Assembly (NCBI GenBank): GCA_950295325.1
Contig: OX485806.1
Location: 1,488,001 to 1,552,000 of the forward strand
Reading direction: 5' to 3'
DNA from: Polytrichum commune
Lineage: Eukaryota > Streptophyta > Polytrichopsida > Polytrichales > Polytrichaceae
Length of the DNA stretch: 64,000 nt
Below the pieces are notes generated by a model. The model was not told the DNA's origin and made no database searches. It saw only the letters and a program-made list of their open reading frames with translations. Positions 1 through 64,000 of this stretch are shown here, piece by piece; the stretch's first letter is position 1, and each line of letters starts with the position of its first letter. A program made the translations under genes and the position numbers.

Positions 1-1010
1 TTTACGAACGGGCGTTCGTAAATCTCGGCCCACATTTACGAACGTGCGTTCGTAAACCTCGGCCCACATTTACGAACGGGCGTTCGTAAATCTCCGCCAC
101 ATTTACGAACGTGCGTTCGTAAACCTCGGCCCACATTTTCGTAAAATTCTGCGCAGCAACAAAGTGCTGCATAGTTCGTAAATGTGCGCTGACTTTTGCG
201 AACGGTCGTTCGTAAACCTCGGCCCACATTTACGAACGGGCGTTCGTAAATCTCCGCCCCATTTACGAACGTGCGTTCGTAAACCTCGGCCCACATTTAC
301 AAACGGGCGTTCGTAAATCTCCGCCCCATTTACGAACGTGCGTTCGTAAACCCCGGCCCATTTACGAACGTGCGTTCGTAAACCTTAGCCCACATTTTCG
401 TAAAATTCTACGCAGCAACAAAGTGCTGCATAGTTCGTAAATGTGGGCCGACTTTTACGAACGGGCGTTCGTAAACCTCGGCCCACATTTACGAACGGGC
501 GTTCGTAAATTTCCGCCCCATTTACGAACGTGCGTTCGTAAACCTCGGCCCACATTTTTGTAAAATTCTGCGCAGCAACAAAGTGCTGCATAGTTCGTAA
601 ATGTGTGCCGACTTTTACGAACAGGCGTTCGTAAACCTCGGCCCACATTTACGAACGGGCGTTCGTAAATCTCCGCCACATTTACGAACGTGCGTTCGTA
701 AACCTCGGCCCACATTTTCGTAAAATTCTGCGCAGCAACAAAGTGCTGCATAGTTCGTAAATGTGCGCCGACTTTTACAAACGGGCGTTCGTAAACCTCG
801 GCCCACATTTTCGTAAACTTGTGCTCATCAACCAAGTGTTGCACTGTTACGAACGTGCGTTCGTAAACCTCGACGAGTATTTACAAATGCGCGTTTGTAA
901 ACCTTGGCCAACAACAAAGGTTGCATATTTAGGAACATGCATTTGTGAACTTCGGCGTAATAACCAAGGGCTGCATGTTTACGAATGCACGCTCATAAAC
1001 CTTGGCTACA
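1..1010. repeat. Tandem array of 22-bp palindromes, family A
   Basis: About twenty copies of an inverted repeat with arms TTTACGAACG and CGTTCGTAAA around two variable bases, mostly GG or TG. Copies are joined by short linkers such as CCTCGGCCCACA and TCTCCGCCCCA. A longer module containing GCAGCAACAAAGTGCTGC, itself an imperfect palindrome, recurs near 152, 412, 572 and 732, giving a higher-order period of about 160 bp. From about 840 to 1010 the copies become progressively imperfect. The array runs off the left edge of the window. Every reading frame here is repeat-derived, so I call no gene. Confidence 0.95.
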
Positions 1011-2400
1011 TACAATGAAAATGTGCACCACCCCCTTGCTACAATAATCAATAGCGAATAGGAGTACGTATATATGAAAGCCCATTGTTAATGGGTGTTT
1101 GCAGTCCTTCCTTGCTACATTAACTCTTTTGTTGCTAGTCATTTCCAAGCCTTGCAAAAACACCTCCCAACCTAGTGCATCTCTAGAAAAGTCCTTTGAC
1201 GTATGATCGCCTTAAACTTACGTTTAAGGCTAAAAAATATGTCTTGGACACTACCTACGAGCTCACGTTTTTGGTCTGAATGGCCAACTTTTAGATGTTG
1301 TTTCCATAATATAAGCTTAGAGCTGGCATCTCTAACCTTCTACAACCTATAGTGGAGTTTTCAGGTCCTTATGACTAGCTGACGTTTTTGGTCAAAGGTG
1401 GTTTTCGCAAACCGAATCCAGATCCAACGTTTCTAAGCTTCAACCAACCTATGGTACATTTTTCAAGTCATTCTAACTACTTGCTCTAGACGTCTCCTAT
1501 GAGTGTCACGTTCGCGCATACCTATCCTTTCTACTTTCTAATGCATTCTTTGTTCCTACATGACAAGTTGTCCAATGCACATTTTCAATAACACCTTCAA
1601 CACCTTTGTCTTGACAACACTAAGGACTATGTTATCTTAGAAGGAGAGCAGTAATAGGAGAATGCCAACAATGAATCTACTCTTCAAATCCCTCTTTCAG
1701 CACTTTGTTGTTTGTTTTCCAAGACTGTTGTCCGTCTGGACTGCCTCACATTTCTAGGTCTAAACTTACAAGCATACACACCTTCTCTAAGAGTCTAAGC
1801 TATCTTCACATATGTGTTCTAAGAGAGCCAAAAGGTTCTAGGACAATCTTTATATACCTCAAAACAACTACCTACTAGGTGGGTCAACTTGGTAGGTTAC
1901 CAGCCTGTCAAAACACTGCAACTAGCTGTCCTCACACGTTTTTGCCCTTTGTCCAATACATGACCAACTGGCACACTGAGGTCATAAAAAATGATCAACT
2001 AGTCATAGAAATGCAATGCTATTTAATAACTTTGGACCAACAAGTCATTATCTGACCAACTAAATTATTAACACCAAATAATTACTACTACTGAATAAAT
2101 TGCTCAGTAGTAAAACAGTAAAAAACCAATTAGTGGACGTTTTAACAACTAATTGCATTAGGGACAAATTTGACGTCAACTAGTAAACTAGCATTCTTTT
2201 GCCCTTTCGACAATTCGCGACCAACTAGTCAGTTTTTGATGGGTTGGTTTACTATGAACATTTTATGTTCTTAAAACACGGTGCTAATTTCTACCTTAAC
2301 TTCTATCTTATCTATGTTTGTGCAAATAAACGAAACCACTATACATATTTGCAAACACACATTCGTAAAAATACGTAATGTTGATTTACACATTACACAT
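1011..2400. other. AT-rich non-coding stretch
   Basis: No convincing coding frame, RNA gene or clear repeat boundary seen. Near 2349-2370 there is a degraded family A palindrome (left part TTTGCAAACA, right part CATTCGTAAA). Confidence 0.6.
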
Positions 2401-2408
2401 TACACTGA

Positions 2409-2430
2409 TTTACGAACGGTTGTTCGTAAA
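2409..2430. repeat. Isolated family A palindrome
   Basis: A single copy with left arm TTTACGAACG, centre GT and right arm TGTTCGTAAA (one mismatch). It lies about 60 bp upstream of the first recognisable codon of the truncated phosphatase-like copy, outside the main array. Confidence 0.85.
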
Positions 2431-2491
2431 TATGCTACCAAAATCTACTTTAACAATTGAATGTGGATATACTTTATATTGTGCATAAAGT

Positions 2492-3291
2492 ATGGTCTTG
2501 GAGAACACGGTGCCCATTTTCAAGTTCCTCATCTGTGATCTCCCAAGCCCTTGCCTCGTTCTCGGCCAAGAAGTATGCGATGAGCTAATTGACGAGAATG
2601 GTGTGCCAATGCCCAAGTTTGGTGGTCGAGGCGGAGGGCAACATTTCCTCAAGGTCTTGAGGTCCAGGTTGTGGCTAGAAGCCCCCCTATTGGAGGGAGT
2701 CCCCCACGGGAGCTGGCCAACTCCGGAGAACACCCTCCTCATCGACGACAACACCGCCAAGAGCCTTCTTTGTCCCCTCCTATTCTTTCACCGTTGCTCT
2801 CATTTTCTTGCATCTGCATGTTATGCACTTTACGAGCGCCCATCCCAAACCGCCCCTCCTTAATTTATCCACTCCACTCTGTCTATGATATTGTTTCACA
2901 GGTCGCTCCACGCTCGTTTGGTGGCCGACCCTCCTTGACTTCTTCATTGGAGACGCACACAACTCAAGGTTGCATCTTCCGAGTCCGATCGTTGTTTGGC
3001 CCTCCGGAGAAGTGCAAGACATTCTCTCTTGCAGATGCCTTTGTATTCCACTACAATACCATTTCGTACAATTCGGGAGCGCGTTTGGACATATTGAAGA
3101 ACGACACATATTCGAGGTCAGTCAACAAACTTGGCTATAGTTGCGGGCCGGAGATTTTCAAAGCTATAGAGGCCATTGGAGCATTACAGAGAGAAGCCAC
3201 CGTAAAAGATAAGGACATGGCCACGAGAAAAAATATAGTGGGACGTACTAGTGGGACTATAAACGCCTACGGACTCCCTAAATATGTGTAG
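2492..3291 (+). pseudogene. Truncated HAD/FCP1-like phosphatase gene copy
   Basis: The first part (about 2501-2770) encodes the C-terminal half of an HAD/FCP1-like phosphatase, including a KVL segment (motif III lysine) and TLLIDDNTAK (motif IV acidic pair). It aligns by eye with the minus-strand gene at 12247-13050, for example CLVLGQEVC against CMVLAQEAC and GVPHGSWPTPENTL against GVPYDVRPTRENTL. Motifs I and II (DxN/DxD and the Ser/Thr) are absent, so the 5' half is missing. A second exon begins after a TTTCACAG acceptor at 2902, in phase 0, and reads VAPRSFGGR... to LGYSCGPEIFKAIEA..., ending with TAG at 3291; the equivalent exon at the other locus starts VAPTR and carries NGYSRGAEIFRNVEA. 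Probably a non-functional duplicate; the connection between its two exons is not resolved. Confidence 0.6.
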
Positions 3292-5230
3292 GGGTAGAGC
3301 ATAGTGCTTGGTTATCCATTCTATTTGAAGGTCTTCAAGACATTAATGGTATTTCCATTATGTTTGTATTTCAAACCCGTTGAATAGATTCAATTTCCAA
3401 TCATTCTCCACATCTTCTTTTCCATTAGCAATAATTTGTCATTTTATACACATATGTTTTCATGTATGGTTCATTTTTTTGTTCACTTTGATGCATTTAT
3501 GTTGATGATTATATCCAATGTTATACATATGGTATTTTAATGTTGTTAACATTGGCTCAAATTTGAAAACCACATCCTTGAATAGTCTCAAAATCATCAA
3601 AAAGTCTCCGATTACCGAATATAGTGTTTGTTGTTCTTTTTACAAAAGGCCATAGGTCATTTGACTCTTTTGTACACTTTCTATAAGTCCTTCATTAATA
3701 ATATAGCTTCTAGATTCTTGGGACGGAGGACTTTAGCTTGCACACAATCTGCTCTACTCCAAGTAAAAATAGGTCTCTCGGGTATGTTGCGTAATAGTAT
3801 ATTCACAACCCCAGACAAAATGTCCAAAGGAAGAGATGAATAAAAACCAACCATAAACTTGGACATACAATCTCTTATCAATTTCATACTTGAACAACGT
3901 ATAGTCACAACACCACAATGAATCTTCTCAAAAAAATTTCACGTCAAACTCCCTAAATCCCTTTGCTCACTCTCCAAAATTTGATAGACCATATGTTTCA
4001 CCTCAAAAACCACCAGGAACTTTTTGGAAGTAGTAGACCATGTTCTAATTATAAGATATGCTGAGGAATCATTCTCTCTTACCTCCTTCACAATTGTTGT
4101 ATTTTGATGAGGTTGTGTAACTTTGTTTTATGGGGATGTCCAACTACCTCTTACTTTACTACCTCCCAATTTGTTTTGTGTGGTCTGATCTACCTTGGAT
4201 TTTGAGGATAGTCCATTCCCACCATTAGAAAGGTTAGAATTCTTGCAGAAAATTGGTGACCCAATATTTGTTGTTGTTGCTGCAACATTCCCCAACATAA
4301 TCATAACATCCTGCTAAAATGACATTGGAAAAATGTCTTTAGTCTATATGTCAGTATCCTAGATCCAAAGTGCTATTATATGTAATTTTGTCCTCAGCCT
4401 TTATCCCGAATATATGTGCTCATAACCTAGCTCAAAGCACCAGTCAATTGACCAACTCAAGTTTTAAACACATTCGCATTAGCTCGAACTGAGAGAGCAT
4501 GATTGCAATGCTAAAATTTAACGTATCTTATTATATGACTTGATGTTGATGTTTTGCTATACGACAAACTATAATGCTTAGTAATTACTGCAATTGCATA
4601 ACTTTATTTTACTCACTTGACAACAAAAATGAACAAATACTTTATGTTCCAATTCCATCAGTCTTTGTGATGGACTTTGCTACTTGCGAATACCAAACAT
4701 GTTTTCTAAATAAGGACTTTATTATCACAAATCAACAAGCTCAGGACCTCAGATATCTCTGGTTTCTCAAGATGTATTCTTAGAATCTATAGCAGTTTCC
4801 CATTAACTCCGAAAGTCATATTCAATTCCATCAGTCTTTGTGATGGTATTTGTTATTCGTGAGTAGCATACATCTCTCAAGGAATTTCTGAGTACCATAC
4901 ATCTCTTGGTAGCATACATCCATACATCCACATTCAATAGTTCATAAGAATTCGACTGTAGCATACACCCACATTCAATAGTTAACACAAGTGAGAAGAC
5001 CTATGTATTCAGTTCACAAATCAATAAACATGCACTGTCAATAACCATCATTGAATCAGAGAAGGTCCCATTTTCAATTACTAGGTGTAAGCTCACAATT
5101 GACCACCTCATTCTATTACACATTTGCATTCTAAGTCAATTGCACTTGAGCTAAAAAAATAATTTTTTCTTCAGTCAGTATTTAAGAAAATTATTTATCC
5201 TGGCACAAAGGTTATAAAGTTACTCTACAA
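3292..5230. other. AT-rich non-coding stretch with small duplications
   Basis: No supported gene. The 23-bp stretch beginning ATTCCATCAGTCTTTG occurs near 4651 and again near 4827. The phrase CACATTCAATAGTT occurs near 4929 and 4971. Short frames here have no recognisable features. Confidence 0.55.
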
Positions 5231-5239
5231 ATCAACTTA

Positions 5240-7625
5240 CAAGGTTATAAGGTTACCTTCTCCTGATTAGTTGATGTCCGTTGGCTCTCAAAATTTGCAT
5301 CCAACGTAGTGATGGGTTTCTCAACTATGGAGCCCACATGAGCTCCAACTTCTTCAGTTCCAATGGAGACATGAGCATTCTCTGTGAGTAAGCTCACATT
5401 AGTGGGTGGATTATTTTTTGATGAATTCACAAAGGCTAAAAACAAATTGAACATCTCATCCATTTTTCTTTCCATTTGGGATATCTTCCCCTCTAGTGCT
5501 TGATTACCAGGTTCATGAGCATATGCTCCAACCTAATTTGAAGCTCTTTCACCCCCACCAACCTCGGAATTTACCTCCTACAAGACAACATACACACATA
5601 TCAACAAAACCCAATCACCAAGTAGACATATAAACAAGTTGCCCTAATCAGCAAGTACCTGCTCCAACAACCAACCATTTCAACAAGTGGAAAATAACAA
5701 GCAGACCTAACAACACAACCCAAATAACAAAGCCCAACTAGCGTCTATAACCAAATTTACCCATACGACTGCAGAGATCCCCGAGGGAGTTGTTCTTTGT
5801 TTTTTGGCACCCCTTGATTTCATGATTTCAACATTGATTTCCTCATTTGTGGGTGTCCTACCAAGCTCTTCCTCTTACAATGCCATAAATATTTTATACC
5901 AACTAAGCAAATGAGAAAGACAATAAACGAACAAACAAACAAATATACATACATAAAAACAAACAACATCACTTACCAAACCCTCTCGGATGGAGTCTTC
6001 TCCATAACCTGACCTTGATGTCGTCTGCTGGCATCCACGCGATGCCTTCAACCTCTCTGCCTCTGCAATTTTTATCAGGTATTTGATGAGAAATTTTGTA
6101 TTCTCCCAATCCTCTTGAGTGCATGTCCTTGGTTTTTTTTTGTTACCCTCAATGTGAGATTTAATTAGATATCTTTTGTTCTTCAAAATTTGCTTCAGGT
6201 GCTTTTCAAATGCCATGTCATGTCATGTAGATTATGATCTACATACTCCCATGACTCCTCCAACCGACGTCTGATTGCTTCAATTGCAGTGGCGGGTTGA
6301 TCATGTAGGTCAACAATGTAGAAATCCAGTGCATGGGAGTATCCTCGAAGTGATGCTCCCCACAAATACAATCTATTCCCAGTAGGAAATCCTCCAGCAT
6401 TACACCTCACCCAATAAGGTTTCTTCCCCACCAATTTCCGTAAAACTGCCTCAACTCTTTCATCCACTTCAATTTTCTTCCTTCGAGCTCTCAACATGAC
6501 GGTGCATTCCATTGTTGTTTCCCTTGGTATTCGAACTTTAAAATCGGTGTCGACATCGGCTCCAAATTGGATGTTAGGTATGGTTGGTGCAGGTATGGGT
6601 GGGGCTAGTCTCTGCAAAAACAAGTAATGATTATGAGTACAAAAAAAAGCATAAATAATGATCAGGAGTAATAAAAGTAGAGAAAAAATTTTCAAAAGAG
6701 TTTTATAAACATACCTGATTGAGTAGTCCGGCTATCAGAGCTCCTAGCATGTTGCTCTGATTTTGACCAACACTAAGACGGGCTACATGTTGTGGTGGAG
6801 GTGGTTGTTGGCCAAAAGCTTGAAGTAGCATTGCCAATTGCGGATTCTATAGGTTCTGCATTTGTGGGAGCGGCTACATATGGTGCATATGTTCAAGCAA
6901 ATACTTAGCATTATGCAACAAGTACAAACAACAAGTACAAACAAGTGCCCTAAACAACCATTAAACAAGTGTAAATAAAAAAGCATGTGCTAGTGGGGAG
7001 CTAACCATGTGCACTACCTAGCGTTAAAGCAAGTTGGAGTTTTTTAGGTAATTCAAAAATACTCACATTCAAGAGCTTTAGAATTAACATGCCATGGGTG
7101 TGCTAACACACGGCCTCAAATAGACTACTATAGTGACTGACACTTGGCTGTAGTGAACATAATGCAAAAACAACAAGCAAATGACTCAAAAAAAATACAT
7201 GTGGAAGGGGTTGAGCAAGAAGGAAAATGGTAGAGACTTTTCTTCTCTATTGATAGCCTCTGCAACTATTGCTATTGGGATCCATTGATATTTTGTGTCT
7301 GAATGATGAATTAAAGCAAATTGTTTTTTAAGGTATAGGTCATCATCCAGACACCTAGACAAGCGATCATGGTTAGCTCCCCACTAGTGATCATAATGTA
7401 AAAACAAGAAGCAAATGACTCAAATAAAAAATACTTGTGGAGGGGTTGAGCAGGTTTAGGGTCATCAAGCTCATCATCCTCATCCTCCAATTCAAATTCT
7501 CCCAACCACAGCTCATCATCCTTGCCAACATCAGCAGGTAATGGATCTTCAACTACTTTTCTTTTGTTTTTTGCCATTTTATTGCGTGGATTCTTCACTT
7601 TGCTCCTCTTCTTCCAAACATGCAC
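5240..7625 (-). pseudogene. Decayed plant transposase, Ptta/En-Spm (Transposase_24-like)
   Basis: Minus-strand exon-like blocks in order. 7625-7440 is acidic (ELEDEDDELDDPKP). About 6820-6716 is Pro/Gln-rich and ends in a good donor (CAG then GTATGT). 6612-6195 follows a TTTTTGCAG acceptor and contains VRIPRETTMEC and RRRLEESWEYVDHNL. 6216-5990 reads KHLKQILKNKRYLIKSHIEG and SRSGYGEDSIREGL. About 5550-5245 contains LEGKISQMERKMDEMF, like the C-terminal coiled coil of this family. The order and the LEGK..MERKMD segment resemble plant Transposase_24 proteins, whose usual role is transposition of En/Spm-like elements. It is broken: a pentanucleotide (ATGAC) duplication near 6216-6230 shifts the frame, and a TAG lies in frame at 5533-5535. 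The family assignment is by eye. Confidence 0.45.
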
Positions 7626-9618
7626 AACCTTCTCCTAAATATGCAAATCACATAATTGACAAATCATGACCAAAATTGCATGAAAATAAATCAATGACTA
7701 GACAAGCATGAACACCGTGCAAATCAGATTAGCAAAGCATATAAAATGTACCTTTTGGGTTTAGGTTGGGATGTATTTTCTATGGAGTTGCCAGAACTTT
7801 CTTCACTTGCATCAACTTGAAAATCAACGTCAGATTTAGTTTTGTCCTCGTCTGAAGACTCTATCACAACTTTGTTTTTACTGCTTACTCTTTGCAATCG
7901 CCTACTACGTCTAGGTGTGTAAACTCCTAGGTGTCTCGATTAGAAGGTAAGGTTCCTTGTAATTGGAATGTGTTTACAAGTTTTGTGGTTGCTTTATCAA
8001 GAATGGGTTGATGAATAGAAGGAAACCTACTCAGTGCAAAGAACACACTTTGTTGGTCAAAATCAAAAATGTTAGCCAATGTCCTAATAATTCTATTCAC
8101 ATCCATTGGATGCCCCATTCTCAATCAAACTATTTTGTCATGTTAAGCTCAAGGGTTTTGTCATATTAGGCAATGGAGGGTTTTGGACTTGGACGTGATG
8201 ATTAAGGGCCTTACTAATGATGATCAAGAATTAAGGAACATAATGATGGAAGAACATGGACTTGGGGGCAAAGGGAGGGAGGAGGGGCGGGTAGACAATA
8301 GGGTTTACAAAAAAGATATAGAAGCGCTAAGAAGGGTGTGATTGTGATTGTGATTGTGATTGTAGAGGCGGCCAGACAATGTGCCCGTGAATATGTGATT
8401 GCAAGTATATGAGTGTAGGTTTCGGTACAAGGTTTCAAGAAGGGCACAAGGTTTCAACAGAAGAAGGGCACCCTAAACCCAAAAATGTTTAGGTTTCAAC
8501 AAAAGAAGGGCGCTAAGAGGGTTTTCAAGAAGGGCGCTAAGGGTTTATGGTTTCAAGAAGGGCACTAAGAAGGGTTTCGGCACAAGGTGTCAAGAAACAA
8601 AGCTAGGCACAACAAAGACAAGCAAAGGAGGAAAGCAAGACAAAGCAAAGACGTGGCAATACAAAACTGCTACAAAGAGAAAATGGTGCAAGAAATCTAG
8701 CCTAGTTTGGTTGTGCTCTTTGACCGCTCAATTGGGCAAGGGTTTGAACTGAGGGGTAAGTGGATGAACCTCCAAAGATATTAGACGCATCGCGGCTTCT
8801 CCAACGTGGGAAGATTCAACGATGTCAGGAATGCATTGTCCTTTGCTATATTTTGCCTCCTTAGACCTCATAGTCGTCACCTTCTGCCATGGCTATAGTA
8901 GTAAGTTGGAGCAACTTAGACCCAAACCCAACATACTGAAACCCTAAAACTCTTGGGAGGGAAGTTATATGGGTTTAGGTTAGATTTTTTTGAATTTCAA
9001 AATAATTAGAAAACCCTATGTAGTGAACCATGTGCCTTTTGACTCTTTTTAGTCTATCTTTAAATGTATAGACTACATAATTAATTGTGTAGTCAAGAAA
9101 ATCATATTTATAAGGCATTTCCCTTTGAATTACATAAATTTTGACTAACCTTACTTGGTTCACTCATAAGCAACTTCCAACCGTGTCTCATGAGAAGAAC
9201 ATGGGACATACCCCTTAAATCCCATGGGTCACAATGTTATAGATGGGAAGTTTGTATGTCCCATGATAGAGGGGAATTATCATGGGACAACCCAAAGTGA
9301 GATGCATCAAATATGAGAATTTGTTTCATTTGACAATTGTCCCTCTTAATCAAAGGGACAATTTAAACTTTTCAATAATGAAAATATAATAATTTTATTT
9401 CAAAACATGATGGCCCCTCCACACTTGACTCTATCTCCGCCAGTTTAGGGTTTGTACTTTGACAATGAATAACGTATCACCATGAGCTCCAAAAATTATC
9501 AGAAAAAGAACAACAACTTCGATTTGGATTTGCTAATCATCTCATACTAATCACATGTTTATTATTGAATGTCCATGAAAGAATGTTCTATCCTTGTTCC
9601 ATTTTAGAAATTTTGTAG

Positions 9619-9620
<2 letters not shown>
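7626..9620. other. Low-information region
   Basis: A minus-strand frame at 8124-7927 (MGHPMDVNRIIRTLANIF...) may be a further 5' exon of the decayed transposase but shows no recognisable motif. From 8320 to 8580 a short phrase, roughly CAAGAAGGGCGCTAAG, recurs several times. Near 9190-9310 CATGGGAC and its reverse complement recur, suggesting remnants of an inverted-repeat element. No gene is supported. Confidence 0.4.

Positions 9621-9622
<2 letters not shown>

Positions 9623-9661
<39 letters not shown>
9623..9661. repeat. (AG)n microsatellite
   Basis: About twenty uninterrupted AG/GA dinucleotides. Confidence 0.98.
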
Positions 9662-9663
<2 letters not shown>

Positions 9664-10840
9664 CAATTACTGCCTACAAGTGTTTTTCATTCATCCAACA
9701 AGAAGCCTTGAAATAATCAACAAGCCTCAATCTTCTATTTTTAGTCATGTAGACACTGGATTTAGATTCAAAGGCCCCAAATTAGTCTAGTCAAAATTAT
9801 TTGAGATGAATCTGCCAAAAATCTATAAGGGACAACTTTTTATGTTGGATGGAGGAGAGGTGTCTTAATTTCTACAATTTTACATTAGAAGATAAATGCC
9901 GGCTTACATATAAAGTGCTTAAAAACCCTCCAATTACATGTAATGTTCAATGAGTTAATGGCTAAGGTGTTGGATTAGGGTGGTGAAGTCTAAAGTTCAA
10001 ATGCTTTCGCTAACACCCCTAAGTTTAATCTTGTACGTGGAAAGGGCCTACCTAAAGGTTAGACCAAGTTCATGGGATGTGTATGATTGTTCATTTTTTG
10101 AAATTTCCCTTTCAAAAAACTCCCAAGTAGCATATTCCCATCATCCATACAAAATATCCCATCTACACAACTTCCCATGTCCAACTGAACATTCCCATTA
10201 ATAATCAAGGGACATGAGCAAAATTCCCACTCATTCCACATTCCCTTCCAAGCCTTATGAACCATGGGACATGAAAGGAAATTTTGGAAATTTTTCCCAT
10301 TGGGACACAAGTGAAAGTTCCATGTGGCAGATGCTAAAACACAAGTCTTCCAATTCGTAGATGTTGAGAGAACATGGGAAAATGAAATGAACCAAGATTC
10401 TTACATTAGTGTATTAATTTTTACATTAGCATACTAATGAAATGAACCAAGATTCTTACATTAGTTTACAAATTTTGAGTGAGTGGGGGGGACCCCTTGG
10501 CCTCATTAAACCTGCACCCAACATGTGACAACTACCACATGTCCTCTTAGCATATACTAAACCTCATCCGTAGGCACACCTTAGTGTACAATTTCCACTA
10601 ACCTTAGTGTACATGTCAATGTCCACTAGTTTTAATTATGTTTTGAATTTATTTTCAAATCTTGTCTTTAACACTATATTCGTTAAATTGAGACTTTTTG
10701 GGCATTTTGAGACATTCATAGAAATAAGAACAAGGATAAATGGAACACATATTGGTGAAAGTTGTAAGATGCGAACACTTTGAAGCGGGTGTTTAGACCA
10801 AGAACCCCATTAATAACTCATATTTGTGATGGTTTAGGGT
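9662..10840. other. AT-rich non-coding stretch
   Basis: No supported gene. Multiple copies of TTCCCA/GGGACAT phrases between 10080 and 10320 match those at 9190-9310, consistent with a degraded dispersed element. The phrase AACCAAGATTCTTACATTAG is duplicated near 10390 and 10445. Confidence 0.45.
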
Positions 10841-10876
10841 GGGCAATCGAAACCTTAGACCAAATTGAAGGGGACA

Positions 10877-11130
10877 TCTTAAAACATTCATATTAATGCA
10901 CACAAAATATGAGAGCTTGTATGAATATGGTTTAGGTAGGGCAATCCAAACCATAGATCTTATTGAAGGGAAAATCTTAAAACATTCATATTAATGCACA
11001 CAAAATATGAGAGCTTGTATGAATATGGTTTAGGTAGGGCAATCCAAACCATAGATCTTATTGAAGGGGAAATCTTAAAACATTCATATTAATGCACACA
11101 ATAAGGCACTCCAAACCTTAGACCATATGG
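10877..11130. repeat. 98-bp tandem repeat, about 2.5 copies
   Basis: Units beginning AAAACATTCATATTAATGCA start at 10881, 10979 and 11077, giving a 98-bp period. The first two copies are almost identical and the third is truncated. A diverged partial copy precedes them from about 10840. Confidence 0.9.
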
Positions 11131-11279
11131 AAGGGGAAATCATGTCTAACTTATATTATTGCAAAAAAAAACATACAAAGTGTGGCATGTAAAATGCATA
11201 TCATGCTAACACCACACATCCATTGGATAGTGCGACCCAAAATGTTCTTGCCTATGGCCCAAAACCCTACGCCTACTAT

Positions 11280-12085
11280 GGCCTATCTAGCCTCGGATAC
11301 TACCTCTTTTTCTTTTGCTTCATTTTCTTTTGTTTTTTTTTTCTTTTGCCTCTTTTTCTTTTGCTGCAGCTTCTTTTGCTCGCATTGCTTCAACATTCCT
11401 GAAAATCTCCGCCCCACGACTATAGCCATTCTTGGGGTGACCGCCATCCATAACACATTTTGGAGTCCGTCGGCCGCCCGAAATATACGTCGAAGAATTC
11501 GAATACGATGAAGTGGATTGTCTCGCATTTCTGGTCATGGCGTACATACGCTCGAACTCGATGGACGCACTAGACCGCATAGGTTTACGGGTGGGAGCAA
11601 CCTGCAACGCGTCAATGCAAGACCACATGTGTTAGTTTAGGGAGGAAGACCCAAACGTGTCACACGTTCATTTTTAAAGTGCAAAATGATTGTAATGCGC
11701 GGTTAACCAGGTTTGGGGGGGGGGGGTTCACCTTGTCACCGGGGGCATTCCCGTCGGAGTCGGCGAGGAGGGGCAATGCGTCCCGCAAAGGAATAGGAAG
11801 GGTTCCACTCTTCGTTGGCCGAGCGTCCATCCGCAGCCGCCGTTGAGGTGTACTACTGCCGCCGGGCGGAGAGGGGGATGTCCGGACGCATTTGCGATTT
11901 ATGCCCTTGAGCGGCGACGGGGACGGAGAATGCCGGAAGATTTGCTTGGGTGGGGGGCTATCGACGACGCCGGCGTCAAGAGGCTCCTTGGAGTAGTCAA
12001 TGGTCGACGCGGCGTCGTAGACGGTCTCGTAGAAGAAGCTCCCCAAGTCCGACTCGCTGACGATGTCAATCGAGGGCTCCAAACG
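11280..12085 (-). CDS. 3' exons of HAD/FCP1-like phosphatase module, function unknown
   Basis: Two minus-strand exons. 12085-11732 follows a pyrimidine-rich GCGCCAG acceptor and ends at AAG with a GTGAAC donor. It encodes a disordered stretch rich in Ser and Pro (HSPSPSPLKG, TSPSPPGGSSTPQRR). 11601 to about 11280 follows a GCGTTGCAG acceptor and encodes VAPTRKPMRSSAS..., then NGYSRGAEIFRNVEA and a Lys/Glu-rich tail (AKEKEAKEKKNK). The second exon matches the exon at 2902-3291 in start, phase and the GYS.G.EIF motif, so both loci derive from one gene family. Whether these exons join to the phosphatase exon 160 bp upstream, which ends in TGA, or form a separate gene is not settled. The 3' end is uncertain because the Lys/Glu-rich tract is low-complexity. 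Confidence 0.5.
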
Positions 12086-12195
12086 CTGGCGCAAAAAAAG
12101 AAACGAAACAAAACCCAAGGGAGGAGGGTTTGCTAGAGCGCGTGAAAATCAAGATACATATGAAGCATATATTACACAAAATGAACGGGCGCGTG

Positions 12196-12239
12196 CGCAC
12201 ACACACACACACACACATACATACACATACAAACACACG
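12196..12239. repeat. (AC)n-rich microsatellite
   Basis: CACACA run interrupted by CATACATACACATACA, lying between the phosphatase exon and the downstream exons. Confidence 0.9.
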
Positions 12240-12246
12240 TAGTGTC

Positions 12247-13050
12247 TCAAATGAGCTTGTTAAATTTCGCGTGAGATAACAACTCTCTGTACAAATGGTC
12301 TCGTGGATCCAAATATCTCTCGCCTATCGGATTGTTCCTAACAAAATTGTTTACGGGCAGTCCGCTTCCGCAGAGCGCCTGGAGGTATTTACCAAGGTCT
12401 AACAAAAATCGGTCCCGGACCTTCTCGACCGTCCAGGTAGGGCAAACTATGAGGTTGGCCGTCGGGTTCAACATGTTCTTTGCGGCGCTGTCGTCCACCA
12501 TGAGCGTGTTCTCGCGGGTGGGACGGACGTCGTAGGGGACGCCTATCAAGGACGGTCGCTGGTCCCAAAAAATGTGCTTCAAGACCTTGAGGTATTGGGG
12601 GGAAGCGGGGTTGTTTGGTTTTTTGACGACTTTGCCGTCCGGTGTGTACAATATTCTACAGGCTTCCTGTGCTAGGACCATGCACGGGGGCTCGATGCCC
12701 TTGAAGATGAACTCCACGACGGCATTGGTGTTCTCGGCCGTCATGGAGCTCCAAACGACCACCCACCATCGTTGTTGGGCCATTTGGAGGAAGGTCCGAA
12801 GCCACGGGCGGAGGTGAACTAGCTTGCTCTTTATGAACGTGGGCGGGCCGTCGTAATTCGCGTCCTCGGGCTTGCAAAAGGGCACCATGGGGGTCCTCGG
12901 GCAATGAACGCATTGGACGAGGACCCCGTTCAGGTCTAACACCAGGAATCGTTTCTTCGGCCGCGGGGGCGGGGCGGGGCGGGTAAAATCGGGGGCGCCG
13001 CCGCGCTGCCCTCTCTGCTCCTTGGAGAAGAGCGTCGGGGAGCCGCTACG
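12247..13050 (-). CDS. HAD/FCP1-like (NLI-interacting factor type) phosphatase domain exon
   Basis: Members of this family remove phosphate from protein serines, such as those of the RNA polymerase II C-terminal domain. Visible HAD motifs are motif I FLVLDLNGVLV, motif II VVVWSSMT, motif III lysine in YLKVLKHIF and motif IV TLMVDDSAAK. The second acidic residue of motif I is Asn (DLN rather than DLD); plant proteins with DLNG at this place are known to me, so this may be lineage-typical. The frame is open upstream to a TAG at 13051-13053, and motif I comes before the first ATG, so a 5' exon not identified here must supply the start. The segment before motif I is Pro/Arg/Gly-rich. The exon ends in TGA. 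GC content is high compared with surrounding DNA. A truncated copy lies at 2492. Confidence 0.7.
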   Translation of the reverse strand, partial: RSGSPTLFSKEQRGQRGGAPDFTRPAPPPRPKKRFLVLDLNGVLVQCVHCPRTPMVPFCKPEDANYDGPPTFIKSKLVHLRPWLRTFLQMAQQRWWVVVWSSMTAENTNAVVEFIFKGIEPPCMVLAQEACRILYTPDGKVVKKPNNPASPQYLKVLKHIFWDQRPSLIGVPYDVRPTRENTLMVDDSAAKNMLNPTANLIVCPTWTVEKVRDRFLLDLGKYLQALCGSGLPVNNFVRNNPIGERYLDPRDHLYRELLSHAKFNKLI

Positions 13051-13537
13051 CTATGCTCCGAGCCCTGCGGATACGATCGAGAGAAAACGGTGGGCGACTT
13101 ATGTCATGCTATGTCCAAACGAAGCATTTAAAGAAACGAGTGTTCTCGGTGCAAACACAAAACCATTTGATTCATTTTGGAGGGGGTGCAACAAGGGACA
13201 CAAGAGAGGCAAGAGCATACAACATACATTCAAACACAGGATACGAGTATATAGGAGTAAAAACTGGTGATTATATTGTATACAATGCTCTATGTACATC
13301 TTGATTGGGGGGAGCCGCGTTGAACGATGCGTTCAAACTAGCCTACTTCTACATCTAGCAAAAATTGAAGAGACGGGCCGCCGTGATGAAGACTTCGTCG
13401 CAAGCCGGGGGGTATGTGGACGAACGAATGGTCGGGGGGAAGTGGCGAAGGGCGCGAGTGCCGGGGGGGCGACGTGTCCGTGAGTTTAGGGTAGTTAGGG
13501 GACACGACCAAGGCAAGAAGACAAAGACCCATGGAGT
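13051..13537. other. Spacer between phosphatase and ParB-like genes
   Basis: Contains the unseen 5' part of the phosphatase gene or its promoter and the 3' flank of the ParB-like gene. I see no reliable coding frame; overlapping frames on both strands are shadows of GC-rich sequence. Confidence 0.4.
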
Positions 13538-13559
13538 TTGGGTCGACCGACCCAAACTG
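13538..13559. repeat. Family B palindrome, centre AC
   Basis: Arms TTTGGGTCG and CGACCCAAA around AC. It lies just past the TGA of the ParB-like gene, or in a last intron if the GAG/GTAATG site just before that stop is used as a donor. Confidence 0.9.
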
Positions 13560-13566
13560 AGTGGGG

Positions 13567-16500
13567 TCAGTGCATTACCTCGCCTTGGTCGTGCCTCGAC
13601 GACGTGGATGCCGGCATCGCGTGCGTTGCCCCACCTCTGTCACCGCCGCCTCCGACGACGACGTCAGCCGCAACCTGCTCCTGCAAAGGCTGACTGTCAG
13701 GCCTTTGTCCCAACCCAACCTCCGCATGCGCATCATGCATTGGTTCATCGACTGGGTTAGGAGTAGAGGTATCACTAGGCCCTTGCGGGCCTTCAACGTC
13801 TAACATGGGCTCGTCCACCGGGGTCTGGTCGGGGACGGGGTTTGGGTCGGCCGACCCAAACCCTGCTGGTTGGCGAGCGTCGCTCTGGGACGCTGCAGCG
13901 TCGGCACTGTTTGGGTCGGACGACCCAAACATGTGGGGGTCGTCCCGCTGGTGGTGTGGGGGCAAGAGGATGGGAGGCCGGAGCGGCGGGGGTGCCAACG
14001 GGCTGGAAGCTCCGGGGACGCGCCAAAGGTTGGGGTCGTCCACCTGCTGGACAGGTGCGTAAGGGCGGGCGTGCGGCTGCAGCAAATGCGCGAAGCTGAA
14101 GGACTGTTGCGGCGCCGGCCGCGGGCGGATATCCTGTGGAGGGAAGCCTGTGGGCAAGTGAGGGAATGAACTCGGGGGAGCCATCACCAATCCTTGCGCC
14201 AGCATGCCCTGGATCACTTGCGTGATCAGGTCCTCTTGGGACGGAGGTGGGGCCATCGCCCTTTGCCGCTCCTGCTCCAACAGGAGAGCCCTCAACTCCG
14301 CGACTTCGTTGCGGACCGAGGGCTCCTCGGCGGCGGCCTTCTGCAATCGGACGCGTTGCTCCTCGTCCCGGAGCATCTTCGCGTTGGCCTCCTCCACGGT
14401 GAGGACCTCGGGTTTCACCCTCACCATCCCGGCGAACGCTGTGGGGGAGGCAGGATCCGACCTCAGCCTCTTCGCGAGCTCCATGTCGTCCTCGTCCTCG
14501 GAGCTTATGGCGATCGTCTCCTCCACCGCATAGTCGCTGTATAATTTCTTCCCCTTCAGCATTCGCCGCTCCCTGAAGGTGGCCGTCGCGTCCCTCGAAT
14601 ACATGTCCTTCGCGTCGGCCACCGTTAGGACGGGTACTAGCTTGCTCTGGGGCGTTGCAGCCCGCATGGCCTTCTTCCGCTGAGGGGCCTCGGATTCTTG
14701 AGTGAATCCTGTTGCCCCTTCCTCCACCTCCCCCTCCACTTTCTCTGCTTCCTCCTCCTCCTCCGCAACCTCGCCACCTGCTCTCATAGAGGGATTGCCC
14801 GGATGCAACCCGATGAGCGGCTCTGGCAATTGAACGGGGGCTCGCATGGCGAATTCACCCGGGTTGATTCGCCTCGCCATATCCAAAGGATTCTCGCCCC
14901 CCTCGACGATCTCTTCGACGTAGGATCCGGGTATCCAGTCGAGGATGTCCATTCTCTTGGCCAGCGCCTTCTGGGTCCTGTAGAATTGAACATCGGCATC
15001 CTCCACATAGGAGTAGATGTTCAACCCAGACATCTGCACAATCAGAATCAATACTATTAGTATCACCAATGAACAAATAATGGAAAGTGACATCCAAAAC
15101 AAAATAAGAATAGTTAGTTTGGGTCGCTCGACCCAAACTATGGGCATACCTAGTTTGGGTCGAGCGATCCAAACCATGCATGCCCTAGTTTGGGTCGCTC
15201 GACCCAAACAGACCGTGCCCCTAGTTTGGGTCGAGCGACCCAAACAATGCATGCCCTAGTTTGGGTCGCTCGACCCAAACCGTCCATGTAGTTCCTTCAG
15301 GTTATTTGCTTACCATGGTTGCGAAAACCGGTTTGGAGCCCCCAAAGACGTTGAAGATGCAGTCCCCTCTCTTCGTGAGGGTCCTCATCATCCGCAGGTA
15401 GAACTCCATGCGCAGCTCATCCGCGGGGTAGTTGGCGTACTTCGCCTCGTCGTACAAGCTCCTGCTGGTGCCCAACCCTTCTTGGACTTGGAAGAGCTTC
15501 TCCATCCTGGCTATGGGATGGTTTGGCACCTTAAGCAGCTCAGCTTTGTACACAAAGTACAAGCACAGCACGTTGACGATCTTCGTCTTCTTGTCTTTCA
15601 GCGTGCTGTACGCCCCCTCCGCCGGTGCAGCAACGTAGTGAGATTTTGAGACGGCGTACTCTGGCTGCAATTTCCGCACGATCTCGTACACCTGCTCTGC
15701 CCTCCTGTCCTCGACAATCCACAGCCAGACGTCGACCTCCCTGAATTTGGGGCTGCCGTAAACCACAAACTTCGTGAAGAACGGCTCGTAGAATGGGGTG
15801 CTCATTGTCCCCTCGAATGAGGCTCCAGGGATGTTCCTGAAGTCTATCATTCCGAAGGGGAAGCGGTCCTCGGCTTTTGTCCTGATAGCCTTCCTGGCAT
15901 CAGAGCCCGGCCATCCTTGGATCTTGAGAGGCTCGAGGGTGACCAAGTTGAAGTAGGCGTCGCCCTCGAAGCTGACGATCTTCTTCTCCTTTATAAAGTT
16001 GGAGAAGGCACGCGCGGAGTGTTCGGGAAGCGCTCGGTTCCTCCCCCCCTTCACAAGCTTGGACTTCAGGAAGTCGTCTCCCGCCTCCCTGATGAGTGCC
16101 GCCATTGACACACTGGTGAACTTGTAGTCGGCTTTGAATGCCCTCCAGTGCGCCTCGTCGACCTCTCCATCCACTATGAGCTTTCTTTCCGGCACCAGCT
16201 TGTGCAGCTCCTAGACGATGGTCGTCTACTTTTTCCTATTCTCCATCCATTCCTTCATGGTGTAGCATGAAGGGACGAAGATTTTGGGCTTGATGAAGAT
16301 GATCTTCGGGTGGACCCAACATCTCTTTGCCGTCGGCTGCACGTGAAGGATGTGGGACGCCGCCTTTCCCATCTCTGTCTCCGAGAGACCTTGAAGAGCC
16401 CTGAAGAACTCCCTCACCAGAGGCTTCATCTGCTTGAAGCGCGCAGTCTGATTGAAGAGCATGCCGGTGTCGGGATCCATGAGGTCCCCCGTCTCGTGTT

Positions 16501-18390
16501 TCTCGAAAACACTCTTCCATCTCCCCCACACGGAGTCAGACGCTGTGATCAAATAAATTTCTCCTCTTAGCTCGTTGTACTTCTTCTGCTTGTGGGAAGC
16601 GTTGTCAATCGAGGAGAATTTGTTGATCATCTGGTATTTGAAGTCCTGCACATGAAGTAAATAACACACGTGAAAAAACTGCGAATGCAAGAGTTTGGGT
16701 TGATCGACCCAAACTATAAACCTCACGAGAAAAAGTAAGCAATGTTACAGTTTGGGTCGATCGACCCAAACTACAAACACGACGAGAAAAAATAAACAAT
16801 GTTATAGTTTGGGTCGATCGACCCAAACTATAAACCTGAAGAGAAAAAGTAAGCAATGTTACAGTTTGGGTCGATCGATCCAAACTATAAACCTGAAGAG
16901 AAAAAGTAAGCAATGTTACAGTTTGGGTCGATCGACCCAAACTATAAACCTGAATAAAAAAAGTAAACAATTCAAGAGTTTGGGTCGATCGACCTAAACT
17001 ATAAACCTGAATAAAAAAGGTAAACAATTCAAGAGTTTGGGTCGATCGACCCAAACATACTCACCTCCCATTTTGGGTTCTTGTCTTTAGCATTCTCCCT
17101 TTCCTTGGGAGGCCTGCCGTAAAACTCCCACACCTCCCTCGAGGCCATGATGTTCCGAATCCAGGATGCCTGGTACGCCCTCTTCTTGTTTCCCATGTTG
17201 AAGAAGCGTGAGATGTCGGTTAGTACGGTCTCGTTGTCAGACCAAACCACCAATGCCTTCCACACCTTTAGCTTCTCCTTTTGGTTGTTGGGGTCGTCCC
17301 ACTCGGTCATCAGCTGAATTTTTTTAGACGCCTCCACACTGTGCTGGCCATCAATCAGCCAGAAGTCGCCTTTGCATATTGTCGGCCACATTTCAGGCGT
17401 CGGCATTCTCTTCAGCCCTTGCGCCATGACAACAATCGTCTGCCTGTCGTCTTTGAATTGCCCTCCCAAGATCTGAGCGACCATCCAGTCGACGTAGGCG
17501 TCCTCCTTGGCTCGGACACACTTCTCAGGTGGCGCAAGGTGGCACTGTGCAATGTTCACCTCGAACTTGAAGTCCCTGCCCATGAAGAAGCAATGCAGGC
17601 ACTTCGTCTCGAAGTTATCATTGATTTTCTGTATCTCGCCTGCATCCACCTCTTGGCCAGGTTTTGGCATCCGCAGCTCCGGGGAAACTGGCTCGGTGGT
17701 CATGACGGAGGACTCTCTCGCCCTCTTCGACGGGGTCGTCTGCCGGCTTCCGGACGGTGTGGGCGTCTCGCTGTCAGCCAGCATTCCTATAGTGCTAGGC
17801 CGTCTGGAGTCTGCAGGGACCGGACACGGTATCCTCACAGTTTGGGGTCTGGACGACCCTGCGCCTTCTTCCGCCGTTGCCTTACGCCTCACAGGCTTCT
17901 GCGTTTTGGCTTTACTTTGCAGCGCCTTGTTGAGGACCGTGATGGCATGTTTCAATTTTGTAAACCTACTTGCAACCTTCGTGTTGGTTACATTGCCATC
18001 TATGAAAATTGTCTCCGGTTTAATTGTTTCAGGCTCCACGCATGACTCCTTGGCGTATATAGTGTCGAATGACTCGGAGAACTAGTGCATGAACATGTGG
18101 GCGTTGTGCACGGCGGAGTTCTCGAGAATTACGTCCACGTAATCCCCGAGGGCTTGGACGGACGCAACCTCCCATCCTGTCAACGTTGTCCAAGTGTGGT
18201 TCTCGTGGGTCCCTACTTTTACCACGAATAGGAGCTTGAACTGGGAGCCCTTTACAACCTGAACTGACCACGCAAGGACAAGCCCATCCTTGGGCACGTA
18301 TGAGTCGTCCTGGGGGGTTTCATACTCCTGCCATATTACGTCTGGCGCGAGCATAAAGAACCTTTCTCCAGGTCTCTTCTTGGGGGCCAT
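13567..18390 (-). CDS. ParB-like domain protein with methyltransferase-like segment (three exons, in-frame TAGs)
   Basis: Exons on the minus strand: 18390-17065, 16645-15314, 15033-13567. All junctions are phase 0 with good GT-AG sites (GAG/GTGAGT, TTCATGTGCAG, ATG/GTAAGC, TTGTGCAG). ATG at 18388-18390; about 1374 residues. Residues about 285-410 resemble a ParB/sulfiredoxin-type fold: WMVAQILGGQF, DFWLIDGQHSVEASKK, then VVWSDNETV and FFNMGNKKR. The end of exon 2 with the start of exon 3 (GDCIFNVFGGSKPVF, then NIYSYVEDAD) resembles motif I of N6/N4 DNA methyltransferases, but the usual DxFxGSGT is altered and no DPPY motif is visible, so catalysis is doubtful. Exon 3 adds an acidic stretch (TIAISSEDEDD, SUMO-interaction-like), a coiled-coil segment and a Pro-rich tail. 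TAG codons lie in frame at 18082-18084, 16226-16228 and 16211-16213; no TAA or TGA interrupts. Bacteria and phages have ParB-methylase fusions; kinship is inference. Confidence 0.5.
13838..13929. repeat. Two family B palindromes inside a coding exon
   Basis: Palindromes near 13839 (centre GC) and 13909 (centre GA) lie within the third exon of the ParB-like gene. Read on the minus strand they encode FGSADPN and FGSSDPN within a Pro/Ala-rich tail and keep the frame open. They are the only palindrome copies of this family within unambiguous coding sequence here. Confidence 0.85.
15034..15313 (-). repeat. Second intron of the ParB-like gene with five family B palindromes
   Basis: Intron of 280 bp bounded by GTAAGC and TTGTGCAG. 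Palindromes begin near 15118, 15153, 15190, 15226 and 15258. Their centres read CT, AG, CT, AG, CT on the plus strand, which means the same unit in alternating orientation. They are separated by about 15 bp. The intron also has a T-rich part near the 3' splice site. Confidence 0.85.
16646..17064 (-). repeat. First intron of the ParB-like gene made of a 57-bp tandem repeat
   Basis: Intron of 419 bp bounded by GTGAGT and CATGTGCAG. It holds seven copies of a 57-bp unit starting near 16693, 16750, 16807, 16864, 16921, 16978 and 17036. Each unit has a family B palindrome with centre AT (arms TTTGGGTCG and CGACCCAAA, a perfect 20-bp palindrome) followed by about 35 bp of nearly identical linker. 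A few copies carry single mismatches in an arm. All frames in it are repeat-derived (LGRSTQT). Confidence 0.9.
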
Positions 18391-18417
18391 CTGTAAGTCC
18401 AGAAATTAAAACTATTA

Positions 18418-19065
18418 GTTTCGGTCGATCGACCCAAAGTAGTCGACAATGCATTTAACATTTGGTGGAAATGGAACAAATGTATTTTATTGACCAGCCC
18501 GAATTCAAGGTTTGGGTCGATCGACCGAAACCTTGAACACTTGGTGGCTCGTATTCTTGAAATGTGGAGGCTAGAGTGTTTGGGTCGAGCGACCCAAACA
18601 TTTCATTAATTTTAAAGCTGATTTCTAGTGTTTCAGTAGATTTGAAATTGGGGTTTGGGTCGATCGACCCAAACATGAGGCTCTGTGGTTTGGGTCGCTC
18701 GACCCAAACATTTTATTAATTCTCAATCTGGTTTCAAGTTTTTTTTTAATTGAGGTTTGGGTCGAGCGACCCAAACATGAGGCTCTGTGGTTTGGGTCGC
18801 TCGACCCAAACATTTTATTAATTCTTAATATGGTTTCAAGGGGTTTTTTATATTTTGAATTGGGGTTTAGGTCGAACGACCCAAACATTGCAGCCTCATG
18901 TTTGGGTCGCTCGACCCAAACATGAGCCTTTGGGGTTTGGGTCGAGCGACCCAAACATGAGGCTGCAATGTTTGGGTCGATCGACCCAAACATTTAATCA
19001 ATTTTCAAGCTGATTTTAAATGTTTCGTTACATTTTAAATTGGGGTTTGGGTCGCCTCCCGAAAC
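18418..19065. repeat. Family B palindrome cluster upstream of the ParB-like gene
   Basis: About twelve copies begin within 30 bp of the ATG at 18390 and extend 650 bp upstream. Centres vary (AT, AG, CT, AA). Linkers of two kinds, one with ATTAATTTTAAAGCTGATTT-like sequence and one with TGAGGCTCTGTGG, alternate. The outermost copy near 19041 keeps only one arm. The position suggests 5' UTR or promoter. No TATA box is clear within the cluster. Confidence 0.9.
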
Positions 19066-19185
19066 TACTTAGTTTCCAGAGGCATGTTTAATGTTTAAAC
19101 ATCATATACAATGCATTGTATATGAAACATGATCGTAAAGGAAGTGAAGCAAATTGTGTAGAGTGAAATGATATACCTTGTGTTT

Positions 19186-19296
19186 GAAACTCTTGTAAGC
19201 TGCTCTTACAAGCTGATTCTTATAACCAGAATCCAGAAACTCTTGTGAGCTGCTCTTACAAGCTGATTCTTAGATCCAGAATCCAGAAACTCTGTG
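19186..19296. repeat. 50-bp tandem repeat with internal hairpin
   Basis: Units starting GAAACTCTTGT begin at 19186, 19236 and (partial) 19286. Each contains CTTGTAAG and CTTACAAG separated by a few bases, a small inverted repeat. Confidence 0.85.
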
Positions 19297-20100
19297 ATAT
19301 CACTAAAAATCAACACTCAGAAACACCTAAAAATCACTATGAATCTCACAAGCACTCTAAAACCCTCTCACAAACACCCTGATTCTTGCAAGCCTTCTGA
19401 TCACTACTAATAACAACCTGAAATCACTCCACAACAACAACAAAACTCTGATGTCACTCACTGCATCCACTCTACAATAAGAAATGAATGACACTCAACT
19501 AAAGCGATCCGGACTCACTCAATGCGTGCACGCTGAACCAGGAAGAGAGAATAAGCCTATAATCCTAGAAGAAGACTCGAAGGACCAGAGAGGAGAAGAA
19601 GAATGCAAAGGAAGAAGTGAAGACAAAGACAAAGAGGAAAGCGGCGCTTCGCGGGAAGCGGCGCGTCCAAGCAATACCCAATGAGCGCAAGAAGCTATGC
19701 GAAAAGACAAACTCACAATCGCTTGGCGCGTCGCTATGGAAAGCGGCGGCGCTTCGCGCGGAGGGAGAGGAAAGCGAGAAAGAGAGAAAGAGAGAAAGAG
19801 GAGGGGAGAGAAGGGGAGAGCCGAAGGGGTTCCCCTTCAGACAATCCTGGCCATGCGATTTCTCGGGCCCATCAACGGCCCAGAAGCCTCGCGGGCCAAA
19901 ACCCTGCCAGGTGTCCAAACCTCCTTGGTGGAGGTGGTTGCCCGCGCGGCTTCTGGTGTTGACACATGGCACCCTATGGACATTGCCTTCGGCATTGTCC
20001 TTGCCTCTAGGGGCGGGACATAGGAGGGTCGGCGCCTCTCTTGGCCGCCCGGCCCCGGCATTCTAACCCGGTATTCATTACCGGCAATTCAAAAACATTC
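19297..20100. other. Non-coding region with purine-rich tract
   Basis: Contains an A/G-rich tract on the plus strand (about 19760-19830, GAGAAAGAGAG type) and a GC-rich block. An inverted repeat CCGGTA/TACCGG lies at about 20070-20086. Overlapping frames on both strands are of low complexity. It may be an old LTR or other element end, but no TG...CA boundary could be fixed. Confidence 0.35.
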
Positions 20101-20604
20101 AAAAAGCTACATAGACTAAGGTGTTGCACAATATTTACACCATCGCCAACTCTGATTTTAATGGTGTTGAATTGAATGATCGCCCATTGGAATTGATAAT
20201 TGATAACATCGTAGCCATTATTTGTTTTGGTATTTCAATAATGTAGTCGTATGGAATCATATGAGAGTGTTACAAAATCTAAGAGGAGTAATTCATAATT
20301 ATATTGCAATCTTCAAAGGCAATTACACGGTGCAATAATATAAATATGGTAACCGTTCACATGGTTAAGGGTATTGGGTTATGTATTCTAATTGCTATGA
20401 TGGTTGTTGGTAGAGGACAAAGCTCTAGACTACAATGGATACCCTAACAAGTAGCATTACAGTGAACATTAACATATGTACTTAGAAGCTCAAATTTGAA
20501 GTACATGGGAGAAACAAAATGATAACAAATGTATCTACTTCAACCCCATGGACTTCACATATCATATGAAGCCATTTAAACATTCAGTTTTTTGTTCGAT
20601 GATG

Positions 20605-20627
20605 CCTAAACCCTAAACCCTAAACAC
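20605..20627. repeat. Interstitial telomere-like repeat (CCCTAAA)
   Basis: Three adjacent CCTAAAC units of the plant telomere type. Two TTTAGGG-oriented tracts follow at about 21333-21355 and 22073-22092, the opposite orientation. Confidence 0.85.
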
Positions 20628-21330
20628 CACAAACCATAAATGAATGGCACACACATCAAATGACAGGGCCTTGGTGCTTGTAGTTCTCAATACAAATGTA
20701 TATTGTCATCATAACATCCTAATTCACGAAAGAATGAACTCACAAATGTCATTTGTGATTTATGGTTCCATTAATGACTTCCACATACGTAGGTTAATGT
20801 CACACTTGCATGCTTGAGGATGGAGCAATGTTGTGTGCACACATTACAAACAACATATGTTCTTTTGATTAGCGCAAATTGAAAGTTGGCCAAAATATTC
20901 AACTTTGTCATGGCATCAATTCCTTGTTTTCAAAATATAAGTCCTCATGTGAGGGTCTAAATAATTGCATTAACTATTATATTTAGTGACTTTTAGTATA
21001 TGAGGTTTTATAATATTGGCACCTCTTTTGTCAATATATTGTTTGAATTATACCACAATGTTTGACTCCAAGTAGAATAAAACCCCTTAGATATAACCTT
21101 ACATATTGTCATAGGGATATTGGTAATTAGTGTATGCATTCATATTTAGTGTATGAAACTCTATATATCCAATTTAGTTTTATCTAGTCAATGAAAGTGT
21201 TGTAGTGTCACTACAATGAATATGATAATTACACTCAATATGATAGTTAGTGTTTGATACACTTAATAAGAACGTTTAAAATAGATGTTGTTTGTATATG
21301 GGGGCATCAGTGAACCACTACTAAATTTTG

Positions 21331-21355
21331 GTGTTTAGGGTTTAGGGTTTAGGGG
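21331..21355. repeat. Interstitial telomere-like repeat (TTTAGGG)
   Basis: GTTTAGGGTTTAGGGTTTAG followed by degenerate GGGGATAGG units. Plant telomere type, opposite orientation to the tract near 20605. Confidence 0.85.
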
Positions 21356-22754
21356 ATAGGGGATAGGGTTATAACATATTAATCTATCCAATGTCAATGT
21401 ATAACATTGTCTTACTCGTGAGAAGAGTCTTATAGGAAGGTTATAGTGAAGACGATATTGTGTTTATTTGAGACGTTTAAACGCGATATATTGATTGGTC
21501 TTGTGTTTATTCAAATAACATGAAATATTGTGGATGTTAATAGGGGCTAGGGGTCCAACTTTGGATGTTTCGCTCAGTTTAGGGAATCACATATTAGTCG
21601 CTAATAAACCATCGTTCATGATGTATTTAATATATGGAATGTGATGTAAAAGTAAATCGGAGAAGCACAACATCATGTTGTTATTCATTGTTCTCTCCAC
21701 GTGTATTAGATAATGGAGGAAGATATAACAGATATTGTTTGCATAATATGAAGAAGAGTCTAATCGGAAGGTCATAGTAAATACAATCTTGATCATGTTA
21801 ATATGTTATATGGGACGTTTAAACATGATATCCTAATTGGTTTTGTATTTAGTCAATGCGTATTTCATGTTGTGGATGTTATAAGGGTTTAGGGTCCAAT
21901 CTTCGATGTTTTGCTCTCACACATTAGTAAACTTGAAGTGAACTTGAGGATGGATTCAAGTAACATTAAAATATTGAACTAAAAAGGGACATTGGTAGTT
22001 AGTATCCCCTTAACAACGTCCACATACGTTCGTCATTGCCACTCTTGCATGCGAGATAATAGAGCAAGGTTCTAGGGTTTAGGGTTTAGGGGAGACAAAT
22101 AAATATTTCTATTCATCATGACAATGGCCTCAAGCCTTGGAAACTCTCTCATAATTGCAGCCTCCAAATGGCCCAAACCCCACCTAAATAGGTTTACACT
22201 TGAAAGCATTGAATGGAGTTGTGTTTGGGTCTACATATTGGTTAAAATATACCTTGATGATACTTGAAAAAATTAATGTGGCCGCCACCCTTCCTCCCAA
22301 CGGCGTATGTCATATCCACACAAGACAAAAAAAAAAGGATTAAATATCATAGACTAAGTCATATGACGGCTGGGGTATGAGAGGGGCATTGATAGATGCG
22401 CATTTTCTACTATAAACAGAAAACGGGGAATTATGTCAGGAGGTTTGAAAAAACCGCTGCAGGAGAACAAGGTGGGAAAGGCATCCAATGAGGAAGTCGG
22501 AGAAACGGAGGTGGATAGTATAAAGGGACGCACCCCCCAAAACTCTGTCATTTTTTGCTCTTCTCCCACTATTGAATTCGTAGAGAGAACTCTTAGTCGG
22601 AGCTATACTTCAAGGTTCGTGCATGCTGCCGTTCATTACCACTTATCCACAGCATGGAAGCCCACCGGGAACTTTGCAATGAGCTCAAAATCATATGGGA
22701 TTTCGGATTATCCGCCGCATTATCCGCCGGATTTTGAGGGTTTTAGTGTGACTC

Positions 22755-23445
22755 TTATCAGGTTTGGGTCGGTCGACCCAAACCCCTCCGCTAGTGTGGG
22801 TGGGTTTCAGCCTGACCCTTACACAGGTTTGGGTCGGTCGACCGAAACCCCTCCACTCGTGTGGGAGGGTTTCAGCCTGACCCTTACACAGGTTTGGGTC
22901 GGTCGACCGAAATCCCTCCACTCGTGTGGGAGGGTTTCAGCCTGACCCTTAACCAGGTTTGGGTCGGTCGACCGAAACCCATCCACTAGTGTGGGTGGGT
23001 TTCAGCCTGACCCTTACCAGGTTTGGGTCGGTCGACCGAAACCCCTCCACTAGTGTGGGAGGGTTTCAACCTGACCCTTACCAGGTTTGGGTCGGTCGAC
23101 CGAAACCCCTCCACTAGTGTGGGCGGGTCTCAGCCTGACCCTTACCAGGTTTGGGTCGGTCGACCGAAACCCCTCCACTAGTGTGGGAGGGTTTCAACTT
23201 GACCCTTACCAGGTTTGGGTCGGTCGACCCAAACCCCTCCACGAGTGTGGGTGGGTTCAGCCTGACCGTGATCAGGTTTGGGTCGGTCGACCCAAACCCC
23301 TCGACCAGTGTGGGCGGGCTTGACCAAAACCCCTCGACCCCTTGACATACAATGTTTGGGTCGACCGACCCAAACCCCAACCCCATCTTGGCCGGCTGGA
23401 GGTTGACCATGAGAAGGTTTGGGTCGGTCGACCCAAACCCCCTCC
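22755..23445. repeat. Tandem array of family B palindromes, period about 64 bp
   Basis: Nine units with centre GT begin near 22761, 22826, 22891, 22956, 23020, 23084, 23148, 23212 and 23275. Each has the palindrome, then CCCTCCACTAGTGTGGG, then a GGGTTTCAGCCTGACCCTTA-like linker. Copies 2-7 or so have the right arm changed from CGACCCAAA to CGACCGAAA. Two more copies outside the strict period lie near 23354 (centre AC) and 23417 (centre GT). The array ends about 190 bp before the ATG of the DUF7869-type gene. Confidence 0.95.
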
Positions 23446-23627
23446 CAAAATGTTTTTTGGAACTTGCGCAAAGTATTGGGAGTTCACATTGTAGTTGTGT
23501 TGCAAATGTCTTTATCCTCGGTGTCCCCATTTATCATGATGTCTTGCATTTTTTGATATTTGATTCTTTTGAACCTTTACATGGTGTGCATGTTTGTTGA
23601 GGTTTCATGTGCATGTGTGTAGGCGAA

Positions 23628-26600
23628 ATGGAGGGAGCTGGTGGAAGAGGGGATGCCTTCTCTGAAGACATGGGCAACTCCCATTCTTCGTCTGGGGATG
23701 ACCTAGACATTGTCGGGGAGGATAGTTTTGGTGATAGTGCAGATGAAGGTCATTTGGGGAGTCCTTCGCCATCTGCCCCTTCTTGCCCCACTGTGGAATG
23801 TGCTGGGCTTTCACAAGCTTCATGGGTGAATTTGGATGTGGTACTTGTTAATGACAGTGGAGTTGCTGTGGCGGAGGGTATTTGTCGTAACACACATCCA
23901 CAAGATTGCATTGATGAAAACCCCCTTGGCACCGAGGACGTTGGAGTTGTTATATTGGAATCACTCGTACATTCCGAAGTGAATCCAACTCATAGGTTCT
24001 CGTTGCGAAGGTGGCCGTTGAGGAATGTGACAATTGATGGGGTTAATTTGCATGAGCATGAGCGACGACACATCCAAATCCAACAGGAGCTCCAAGCAAA
24101 CATTCGGCCATGTAAAGGCCTACGGAAGTACGATACATTGGCACGTCCTACTCCGTCTGCAAATGAGTGTAAACGTCAAAGGTTGCTTTGTGAGGAGTCT
24201 ATTAGAGGAGTTGCCACAAAGGATTGTTGTGTACATCGTTGTTGCCAATTGTTCCCAAGGGATAAATTGAAGGCCATCCGCGAGGAAATGTGGCTTGGAG
24301 ATTTCCGTCTAAGATCCACTAAAAAGCTTGATGTCCATAGGGCGATACATGTGAACGGAGCGGGTCGAAAGGTCATCACCCTTGAGAGCATAGACGTGTG
24401 TTGTATGGCATGGTACACCATTCACGGTGTGTCGAAAGCGGAATTTTATAGACAAGCCGCGTATGCCAAGGAAGGACGCCGGTCCCGTCACCATGGGAAT
24501 ACGGGCTTAAAGAAACCAAGGGAAGCAACGAGACAAGCAACAGCCACTCTGGCAACCATCATTGTCCCCCTTGCCGATGCAATGCCGCACAAAACACGCA
24601 CACTCTCAACCGGTGAAAAGGTTGTGGAGAAGGTTCTTCCTACAGGCACGAAATGGAAAGACATATTGTTGGACGTAAACGCAGTTGGCGAGAAGGCTGG
24701 GTTGGACCCTATTTCGTTGTCGAAACTGAGTGCAATAAAAAAATCTCACTTTAGCGAATACATCACAAAAAGACGAGGCGACAAATTTGCCCGTTGTTCC
24801 AAATGCGAGAAGTTGAAACGCCTTCGAGATGCACACACGATGGGGACAGAGTCCTATGCCGCACATCAAATGAACTATTTCAAGCATGTGAACATGCAAG
24901 AGGCACACCGTAATGATTACTACACAAATAGAGCTTTGTCCATCTCTAGGCCTTTGGAGGTCCTTACAATCATCCATGACAAAATGGACCATGCCAAAAC
25001 AGCCTCACCATGTTTTGCAAATCGAATCAAAGCCACGGACGGCCTTTTTAAGCTTCCTGTATCGGTTACAGGTGATTTCGATAACAATTGCATTGCATTA
25101 CCTAAACACAAATTTGTGCTTTTAGGTTTGTACTTGGGGCCATAGATGTACACCATGTGAATTTTTTGGTGTTATAGTTGAATATTAAACCATTGGGTTG
25201 GCTTTGCAGGGATGATTGCACATGGACACGGTGATGTCAAGTATGCTCATTATGCTCTTGATTTGTATCCGGCGGATTTAAACCACACAATAGGGTCATT
25301 TGCAAAGCTTTTACGTGATTTGGAGAAACCGCCGTCCTATTCATCAAGATTGTTATTTGAAAACTCGGGATCAACACCTCTATATGAAGCGGTCTTGGAT
25401 GGAAGAGATGTATGCGTGCACTCCTTGCCGGAGCCACCAAGTGAAGATGTGATAGCCAAGAATTTGCCCCCAACTCTACGTGTCCAATTGGACAATTGTG
25501 CGAAGGACAATAAAAGTAGATATGTTTTTGCATATTGGTCGTTGTTGGTTGCGAAAGGCATTTTCAAGGAGGTTTTTGTGTCCTTTCTATTGGTAGGTCA
25601 CACGCACGATGATATCGATACATCTTTTGGACGTTGGAGCATGAAGTTGCGCGAGGAGGATTTTCCAACAATCCCATTGTTGATGAAGTCGTACATGGAT
25701 TTGGAGAACATTCCCGTCATCCCCCATATGATCGAGGAGGTTCCCGACTTCAAGGCATTTATAGAACCGTATATTCGAAGCGGAGCTCACCGATTGATCG
25801 GACATACGAAGGCACAACAATTTCGGTTCTACGTGCGTGACGATGGTGTCCCCGCCATGCAATACAAGTTGTTGTGCACGTCACAAGACTGGAGCCCGCC
25901 GGAGGGTCTCCTTGTATGGCGTGTTGATGGGGAGGGAAGGACGATGTTGCCTGACGGAGAGCCTAAGCCTTGCAAACCAATACCCATGAAGAATTTGGAG
26001 GACATTTGTAAAGGCATATCAGGCTTCATACAATATTGGGAGAGTTTGAGGGTAGCGGATGTTGGTGGATCGTGTTGGCTTCGTTACGGAAGTTGGATAC
26101 AATATTGGACACGTGTTCGTGGCGCTTTGGCAAACCTTCATCAAGATACACCCCTTACTTTAAGGCATGGGTTTTAGCCACAAACACGTGTCAACGTACA
26201 AGTTTCGGAGGCTAGTCTTTTGGGAAATGGAGAGGTTCGAGAGGAGTTTGATGTGGACGACCATTACGTGGGACCTGCTAGTAGTCGTCCGCCACCATCT
26301 TTCCGCATTGCAGTGGATTGTCATGAAGGTTATATGCTCATTTTGCGTCCTGGAGATGAGACATATGCAAAGCCAGTGTGGGTGGCAAGAGCTTTGTCCA
26401 AACCAAATTTTGTAACTTCCAGCCCTCATTTTCGACAAATACAAGTAGAGTACTACCGACCGACAGCACGGAATGAAGATGTTGTTCGGCATTATACAGG
26501 CTGGGATACAAACCCTAACTTTCGGTGGAAGGTGGATTCTGAGCACGGTCCATCTTGGGTAGATACAGATTCCATATTCATAGCATGGAAACCACGGAAA

Positions 26601-26696
26601 AATCATAGTGGATCAGTGTCCATCCCTCAAAAGTACATAACTTTTGCAAAAGACAACCTTGCTCGGATCGCAGAAGAAGCAATCCACGTTGAATGA
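23628..26696 (+). CDS. DUF7869-type transposase-like protein (one intron, one in-frame TAG)
   Basis: Start chosen at ATG 23628 (MEGAGGRGD); an upstream in-frame ATG at 23607 exists. Exon 1 ends at 25125 and exon 2 starts at 25210. The 84-bp intron has AG/GTTTGT and TTTGCAG borders, phase 1. Residues about 1-120 are acidic and disordered. A CSKCEKL pair lies near residue 395. The core has IIHDKMDH (about 449), QLDNCAKDNKSRYV (about 591) and VGHTHDDID (about 628), the acidic signatures of DUF7869 proteins, which I take to be RNase H-like transposase relatives. A TAG at 26175-26177 ends the frame, but the same frame continues to a TGA at 26694-26696 with well-formed sequence (FRIAVDCHEGYMLILRPGD, GPSWVDTDSIFIAWKPRK). 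The protein is about 820 residues with the stop, or about 994 without it. Mobile origin is likely; activity is unknown. Confidence 0.7.
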
Positions 26697-26699
26697 GAA

Positions 26700-27234
26700 G
26701 TTGGTAGGATTGTGTTAGCATGATTATAGTGTAATATGTAATTCGACGAATATATATTACTCATATGTGTGCTCCTCAAACTTGGGGCAAAGTTTGGGTA
26801 GAACTTGCGAATGCTATATTGTTTGGGGTTGGATGAATATCCATTTACTATATTTCAATATAGTTGTGAAGTTCATTTTTTTATTAAGTTTGGGACTAAA
26901 TTTTCCATTGAAGAAAAATGCATTTATTGCATGTACTTTGTATGTTGCAATGTCTATATTTTATTAACCATGCTAATAATAGAAATCATTTTATATGTTT
27001 CTTGGGTGAAACTAGTTTGGAGTGCTCTACCCAAAGTGTTTTTGTTGATGAAGTTGGTGTTCAGTGCTCTACCATATGTGCTTATGTCCACACCCCATAG
27101 ATTTGGGATATTAGAACATATAATATATTTGAGATTGTTCGCAATATAGTTTCGGAACACGGAATGTTGTTTGATCCATATATTAATTTGAGACTAGAGA
27201 AAGTCTCAATTTAACGAATATAGTGTTCTTTGTA
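26700..27234. other. AT-rich spacer
   Basis: 3' flank of the DUF7869-type gene and 5' flank or intron of the next gene. No coding frame supported; a TTCTTTGTAG acceptor-like site ends it. Confidence 0.5.
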
Positions 27235-27243
27235 GATTTGGTA

Positions 27244-28656
27244 ATGGAAGGTCCAACTGAGGATGCACTTTGGGTCATAGAAGAATTGCAGTGGATTGTC
27301 TACAGTTACACGAATACCGTTGTCCATGCAACAAATGCCATGGCTCCCGAGTGTTCAATCAAAGCACAATACGGGTACATTTACGAAAATACAAATGTGA
27401 CACATTCTTCACACAATCAATCCTAGTAAGTTCCCATATTACATGTTCAATGCATCCTACTTTCTGCAATATCTTGTGAATAACATGGAAATCAGAGGTT
27501 GATGTGTTTGTTATTATCTATGTTGTAGGATAAACATCGCGTGCAAGTGAAAAAACAAATGAGTTTGGCATTATAGGCTTTCTTGGCAGAACTTCCCAAG
27601 CAAGAAATAACAACTCCGTATGTACCTAAGGCCATAATGCAATTGGTCAATTTTGATTTGGAGAGGGACTATGGCGAATGGCCTAATTTACCAATTCCAC
27701 GGATGACCCCTTTCACATGGTGGAACCGTCGATGAGAAATTAAAGTTTTCACATTTCCATACATGGGTTGGGGTTTGTTCACACTTCAAAATTTGGGACC
27801 AGAAGAAGAACTAATTCCATTTACAGGGCCTTCCTACACGGTAAACCAATACAACAAAATGCAAGGCTTTTTTCCAAGAGTTAAATGCTATGCATTGAAC
27901 GCTGAAAAAACATTTTACATTGATGGGGATGTGGAGAAAGGGAATGTTGCGGGCTATATCAATAGCTCTGCTAACATGCGTGAGGAAATTGAGAATGTTG
28001 TTTGGGAGTATCACAATGTGGATCCTAGACCTTGGAACAAAAAAGGATGGGGATTTGTAATGACTAGGTCAATTAAGCCTATCAAAGCAAGAGAAGAGTT
28101 ATTTGCATATTATCATGTAACTTTTTGAGACATTAAGGTCAGCATTGGACCAATAAATCCCAAGTGAGTAGGTAGGTCCCAATAGTATGTTTATGACTTC
28201 ACGCAGAACAATTTTGCTATCCTTGATTGAACCTAGGACTTTCTGTAGATAGTTTTTTTACACATGACGTGTACTTTAAATTTTAAATATTTTTTTTTCA
28301 TTGGTTTAATTGTGACATTTACACATGATTCATTTCATTTCAATAATTGGCAGGGGCCATATCCCGAGTTAGCGCCATTGGGTTGTAAACCTTACCAACT
28401 AGCTAGTTGTGATCCTCACACATTGGGTCGTCGAGGCAATCGAATTCAAGCACCTTACAGGAGTTCATTACATGACACCGAACCTGACAGAGAACCTGAA
28501 CCTGACATTGAGTTGCATCGCATGTGTCACGAGGCATTTATTCAGTACGATGAAGCAATGGTCGAGGAAAACCAATGGCTAGTTCATTATCAGCCTATGG
28601 ATTTCCCCTCATGGCTGGTCCAAATTTCCAACCATCGGATGGCAATCCGACTGTAA
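27244..28656 (+). pseudogene. SET-domain gene with CPC..C zinc motif, interrupted
   Basis: Exon 1 (27244-27425) starts MEGPTEDALWV and then, after a +1 shift, continues as LHEYRCPCNKCHGS...VHLRKYKCD, a zinc-ribbon-like segment; it ends at a GTAAGT donor. Exon 2 (27529-28116) follows TATGTTGTAG and holds a SET-like core: GWGLFTLQNLGPEEEL, YIDGDVEKGNVAGYINSSAN (near the NH.C region) and IKAREELFAYYH. Exon 3 (28354-28656) follows TTGGCAG and adds GPYPELAPLGCKP and an acidic tail, ending in TAA. The 237-bp second intron is phase 0. SET proteins methylate lysines, usually in histones. The copy is broken by a frameshift in exon 1, TAG at 27574-27576 and TGA at 27733-27735. It lies 0.5 kb behind the DUF7869-type gene on the same strand. 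Confidence 0.55.
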
Positions 28657-29880
28657 TTTCAATCCTCCGGCAATTAGCCGATGAACCAGAAAATGTCCCG
28701 GAAATGTAGCCGATTCTTCTTGTGAGTTACTGGATTTCAGCCGGAAGAAGTATTCAAATACTGGCCGATACCTGGGAAATGGTAACCGATACCCTCCGGG
28801 TCATGAGCATGGGTATCTGAGTGCAGGCAAGTATTGAGGGATGCAGGTCAAGGCTTCGAAGATGAACGGCAACTTGCTCCGCGGCAGCACCTCCATCCTC
28901 CGTTGCTCCGTAGAGTGCTCCGCCTCCGTCCTTCACCATAGTGCTCCAACTGCTCCCCGGCTTCTAACCTTCACATTTGGCTTTTCCTATTTAGCGCGAA
29001 GAGCGGAGTCCCTGGACAACCTTCTGCTCACAAAACTACATCGGAGTATCAGATCTATTCACTTGCTCGCATCGCTTTGGATCTCGTCACTTGCTCCTCG
29101 CCGTGTTGCGCACCTTTTACACAGGTGGATCACTCTAAGGCATTGTGCACCACGTGCGGCTGAGGGTTTTTTGTTCTGGGGCTATTTACCTTCAAGGGCT
29201 GAATTAAAGCCTCCCTATAATTACTTAAATTTCAAAAATGGCCCATTTGTTTGCACCCTTCCATTACTTATATTGTCCAAGTCACTGTAATTTTTTGTAC
29301 TCTATATTCTTTTAAAGCCATTTTTGGACAAATGGAAATCCCAATTATCATCCATCCCTATGAGCCCAAAATGAGTGCTCATATTTGTATTATGTTTAGA
29401 ATTTATTTAGAATTACATTTGGAGTGTTATTGAAACAATCAAAAGTATAAAAAGAGTGAGGCTTGGTGTGGTTTATGTTTTAGGCTTTAAGCCATTTTGT
29501 GTGGTTAAGTAGAAGCTTAATGATATTAGGGAGTGTTGTGATTAAGTGAGTAGTGTTTGAGGAAGCAAGGGTAAGGTCCTTTGATTTAAATGTTTGAATT
29601 AGAACATGCTCTTGTTGGTTTAAAGGGTGAAGGTTTAGTGGATAGGATAAGGTCCTACTAAGTAGGAGAAGGCTAAGGGGCTTGTGGGCTTGAGTGCCCT
29701 CTCCTCCCTCTCCTCCTCTCTTCATTCTCTCCTCTCCTCCCCTCTCCTCTCTCTCTCCCTCTTCTCTAGGATTATTGAGCTCTTAGAGCTACTAGAAAAT
29801 GTGTGATTTAGGCAAAGAGGTTTAGGGGAATTAGTGGATTGAAATAGTGAGATTAGGTAGGGGGTTTAAAAAATTAGTGG
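28657..29880. other. Non-coding stretch
   Basis: No supported gene. A C/T-rich block at 28870-29120 gives an accidental long frame. CTCCTCTC-type pyrimidine runs occur at 29697-29770. Confidence 0.5.
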
Positions 29881-29885
29881 AATTA

Positions 29886-30262
29886 GAAGGCCCAAGGCTC
29901 GGAAGGCAGTCTGCTGGGTTAAGAGTTTCTGTTTTGGCCACGGTTGAAGGCCCAAGGCTCGGGAGGCAGTCTGCTGGGTTAAGAGTTTCTGTTTTGGCCA
30001 CGGTTGAAGGCCAAGGCTCGGGAGGCAGTCTGCTGGGTTAAGAGTTTTTGTTTTGGCCACGGTTGAAGGCCAAGGCTCGGGAGGCAGTCTGCTGGGTTAA
30101 GAGTTTATGTTTTGGCCACGGTTGAAGGCCAAGGCTCGGGAGGCAGTCTGTTGGGTTAAGAGTTTTTGTTTTGGCCACGGTTGAAGGCCCAAGGCTCGGG
30201 AGGCAGTCTGTTGGGTTAAGTTTTTTCTGTTTTGGCCACGGCCGAAGGCCAAGGCTTGGGGT
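29886..30262. repeat. 60-bp tandem minisatellite, seven copies
   Basis: Units starting GAAGGCC begin at 29886, 29946, 30006, 30065, 30124, 30183 and 30244 (the last truncated). Each contains AAGGCTCGGGAGGCAGTCTG and GGTTAAGAGTTT and TTTTGGCCACGG. Copies differ by one-base indels and a few substitutions. Frames through it are repeat-derived. Confidence 0.95.
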
Positions 30263-31800
30263 TGAGGCACGGCCAAGTTTTAAAGGATTCTGGGTTAGGG
30301 ACCGAAGTGGTGTAAGATGAGGGGTGGTAGATTTGTATTAGACTAGGTGCTAGTTGATGAATTGGATGAGGACCTAATAGCAATTAGATAGCTAGTTCAT
30401 TAGCAAATTAGGTGAATACAAGGCATTAGTAGGTGAAATTAGGGATTGGATTTGGAGTTGAGTTGCATGGATTGTTATTGGGGATGCTAATAGTGCTATC
30501 ACGGAGAAGAGTGTTTTTAACACTTGTGTCCTTATTATGGAATAAATTGAAGTGCTAAGCTTGATGTGAAGTACCAGGGTGGGTTGTGTGGTTCCATACA
30601 CAGAGAACGGCCTTGGGTTGACAATGGGGGATTAATACATTAGAAATTTAATTGCCACATGGAGTCTACAAGCCATAGCCTCACGGAGGCTAAGACCACT
30701 AATGAGAAAGCCTTGGCCAAAGCTAAGGTTTCAAGAAGAATATTCTCAAGGGCATGTGTAGCCAAGGCCGAGGGTTGGACCCTTGAGAAGGCCAACGCTC
30801 CACCCATTCATGAGGCTAGCATTAATAAAATGACATGACTTTAAGTAAGGTGGGTGCCCAATGAGATGGAAGCTACATTTCACGCTACCACAAGTTTCTA
30901 TGGAGTGCATGTGATTCTCAAAACTATCACCCGGACTAGGACGCTTAAGGGTGGTGGGTTTGGCCTCACAATCCCCGTGAGTCCTAACCCCATTTACATA
31001 CCATACTAAACATACCTTCTAGGATCCTTATCTCCAGCCCCTATATTAATTTTACAAAAAAAGAATGGCCCACGTTTTATGTCCATCTAACTTACTTATA
31101 ATGGGATTGTCTACATTTAATGGCCCCTTCATTATTTGGAATTCCTTTATAATTTTTATTTCAAATGATTTTAATCCTCTCTATATTATGCCGCACGTCG
31201 TTTTTTAAATGCACTAAGTGATCTACCCGTGACCTTCTGTAAAGCAGAGGCCTCCTCAAGAACCTTCTCATCACTCTTGCTCAGAAATCTGCATTCTGAT
31301 TGTGCACCACATCTGATAATTCCTCTGTCTGCCTGATTGCCTCAATTGTTTTCCGCTTTTCAGCTTGATCTCTTGTTGCGATCACACTTTCACAAACACC
31401 TAATACAGTATGCTAAAAGCCACGATATTGAAATGAGCAGACCACTGAGGTAGGTTATACCGCGAGTAATGACATGCTCTTAATACTGTAAAACGCAAAC
31501 CTTTCTTTTCACTTATTCAAGATTTTGTACTAAGAAATGATTTCTAATCATTTTTCATACATTTTTTAAACAATTAGTGCCCATATGAATTCCATTTAAT
31601 CGGATATTGGCCAATGAAAATATGAAAATGTAGGCAATTGGCCGATTGATTTTACAAAAGACCGTACCGGCTCTTGCCAATGTATTTGGAAAAAATCCGT
31701 CCCTTTGTAGCAACTACCGGCAATTAGCCACTAAGGCTTCAAAAACTTCCCGAACTCTGTGATGAAGTCCATGCAAACAACTCACGACAAGATGTCCCCG
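30263..31800. other. Non-coding stretch upstream of the CACTA relic
   Basis: No supported gene. Probably contains the 5' end of the CACTA element, but I could not find a CACTA-type terminus here. Confidence 0.4.
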
Positions 31801-31805
31801 AGGAG

Positions 31806-32541
31806 GTGGAAAATGACGAGGAAGATCATGTACTAGATTCTGAATCACCAATGCTGGACCCTGATTTGGATGAATTGCTTAGGTGGGCAAACACTCCTCC
31901 ATATCCAGGGAGCAGAGTCAAGCTCTTACACACAACGTTGCATATTCTTAATACTTGCACAGTGCACGGTTCTTCAAACAACCATGTAGGAGTTATTAAC
32001 TCTCTTTGCAGAGGATATACTGGAGCCAGGCAATTTGTTGCCCAAATCAAAATATGAAGCCAAAAAAATCTTAAAGAACCTTGGGTTGACTTATGACTCC
32101 ATACATGCTTGTGAAAATGAATGCATATTATATCGAGGGGAGCAGAAGGATCTCTCAAAATGCCCAAAGTGCGATTGCAGCCGATATGTGGATGGATCGT
32201 CCACAGTACCATGAAAAGTCCTTCGCCACTTCCCTTTGATCCCAAGACTTAAGAGGATGTATCATTGCAAAACCATATCTGGACTTATGAACACCATCCA
32301 CAGAAATGAGCAAAAGATGCAAAGCCTCTAGAAAGAGATGTAGAAAATGATTCTTTGGTGCGCTCGGTAGCAAATTCCAATGCTTGGAAGCATATTGATA
32401 ATATGTGGCCTCAATTTGCTGCTAAGACTTGTAACATAAGATCGGGTCTAGCTACAAATGGGATGAACCCATTTGGTGATTTTAATCTGAAACATTCTAC
32501 ATGGCTAGTGGTACTTCTAAACTATAAATTGCCTCCATGGC
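31806..32541 (+). pseudogene. CACTA transposase TNP2 (Transposase_21), 5' part
   Basis: Degraded coding sequence of a plant CACTA (En/Spm) transposase. Recognisable pieces in order: LDELLRWANTPPYPG, then shifted frame LPKSKYEAKKILKNLGL, IHACENECILYRGE, CPKCDCSRYVDGSS, KVLRHFPLIPRLKRMY, and SNAWKHIDNMWPQFA with LATNGMNPFG and NYKLPPW. The zinc-like CPKC pair and the PLIPRLKR segment are typical of TNP2. At least one frameshift and a TGA (before KVLRHF) break it. It is cut at LPPW by the insertion that begins at 32542 and resumes at 33345. Confidence 0.8.
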
Positions 32542-33344
32542 ACAGGGCGATCACACCCCCTAACGTTTTGTAACCACGTGCAATAATGGGGTATTTAATG
32601 GGGGGATATTGATGCACCTCTCAATATTTTTTCCCGCCCTATTTGTAGATATAAATCTACTTTGACGTATTTATTAGCACCCTATATTTATTTGTAATTA
32701 TTTAGAGAGGCTAATTTTTGGCAGCATATTTTTTTTTATAAATCGTACAAGTACCAAATAGTGGATGGAATACTATAGCGTTGCAAAATCAACTATGTGA
32801 GCAACAAATATTCCATACCATCCATCCTGTCATTCAATTGGTTTCAATTAGTTATACCAATCCTAAATTATTCAAACTACCATTCAAAACACAATCAATA
32901 ACATTTGAGTACAAGTTAAAGTGTTATCAATAAACATGGAGATAACAAAATATACAAGCTAACATAGACAAGTTGTAAACACGGATAGAACAAAACAAGA
33001 ATTATAATTTGTTGTGACAAGACATAGAATTTTGAAAAACTACCTACTCCAAAAACAAAATTGCATTCAAATACAAGAAAGCTAAATACAAAAGCCATAA
33101 TTAATGTATTGATCCTACAACACAATTTTAGGAGGATCCAATATCTATAACCTTATTTTTTCTGTTGATTACTAAAATGAAGGAATTATTCACCACCCTA
33201 TTTTACATATAATCATGTAGGGGACATATTTCTAATGCTACGGTAGATCTAAAGAATTTATAATTCTTACCCTCAACGATTTAAATTGATCTTATTCTTT
33301 TTATCTCATGTGGTTGCTAAACTTCCAATAGTCACCTCCCTGAG
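32542..33344. mobile_element. hAT-like non-autonomous element nested in the CACTA gene
   Basis: About 803 bp, AT-rich, no coding frame. Flanked by a 9-bp direct repeat CTCCATGGC at 32533-32541 and 33345-33353. The ends form imperfect terminal inverted repeats of about 40 bp: left end has CAGGGCGATCAC, then GTTTTGTAACCACGTG; the reverse complement of the right end has CAGGGAGGTGAC, then GTTTAGCAACCACATG. CAGGG ends and an 8-9 bp duplication suggest the hAT superfamily. Removing the element and one repeat copy puts the two halves of TNP2 in one frame across its LPPW segment. Confidence 0.8.
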
Positions 33345-34448
33345 CTCCATGGCTTCTGACAAAAAGATTTTATGTCATGTTGGCTCTTATCATTCCCAGG
33401 AAAGAAGAAGTGAAGGATCACAACTTTGATGTTTATTTAGCACCTCTTCTCGAAGAATTTCTCATGCTATGGGAAGGAGTGTGGGCATATGATGTAGCCG
33501 CAATTAATGGTAACCAATGCTTCTTGCTACGTGCTATTTTGATGTGGACCAAACATGATTTCCCAACTCTCGGTCTTGTTTCAGGGTGTGTAACCAAGAG
33601 TTATAAGGCTTGTCCAAATTGTGGGACAAACACGATTGCAAGGTACTCCAAACCTATGCGGAAAATGACCTATACAGGGCATAGATGCCTACTTGCTCGC
33701 TCACATTCTTATCAAAAAAAGAAAAGTTGGTTTGATGGCAAGGTGGAAAGAAGAACAAAACCACGAGCTCTCCTTACAGATGAGATTTTAAAAAATGCCA
33801 CAGAACGGGAGGAATGGATTACAAAAGGGGAAAAAGTTGGAGCTAAGAGAGACCCTATACACAAGCATGGAATGAAGAGAGTGTGTGCTCTATGGAAACT
33901 TCCTTATTGGCAAGTTAGTTGGTATTGGGTTTTTTCCTTTAAGTATGATCAATTTTTTGATGCAATAACAAGTCAAATAAACCCAGTCTTAGTCTTTGAG
34001 AACATTTTTCACTTACTTATAGTCTAATGTTGAGTATAATCCAAGATATTTTTGTATTTTTGAACTAGTTGTAGTCCAAAATTACTTTAATTAGAGACTC
34101 ATTAAGTATGTAACATATTTATCGTTTATGTCATTTTTACAAGACCTTCTTATTCGCCACACTTTGGATGTAATGCACTGTGAGAAAAAATTCATTGAGC
34201 ACTTAATGAACATTATGTTTGGTGAAGCAGATACGGTGGCTATAAGAAGAAACATGCAAGGTATGAACATACATTCAAATTTATGGCCCATTCCCAATGG
34301 AAACGGAGACCTTGATTTACCTCAAGCACCCTATGTGATGTCCCCAGAGGATCGATTGACATTTGTGGGTATAATACAAAATTTGAAGGTCCCAAGTTCA
34401 TACTCAAGTTCCTTGAAGAAACGGATACATCCTGAGACTCAAAAATAA
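33345..34448 (+). pseudogene. CACTA transposase TNP2 (Transposase_21), 3' part
   Basis: Continues TNP2 after the nested insertion: MLALIIPRKEEVKD, DVYLAPLLEE, FLLRAILMWTKHDFP, GLVSGCVTKSYKACPNCG, RKMTYTGHRCLLAR, then WKLPYWQ. A GTTAGT donor follows near 33914 and the frame resumes after TTTTTACAAG near 34144 with DLLIRHTLDVMHCEKKF and LMNIMFGEADT, then LPQAPYVMSPED. The block order equals that of intact plant TNP2 proteins. The exact intron joint does not keep frame, so an indel is likely. Loss of function is clear from the stops upstream. Confidence 0.85.
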
Positions 34449-35116
34449 AGGGTTTAAAAACCCATGATTACCACATTCTCATGCAATAGGTCCTCCCTTT
34501 ATGTGTTCACACTATACTACCCAAAGGACCAAGGCTTGCAATAATTCATTTACGTTGCGTTTTTCAACAAATTTGTGCCAAAACCTTGGACCCTACGACT
34601 ATGAAGGACTTAAGAGAGGAGGTTGCAATGACATTGTGTATCCTTGAGAAAGAGTTTTCCCCCTCTATGTTCAACGTAATGACACATTTGATGTACCACC
34701 TAATGGAGGAGTTGGATCTTTGTGGTCCTATGCACACCAAATGGATGTACCCTATAGAAAGGTACATGAAGACATTGAAGAATTTTGTACAAAATAAGGC
34801 AAGGCCGGAAGGAAGCATGGTTGAGGGGTATTCCTTTGAAGAATCACTTGGTTTTTGTACAGAGTATATAAAAACATCAAAGAGCACAAAGACACAAGTG
34901 TGGGATGACCGTGAGGATCCCAAGATGTATGATGAAATGCCAGAAGGAGAGAATCATGACAGACATATGCCGACTATTTTGAGGGATTGGGCACACACAT
35001 TTATCTTGAAGAATGCGGCCACACTACAACCTTGGAAGAAATACATTCCAATGTTTACTTTAGTCAAAAGTGGTGGCATACTGTATTTACGAGGCAGTGG
35101 TTTTAATTTGCCATAG
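34449..35116 (+). pseudogene. CACTA element DUF4218 module
   Basis: Continues from GLKTHDYHILMQ through a TAG at 34487-34489 (where relatives have Gln), then LPLCVHTILPKGPR. It goes on to LREEVAMTLCILEKEFSPSMFNVMTHLMYHLMEEL, WMYPIERYMKTLKNFVQNKARPEGSMVEGYSFEE and LGFCTEYI. This is the DUF4218 segment that follows TNP2 in plant CACTA elements. The frame ends with TAG at 35116. Confidence 0.8.
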
Positions 35117-36239
35117 TGGTTTAGGTTGTGTTGCATTGATGATAATATGTTGTAATTTATAGTGCATGTAGTGAATAATAATGGTCATGCTTGGAACACT
35201 TAATAGTTCCACACTATTGTGCACCTCTCCATGAGGAGTGCCCAAAACATCATGGGCACAAGGGGGACCCCGGAGTGACACCCGGGACTTGTGGTGCCGT
35301 TGGTGAGAAGGCCCAAGTGATCCTAGTGTGGGTGAGGGCCCCGGGCGTTGGGAACGCTTCCCCACCCACAGAGGCTAGGAGGCACGAGGGTAAGGCCATG
35401 ATCTATGAGTAGCTTATAGCGTTTGATTTCTAGAATGCTAAAGAACACCTCAATTGGAGGTGTGAACTAGGAGATATGGCAATTTGAGTGGGACGCTGTC
35501 CTAGAACAGCGCCCTGGTAGAGCAGTGGCCTGGAAGTGGCTCCCGGGACTGCCAAGGTTTGAACAGGCATTACTTCCTCAATACTTGCCCAAATGGGGCA
35601 AATGAGGGGTCCATCGGCATCTACGTGAAGCTTAGATGATCATATAGTGGTTTCTTATTAGCATTGAAGATCATGCAAGGAAGTTATGGTGTTTTGAAGC
35701 TGCTAGGGGCTTCTAATCCTAGCGCTAAGGGGAAATGTGTACTTGGCCCCAACTCTTGGTAGAGAGACAAAAGGTTTCTTGATGGTGGGGTAGGGGCCAT
35801 GCCAAAAGTCCTAGAGGCTTATATGGGTGAGGTGGTGTGGCCGAACCCACCCGAGGCCGAACCCATCCATGGGCATTGGCCCAATGTGAGGGCATAATTG
35901 CCTAGTATGGTTTGGGTTGTTATAGTGTTGCTTCAACAACGCGATGATCAACATAAGATTGGATGTCCATGGATGAAAATCCACATCTAAGAATTGGTTA
36001 CCGATTAAGGGGTTAGTCCCGAATGCAAGTGTAAGAGGGTTGGTCCCCCTCCTATAAACTAAGAGGTTTGTGGTATGGGGAGCTAATCATTAGCATGGTG
36101 GAATGTGAAGGGTTAGCGCTCGTGAGCCTCACTAGAATTGAAAATGACCAAGTTAGTTAAGGGGCGTTAGCGAGGGTTGTGACACACACCATAAAATTTA
36201 TTGAAAGTTTTAGCATATTGTGTTATTTAGAATATTGAC
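35117..36239. other. Intervening sequence within the CACTA relic, with a tRNA-like SINE head
   Basis: About 1.1 kb between the DUF4218 and DUF4216 modules, much richer in G and C near 35240-35400 than the flanks. No gene. At about 35510-35570 TGGTAGAGCAGTGG and GGTTTGAAC are spaced like the A and B boxes of a tRNA gene, suggesting a SINE. Ends of the insertion could not be fixed. Confidence 0.4.
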
Positions 36240-36960
36240 AAGACTTTTGAAATGAAATTCTTGATCACAAGAGGTACGAGGATATTGTGAAAGCTCGAGA
36301 CGCATCTCGATTGCAGTATCAAAACATTCATAGGAGAAGGGGATGGAGGGCAAGGGTACAATATCCAGAGGAGTTAAGGCCGTTGCCACCCTATGAAAAG
36401 TGGATATTACCTGCCATTTCTAATGCGATCAATGATGGAGAGAAAATTGACGAAGAGATAATTCAATTGAGCATTACCCCTACCTTGAAAGCTATAGCAT
36501 ACCGATCTATGTACGCATATGGAAATTACATATGTTTGAAGAGTGTAGAGACCAATCTAGTTACAATGGATTATGGAGTGCAACTGTATTTGAAACCACG
36601 TGTCGTTCAAGTGTCAATGACAAGAACCTTGTCAACGTTGAGGTTGAATATTTAGGATATGTTGAAGAGTGCCTGGAGTTGGACTATAGCACCACATGTG
36701 TGATAGTGTTGTTGTGCAATTAGGTGAGAGCCAATTATAGAGGAGCACGGGCTACTATGAAACGCAATGAATTTCAAGTATATGTTGTCAATTTCTGAAG
36801 ATTCTTTTGCATTTCCAATCCACATTCAGCAAGTCTTCTTTTCAAATGACCCTGGCAGTGAAGATGGATGGAAAGTGGTTCTAAAGAACGAGCCTCGGTC
36901 AATGAGTGGAATGTGCTAAGGATAAAATGGTAGAGGTGCCTTGCTTGACGTTAGGGAACG
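36240..36960 (+). pseudogene. CACTA element DUF4216 module
   Basis: PYEKWILPAISNAINDGEKIDEE and TLKAIAYRSMYAYGNYICLK are followed, in the next frame, by SSYNGLWSATVFETTCRSS, VEVEYLGYVEECLELDY, then a TAG at 36721-36723 where relatives have Trp, and VRANYRGA. A third frame reads AFPIHIQQVFFSNDP and GWKVVLKNEPRS, as in plant CACTA proteins that carry DUF4216. Frameshifts and stops show decay. Confidence 0.7.
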
Positions 36961-38060
36961 ATCAAAACTATTCAAGCTTGGCTAATCCAACTCTAGGTCC
37001 ATGTGATGTGGAGAGTGATGATAGTGCAAATGAAGATGATGCAGGGCAAGAGATTAATAAGGATGAATTTGAATAAGAAGACAATGAAAACTATCTTGGA
37101 ATTTCATCTTCAGATGAAGAATGAATATCACATAAGCTATTGCATCTCATAGGTAGGACCTAGTCATTCCATTTCCTATTGCATTTTATATATGGACCTT
37201 TTATGTAGGATCAAAATTGCATGCATGTTATGGGTTGCATGCTACCAATAATGTTTGTTCTTTATGTTCAATTAGAGTATGTTTAGTCCACATATGTGTA
37301 AGGATTAATGAGTGCCATAAAACAAAAATAATTCATAAGTTGTATGTTCCCGATGGTGTGAGTATCTTAAATTCTTAAGACTATGTCTAATCTAAATGTG
37401 TGATTGAGTTATTGAATCAAGAAGACAGATTGTGTACGTAGGTGGCTTGCTCCCCATGATGTATATTTCCTCTAGTTTTGTGGACTATGCTTAGTCAGTT
37501 CGTGTGGTTGGGTTGCTCAGTCAAAAAAACCAAGAGTGATTTGGACTATGAGCAGTCAACAAGAACACCCAAATCCTTGAGTTTGGCTATCTTAGTTGGA
37601 AAAACACGGAGAGCCAATTGTTATGAGCAATTGTCACAAGGTTTTGTGCTAGTGTTAGTCCGATATCTTGTGGAACGTCGTGAATGTCGTCCTCCGTTGC
37701 GAGATCAAGTTGAGAGTGAGTTGGACTCTATCAAATTATTCTTTGCAGATCACCTAGCAAATTTCACAATCAGTCGGAGGCTGTCATACTGGAAATCAAG
37801 GAAGATGGGAAGATCAGGCAATGGAATTCTTCTGCGAGTAGTGCAAACAATTTTTACAAGTGGAAGGAAGGGTCTAGGAATCAATTGTGCGATTGTAGGA
37901 TGGAGATATTGTGTGTCGGAGGGATAGGGATTTCATATCTTGAGTATTCTTCAGACTATTATCAGAGTGACATACCTCGGGAAAAGGAAGAAGGATTTGA
38001 TGAAGAAGATACTTCATGTTCCGAATAATTGATAATAACTTACTTTCCTCATCATTTTAT
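36961..38060. other. Region with an unassigned frame
   Basis: Between 36990 and 37125 an acidic coding-like tail (DESDDSANEDD type) may end the CACTA protein. A plus-strand frame at 37478-37927 (SQGFVLVLVRYLVERRECRPPLRDQVESELDS..., RLSYWKSRKMGRSGNG) has protein-like composition but no motif I recognise; it may be a piece of a captured gene or another element. No CACTA-type terminus was found. Confidence 0.3.
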
Positions 38061-41000
38061 GGGACCCTAATGACTGAGAGGATAGGTGTTGCGAAGGTGG
38101 AATTTTCTTCTACATTCCTCAAACTTAGTCCTCCCTAGTGATTTTGTAAGAAAATCTGCTGGTTGTTCTTGAGAGGAGATGTATTCTACTTTGAAAATGT
38201 TATTTTCTACAATCTGGGAGGTCAAATGGTAATCTATTTTAAAGTGTTTTGATTTTTCATGGCAAACAAGATTGTAGCTGAGTTTGATGCTACTTTGGTT
38301 GTCACAGTAGAGGTAGGTTGGTTTGTTGTCCAAAATTTTGAGTTCTTGTGACAACCTTCTAATTCAGATGGCTTCACACGAATTCACAAGAGGATCTAGA
38401 AGTGCTAGATTGTTTCTTGGAATTCCAGGAGATAAGAGTGTTTCCGAAGAAGAAGATGTACACTCCTACTGAAATCTTGTCATCTATGTCTTGGCCGTAG
38501 TCTATGTCGGTATATCCATGCAGATGATTTTGCTCCCCTGGTTCAAAGAACAAGCCTAAGTCTGGGTACCGGCGCACATAACGCAGGATATGTTTTGCAG
38601 TTTGCAAGTATGTTTTTTGGAGATTTTGCGTGAATCTACTAACCACACTGACAACATGTGTGATATATGGTCTAGTTATGGTAAGGAAGAAAAGCTTGCC
38701 GACTAACATTCTGTATACGGTAGCATCAACATGAAGGGTAGCAATATCTTTCGGTAGGATCATGCCTTTGGGGAGAGGAGTGTGAGATGGAGCATAGTAT
38801 TCCATGTTGAATTGGTGGAGGATGCTAAGATTGTACTCGGTCTGGTGCATGCGTAGGCCGGAGGGGTCGCGATCAAATTGAACGCCTAGGTACTGCTAGA
38901 TGGGGCCAAGGTCGTTAGTTTTAAAGGTCCAGTCCAGGTGATATTTGAATTGAGTGATGAGGTGTGGATTGCTACTTGTCAAAAAAAATGTCATCAACAT
39001 AGACTATGAGAGCAATTGTGTCAGTACCGATGTGAGCGAAATAGAGTTTAGGATCAGAGTGAGATTGTGTGAAGTTCCAGGCTAGAAAGGCAGTATGGAG
39101 GTGAGCATACCAAACTCGGGGACTGTGATGTAGGCCATAAAAGAATTTTATATAGTTTGCAGACAAGATGGCCTTCTCCTAGTCTCCTTGAGGCTGGTGC
39201 ATGTAAACTTCTTCTTTCAAACTGTCATTGATGAAGGCTATCAATACGTTGATTTGGTGAATTGGCCAGTTGGATTTGGATTGTTTCCCATCGTACAAGA
39301 GGGGCAAAAATGTCCATGAAATCGACACCGAACTTTTGCTCGTAACCTCGAGCAACCAATCGAGCCTTGTAGCGATATGTCCCGCCGTTAAAGCGAGTTT
39401 TGATCTTGTAGACCCATCGGGTGGTGATGGCCTTCTTGTTGATAGGGAGCGGTACCAGGGTCCAGGTATGATTGTTGTGAATGGAATCGATTTTGGCTTG
39501 CATGGCGGTTTGCCAGTGTGGGTTGGTGTTGGCTTCCTGGAATGTAAGGAGGTTAGTCTGGTCTCTAGAGAGAGGGTCATGTTGCTCAACGTGAATGTGA
39601 GCAGCGAAATCTTGGAGGTGTTGTGGGAAGCAACGTATCTGTTCTAACCTGCGAGGGTGATCAAACATGAGAATTGTTGAGGAGTTCAGTGAAGGTGGCA
39701 TTTCAGCAGTGGAAGTCGTCGTGGAAATAGGGTTGAGTGGCGGTGGGGAGGATGACAACGACCTCGTATAGGCATGCAAGAACTATGGGTAGTGTTGGGT
39801 GTCCGGTGTGGTGTTGGTGTACTCCTGGGTGGGAGGTGGGGGCTCTTGCAAGGTTAAGAAAGTTAGTGATTCCTCTTTTTGCATTGGCGCACGAGTGTTG
39901 TTGGCTGTAGAATTTCCTTGGATAGGGTTTTTCTCAGGTTTTTTTGTTGTGCATGACGACTATCCTCTTCGATGTGGATATCTCGGGAGATAAAAGCCTT
40001 CCTGTTGGATGGTCGGTAGAATCTATATGCTTTGGCGTCCTTGTCGAAGCTGAGTAGCACACAACTCTTGAAACGAGGTTCAAGCTTGGTTCTAGAGGGT
40101 TTTGGAATGTGAGCGAAGGCTGGGGAACCAATATTCGTAAGTGGGTTACAGAAAGTTTTCTAGCTGAGAAAGATTTGTTTGGTGTTTTGTCAGGGTGTCG
40201 TTTAGTTGATTAAAGATTGAGTATGATGCTAGCACCTTCAACTGCTTCTCCCCATAGATGGCCTGGAAGGGCTTTATCCAGCAGAAGACACCGGGTGATG
40301 TCAAGTAGCGATCGATTTCAACGTTCGGCCATGCCATTCCGTTGCGGTGTGTGTGGCAGGGTGAGCTCTCTAGTTATTCCTTTTGAGGAATAGAAGCAAT
40401 AGAAGGCTTGAGACATGTATTCTTCTCTGTTCTCTGTGCAAAGAGTCTGGATGGTGTGTCGAGTGGAGCTTTCTATGAGCCGTATAAAGTGTTGAAATTT
40501 AGCCAGAACTTGGCTCTTGTGAGAGACAAATTTAGCCATAACTTTCTTGAGAAATTGTCTACAAATGTGACAAAATATCTTGCTCCTCCTGTGGAATTAA
40601 TTTTGAATGGTCTGCATACATCAGAATAAACTAGTTCTCAAAATTTTGAAGCGTGACATGTAGTTTCTTTGGGCATCTTGGTTCTAGTATGCTTCCCAAG
40701 TTGGCAACCACTACATGTCTGTTTTAAGAACTAAATTATGGGCATACCATTGACTGCACCGGAATTGATCATGCCACGGGTATGAAAAGTCCGAGTCGTT
40801 TATACCATAGAGTAACCTGTGAGCTAAGGTAAAGTCAATACACTTCAGGTCCTAGGGTTGTTGAATCACCTTGCAGTTTGTACAAACCTCTTCTGTTTTC
40901 TCTTGGAGCGAAAACTTCTAGTTCGAGGGTAGTGTTATCAATCATGAAGCATCCCTCAGACTTAAAGAAAAAGGTTTTGTTCTGGTCGGACAGAGACCCT

Positions 41001-41230
41001 ACGCTCAGTAAATTTTTCGTGATTCCTAGCGTGTAGAGAACAAATGAGATGGATTTTATTGCTCCAAAGAAACTTGGATGTTGACATTTTTGACTCCAAC
41101 TACGTTATGGTTTTGACCTCTAGCAGTATGACCTACTAGTTGGGAGATTATAGTGTGCTCACATTGATTGGTGGAGCCAAATAGGTTGCCGTTTGGTTCA
41201 TTGGTGTTTTTCGAGAGTGGTTAGCCTAGC
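38060..41230 (-). pseudogene. Copia-type retrotransposon pol, decayed
   Basis: Minus-strand relics in Copia order. About 41200-40800 is the gag-pre-integrase region (ITKNLLSVGSLSDQ). About 40720-40320 is the integrase core ending ELTLPHTPQRNGMAER. About 40070-39860 is the integrase C-terminal part (LLSFDKDAKAYRFY...). 39779-39225 is reverse transcriptase (WTLVPLP, KARLVARGYEQKFGVDF). 39166-38972 is the catalytic YVDDI. 38850-38374 reaches SWNSKKQSSTSRSSCEF. 38354-38067 is RNase H (YLYCDNQSSIKLSYN, ADFLTKSLGR). Frameshifts and stops of all three kinds occur, for instance TAG at 39179-39181 and TGA before NRSLLD. No LTRs or flanking duplication were found, and gag is absent. Confidence 0.85.
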
Positions 41231-43970
41231 CATTTGATTTTGTAGTTTAATGGCGGGCCTTGGTTTTATAGGTGTCCATGGATGTGTTGTGGGATATGGC
41301 TAGGATGGTTTCTATTTGTAGTTTTGGGTTTAGAAATTAGAGAGGAAGGGATGATAATGGGTGAGCAAGTGATCACCGGGGTGGGGGGTTGTGTCACTTA
41401 GGCGTTGTGAAAGGAGGGTGTGGTTTCGTGGGCAGACCACATCCAAGCCATACATTCATGGCACCTCATCCTACGGTCTATGAAATTTCTCTGGCATCCC
41501 GAAAAAGCTCTTCTGGATGAAATTTTAGCGGATGAAAAGTCAATGTTTGCAAGATGAAGGGGTTGATTGTTCATGTAATTGTATTAGAGCATTTGTGTGC
41601 GATTTTGAAGGTTCGTAATGGAGTTACTCTCCGGGAAACTCCATTGGGAACCATGGGAACCCCACACAAGTGCTCTCATACAACCGGTTAAATTTCATTT
41701 CATTTCAAGGTTGGTCATACAAAAAGGGCTTGGAGTTGATGGTTGGTACCCTTGGCTCTACCTTTGGGAAGGAAGAGTTAGGGATTCGATTCCCTCCATT
41801 TAGTATCATCTCTCCATTTATGAAGGATTGAGTATGAAAAATTTCATCCTAGATCCATAAGTGGATGGAGGTAGAGATTTCATCCAATGTGAAAATTTTC
41901 AAGCTCCATCCAATGTGAAGAGAAGCCAAAAGTTGGGGCAACATAGGGGCCTTTAATCTCTCATATTGCAATTGACGGTCATGATCTTCTCAGCACGCGA
42001 GTTGATGGGAGGCATTCATAGCGCCTCAGTGACGCAGGGGTGGGGGTGTGTTTGGTGGAGGGTGATGGGTGATGGGTTGTTTCTTTGGCCCTAGTTGGCG
42101 GGTTTTGGTAGTGGGGGAGTTAGTTGTAAATATATAATATTATTCAAGCATTTTCAACTAAAGACTTTTCCACTTTGATTATAAATTTCCCTCATTGCAT
42201 GGTCATTTACATACATGGTAATAATTATGTTAGCAACACTTCTACCTTGAACTCATCTTGTGTGTATTGGTAGATGTACTAAGAAGTGCTCTATGTGTAC
42301 TTTGAGCACATCCATGTGTTTTCTTTGGTCTAGGTCTAATCTAGATCTTCGAGATATCATTTTAAATTTGTCATATGTTGTAAAGGCAATGGCACATCGC
42401 TATTGGGTATGACTTGACCTCTACTTCATTCTAACTGAATTTATGTCTCCATGCCAAGGAAAGTTGCATGGTCTTGGAAAGGTCGCCTTCTAGCCCAAGT
42501 TAGTAATTGTTGCAACCATGTACTCCCACTTTTGGTATATTTCGGGAAGGTCACATAGCATTTTATGACCATTGAAACTCAATGTGACTCTTATGATTTT
42601 ATCAATAATTTGTATTACGAATAATATTTAGATTGAAGATAGATAGATAGAAAGATAGATAGAAACTCCGGTCCCTATTTAAAGGGGATTAGATTGAAGA
42701 CTTCTAAGTGTTTGTCAACAACATGCCTAAACATGACAAAAGCTTAGTTCCCATACAATTTATGACATTCTCTACATTATGGAGCACAAATTAACCTACT
42801 TCTCATATTGGTGATAACCTCTCATTGTCAATTGTGAGACAATTACCAATATGGTACTCTATGATTAGCAAATATGGGAGGGCACTTCAATTTCTTGTTG
42901 AAAATTTTCAGGTTCAAATCAAAATCATGTATATGATATCTTGTCAACCTGTAAAAGCTTGGTTATGTGTGGATGGTGGCTTAGGTTACAATGACAAGGT
43001 ACAAGATGTATCTATCAATTTTGAGGTGTGAATTCGTGTGTGGATTTGTGCAACCACAAGGAAGATAGTGGCTGGATGTTTTGATGTTGTGTTAACAAAC
43101 ATGGTTGGAGATACTCATTTGCTTGAGCTAAAGAAGAAGGCCTTGGATCTTACTTTTTATAATACATATTTGATTTGACTTGGAATCCCAACACTTTCAA
43201 ACAATCATTTTACCCCTAAATTCCTTCATTTAAGTTCATATAGAGTAATATCACAAAACGTGATATTTGATTATTATTATTATTATTATTATTATTTAAA
43301 AAATGCTTCAAAGTGAGCATGTAAGGGGAAAATTTCACTTCCCTTTCCCCCACCCCCAATGGTACATGTCAATATTCAAATAAACAAGTTATAAACGGTC
43401 TCAATATCCAAATTTGAAGCAATACATATTTGACATTACAAATCATGAATTCTAAATAAATATACACCAATATCATGTGGTATTTGTTTTCCGCTAAGTA
43501 AATCATATACCGTTGTTAATGGTTCGGTGGAGCATCACGGAACCCTTAAGTATATAATTTAAACTGTAATATTGGATCAAACTTATTGTATAATATAAAC
43601 TAATGTAATGGTTATAAATGAAAAAATTACCAATGCAAAGTAGCAGACACACATCTCCACTCCACGTGTATCCACAAAGTGAAATTGACTTTGTCTCGGT
43701 AAATCAGAACCACAAGTCTCCACAATAAATCACATTATTCAAATGTTGATGTACTAATGTTTGTCACCTAGGACACCACATAGAATGAGTAAATGTTCAG
43801 GCCCAACCCTAGTGTAAAGCCTTTGGGCCAAATTTGATGAAATCGCGCAATCCTAGTAAGCCCGATTTAATTTTTTAAGAGTTCTAGTGGGCCTAATTAG
43901 TGTGGGTATCAATGAGACAGAGTCCAGAGTCCAGACCACATCCTGGCCATTCTGCCTCACCCATAAGATA
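41231..43970. other. AT-rich non-coding region with SINE-like and simple repeats
   Basis: No gene supported. Near 41730-41810 GATTCGATTCCCTCC resembles a tRNA B box, with a possible A box 40 bp upstream; this may be a SINE. A GATAGATAGAAA microsatellite lies at 42636-42664, followed by ACTCCGGTCC, a phrase that also follows AGATAGATAAAA near 57553. An ATT trinucleotide run lies at 43270-43296. Confidence 0.45.
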
Positions 43971-43973
43971 CTT

Positions 43974-46052
43974 CTAATTGAATCTGGCCGGCTTATATTT
44001 TGAACGCGAGCGAGCTCGGAGATCGATGGATGCCTGAAGTACTAGCAATGCTAGTGTTATGTGTTGGGCATCCAAAAGCTCCTCCTTACTCCTTGCTACA
44101 GTTTGAGCTGTCTGCATCACGTTTCGAATCTCACGCCCATTGAACTCATATCGGGCGAATTCGGCAATCTTCTCGTCGGAAGGAAAGGTTGTTATTCCTG
44201 AACGATCCAGTATGTTTCTCCATATTTCATTCCGTTGAATCTCAGTGAGGTTCTCATAACACAGAAATACGGAGATGCGTGAGCAAAAAGCCTCATCAAA
44301 TGCAAAATCACGATTTGTGGTAAGAAAGAGAATCCCTCGGTAATACTCAAGCTGCCTTAGAAATACACACGCCATGGCATTGCGAAGCAAATCTGAGGAT
44401 TTGCGGCGCTCCAAATAGACATCTGCCTCATCAAGAAGAAGTATAGCACCCCAATGCACGGCAACTTCCATCACTCGCATTAGCATCACCTCCAGACTCG
44501 ATGGAGTTGTTCCCAGCTCTGATACACTCAAAGACCAGAGAGGACGATGCCATTTTTCTGCCAAGCATTCCGCAGTTAACGTCTTGCCTGTTCCAGGAGG
44601 ACCGTAGCAGAGAAAGATGCAGCCTTCACCTTTAGCAGCAATTAGATCAAGTTCAACGGACTTCTGCAACTTTATATTAATCCCTTGCATCTTATTGCGT
44701 TCACGAACAACGCATTCGGCAAGCTCTTTAGTTCTTTCATCCATTATCAACATATCAAATGCAGAGTCGTTGAATTGGATATTAATAAATCCGCAGATTG
44801 AGAAACAACCCCATTTGTTAAGACGAAATGAAAATCCATAAACAATGGCGGGCGCAAACATTCGATTGGGTTCAGAAGTAATGTCAATGGTAATGACTGC
44901 ATTTCCATGTTCAACCTCGCGTGGTGGCATTGCACTTCCTAACTTGTACACTGGATGCATCTTCGCAAAGCTTCCCAAATCAATCATAACCCTTCCATCA
45001 GCACTTTCTTTGCTAATTAAAGGATGATTATTCTGATCGACTCCTAAGTTGACCATCATTCCCCTGTAATGCTTGAAATTGCTTTGTTGTAACATGGAAA
45101 GGTCACAAAATAAGGAGCCCTGCTGAAGAAATGCCTCTTTGATAACCTCTGGATCGGCCTTGAAATGGATTGGGTGAGTTTCCATATTTTCAAATGCAAG
45201 ATCGCCTTCGAAGTATCCTATACTTTCCACTGTAGTGTACTCCTTCCAAGTCAGACAATTGTAATCCCATTTTGACAGACTGATGATGAATCGTCGACCT
45301 CCTGGAAGCAGCTCGTACTTCGTTTTCAAAACCTTGCCACAAACTTCAACTTTTGTGATGCTGCACGGATAAACAATTGTTTCCCCCGGTAAAAAGAAGG
45401 CCCATAGCATGTCCCATGACAACTTGCGCTTGCTTTTCATAGACTCATACATCTCCTCCACATCATGTAGTTCTTCCTTCAAAAAGCGCAGCAAATGGTT
45501 GAGATGAAGAAGGTGATTATCTGCGCTGCTCGAGGCATCAGTTGACAAAGGCTCCACAAGGTCTTTCAAGTTTCGATGAATAAAGAAGAGCTCCGTGCCG
45601 GCTAGGGTTACCCGGTTCTTCACCCGCTGCTCAGCCGTTTCCGGTATGAGTTCATCGAGAACCTTCATCAGAGAAGGTGAAAGGATTTTCACTCCAACTT
45701 GGCAGGCCCAAGGCAAGTCTTTCCAATTATAGTATATGACCTCGAAAGCTGCACTTGGTTTGCTCTCCTTCTCATTGGCACTTGGTAGGATACGTCTAAC
45801 CAGCGATTGTGGGGCAAACTCTTGATGGACAGTATCGAAAATTGGCCACTGCCAATTGGGATGTGTTTCGTCGTCAATCGCCGGCTTGCCATCGTCGTCG
45901 ATATCATCTTCTTCAAACAAACAGCTCTCGGATTCCTGTAATGTTGAATAGCCTAGACCTGGAAACTGGTGTGACAAGCAGGTATACGCACATCGACACA
46001 ATTTTCCCCACGAATTCGTCACCGTCGTTTCTGCACTGCACATTAGAAACAT
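43974..46052 (-). CDS. AAA ATPase of the fungal-type DUF7025-AAA family
   Basis: One open frame of 692 codons from ATG at 46050-46052 to TAG at 43974-43976. The N-terminal half (SFEVIYYNWK-like segment, HLNHLLRFLKEELHDVEEMY, then LWAFFLPGETIVYP) matches the region that precedes the AAA core in large families of ascomycete and basidiomycete ATPases (DUF7025). ADGRVMIDLGSFAKMHP lies near 360. The AAA core has Walker A YGPPGTGKTLTAE (about 483), Walker B ILLLDEADVYLE (about 537), sensor 1 LTTNRD (about 576) and an arginine finger SRI (about 590). All key residues are present, so ATP hydrolysis is likely. Substrate is unknown. No introns are needed, unlike most genes here. Low divergence of motifs and lack of stops suggest selection. 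Origin by transfer from fungi is inference. Confidence 0.85.
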   Translation of the reverse strand: MFLMCSAETTVTNSWGKLCRCAYTCLSHQFPGLGYSTLQESESCLFEEDDIDDDGKPAIDDETHPNWQWPIFDTVHQEFAPQSLVRRILPSANEKESKPSAAFEVIYYNWKDLPWACQVGVKILSPSLMKVLDELIPETAEQRVKNRVTLAGTELFFIHRNLKDLVEPLSTDASSSADNHLLHLNHLLRFLKEELHDVEEMYESMKSKRKLSWDMLWAFFLPGETIVYPCSITKVEVCGKVLKTKYELLPGGRRFIISLSKWDYNCLTWKEYTTVESIGYFEGDLAFENMETHPIHFKADPEVIKEAFLQQGSLFCDLSMLQQSNFKHYRGMMVNLGVDQNNHPLISKESADGRVMIDLGSFAKMHPVYKLGSAMPPREVEHGNAVITIDITSEPNRMFAPAIVYGFSFRLNKWGCFSICGFINIQFNDSAFDMLIMDERTKELAECVVRERNKMQGINIKLQKSVELDLIAAKGEGCIFLCYGPPGTGKTLTAECLAEKWHRPLWSLSVSELGTTPSSLEVMLMRVMEVAVHWGAILLLDEADVYLERRKSSDLLRNAMACVFLRQLEYYRGILFLTTNRDFAFDEAFCSRISVFLCYENLTEIQRNEIWRNILDRSGITTFPSDEKIAEFARYEFNGREIRNVMQTAQTVARSKEELLDAQHITLALLVLQASIDLRARSRSKYKPARFN

Positions 46053-46845
46053 GGTATTACAGCTCTGTCAACAACATGTGCAGTCCATTTGGTCCTCTTG
46101 TAGTGACCATTTGGTCCTCTGGAGGATATCCCTTTATAACGAACATTCTGGCTCAGCGTAGATGCAAGCAATGGTTTCCTGATTGCAGACAGACATTGCA
46201 TGGTATCTACCTTAGATTGCTAGAAAAGTTGGCATGGAATTAAAATTATACGATTCTTCAGACGAGCTCCAATACTATAGCCAATAAAGGACATTCTTTC
46301 CAAGCGAGGAGTTCTGCTCGGTCATGAGCAATTACCTTTTGGGGAAAAAATGAGTTGAAACGATGACTAGAAGTGGCACAAATATCCACACAGAAGCTGG
46401 GGCTTGCTTGGCTGTCTGCATGATCAGATGAATGAAGAGGAGGCTCTGCTTGGCGGCAAAAGCTAAAACAGCTGTGATCGGGAAGATGTTCCTTAACACT
46501 GGCACAAGCATTAAACACATGTAACAGGCCGCAGTACAATTGCAATTAATGCTTAAGGAAATGCGGCGCTAACGAACAAACCTGCTACGATCCCTCATAC
46601 ACAAATTTGAAAACTTGTCAAGTTCAACATTGATGTCTTGAAAATCAAGCAGCTCGAAAATCTCTATGGTGGAGGGTGTCATTGTTTCACGCCGTGTTGA
46701 AGTAGTGATGATTACTTGTGTTCATCTATATGAGTCACCATGCAACATGTGTCATCTATATGAGCAAGACGCCGCAAAGCAGGGCTTGTTTACGCTGACT
46801 GGCAACATCGTCATTAGGCTGCAGACCTCATTGCCCCATTGAGAT
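46053..46845. other. Upstream region of the AAA ATPase gene
   Basis: About 0.8 kb between the 3' end of the membrane-protein gene and the ATPase start, both on the minus strand. The promoter is probably here. No coding frame is convincing; a phrase CATGTGTCATCTATATGAG repeats with variation near 46723 and 46747. Confidence 0.45.
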
Positions 46846-49172
46846 CTACAGTACTGAGGCTAAATTCCTGAAATCTGCTCCACGATGAAAGGTATCCGGT
46901 GTATATGATGTATCAATTATTTCACCTGAGTTGAATCCCTCGTTTCGAATGGGAATGACTGAGCTGTTTACACACACTTCACGTTTATTCACGCTAATAT
47001 TCTTGGTGGCACACACACACATTTTGCTTAGGCTCTGCGATGGCAGAGCACCCAAGAAAGCCGTATGTATATCCAAATTTCCAACACCCTGACAAGCAAC
47101 CAACACGATTAATGCATCTTCGGGCTTACTCGACTGAAAAGAAGTGCAATAAAACCCCTTGATCTAATATCGAAGCAGGAGGGCACTTCAGGAAAATCAA
47201 TCTCTGTAACAGCGTCCAAACATAACACACCACTCCAATGAAAGGTTGTATATGATAAAAGTCACCTTCTGGCACTGTGTCACCAGAGTCTCACACTTGT
47301 CTGATTTTCCCGCCATTATTTTGGCTCCGGTTAGCTCGAGTCCATAGATTGTCAATTTTCCTGCAGATGTGGCAAGAGCACGACAATATTCATCGAGGTC
47401 ATGGAAATCTGTAGCGACCTACTTACGGTGTCACACCCATTCAGAAAATGTAAATGTTCCGATTGAAGATCAATTTAAGCTGCGTGTTGGGAATCTTCAA
47501 GAGCACGTTCTTGATGAATTCGAGAAACAGAAGTCTAATGAGTCCTCCTACCATGACTCGGTAAATACCTGCTACATATGATGCATGTAGGATCGCAGGC
47601 ACTGGATCCTGGTCTCCGAGTCTCAGCAACTGGACCTCTTTGTTATCTGCGTACACATGCACACTTATGCCAGGGATGTCAAAAGGATACCAGACGTCTA
47701 TTCTGTTGATGGCCAGGTCGCGGTCATATAATCTTACTTTTGCTCACAGGAGATGAAATCATTTGCAATTTCCTGTACGACATCAACGTCCGTGGATTCA
47801 ATCTTTCAAGCCATCCAATGATGCTACCAGGAAGAAATTAGACTTCAGCAACCTTCGGTTTTCGTGAGAGAACAAACCGAAGGGGCTTTTAAAAATACAT
47901 ACCCCCGGTTACGTGCAAACCGTAAATGTACATTAGCTGAGCTTGGGCACATTCTCAAATGACAGCTATCATCATGAGCTACTGTGATGCCACAGCAAAT
48001 GTTTCTGCCACTTATGGTTCGTCTGCAAGGTTTCAGAAGAACCGAACACATGGTTTGCATATATATAAGTGGGAAAGACGTGCAGGTCTTGCGGCTAGTT
48101 GGCAGGGTATTGTTGGCGCCAAATAATTCTCAAAATAATTCCTGCCCTATTCTTTGAATTCCGGGTTGGCCACTTTAACCAGGAATGGGTCATAACGATG
48201 TTGAACGACCGCCGGGGCACGAAAAGCAACGAGTGCGATTCTACTCGGTCGTGAAGCGGGACAAAACGATCGACCATCGGGGGCTATCACTTTCAGAGAT
48301 CTTCTTGATCTTTTCACTTCGTCTGTCTGCAGCCGTAGAGGTCAAGGTCGGAGGATCTCTATTCTGAAGATTCCAAGTAACAACTATGGCTAAGGTACAA
48401 AATCAGAAGGAACTTGCCTGTGGCATGCTAGACAATCATGTATAATAAGCGCAGGATACGTACCCGAGGCAGACGACTTCACGTATAGTTGAGAGTATCC
48501 GAGTTGCAATCTAAAAGAATCATCGGAGCGAGTGCCCTCCGCAGCAATGTTGTGCAGCCTGGTCAGGATATCAGCCGAAAGTTGCACTTGGGTCTGGCCG
48601 ATGTGATTCTCCGATGCTCGGATGCATGTCACTCGCTCCACGCCATCCATGGCCAGGTTCTTGAACAGAGAATTCACACGGGACGTAGTCTCTCGGACCG
48701 ACGCCATGGACAGACAAGCGAAGCTTGGGGCACCATGATCTCCAGTGAAACTCATATGACCACCACTGCGTCCAGGCTGGGCATTTGCTGAATATCCCGC
48801 CGCCGCCTTCTTTGCTCCACTGGACGACCTTGGGCGCCGAGGAATCCCGTCAGGTTTGGATGCGGACGCTGCAGCAGGGTCCACATGATGGCTACGGAGT
48901 TTGGCAATGGCATCTCGCTCAGCCTTGCGATGCTTCTCGAAATCACACACGAACTCCCACTGTTTTCGCCTTTCGTGTCGAAGTTGCAGGTATCGGTGGA
49001 AACAGCACAGCATCACGTAGTACGCAAACAGCATAAAGGTGCCCGTGCCGCTGCCCTGCTGACCCATCAGTAATCTCTGAATGGATACAGCGACGCTGCT
49101 GAACTTCGACGACGGGGATATCGTCTCCGCATTAGAGACAGAAGAGTCCGTCTGTCGACATGAAAACTCCAT
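46846..49172 (-). CDS. Probable multi-exon single-pass membrane protein, function unknown
   Basis: First exon from ATG at 49170-49172 to about 48427. It encodes a short N-terminus, one hydrophobic segment (FMLFAYYVMLCCF, residues about 47-60), a basic stretch (RHERRKQ) and a soluble region (ENHIGQTQVQLSADIL, LQLGYSQLYVKSS, ALIIHDCLACHRQ). It may end at CAG followed by GCAAGT, a GC-type donor. Likely later exons: about 48030-47928 (ISGRNICCGITVAHDD), about 47750-47568 (LYDRDLAINRIDVWYPFDIPG, LLRLGDQDPVPA), about 47359-47268 (GKLTIYGLELTGAK) and 47096-46846 (GVGNLDIHTAFLGALPSQ), the last ending in TAG. Repeated beta-rich segments of I..I.V..P type recall LEA2-like domains, but this is weak. Exon joints apart from the last acceptor (GCTTGTCAG) are guesses. 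Confidence 0.45.
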
Positions 49173-49875
49173 GGCGACGAAGCAGCTAATCGTGGCAGTC
49201 GAGAGGAATTTTAATGAAGTTATCTATCAGGCTACGAGTGCACTGAGGATTGTAGCAACCCCTGGCAGATCAGGAATCTCAGACATAGAAGCTCAAAGCA
49301 CTCACGTAAGACTTCTGTTGGTGGCATGCAGGTGCCTCCTTCGCCATCAAATCCACCTGAAGTGACTCTCTTGTCCTCCGGATATTCTACCTTCTGGGGC
49401 AAGGGAGGCTTTTCAACTCTCACATTCTAGGGTGGGATTCGATTTCAAGGAACTCAAGGTGAAACGAGGAGCACAAACTGGTTCTCAGCTTGTCAGTTCA
49501 AATTCTAAGTTACAAGTTACATTCATGAATAATTTACTGGCACTGTCGGAACGCCTATAAGTAGCGTGTGATTGTCATGAAGCTATACGACTGTTGTCGG
49601 CACTAGGTATGATCTCTTCGTCTATCTCACTAGCTAGGATTTAAAATGTCTAAAGCCATGATTGTACATCAAGGATTCGTCGGAGTCTGCACTAAAGGTT
49701 GAGGAATTCTAGATAGATACTTAGAGAGTTGTTTGTCTGTGCGAGTCTGTACGTCGGTACATTATATTGTCTGTATGAGTACTTAATGAGGCAGATGCAT
49801 TAGATGTAATAAATATGCTGGGAAGGGTGAGCTTGCAGACTCCCTCATACAAAATGTGTTTCTCCCACAATTACT
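49173..49875. other. 5' flank of the membrane-protein gene and non-coding stretch
   Basis: No further coding frame supported. Frames on the plus strand at 49081-49365 are the shadow of exon 1 and its flank. Confidence 0.5.
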
Positions 49876-50031
49876 TAACATAACATTATTCACATCCATA
49901 ACAGTGTAGCATGGGACCGACAATATTCCATGGTATATTCCCTATATTAAATTTTAATATGGGGAATATTCCGTGGAATGTTGTCGGTCCCATGCTACAT
50001 TGTTATGGATTTGAATAATGTTATGAATAAG
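49876..50031. mobile_element. Foldback element, about 155 bp near-perfect inverted repeat
   Basis: The left arm (about 49878-49945: TAACATTATTCACATCCATA, then CAGTGTAGCATGGGACCGAC, AATATTCC) is complementary to the right arm (GGAATGTT, GTCGGTCCCATGCTACATTG, TTATGGATTTGAATAATGTTA to about 50028) with only a few mismatches. The loop is a short AT-rich segment. It could be a small MITE or a hairpin RNA precursor; no protein is encoded. Confidence 0.9.
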
Positions 50032-53000
50032 TCATTTATTAAAATAATTTATTAATATTTTCACTTGTTCATTGATTACCCCCCAAGGCCAAGAACCAAG
50101 ATAAGCTAGCCCCGGCTACATCACATTTTCATTCAGTTGGGCACCGCCCCTCCCACCAGTGATCGGGGAGATTTTTGGGCATAATCGTTTGAGATCCTAG
50201 TGTTTGCAAGTCCAACCAGTTACATGTTGACATCCTTCGGCTTTTCCTCATTAAATTGGGGTATATTCTATAAATTCCTCTAAAATGATCGATAATTTTC
50301 TTGCAGTCTTGAACGTCAACTAGTTATTTTTCAAACTCAACTAGTTCATCTGTAACTAACTGTTGGTTCTCCCCGATCATAGCCTCCCATGCCTCCTTCA
50401 CAACCCGGTCTTCTTGCCCACACCTGCGTGGGAACTCTTCCCTATGAGGAACCAATGTGACAATACTCAATCACTTAAGTCATTAAGCTCCTTTGGCATG
50501 TGAAGGAATTCTATCAATTAACTTGGGAATAATGAAAGTGACGTCAACTTGAACATTTATAATTTTGACCGGGTATTATCACATTGGTTCCCAATGAGAA
50601 AGAGCTCCCACACAGGTGCGGGCAGGCAGACCGGACAGTGAAGGAGACGTGAGAGGGGCGGAGCCCAGCCGAATGACGATGTGATCTAGCCCAGGGCGAT
50701 AAGCTAGGAGCCACACTCAAAATATAAGACACTTGCAAACTTGGATGACCTTCAATCGCTCCGCGAACCAGGTAGCTCCTCTGTTGAAATGGTCTATGGC
50801 AGCAGCATAATTGGTACAAGGAAAACAAGGCTCCTACAAGGAAAATGTATGTTGAATGCCAATAAACTTCACCGGGTCATTCCTTAGTTTACTTACACTC
50901 ACTGCAAGGCAGCATCTTATACCGACTGATGACTTTTTGGGAGGCAGTATCTTCTCCCGACTGACTTTTGGGAAGGAGGACCCACACTGCTTTCAATGTA
51001 AAATCTGCGATTGGTTGTTGAACTCGTCCAGGAATCATTTTGGTTTACATAAAGAAAAAAAGTGTTAGAGCGAGCATGGAGTTCGAGGTTTATACTTTCT
51101 TAAAAGACATATTTTAAGGATTATAATATTTCTTGACATAGTCCAACAGGTTTTGTGGTGGGAGACGCAAAAGAGGTAGTCTAGCAAAAAAAGGCAAGGG
51201 CCCATAGCCTAGAAATGTTGTTCAAAAATTAATTGATGAATTTTTGGGAGGGGGTGTTGTAGATACAATGGCGGTTTTCTTTTATTACATACTAACGTTA
51301 TACTTTGAAACCACAGTAGAATGGGCCGTCGTTTGCAGCATTCTCTCGTTTCTTTTGCGTCCATGTTTTGGCATGGTATGGATAGTAATGCATCAATTTT
51401 TCCTTTTCAAAACATGAAGGGATATATTGTTGATGAGGGATCACAAAATTCACAATAGATTCAAGAAATGATAGCTTCAGTTTTTAATATGAACCAGACA
51501 TTGATTTTTTAAATGTTGCATACTTCTAACATGCTCCCCTCTTCTTCTATTGCATTTCACCTTCGTGTAATTACATATATGTTCAATTTATGGCAATGAT
51601 GACAAACATATTGTCCTCTTTCGATTGTTGGAGCTGGAATTTTGTAAAAAAGTGAAGAAATGGCAACAACAACAACGAAGCAACTTGCTTGAAAAAAAAG
51701 AAGTGTCCAACATAAATAAAATAAAAATAACTTCGGGGTTTCTTTTACCCTGACGTGAATTCAATGAATTGTATAACGTTTGGTTGGGTTGGCGTTAGGG
51801 GGGTTTGGCTTTCGAGGGGGCACCTAGTACACATAGTATGTCTGGCCTGAGTTTGGCTAGACATGTGCATAGTGTGGTGTGACATGAGCATTGGAGTAGC
51901 CAATTTGGGACTGTGTTATCTTGTGGTCTGAGGTTTTGGTTTCCTGCATTTATAAGGGTGTAATATCTTGTATGTCTACTTGATTGTAGTGTATGTACTA
52001 TTTGGTGTACTGCTTTTTTATGTCGGGCTATATGCAATCCTTTTAGGTGCGGGTTTGAACATGTTGAGAGTAGGTGTGTCCAACAAAAGAAGGAGCAAAC
52101 AAGATAAAAACAACCAACAAGAAGGGATGTGATTGAATTTGGTGAATTTGATGAATTTGATGAATACGAAGAGGACATGGCAAGAATCAAGTAGAAACAT
52201 TTAGAAGCGCATTGCCTTATTGCTATTTGAGGCGGATGGACACAAAATGTGAAAAACCAAGAAACAAACAAGATAAAATTTTCCAAATATGAGTCATTAT
52301 TTTTTACAAAAAGTAAATGTGGTGAATGAGGTTGTATGTGGACCATGTGGTGAGGCCGTAAAAAGCCTCGGCCATAAGCCCTATGATCTCCCTCCAACCA
52401 AAGCGAGGATGGTTGTTGCCACATGGGCTTGGAGTTTAGTCACTATGTTAAGTTTTTTCCAGGTGCAAGAAGATTTGAACCATCTTCTCTTATGTCTAAA
52501 GCCTTTCATTCTCCTCCTTCTAACCACTAGCTCGTTTCATGTTCTTCGCCCTTACATACTCACATTGCTCTCATATACAACATCTAACAATTCCAAACTC
52601 TTCTTGCTTGTTTTTTTTTTCATTATGTTTTTTTCAGTGTTTCATGCAAGTATTGAATCATGGGTTAAACTATATATTTAATTGGTGGTTGCAATCAAGG
52701 ATTTAAATTGTTCTTTGTTATCATGCAAAAAGAAATGCAAGTTTATTATCAAAGAATACATGACTAACAAGAAGGCTAATAAGGTTTGAGAAACTGACAT
52801 AAAAAAAAATGTAGGTGGTTTAATAAACTTGATTAATGACATGACAACAAGACAAATGTGCATAACTAGGTCCCTGCAAGTGCTACAAAATCATGTAGAT
52901 AAAAATTATTCCATCAATGATTATTTCATATTAAACAAGTATTATTACATCAACAATTGTCACATCATCAACTATTGCAATATAAAAGGGGGTAAATGAA

Positions 53001-55163
53001 AAATTCAAGAAAATATTGAAATTTTGCTAAAACATGTTATTGGTAATTTTGGGATTTTTTTACATCATTATACGACAAATTTCTTGAAAAAAATGAATCA
53101 AAACCTTGTTGCTCTATTACATTAATTATAGCTTACTCTTCTACTGTATCTGTCCCACTGTCATTGTCTATTTTTATAATGTTTCATTCTTATGTAGTTT
53201 ATACGGTCATAAACTTTCAACCAGTAATTTATCTAGCATTGTGATTTCACTAAGAAGATTTTTTTCCTTATTTTTTTCAGTTAACATAAATATATTTTTA
53301 CATCATTTACTTCATCTGCAACTAGATCGTCTTTCTTAGCATTTCAACAAGTCCAATTTTTTCTTGTCACTATCTTCTTGTATTTTTTCCTCGCTAACTC
53401 TTTTAGCTAATTTATGTTTTGCTTCAACAATTCATTCGTCTTCAATCTATTTGTTGTTTATAATGCACAAATTGTGCATTTTAAATTGTACACAAATTTA
53501 CTATGCAAGTTGCTACAATATCATGTATGTTTTTCAAAAGTACTTCAGATTGCTTCATTATCAACCTTCATCTACCCTTCAAAATTCCAAATGTCCTTTC
53601 TATACACATCATGGTTGAAAACTAAATAAAATTTCAAATTACCTTCTTTCTGGATAATGTAGTATTTCCAACCTTAAATAAACAATACATCCAAGGCCTC
53701 ACCAGATATGTAGCATCTTTTATGAGTTTATACGGTTGAAACTTTCTTTTATGCATCCATGTTCGATTTTGTAACTTATAAAATAACCCCTTGTGAAAAT
53801 TTTATGCCCAACCAAACTCATAATTCTAAAACATATAATCTCGTCCAACAAAATTCTTGTAGAATTTCTTAATGAAAATACTTTTTGCAATAGTAGTATT
53901 CTCTGCCAATTACAAAAGTTAAAATATGAATATGTGACCCATCTATTATCTCTATAATGTAAGGTATGCTATACAACTATTCAAACTTTGAAGCTAAAAC
54001 CTAAATTGTGATTCACTTAGAATTTGCAAAAAAATTGGTTGAAGATGGTTTTTAATAGCTTAATGATCTTTATTTTTATTTTATAATATACTCTTGTGGA
54101 CTTCATACAAGTCTCTTATGCTTTGCAATCCATCATGACTACCCAACTTATGATATGACATCACTACCATCCCTTGCACCCGCATAGTGAACCTAAAACG
54201 GGTATCATCTTTTTCTCAAATAGGGGCCCAACCTTTCACACAAAAATCTAAATGTAATATATTTCACTCAAGTTCGCTTCTTAAATTTGTTTTCCGTCCA
54301 CAAACCCAACTACAAACGGTCTACAAATTTGTACATTTGTTTTTGACTCCATATGTTCCTCTCTCTATACCCCATACTCTTATAAATCAAACTCAAAATT
54401 GCAAATTTCTCCCATTCTCCTTGCAAAATCAACTTGAATGTTCATAATATACTTCACAAGCATGTACAAAAATATGTATAATTCTACGAGCAAAATAAGT
54501 CTCCTCCTCCTCCCCTATTGCAATCATGCTTGTTGAAATTCAAGGTAAAAACAAGCAAAAACAAGAAGATGGGAGAAGTGAAGAAACCTAAAGAAAAGAG
54601 AAGATGAGAAAATGATCAAACTTTAATTTCTTCAAAACCGTTTTTTTTTTTTTTTTTTTTGCATGTATTAAGAAAATCAACACATTCACTTTCTGGTGGA
54701 TGGTCATTCCTCTTGGCCCACATTCGGTTTCCACCTAACGAGGGGCCCAAAAGCTTTATAAATTGATTGTTTAAGGAACCAAACCATGGAAGTTGGACCA
54801 TCAAGTTGGACCATGAAAAAAACCATTGTCCGACTTCATGGTCCATGGTGTAAACCAACCCGAAGTACAAGAAACATGTTGACCCTTGCCGCCTCCAATC
54901 TCTGCTAATTTAGCATGCCTCAAATGAATTTTTTTGTTGATGCAACTTTTGCACATAATCAAAACACTTGATTGCAACAACTCTTAAGACTAATAAGTTG
55001 TGTGCACCTCACCTCATGTGGTCATTTGTCTTATGTGGTTGGTCCGGCATCTAACCGCCTTGAAAAAGGAAATCTTTAAGGTATTTTCACCTCGCATATT
55101 CAAGACTACCAAGGAATATGAAGTGGCAATCTTCTTAGTGACAAAGCAATTTTTGACCAAAAC
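50032..55163. other. Long gene-poor AT-rich region
   Basis: No gene I can support. A minus-strand frame of 209 codons at 52424-51795 has hydrophobic, Ser/His-rich composition with no motif and is probably accidental. A T20 run lies at 54641-54660. Very AT-rich from 52680 to 54480. Confidence 0.5.
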
Positions 55164-55453
55164 AACATTGTTGGAGCCGCCTATGTCACTTTCAAACCTC
55201 ATGACAAGGCAAGCAAGTGAACATAAATGTAGGAAAGAAAGTTACCTTGCTTGAAAAACTCCAACCAACATGTAAATGTAAGGGAGGAAAAGGAAGTTAT
55301 TTTATTCCTACCACCAATTGATCAAGTAGTTGAAAACCTTACAAAATTGTAAGCAAGTAAATAGGAAAGCCATGACACTTTAGCTATAATCACTCTAGTT
55401 CAATCGGATACCTAGAATCACTCTTGTCCAATATGCAGTAGTGTAGATAATAA

Positions 55454-55937
55454 GGGGCGCTTCACATTGTGGTAGAAGGTTAAGAGGCCATCGATTTCCA
55501 CCAATCATATCGCAAGAAACCAAGAGTTCGGCCTCTCAACCCTTCACACTAAGGCCAAAGTCCAAAGGCCATCGCAATTTTAAATGATTACTTTTTGGAG
55601 AAGGAGACGGACCCCCAAAGGAAGTTTGGGTCGGGCGGGAATGGAAACCCAAACTATGGTAAAGAGGCCGTCATTTTTTTTCATTAAAAAATCAATCATT
55701 GACAAGATCTTGGCCGTTAGATTGGAGGGGTTGTTTTGGGCAAGGAATAAAGTGGGATGCTCCTTTGATTTTGGACTTTGGGCTTGGCCTTTGGAGGATT
55801 CACACTATGTCCGGCCGAAGGCTCCAATTACTATACTTTATTGACTATTTTCAGCCCATTTATTTGGACTCTCAACAAAGTTTGGCCACTCAATCCCATG
55901 GCCTCTCGACCTCGACGGCCATAGTGTGAAGTGGCCC
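55454..55937. mobile_element. Harbinger-like MITE nested in the 5' LTR
   Basis: 484 bp absent from the 3' LTR of the same retrotransposon. Ends are inverted repeats: left GGGGCGCTTCACATTGTGG; reverse complement of right GGGCCACTTCACACTATGG. TAA flanks it on both sides (55451-55453 and 55938-55940), the usual 3-bp duplication of PIF/Harbinger elements. It contains no coding sequence. An inverted pair AGTTTGGGT and ACCCAAACT lies at 55623-55655. Confidence 0.85.
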
Positions 55938-56498
55938 TAAGACTATCAAAGTGCATATATATACGCAGTCAAGTTATGCTCTCTACATTGCATTATATTG
56001 TTCTTTCACTATTCATCAATAAATTTATCTTGATATCCAATTTCTACATGGTATCAAAGAGAATATGTTTGTGTATTGGACCATTGAGGAATGCTTTCGA
56101 AGGTGAGACATGTTGAATGAGTTGTTGGGACCGAAGTGACGGGGCAATGCATCAACATTGGAAGAACGACTACGACTTGATGTTGTCAAAGGGATGATGC
56201 GAAGGAGAAAAGCAGTCGAAACTAATCTAAAGACTTAGCTATGAAGAGACAAAGATCTGGCTACATAATTCGAGTCTCCTACAAAGAGGGAACATATAAT
56301 CAGTAGAATCTAAAATATAGGAGGACCTAGACAAATATAAGTAAAAATATGAAAAATATGAAAAGTGACACTTACATTATGTATGTAGAGAGTACGTTCT
56401 CCATTGCAGATTCCAACAAGCTTGAGGGCTCCTCAAACTATGGCATTTGGAAGATAAAGATGATGTCATTGGTTTTGTATGTACATGTGTTGAAGATT

Positions 56499-56511
56499 GG
56501 GGGGGGGGGGG
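56499..56511. repeat. G homopolymer run
   Basis: Thirteen G in a row inside the LTR element, just past the gag fragment. Confidence 0.95.
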
Positions 56512-57501
56512 TATTTATATGATTTTTTTTCCATTACCTTTTTCTGTTTTTACTTTGCCTCATTTTTTTGCACCCTTTGGTAGTTAGAAATTCAATTTCA
56601 GCCATTTAAACATTTCCCTATCTTAATTTAAAACTCCTCTTTTGCACATGGCCTTTAAAATATCAATGATTAACTTTGGCACACACCGTGTAGGGGGGTG
56701 GGGGGTTTGTATTATTTTATGCTACTCCGTACTACAAAGCTAGCCGAGTGAAATGTAATGACAATGGATTCAAGAAAACAAAGACATGGATGCATCATGT
56801 CTTCAATACCTTAGAGTTCTAAACCCAAGATGAACAAAAACACCAATGAACAACATGAGAAAATTGAACAAGGGGCAACCATAATATAACTGCACAAGGA
56901 TAGAGACCGTGAGGATGGAAAATCAACTAAACACACCAAGGCATTACATTGCATTTACAAATGCATGCTCACAAGGGCAGAAATAAATGTTGCATTTACA
57001 AATGCATGCTCACGAAGGCAATGGCAAGGGTTTAGGGTTTCTAATGTTTGACCGTGTTTGCGCCCATGAGTATAGTCATCGTAAGGTGTGAAGGAGGGTG
57101 TTGGAGCCGCCTACGTCACTTCCACACCTCATGACAAGGCAAGCAAGTGAATGTGAAAGGTAGGAAAGAAAATGACCTTACTAAAGTACTCTACAATTCC
57201 AACAACACATGTAAATGTAAGGGAGAAAAAGGAAGTTACTTTACTCCCATCGTCAATTGATCAAGTAGTTGAAAACTTTACAAGTTGTATAAGCAAGTAA
57301 ATAGGAAAGCCATGATACTTTAGCTATAATCACTCTAGTTCAATCATATACCTAGAATTATTCATGTCCAATATGCAGTAGTGTAGATAAGACTATCAAA
57401 GTGTATATATACATAGTCAGGTTATGCTCTCTACATTGCAATATGTTGTTCTTCCACTGATCATCAATAGAAAGGTCATGATATACAATTTTTACAAACA
57501 T

Positions 57502-58081
57502 AAAGGCACTTGTTTAGAAGAGATTGGACTAGTCTTCAAATTGTATTAACTACTTTAGATAGATAAAAACTCCGGTCCTCTTTCGAGGCCGGCGTGAATA
57601 GAGTGTCTGTTCGTCTTGGCAATGAACCAGTACCCACCGGGCAAAGGAGCATTGGTTAACTACTTTACATTCAATAGCGAACACAAATTGGAGGACCTAT
57701 GTAATAGTTAAGTAATCAACATTCATGCAATTATGATAATCATAACTAAATCAAGAGAGGTCAAGTTTTTTAATTGGATTCTATTGATGTTTCTTCATAA
57801 ATTTGCTAATGCAACACATATATTTGATCAATAGAAGGTGGAGAACAAGAAAAACTAACCGAATAAGACTCGCATTCCTTAGCACAAGGCACAAAGTTTA
57901 ACCCATGAAAGGGATCAAGAGGCCAACAAACCACAAATCTAACATTTATACATGCAGCAACCCCAAAATATTGCAGCACCAACGCCACTAGCCTCCACAA
58001 GGTTAAAGTTGTTTGGGAGCAATCTTAGAACCGGTGAAGCTTGCGTATCACCCAAATGTAGCAACGTGTCTAATGTAATAA
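57502..58081. other. AT-rich spacer, possible SINE fragment
   Basis: No gene. At about 57545-57655, read on the minus strand, GGTTCATTGCC resembles a tRNA B box, downstream of CCTTTGCCCGGTGGG. The same ACTCCGGTCC end follows a GATAGATA tract as near 42640, hinting at a shared SINE family. Confidence 0.35.
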
Positions 58082-58084
58082 TTG

Positions 58085-58314
58085 CACTAGTAGAAAAACT
58101 ATGCCCAAAACTTTTCACAGCGTTTAATGTATCATTGGAAAGTTATTTTCAAGACCTTTCCAATGGTATATTACATGCCCCCAAAATTTTAAAATTTCAG
58201 GCGCTAAACCCAAAAATTAAATCTACATTTGTTTAGCGACTGTAGATCATGTTGGTCAAAAGTACCACAACCGATTGTTGCTGTGGTTTTTTTTGGCATA
58301 GTTTTCTACTAGTG
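58085..58314. mobile_element. CACTA-type MITE, 230 bp
   Basis: Terminal inverted repeats CACTAGTAGAAAAACTATGC at the left and the complement of CACTAGTAGAAAACTATGCC at the right. A 3-bp target duplication TTG lies at 58082-58084 and 58315-58317, as expected for CACTA elements. No coding capacity. Near-identical ends suggest a recent insertion. Confidence 0.92.
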
Positions 58315-58737
58315 TTGCTACAAAAGATTACGCACCTACAAATTGAGTTTGTAGAGAAAATAATTTCTCCTTTTAGGATATTGGAAACCTCTTAGGTATT
58401 TGAACAAATTATGAACATTGATGTCTCAAGAGCAATGGCTTTTGCAATAAGGTAGGGTGCCTAGTGCCATTACCCCCCACGAATGCAAGCCCTGTATCAA
58501 CCTTCTTCTCCTAGACCCTCTCCTTTCCAATACCATCCCTTCTCTCCACAGTTGTGGGCCCAACAGGTGTCGGGCAAAGGCACCAATGAACATTGTGGTG
58601 GATTGCACATGCTTGACCCTCTTGCAAGCCCACGTAGGCAGCAATAATAGTGAGGAACGGTCATGCCAACTTGAGGGTGTTGGTATGCCCCACGTGCTGT
58701 GGGGATCGTAGAATCTGTCCTTTTATACGGCCCCACA

Positions 58738-58905
58738 ACCGTATATATTCATATGACTCATGTCCGAAGCGACTCGTCGGTAATGACTAGACCCAGTCAC
58801 CGCGCGCGTCATCCTCATCTGGAACCTCGTCAGTCATATTTTGGGATTTTATGACTTAAGGCAGTCATAAATTGCAGTCACAAAATACCCAATCTGTTGT
58901 AGTGT
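58738..58905. mobile_element. CACTA element terminus fragment
   Basis: Ends in ...CTGTTGTAGTG, the complement of a CACTACAACAG terminus, preceded by several ATGACT/AGTCAT motifs that resemble CACTA subterminal repeats. The opposite end was not found in the window, so it may be a solo end or a short relic. Confidence 0.5.
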
Positions 58906-59200
58906 TGGGACCCTCTGCAAATGGTGGCAAGTGCAGGACGGAAATGTGGCACTAAATGTGCAAATGTGAGCAAGGATTAGCACATAGAGGATATGGCCAT
59001 GGCCGAGATTGATAAGGGGCGGTTTAGGGTGAGTTGGCAATGGATTTAGGTGCTAGGGTCAGGTGATGGAAGCTTTCACCAAAGGGTTGGCATTGCATTT
59101 GGGTGACCTCGCTTTTGATCTTCAAGTTGAGGGATTTTTGGGGGGCTATGAGTACATAGTAAGGAGTTGTTGTTAGTGGGAGGGGAGTTGCTGCAACTAA
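58906..59200. other. Spacer
   Basis: Non-coding; no recognisable feature. Confidence 0.5.
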
Positions 59201-59703
59201 GGGCCACTCCACACATGAGCCAAGAGCCATGACCATGAAATTGTGAGAGCCCAAAAGAAGTGTCCAAAGGCCGTCCCAAGACACTTCCAAAATCATGTAG
59301 TGTGGTCACGGGCCCTCAAGTGTAGTGTGAAGTCATATGTAACCGGGTCCTCAACCAATGCTATTTCAATGAGTTTCTATTCATGCGGGGTCCTCCCACA
59401 TGATAAAATATAATAAATCAACGGTTGTGAACTTTTAGAGTGCCATAGTCTCCCGGTTTTGTGTTAGGCCTACCTCCAAGAGGTAGTTTTGAAAAGAATC
59501 CAAGTGACCATGAGACATGATCCATTTGATGCCATGTAGGAATCCATGTAGACCTTACATCATCTTGCATTCGCTTACTATGTTGGTCCCTCGAACGTAG
59601 TGTGAAGTGAGCTTGGACTGGCTCTACCTTTTCCACCAATAAGAGTGCTTTTAGTGCATCGGTCACGGGCCCTCAGTCTCGTGTGTGAACTTTGAAGTGG
59701 CCC
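59201..59703. mobile_element. Harbinger-like MITE, second family member
   Basis: 503 bp. Left end GGGCCACTCCACACATG; reverse complement of right end GGGCCACTTCAAAGTTCACA. TAA flanks both sides (59198-59200 and 59704-59706). It shares the GGGCCACT end and internal phrase GTCCAAAGGCC with the MITE at 55454. Internal GGTCACGGGCCCTCA occurs twice (about 59285 and 59660), so it may be a compound of two tips. Confidence 0.75.
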
Positions 59704-59706
59704 TAA

Positions 59707-62700
59707 GCTCACAAGCTTCTCTGATCTCACAAGCAGGTGATGAGCAAGTTCAGACATTCAAGGTTCAACTACGGGTTTAAATAGTTAGCTGATCTTGGTA
59801 TATTCATGGTAGCTGTATGAGGCTGAGTCTAGCTAATCCAAGTTGCATCTCCATTAAACTGCACCTCCAGTTTATTGTATGATAAGTTAGTCTATACCCA
59901 ACTTCCAAAGAGTAAGGTAGAAATACCATAACCCGTGAAAATAGGGTGATACGCATTGAAGATCTGGTCTGACAATCATGAGATAATTCTCCAAGATAGA
60001 CGAGAAGGATTCATGAAGAATGCAAGTTGTTTCATATTTTTCTGCCCTATACAAAAAATGCTACAATTTTCTAAAGTGGAAAGTTTGTCCAACCCCCTAC
60101 TCATTCACTAGATTCGCCCTACACCGAACACGGTACTCCACATTTCCATACAAAACATCGCCTAAATCGGTTACCTCATGAGTACATTAACTCTTGACTC
60201 CCATTGGCTACACTAAGTGTACACGCATTGAAGTTCCCGCCTAGCCATGATTGGTTTTAGAAATGGCACTTCACCATTATGACAGCGGTCTAGTGCACGG
60301 CTAGAGGGTGGTTAACATGTTATGGTATTCCTACCTTATTGTTGTTTACTTGTTGAAATTAAGCTCAATTGGCTTATCATGTACGGGTACTATATTTTTT
60401 GAGCTCAGAAGCTTGGTCCAATGCCGACCAGAATCCCATTGTTTATGTATGAGGCACGTACTACACTAATTATTTCAATTAGTGAGGGCGGGCTAATAGT
60501 GCGTGTGGGAAATTAGTGAAGGTGATATTAAATTCCATTGTCCTATGATACTAGTGCCCCCATAAGATCAAGGAAGCACTTTTCACTAGAAATACTACTC
60601 ACAACAACACTACTCAAAATACTCAAAATATTCATACATGCATCAGTTTCTTCTCATAAAGGTAAGACGGTGAAGACCCTATCATGTGCTAAATATAGAA
60701 ATAAAACTTAACCATAGGGTTGAGTAATGTTACGTTGACAGGGATGTACTTGCATTTAAGGTTTTTATCAATCTATAAACACGCACACACTAAATTGTCT
60801 TGAAATGTATGGTAAATGAGCAATGTATTCATTTAGTCTCACTCTACAAAATTTTCAGTCCTCATTTATTTTGAGACTTCAAGGTAAAGTACTGCGTGTT
60901 TCGGGAGTTAGCATCACACACACTAATTAGGATAAATAGTGTAGCTGATCCAAGTGATGAGAGTTTGGCCATGGTGAAATGGCGAAGTGAGTTGGGCAAC
61001 TTGAAGTTATTAGGCTGAAGTGTGCTGGTAGTTTAGTTGAAGAGATGTAATTAAAGCTTGGTTCATCAGGGTTAGTTGAGCACCCATAATGACCAAATGA
61101 GGTTGAACTTGGGTTGAATGCACAAATCTGTTGATTTAATCCCTTTTTGAAGGCCGAAATCCATGATTTTCGGAATGCCCGGGCTCGACTATGAAATGTG
61201 TGGAAATTTGTGGGGTGAAATGATGTCTATTGTTAATAATTAGTGTGCCCATGTTTACTCTATAAGTGGTTGAAGGCACATGGTTAGGCTTGCATGATCA
61301 ATATGTGCATGAAATGTTTACTCCGGCGATGTTTAAATGCACACATGTGATTTTGGTGTGTTATCACCCAAGGAGGAGACACACCTAGTAGAGTGGATTC
61401 TTATGATGTGGTCATTATATCATCCAATCAATTTGGACCAAATACATTTAAAGGTGGCTAAACTTACCCAAGACATGGTAATCCCATTCACCAAAGGGAT
61501 CTTAAACACAAGTCAGGTGAAGTGGTTCAAATTAGGAATCTATAACTAAGCATGAGAGTAGCTCAAGGGTTGGAGGGCTAAGGGGTTTTGTCTTCTTAGT
61601 GTTGCAATCTTATATGACAATGTGGAGGATATGTATATAACAAAGATAATTACCAACCCACACACACACATTTGGAACTACGACAAGTTGGGAGCGTAGG
61701 TGGGATGCATGTAGGACATAAGAAGGGGGGCAAAGGGCTCGTTAAACGAGGAAGTTGTAACGTTCACATTGTAATGCCTGGTGGGAGAGAATGGCTATCG
61801 GTTCGATCATGTGTGAATGCAAGGAGTAACACAATCCTTAGTTTTTATATGTTTTAGGCGTATAAGCTTTAGGCGTAATTTTATATCTAGATGTGCATGT
61901 ATGGCCATTCAAAATAAGGCATTAAACTCCGTAAGTTCCGTACAAAGATAGTTAAACTTACACATTGCGTAATGTTCTTGTTTAAGGTTACAAATTGATA
62001 GTATGCATTGCTATGATTTTTTTTAGAATGTAAGTTTTGACTCGGTAAAGTCATATATGTTATCAATTGTTCCATATGTCAACCTATTTAATCATTGTTG
62101 GTAAATATTGAAATCAATAGTAAGAAGATATAGAATTACGGGTATTGATATTGGACCAAGTGAAGCTAATTTATATGGTTAAGTAAGTAAGGTGAGTTAA
62201 GGGCCTCAACTTAATACATTTGTCATGACAGTGTATTTGTTTGTTGCATGTGCATGTACCAAGGAGGGGGTTAGCCAAATGGTTGGGTTTGTCCTTCACA
62301 GAGTCAACCTCAAAGTTGGTTAGGCCAGTAGGCCGAAGTGGCAAGGGTGTTGCTGGAGGTGGCAGGGGTGTTGGTGAAGGTGGCCCTTGGTCAGTCACAA
62401 GTAGAACACATACCAAGGAGGGGTTGGTATAAGGTTCTTGAAGGGCAATACAAGGGTGTTAAATAATCTCTTGTTCCATTCTCTAGTGAATTTAGCTTGT
62501 TGGTCTTACTGGATTACATATATCCTTTCCAAGGTACTACCCAATCTCATAATACTACCGGTTCTTGCCATTTTCCAGTATTGGTTCTTAAGAAGTGGTC
62601 CAATGTACCCTACTATTATTCTTCTACATGTACTTGGTTCTACTATTTACATGGTATGTCTTTTGCTTCCCAGTAGGACCATAACTGCCTTACCTCCTCT

Positions 62701-63630
62701 CATGCGTCCATCATCCAACCACATGTTCCTAATAGTTGACGTCACTACCTTGCTCTACCATGGTATACTACCGTTACTATTTGTATCTTTTGTTTGTGGT
62801 ACTCTTCACTACCACCTTTAGACCATTTATACTATATAAGGGGATACTTTGTTACTAGTAATACCAATGGTTACTTTTGTTTTGCTAGCACGGCTCTATC
62901 TAATAGCAACAACTAGTCTTACCTTCTTGGTAATTATCCACTCAATCCAGTAGGATTTTAACACCTATGGCTAATTGTTATTATCTAGAATCCAAAGTTC
63001 CTTAGAACTACCAGTTTCTATAGTTGTATCAACTATTGATTGCCCTCTGAACCACTAAGTCCTCAATCCATTAAGGTGTAATTCCATGGTAGGGTCCTCC
63101 TCCCTCATTCTACATCTCATGCATACACTTATCTCTCATGCTCATCTACTCCCATAATGCCATGCTACCTTGAATCACTAATGGATCCTAGTTCTATGTT
63201 CAAGCTTTTAGTTTTTCTTGGCTCTCCTTACTACCAAGGGTATGACTATGGATCTATCATCACTGAGACGAGCCTTCTCTGTTGGCATCACATGACTATT
63301 CTAACAATATTATGTAAACAAATCCCAATAAAAATCAATAGTTCATTCCATTCATTCTACAAGGAGGTAACGTTCCAAAGTTACTCACCCAAAATGGCCA
63401 CCCAAATCTATCTATCCATATGAGCCTTAGATCCTATTATACTTTGTCGAAGCTTGAATATCCTATCCACACATTCAAAACTAGTGGTTCTTATTCAACA
63501 TATCCTTCCATCCATAGTTTAACAAGTATTGAATAATATTATTATGTATTCATGTATGTATACATGTACTCACTCATATTCAATGCACTCCAAACACAAG
63601 TGATTACAAAATGGAATCTTTTGTGAAATA
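59707..63630. other. Gene-poor AT-rich region
   Basis: No gene supported on either strand. From 62430 to 63430 the plus strand is rich in CCTAC/TACC phrases (for example ACTACC, TTCCAG), unusual in composition but without coding signal. Confidence 0.5.
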
Positions 63631-63634
63631 TTAC

Positions 63635-63945
63635 ACATAACTAGTATATAAATGGACCAAAGTTTTGTAGGATGCAAAATTGAGTTCAACAAATAACATT
63701 TATAAAATCTTTACATAATCACACACATAACTAGAATACAAATGAACCCAAAATTTGTAGAGCACAAAATTGAGGACAAAAACATAATCTTCAGATATTC
63801 ACACACATAATCAACAAACAAATGAATTAATTTTTTTTTGTAGAGTGCAAGATTGGATCAAAAAGATAATTTCTAGAGAATCACACACCTGACTAGTGTA
63901 CAAATGGACCAAAAAAATTGTAAGGTTTCAAACTAGTTATTTATA
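63635..63945. repeat. Diverged tandem repeat of about 83 bp, four copies
   Basis: Units centred on CACACATAACTAG...ACAAATGGACC...TTTGTAG...GCAAAATTGAG begin near 63635, 63720, 63802 and 63884. Copies differ by many substitutions. Frames through it are not genes. Confidence 0.75.
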
Positions 63946-64000
63946 GATACAAATAAATAAATTACGTGGAAAAATCATCTTTTTCATTTTCATTCCACTC

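Follow-up and report, generated by a model that had tools for sequence, protein, structure and literature searches.

How transposons multiply to high copy numbers in the face of silencing is still an open question. A locus of Polytrichum commune bears upon it, where a gene with ParB-like and methyltransferase-like segments (hereafter gene A) lies among arrays of palindromes. The window, a stretch of 64,000 nucleotides, was annotated initially with the suggestion that the gene A protein recognises or spreads these palindromes. What the protein might do there, and for whose benefit, is the question addressed here. The reading that we favour, with a probability of roughly 0.55, is that an element-encoded relative of the ParB-methyltransferases binds the palindromes of its own element, most likely to relieve silencing in a way resembling that of VANC.

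Gene A, the arrays, and gene B, which encodes a DUF7869 protein, are parts of one large multicopy DNA transposon, 16,558 bp long in the window, as established by its ends and its target duplication. The palindrome concerned, P1, is a 22-bp unit of the form GTTTGGGTCG-NN-CGACCCAAAC (10-NN-10), and the features are arranged as follows.

10666-10669: target-site duplication CTTT, left copy, flanking the left repeat
10670-27227: complete DNA transposon, clade I, where similarity to copies A and B ends; bounded by inverted repeats of 28 bp without mismatch and by the target duplication CTTT
10670-10697, plus strand: left terminal inverted repeat, 100% over 28 bp against the reverse complement of the right end
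12247-13050, minus strand: NIF-type (HAD) phosphatase-like gene, open frame; Pfam NIF E = 7e-15
13536-13930: three P1 palindromes by P1 match, two in the coding sequence of exon 3 and one just 3' of the stop codon
13567-15033, minus strand: gene A exon 3, in which the methyltransferase-like region ends and a proline-rich tail with two palindromes follows; 488 codons plus stop
15117-15280: five P1 palindromes in intron 2, at 35-36-bp spacing
15314-16645, minus strand: gene A exon 2, carrying the methyltransferase-like region, the motifs of which are altered; 444 codons, two in-frame stops in the window copy
16693-17056: seven P1 palindromes in intron 1, at 57-bp spacing
17065-18390, minus strand: gene A exon 1, in which the ParB-like segment occupies about 17068-17697; 442 codons, one in-frame stop in the window copy
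18418-18991: 11 P1 palindromes upstream of gene A, by P1 match
22762-23438: 11 P1 palindromes upstream of gene B (DUF7869), beyond the region annotated initially
23601-26696, plus strand: gene B, in frames 23601-25145, 25182-26177, and 26178-26696; the second of these matches Pfam DUF7869 at E = 5.7e-41
27200-27227, minus strand: right terminal inverted repeat, the 28-bp partner of the left
27228-27231: target-site duplication CTTT, right copy, flanking the right repeat

Copies of this transposon number at least in the hundreds in the 408-Mb genome. A 4-bp target duplication is typical of the Sola superfamily, and one was found in each of the three copies with both ends available, namely CTTT in the window, ATAA in copy B, and ACTA in copy E. 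Gene B is presumed to be the transposase, a literature search for reports joining DUF7869 with transposons having returned none, and gene A is described as an accessory gene lying inside the DNA transposon on the strand opposite its presumed transposase. The NIF-type gene was also found in copies L002, L003, and L010 and in the clade-II copy L020.

The three-exon structure first proposed for gene A (13567-18390, minus strand) is borne out by GT/AG splice signals and by phase 0 at every exon. The window copy is disabled by three in-frame stops in exons 1 and 2, both of which are open in copy L002. Comparison of coding sequences demonstrated purifying selection on the gene, with dN within clades of 0.03-0.09 and, in four of the six within-clade pairs where it could be computed, dS of 1.0-4.1, dS being saturated or undefined for several pairs. 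While the co-location of gene and palindromes reported in the initial annotation stood, that annotation had missed both the transposon context and the disabled state of this copy.

More than 25 palindromes had been claimed upstream of gene A, in its introns, in its coding sequence, and at its 3' end; P1 copies in and around the gene (13536-18991) number 26, with 11 upstream of the start, seven in intron 1, five in intron 2, two in exon 3, one just 3' of the stop codon, and none in exons 1 and 2. Over the window, P1 gave 37 matches at up to three mismatches, against a mean of 0.00 in 100 dinucleotide-preserving shuffles, and a chance origin was rejected, the other control searches likewise all returning 0. 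Weak P1-like copies (up to four mismatches) occur near the left element end, at 10930, 11028, and 11635. The proposed tie between palindromes and gene copies was upheld on contig C1, where 99 of the first 100 exact P1 sites among the matches listed fall into five clusters, each with a ParB-like gene within its span or no more than 1.6 kb away. Conservation was measured around 423 exact P1 left half-sites drawn from 16 sources and from both strands: per position it is 0.91-1.00 in the right half, falls to 0.61-0.62 at the two centre bases, and is 0.29-0.44 in the flanks.

The swap of the palindrome with the gene clade speaks for recognition far more strongly than mere co-location does. A complete homologous clade-II element, element E, lies 12 kb from the window element and carries the same three genes. 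At the places corresponding to the P1 sites it bears P4, TTACGAACG-NN-CGTTCGTAA, with nine sites upstream of gene A, two in intron 1, two in intron 2, seven in or near exon 3, and 10 upstream of gene B. The dyad is again what is conserved, the right half of 181 P4 half-sites (11 sources) scoring 0.83-1.00 with a free centre. Of the 20 clade-I copies examined, 19 carry P1 only and one, degraded, carries neither palindrome, while all 15 clade-II copies examined carry P4 only. The pairing of clade and palindrome, at matching positions in both clades, is thus strict within the sample, with no exception in 34 array-bearing copies; 18 sampled copies (nine per clade) were selected manually along the match rankings and not at random, and 12 others were chosen for unusual DGQH codons in search of a third clade, all 12 loci fetched proving to be clade I or II. 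Since the pairing is seen in two clades only, it may reflect a single replacement event. The palindrome as a mobile insert in its own right was rejected, matched positions holding different sequences in the two clades. Because the palindromes change sequence in step with the gene A protein, it is suggested that every form of the element has its own way of marking and recognising the DNA that belongs to it.

P1 arrays were also found in a second, different multicopy element, which has palindrome arrays of its own and its own ParB-like/methyltransferase-like gene (the sister gene), the only gene it has in common with the window element; neither a DUF7869 nor a NIF match was found within the 17.5 kb examined. 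Although P1 occurs in both elements, the sister gene is far from gene A in sequence (E = 0.03-0.04 and probability below 2% for gene A against the sister ParB-like profile), which tells against the favoured reading. The sequences of L018 and L019 stop short of the region upstream of the sister gene, and the lack of palindromes there is uninformative.

As for the protein, the motifs quoted in the initial annotation are present in gene A, and its two domain assignments fared unevenly. Bacterial ParB carries a GERR motif, the putative counterpart of which in gene A is DGQHS. When a gene A profile was compared with 12 phage and bacterial ParB-type proteins, one of which (L064) possibly starts with something other than the ParB part, DGQHS fell opposite the ParB motif with E = 0.0095 and a probability of 4%; none of 60 shuffles reached this score, and the controls gave E = 0.092 (NIF) and 0.56 (DUF7869). 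The ParB_N family (PF02195) had no match up to E = 10 in gene A or the sister gene, its four places in the genome all being on the small contigs C10, C12, and C23. The ParB-like part was not named by any family library searched, nor was a helix-turn-helix DNA-binding family identified in gene A by these searches, and for the sister gene E was 0.22, with 13 of 60 shuffles scoring as high. The ParB assignment of gene A by sequence is put forward as a weak one.

The methyltransferase motif I with altered residues, also proposed initially, is better founded for the sister gene than for gene A, to judge from the profile scores. When compared with the motif I region of beta-class N6/N4 DNA methyltransferases (FxGxG, at the C-terminal end), gene A scored E = 0.0044, above all 60 shuffles, against a reference of only three proteins (four of seven had been left out as showing no motif I by pattern, and the L010 row was removed), which is only eight-fold better than the DUF7869 control at 0.036. 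The sister region scored 1.3e-6, with a PHROG DNA methyltransferase match at 5e-5. In the profile comparison, DGQHS and the motif I region of gene A both align with their counterparts in ParB-methyltransferases from phages and bacteria, and neither score was equalled in 60 shuffles. The motif I reads NVFGGSK or NVCGGSK, and the catalytic [DNS]PP[YFW] is absent from exon 2 of L002 (clade I) and L020 (clade II) and from the one sister frame examined; the product is probably a non-catalytic relative of the ParB-methyltransferases. Structure models were too low in confidence for a fold (mean pLDDT 33.4 for the ParB-like segment, modelled from a single sequence, and 33.7 for the methyltransferase-like segment), and PDB sequence searches yielded no credible match. 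Relatives of gene A were not found in the prokaryote genomes or viral contigs searched; the sister gene had none in the viral contigs and phage matches only at E 0.8 or worse (seven records), and the bacterial ParB-methyltransferase fusion L054 found no relative in the genome contigs. L054 and gene A both have the ParB-like segment first and motif I near the C-terminus, whereas the ParB_N match, DPPY, and FAGSG of L054 are all wanting in gene A. Bacterial ParB proteins bind palindromic parS sites, a combination resembling the ParB-like segment and palindromic sites seen here; a parS-like role was rejected, as nothing seen points to chromosome partition.

To our knowledge, VANC of the Arabidopsis VANDAL elements is the worked example of co-evolution between a transposon protein and short motifs arrayed in the DNA of the same transposon. 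The motifs that VANC binds are located upstream of VANA21 and within introns of two further genes, VANC21 and VANB21; they differ between related elements, and the VANC6 motif also occurs in the unrelated element AT9TSD1 (PMC5735166), a parallel to P1 in the second element. The gene A elements likewise combine an element-encoded protein with motif arrays in introns and promoters, and these non-coding arrays change with the protein; the VANC motifs are short and arrayed in one orientation, whereas those reported here are palindromes of 20-22 bp. The likeness would be one of working, not of family membership. In a large DNA transposon of Ectocarpus, too, a gene combining ParB-like and N4/N6-methyltransferase parts lies on the opposite strand from the transposase (PMC12477816), and ParB-methyltransferase accessory genes of algal transposons are known in print. 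In the part of that account available, the methyltransferase is predicted to act, in contrast to the altered catalytic signature of gene A, and palindrome arrays are not mentioned (PMC12477816); our searches found no published report of cognate palindrome arrays for such genes.

In the mechanism that we infer, the gene A product would consist of a ParB-like segment fused to a methyltransferase-like segment lacking the usual catalytic signature, and would bind 10-NN-10 palindromes, probably as a dimer, in the promoter of each of the two genes, A and B, as well as in the introns and at the 3' end of gene A. Dense arrays could provide high avidity and mark the non-coding DNA of the element, the most likely outcome being that host silencing is relieved, or that element genes are directly activated, as by VANC for VANDAL. 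With divergence of the protein, the palindrome would have been replaced throughout the element. Gene A is a likelier binder than gene B because the two clades share 80% identity in the DUF7869 core and have similar terminal repeats, but share only 35-37% in gene A (43-45% in the ParB-like domain); the second element, too, has only this kind of gene in common and bears arrays of its own. NIF, at 43%, diverges almost as much, which counts against the argument.

The same figures bear on the notion that the palindromes are accessory sites of the presumed transposase, like the subterminal repeats of other DNA transposons. The array before gene B and the weak copies near the left end fit such a role, yet unrelated palindromes accompany a conserved gene B and similar ends, most sites are internal, and P1 is present in the second element, where the 17.5 kb examined gave no match to DUF7869; we regard it as improbable. 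Were the palindromes instead sites of a host transcription factor used as enhancers, gene A having another role, the arrays upstream of genes and in introns would be accounted for, as would the presence of P1 in both kinds of element, whose ParB-like genes differ. A host factor, however, gives no reason for two unrelated sequences to swap at corresponding places according to gene A clade, and this account is considered unlikely.

The many tandem units at constant spacing could also be self-propagating repeats, spread by slippage or gene conversion with no dedicated binding protein, and in P2, P3, and P5 the flanks are repeated as well, so that conservation there is indistinguishable from tandem copying. 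Against this, conservation in P1 and P4 is confined to the dyad and leaves the centre and flanks almost free, the two clades have their sites at matching positions, and P3 exists in two forms, GGGTTCGG-NN-CCGAACCC and GGTTTCGG-NN-CCGAAACC, each symmetric, which makes such an origin decidedly doubtful. An active methyltransferase, acting on adenine or on cytosine-N4 and encoded by gene A to mark the element at its palindromes, would agree with the match of the sister motif I region to phage DNA methyltransferases and with the suggestion of the Ectocarpus authors that the element's own DNA is modified (PMC12477816); the missing catalytic signature and the altered motif I render it very improbable.

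Should the preferred reading, recognition by the gene A protein of its own palindromes, extend beyond this element, ParB-methyltransferase relatives captured from prokaryotes might serve as a recognition code of eukaryotic transposons, with a catalytically dead protein in each lineage and its own dyad spread over promoters and introns, lineages evading one another, and the host, through a rewriting of the whole code, and unrelated transposons cheating by copying it, as the second element with P1 may do. This would amount to a second anti-silencing system of the VANC kind, evolved independently upon a DNA-binding scaffold of prokaryotic origin and found in more than one transposon class, an extension offered only tentatively. 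Were P1 bound by gene A and P4 by its clade-II relative, the logic of VANC would have evolved again in a protein unrelated to it; a natural swap experiment, with two proteins and two palindromes at matching positions, would then be available in the two clades, and code theft could be examined in the second element. The ParB-methyltransferase genes of algal transposons would gain a concrete target, and the elements would be a source of paired sequence-specific DNA-binding proteins and sites. At the window start (1-900), a second palindrome family is part of related elements, an origin that the initial annotation had also missed.

Gene A, the three-exon ParB-like/methyltransferase-like gene at 13567-18390 on the minus strand, and the palindrome arrays around it belong to a transposon. 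The clade-I palindrome P1, GTTTGGGTCGATCGACCCAAAC, was matched 37 times in the window at up to three mismatches and not once in shuffled sequence, whilst a scan of the 408-Mb genome for its exact pattern gave 9231 occurrences (backward control, 0). P1 clusters elsewhere in the genome show the same internal spacing as the arrays in the window, and two such clusters, fetched on that account, were aligned with the window, the similarity spanning approximately 10670 to 27227. This element is bounded by perfect 28-bp inverted repeats with CTTT duplicated outside; the target duplications are ATAA in another copy (copy B) and ACTA in element E, a complete clade-II homologue.

Features of the window's element and its clade-II homologue
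10670-27227 of the window: the window's element, clade I
13567-18390, minus strand: gene A
Opposite (plus) strand: gene B, encoding a DUF7869 protein (E = 5.7e-41)
Also encoded by the window's element: a NIF-type phosphatase-like protein (E = 7e-15)
C4:1470430-1486540: element E, separated by a computed gap of 12,130 bp from the element in the window

The DUF7869 protein is likely the transposase. The initial annotation had described palindromes upstream of gene A, in its introns, in its coding sequence and at its 3' end, and 26 of the 37 sites were indeed located there: 11 upstream of the start codon, seven in intron 1, five in intron 2, two in exon 3 and one just past the stop, with none in exons 1 and 2. 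Its three-exon model is likewise sound, having GT/AG borders, all exons in phase 0 and approximately 1374 codons; the window copy carries three premature in-frame stops. The exon 3 palindromes (13840-13930) are translated within the protein, as FGSxDPN in clade I, and those of clade II (L020:3355 and 3731, in a clade-II copy) encode other peptides.

The element is present in at least hundreds of copies. Rough candidates numbered 953 for the clade-I ParB-like segment, 950 for that of clade II and 1336 for DUF7869, the 150 scored in each case being 90-100%, 92-100% and 96-100% identical, respectively, and the DNA pattern of the DGQH motif gave 495 matches (control, 0). The dS of the DUF7869 core between the window and copy B (L003+L004, C1:2112001-2130000) is 0.106, and that of the ParB-like segment between copy B and L002, which is closely related to the copy in the window, is 4.1. 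The halves of the element seem to differ in age, and modules may therefore have been exchanged between subfamilies.

Element E has inverted repeats related to those of the window's element and the same three genes in unchanged order and strands, but a different palindrome: it contains no P1 and 30 sites of P4, TTACGAACG-NN-CGTTCGTAA, of which nine lie upstream of gene A, two in each intron, seven in or near exon 3 and 10 upstream of gene B. The ParB-like segments of element E and the window's element are 43-45% identical. Exact P4 occurs 3737 times in the genome (control, 0). Nine copies per clade, spread down the similarity rankings, and 12 further copies chosen for DGQH codons unlike the common ones were fetched, giving with the long elements already fetched a sample of 20 clade-I and 15 clade-II copies. 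P1 was found in 19/20 clade-I and 0/15 clade-II copies, and P4 in 0/20 and 15/15; the further dyads P2, P3, P5 and P6 were absent from all of these copies. The single copy without arrays (L051) is degraded, and three array-bearing copies (L046, L047 and L053) hold just two or three sites each. A P4 array also lies at window 1-900, 2410 and 3603-3628, together with a related element end and a piece of a NIF-like gene; these seem to form an incomplete element of clade-II type adjoining the complete element E.

When anchored on exact left half-sites only (n = 423 for P1, both strands, 16 sources), the right half of P1 was conserved at 0.91-1.00 per position, the central two bases at 0.61-0.62 and the flanks at 0.29-0.44. 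P4 (181 half-sites) behaved alike, its right half reaching 0.83-1.00 and two further outer positions 0.80 and 0.65. Such a pattern would be expected if a symmetric dimer read the site. The flanks of P2, P3 and P5 are repeated too, rendering the half-site test uninformative for these dyads.

A second multicopy element, of which the right end alone was located, bears on which protein reads the palindromes.

Features of the second element
C1:2152001-2169500: stretch with the second element
L007:8265-9029: ParB-like gene with DGNHR (with the next feature, the sister gene)
L008, open frames after the ParB-like gene: methyltransferase-like region

Its other open frames look transposase-like, with just a sub-threshold SWIM match (E = 0.076), which does not establish the class of the element, and no DUF7869 or NIF match was found in the 17.5 kb analysed. 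It carries both P1 and P2, CCTGTGCGT-TA-ACGCACAGG (P1/P2 sites: L007, 18/20; L040, 13/8; L041, 22/4; L005+L006, 17/12). In relatives of 55-70% identity (L015-L017), P2 alone was present, at three to four sites each; the more distant relatives, of 43-44% identity (L011-L014), hold 11-14 sites of P3 and neither P1 nor P2. The palindrome thus shifts with the protein in this family as well. L005 and L006 (C1:461001-479500) also contain the dyad arrays GTGTCTCGG-NN-CCGAGACAC, at approximately 138-bp spacing, and AGGCCTCGG-NN-CCGAGGCCT.

Between clades I and II, identity is 80% for the DUF7869 core, 64-65% for the whole of gene B, 43% for NIF and 35-37% for gene A. The candidate transposase is thus conserved along with the inverted repeats, and the palindromes vary along with gene A (or NIF). 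As neither gene B nor NIF was matched in the 17.5 kb analysed of the second element, which does encode a ParB/methyltransferase-like gene, gene A is left as the putative common factor. The P1 sites of the second element denote either that clade I's code was stolen or that P1 has a reader other than gene A. Gene A is under purifying selection, its dN within clades being 0.03-0.09 and its dS 1.0-4.1 (computable in 4/6 pairs).

The initial annotation had read gene A as ParB-like plus methyltransferase-like. In a comparison with 12 ParB-type segments from phages and bacteria, gene A gave E = 0.0095, aligned DGQHS with the ParB motif and exceeded 60/60 column shuffles; the sister gene gave 0.22, a level matched by 13/60. 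When three methyltransferase C-termini served as the reference, E was 1.3e-6 for the sister gene (probability 91%) and 0.0044 for gene A, each exceeding 60/60 shuffles, the NIF and DUF7869 controls giving 0.13 and 0.036; the sister exon has further matches among phage DNA methyltransferases (PHROG, 5e-5; best tblastn, 1e-3). Pfam, PHROGs and NCBIfam offered no family name for the ParB-like part, and exon 2 of gene A has no DPPY-type motif in either clade. Gene A is therefore best described as ParB-like and methyltransferase-like, and filed in neither family. Bacterial-type ParB proteins lie on small contigs (L054, C12:28801-30600; L055, C23; L056, C10), probably bacterial contamination of the assembly; two of them, L054 and L056, are ParB-methyltransferase fusions and served as yardsticks, and one is apparently split by a long insert.

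A ParB-methyltransferase accessory gene in a transposon is a kind already known (PMC12477816). Palindrome arrays rewritten with protein divergence were not found in searches of open-licence papers or in the consulted part of PMC12477816, which does not establish their absence from print. VANC21 and VANB21 carry the motifs of VANC, the anti-silencing proteins of Arabidopsis VANDAL elements, in their introns, and VANA21 has them upstream; the motifs vary among related elements, the VANC6 motif being present in an unrelated element too (PMC5735166). The P1 and P4 arrays occupy similar places, namely the promoters of genes A and B and the gene A introns. By analogy, the gene A product would most likely coat the regulatory DNA of its element and protect that DNA from silencing, or activate it. 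The observed/expected CpG ratio is 0.62-0.95 in the four 4-kb blocks within or mostly within the element and 0.32-0.74 in the other window blocks from 4001 on, a contrast that would fit either weaker methylation decay or recent insertion and is given no weight. Elsewhere in the window, the minus-strand open frame at 43974-46067 (697 aa) resembles an AAA-type ATPase by its motif.
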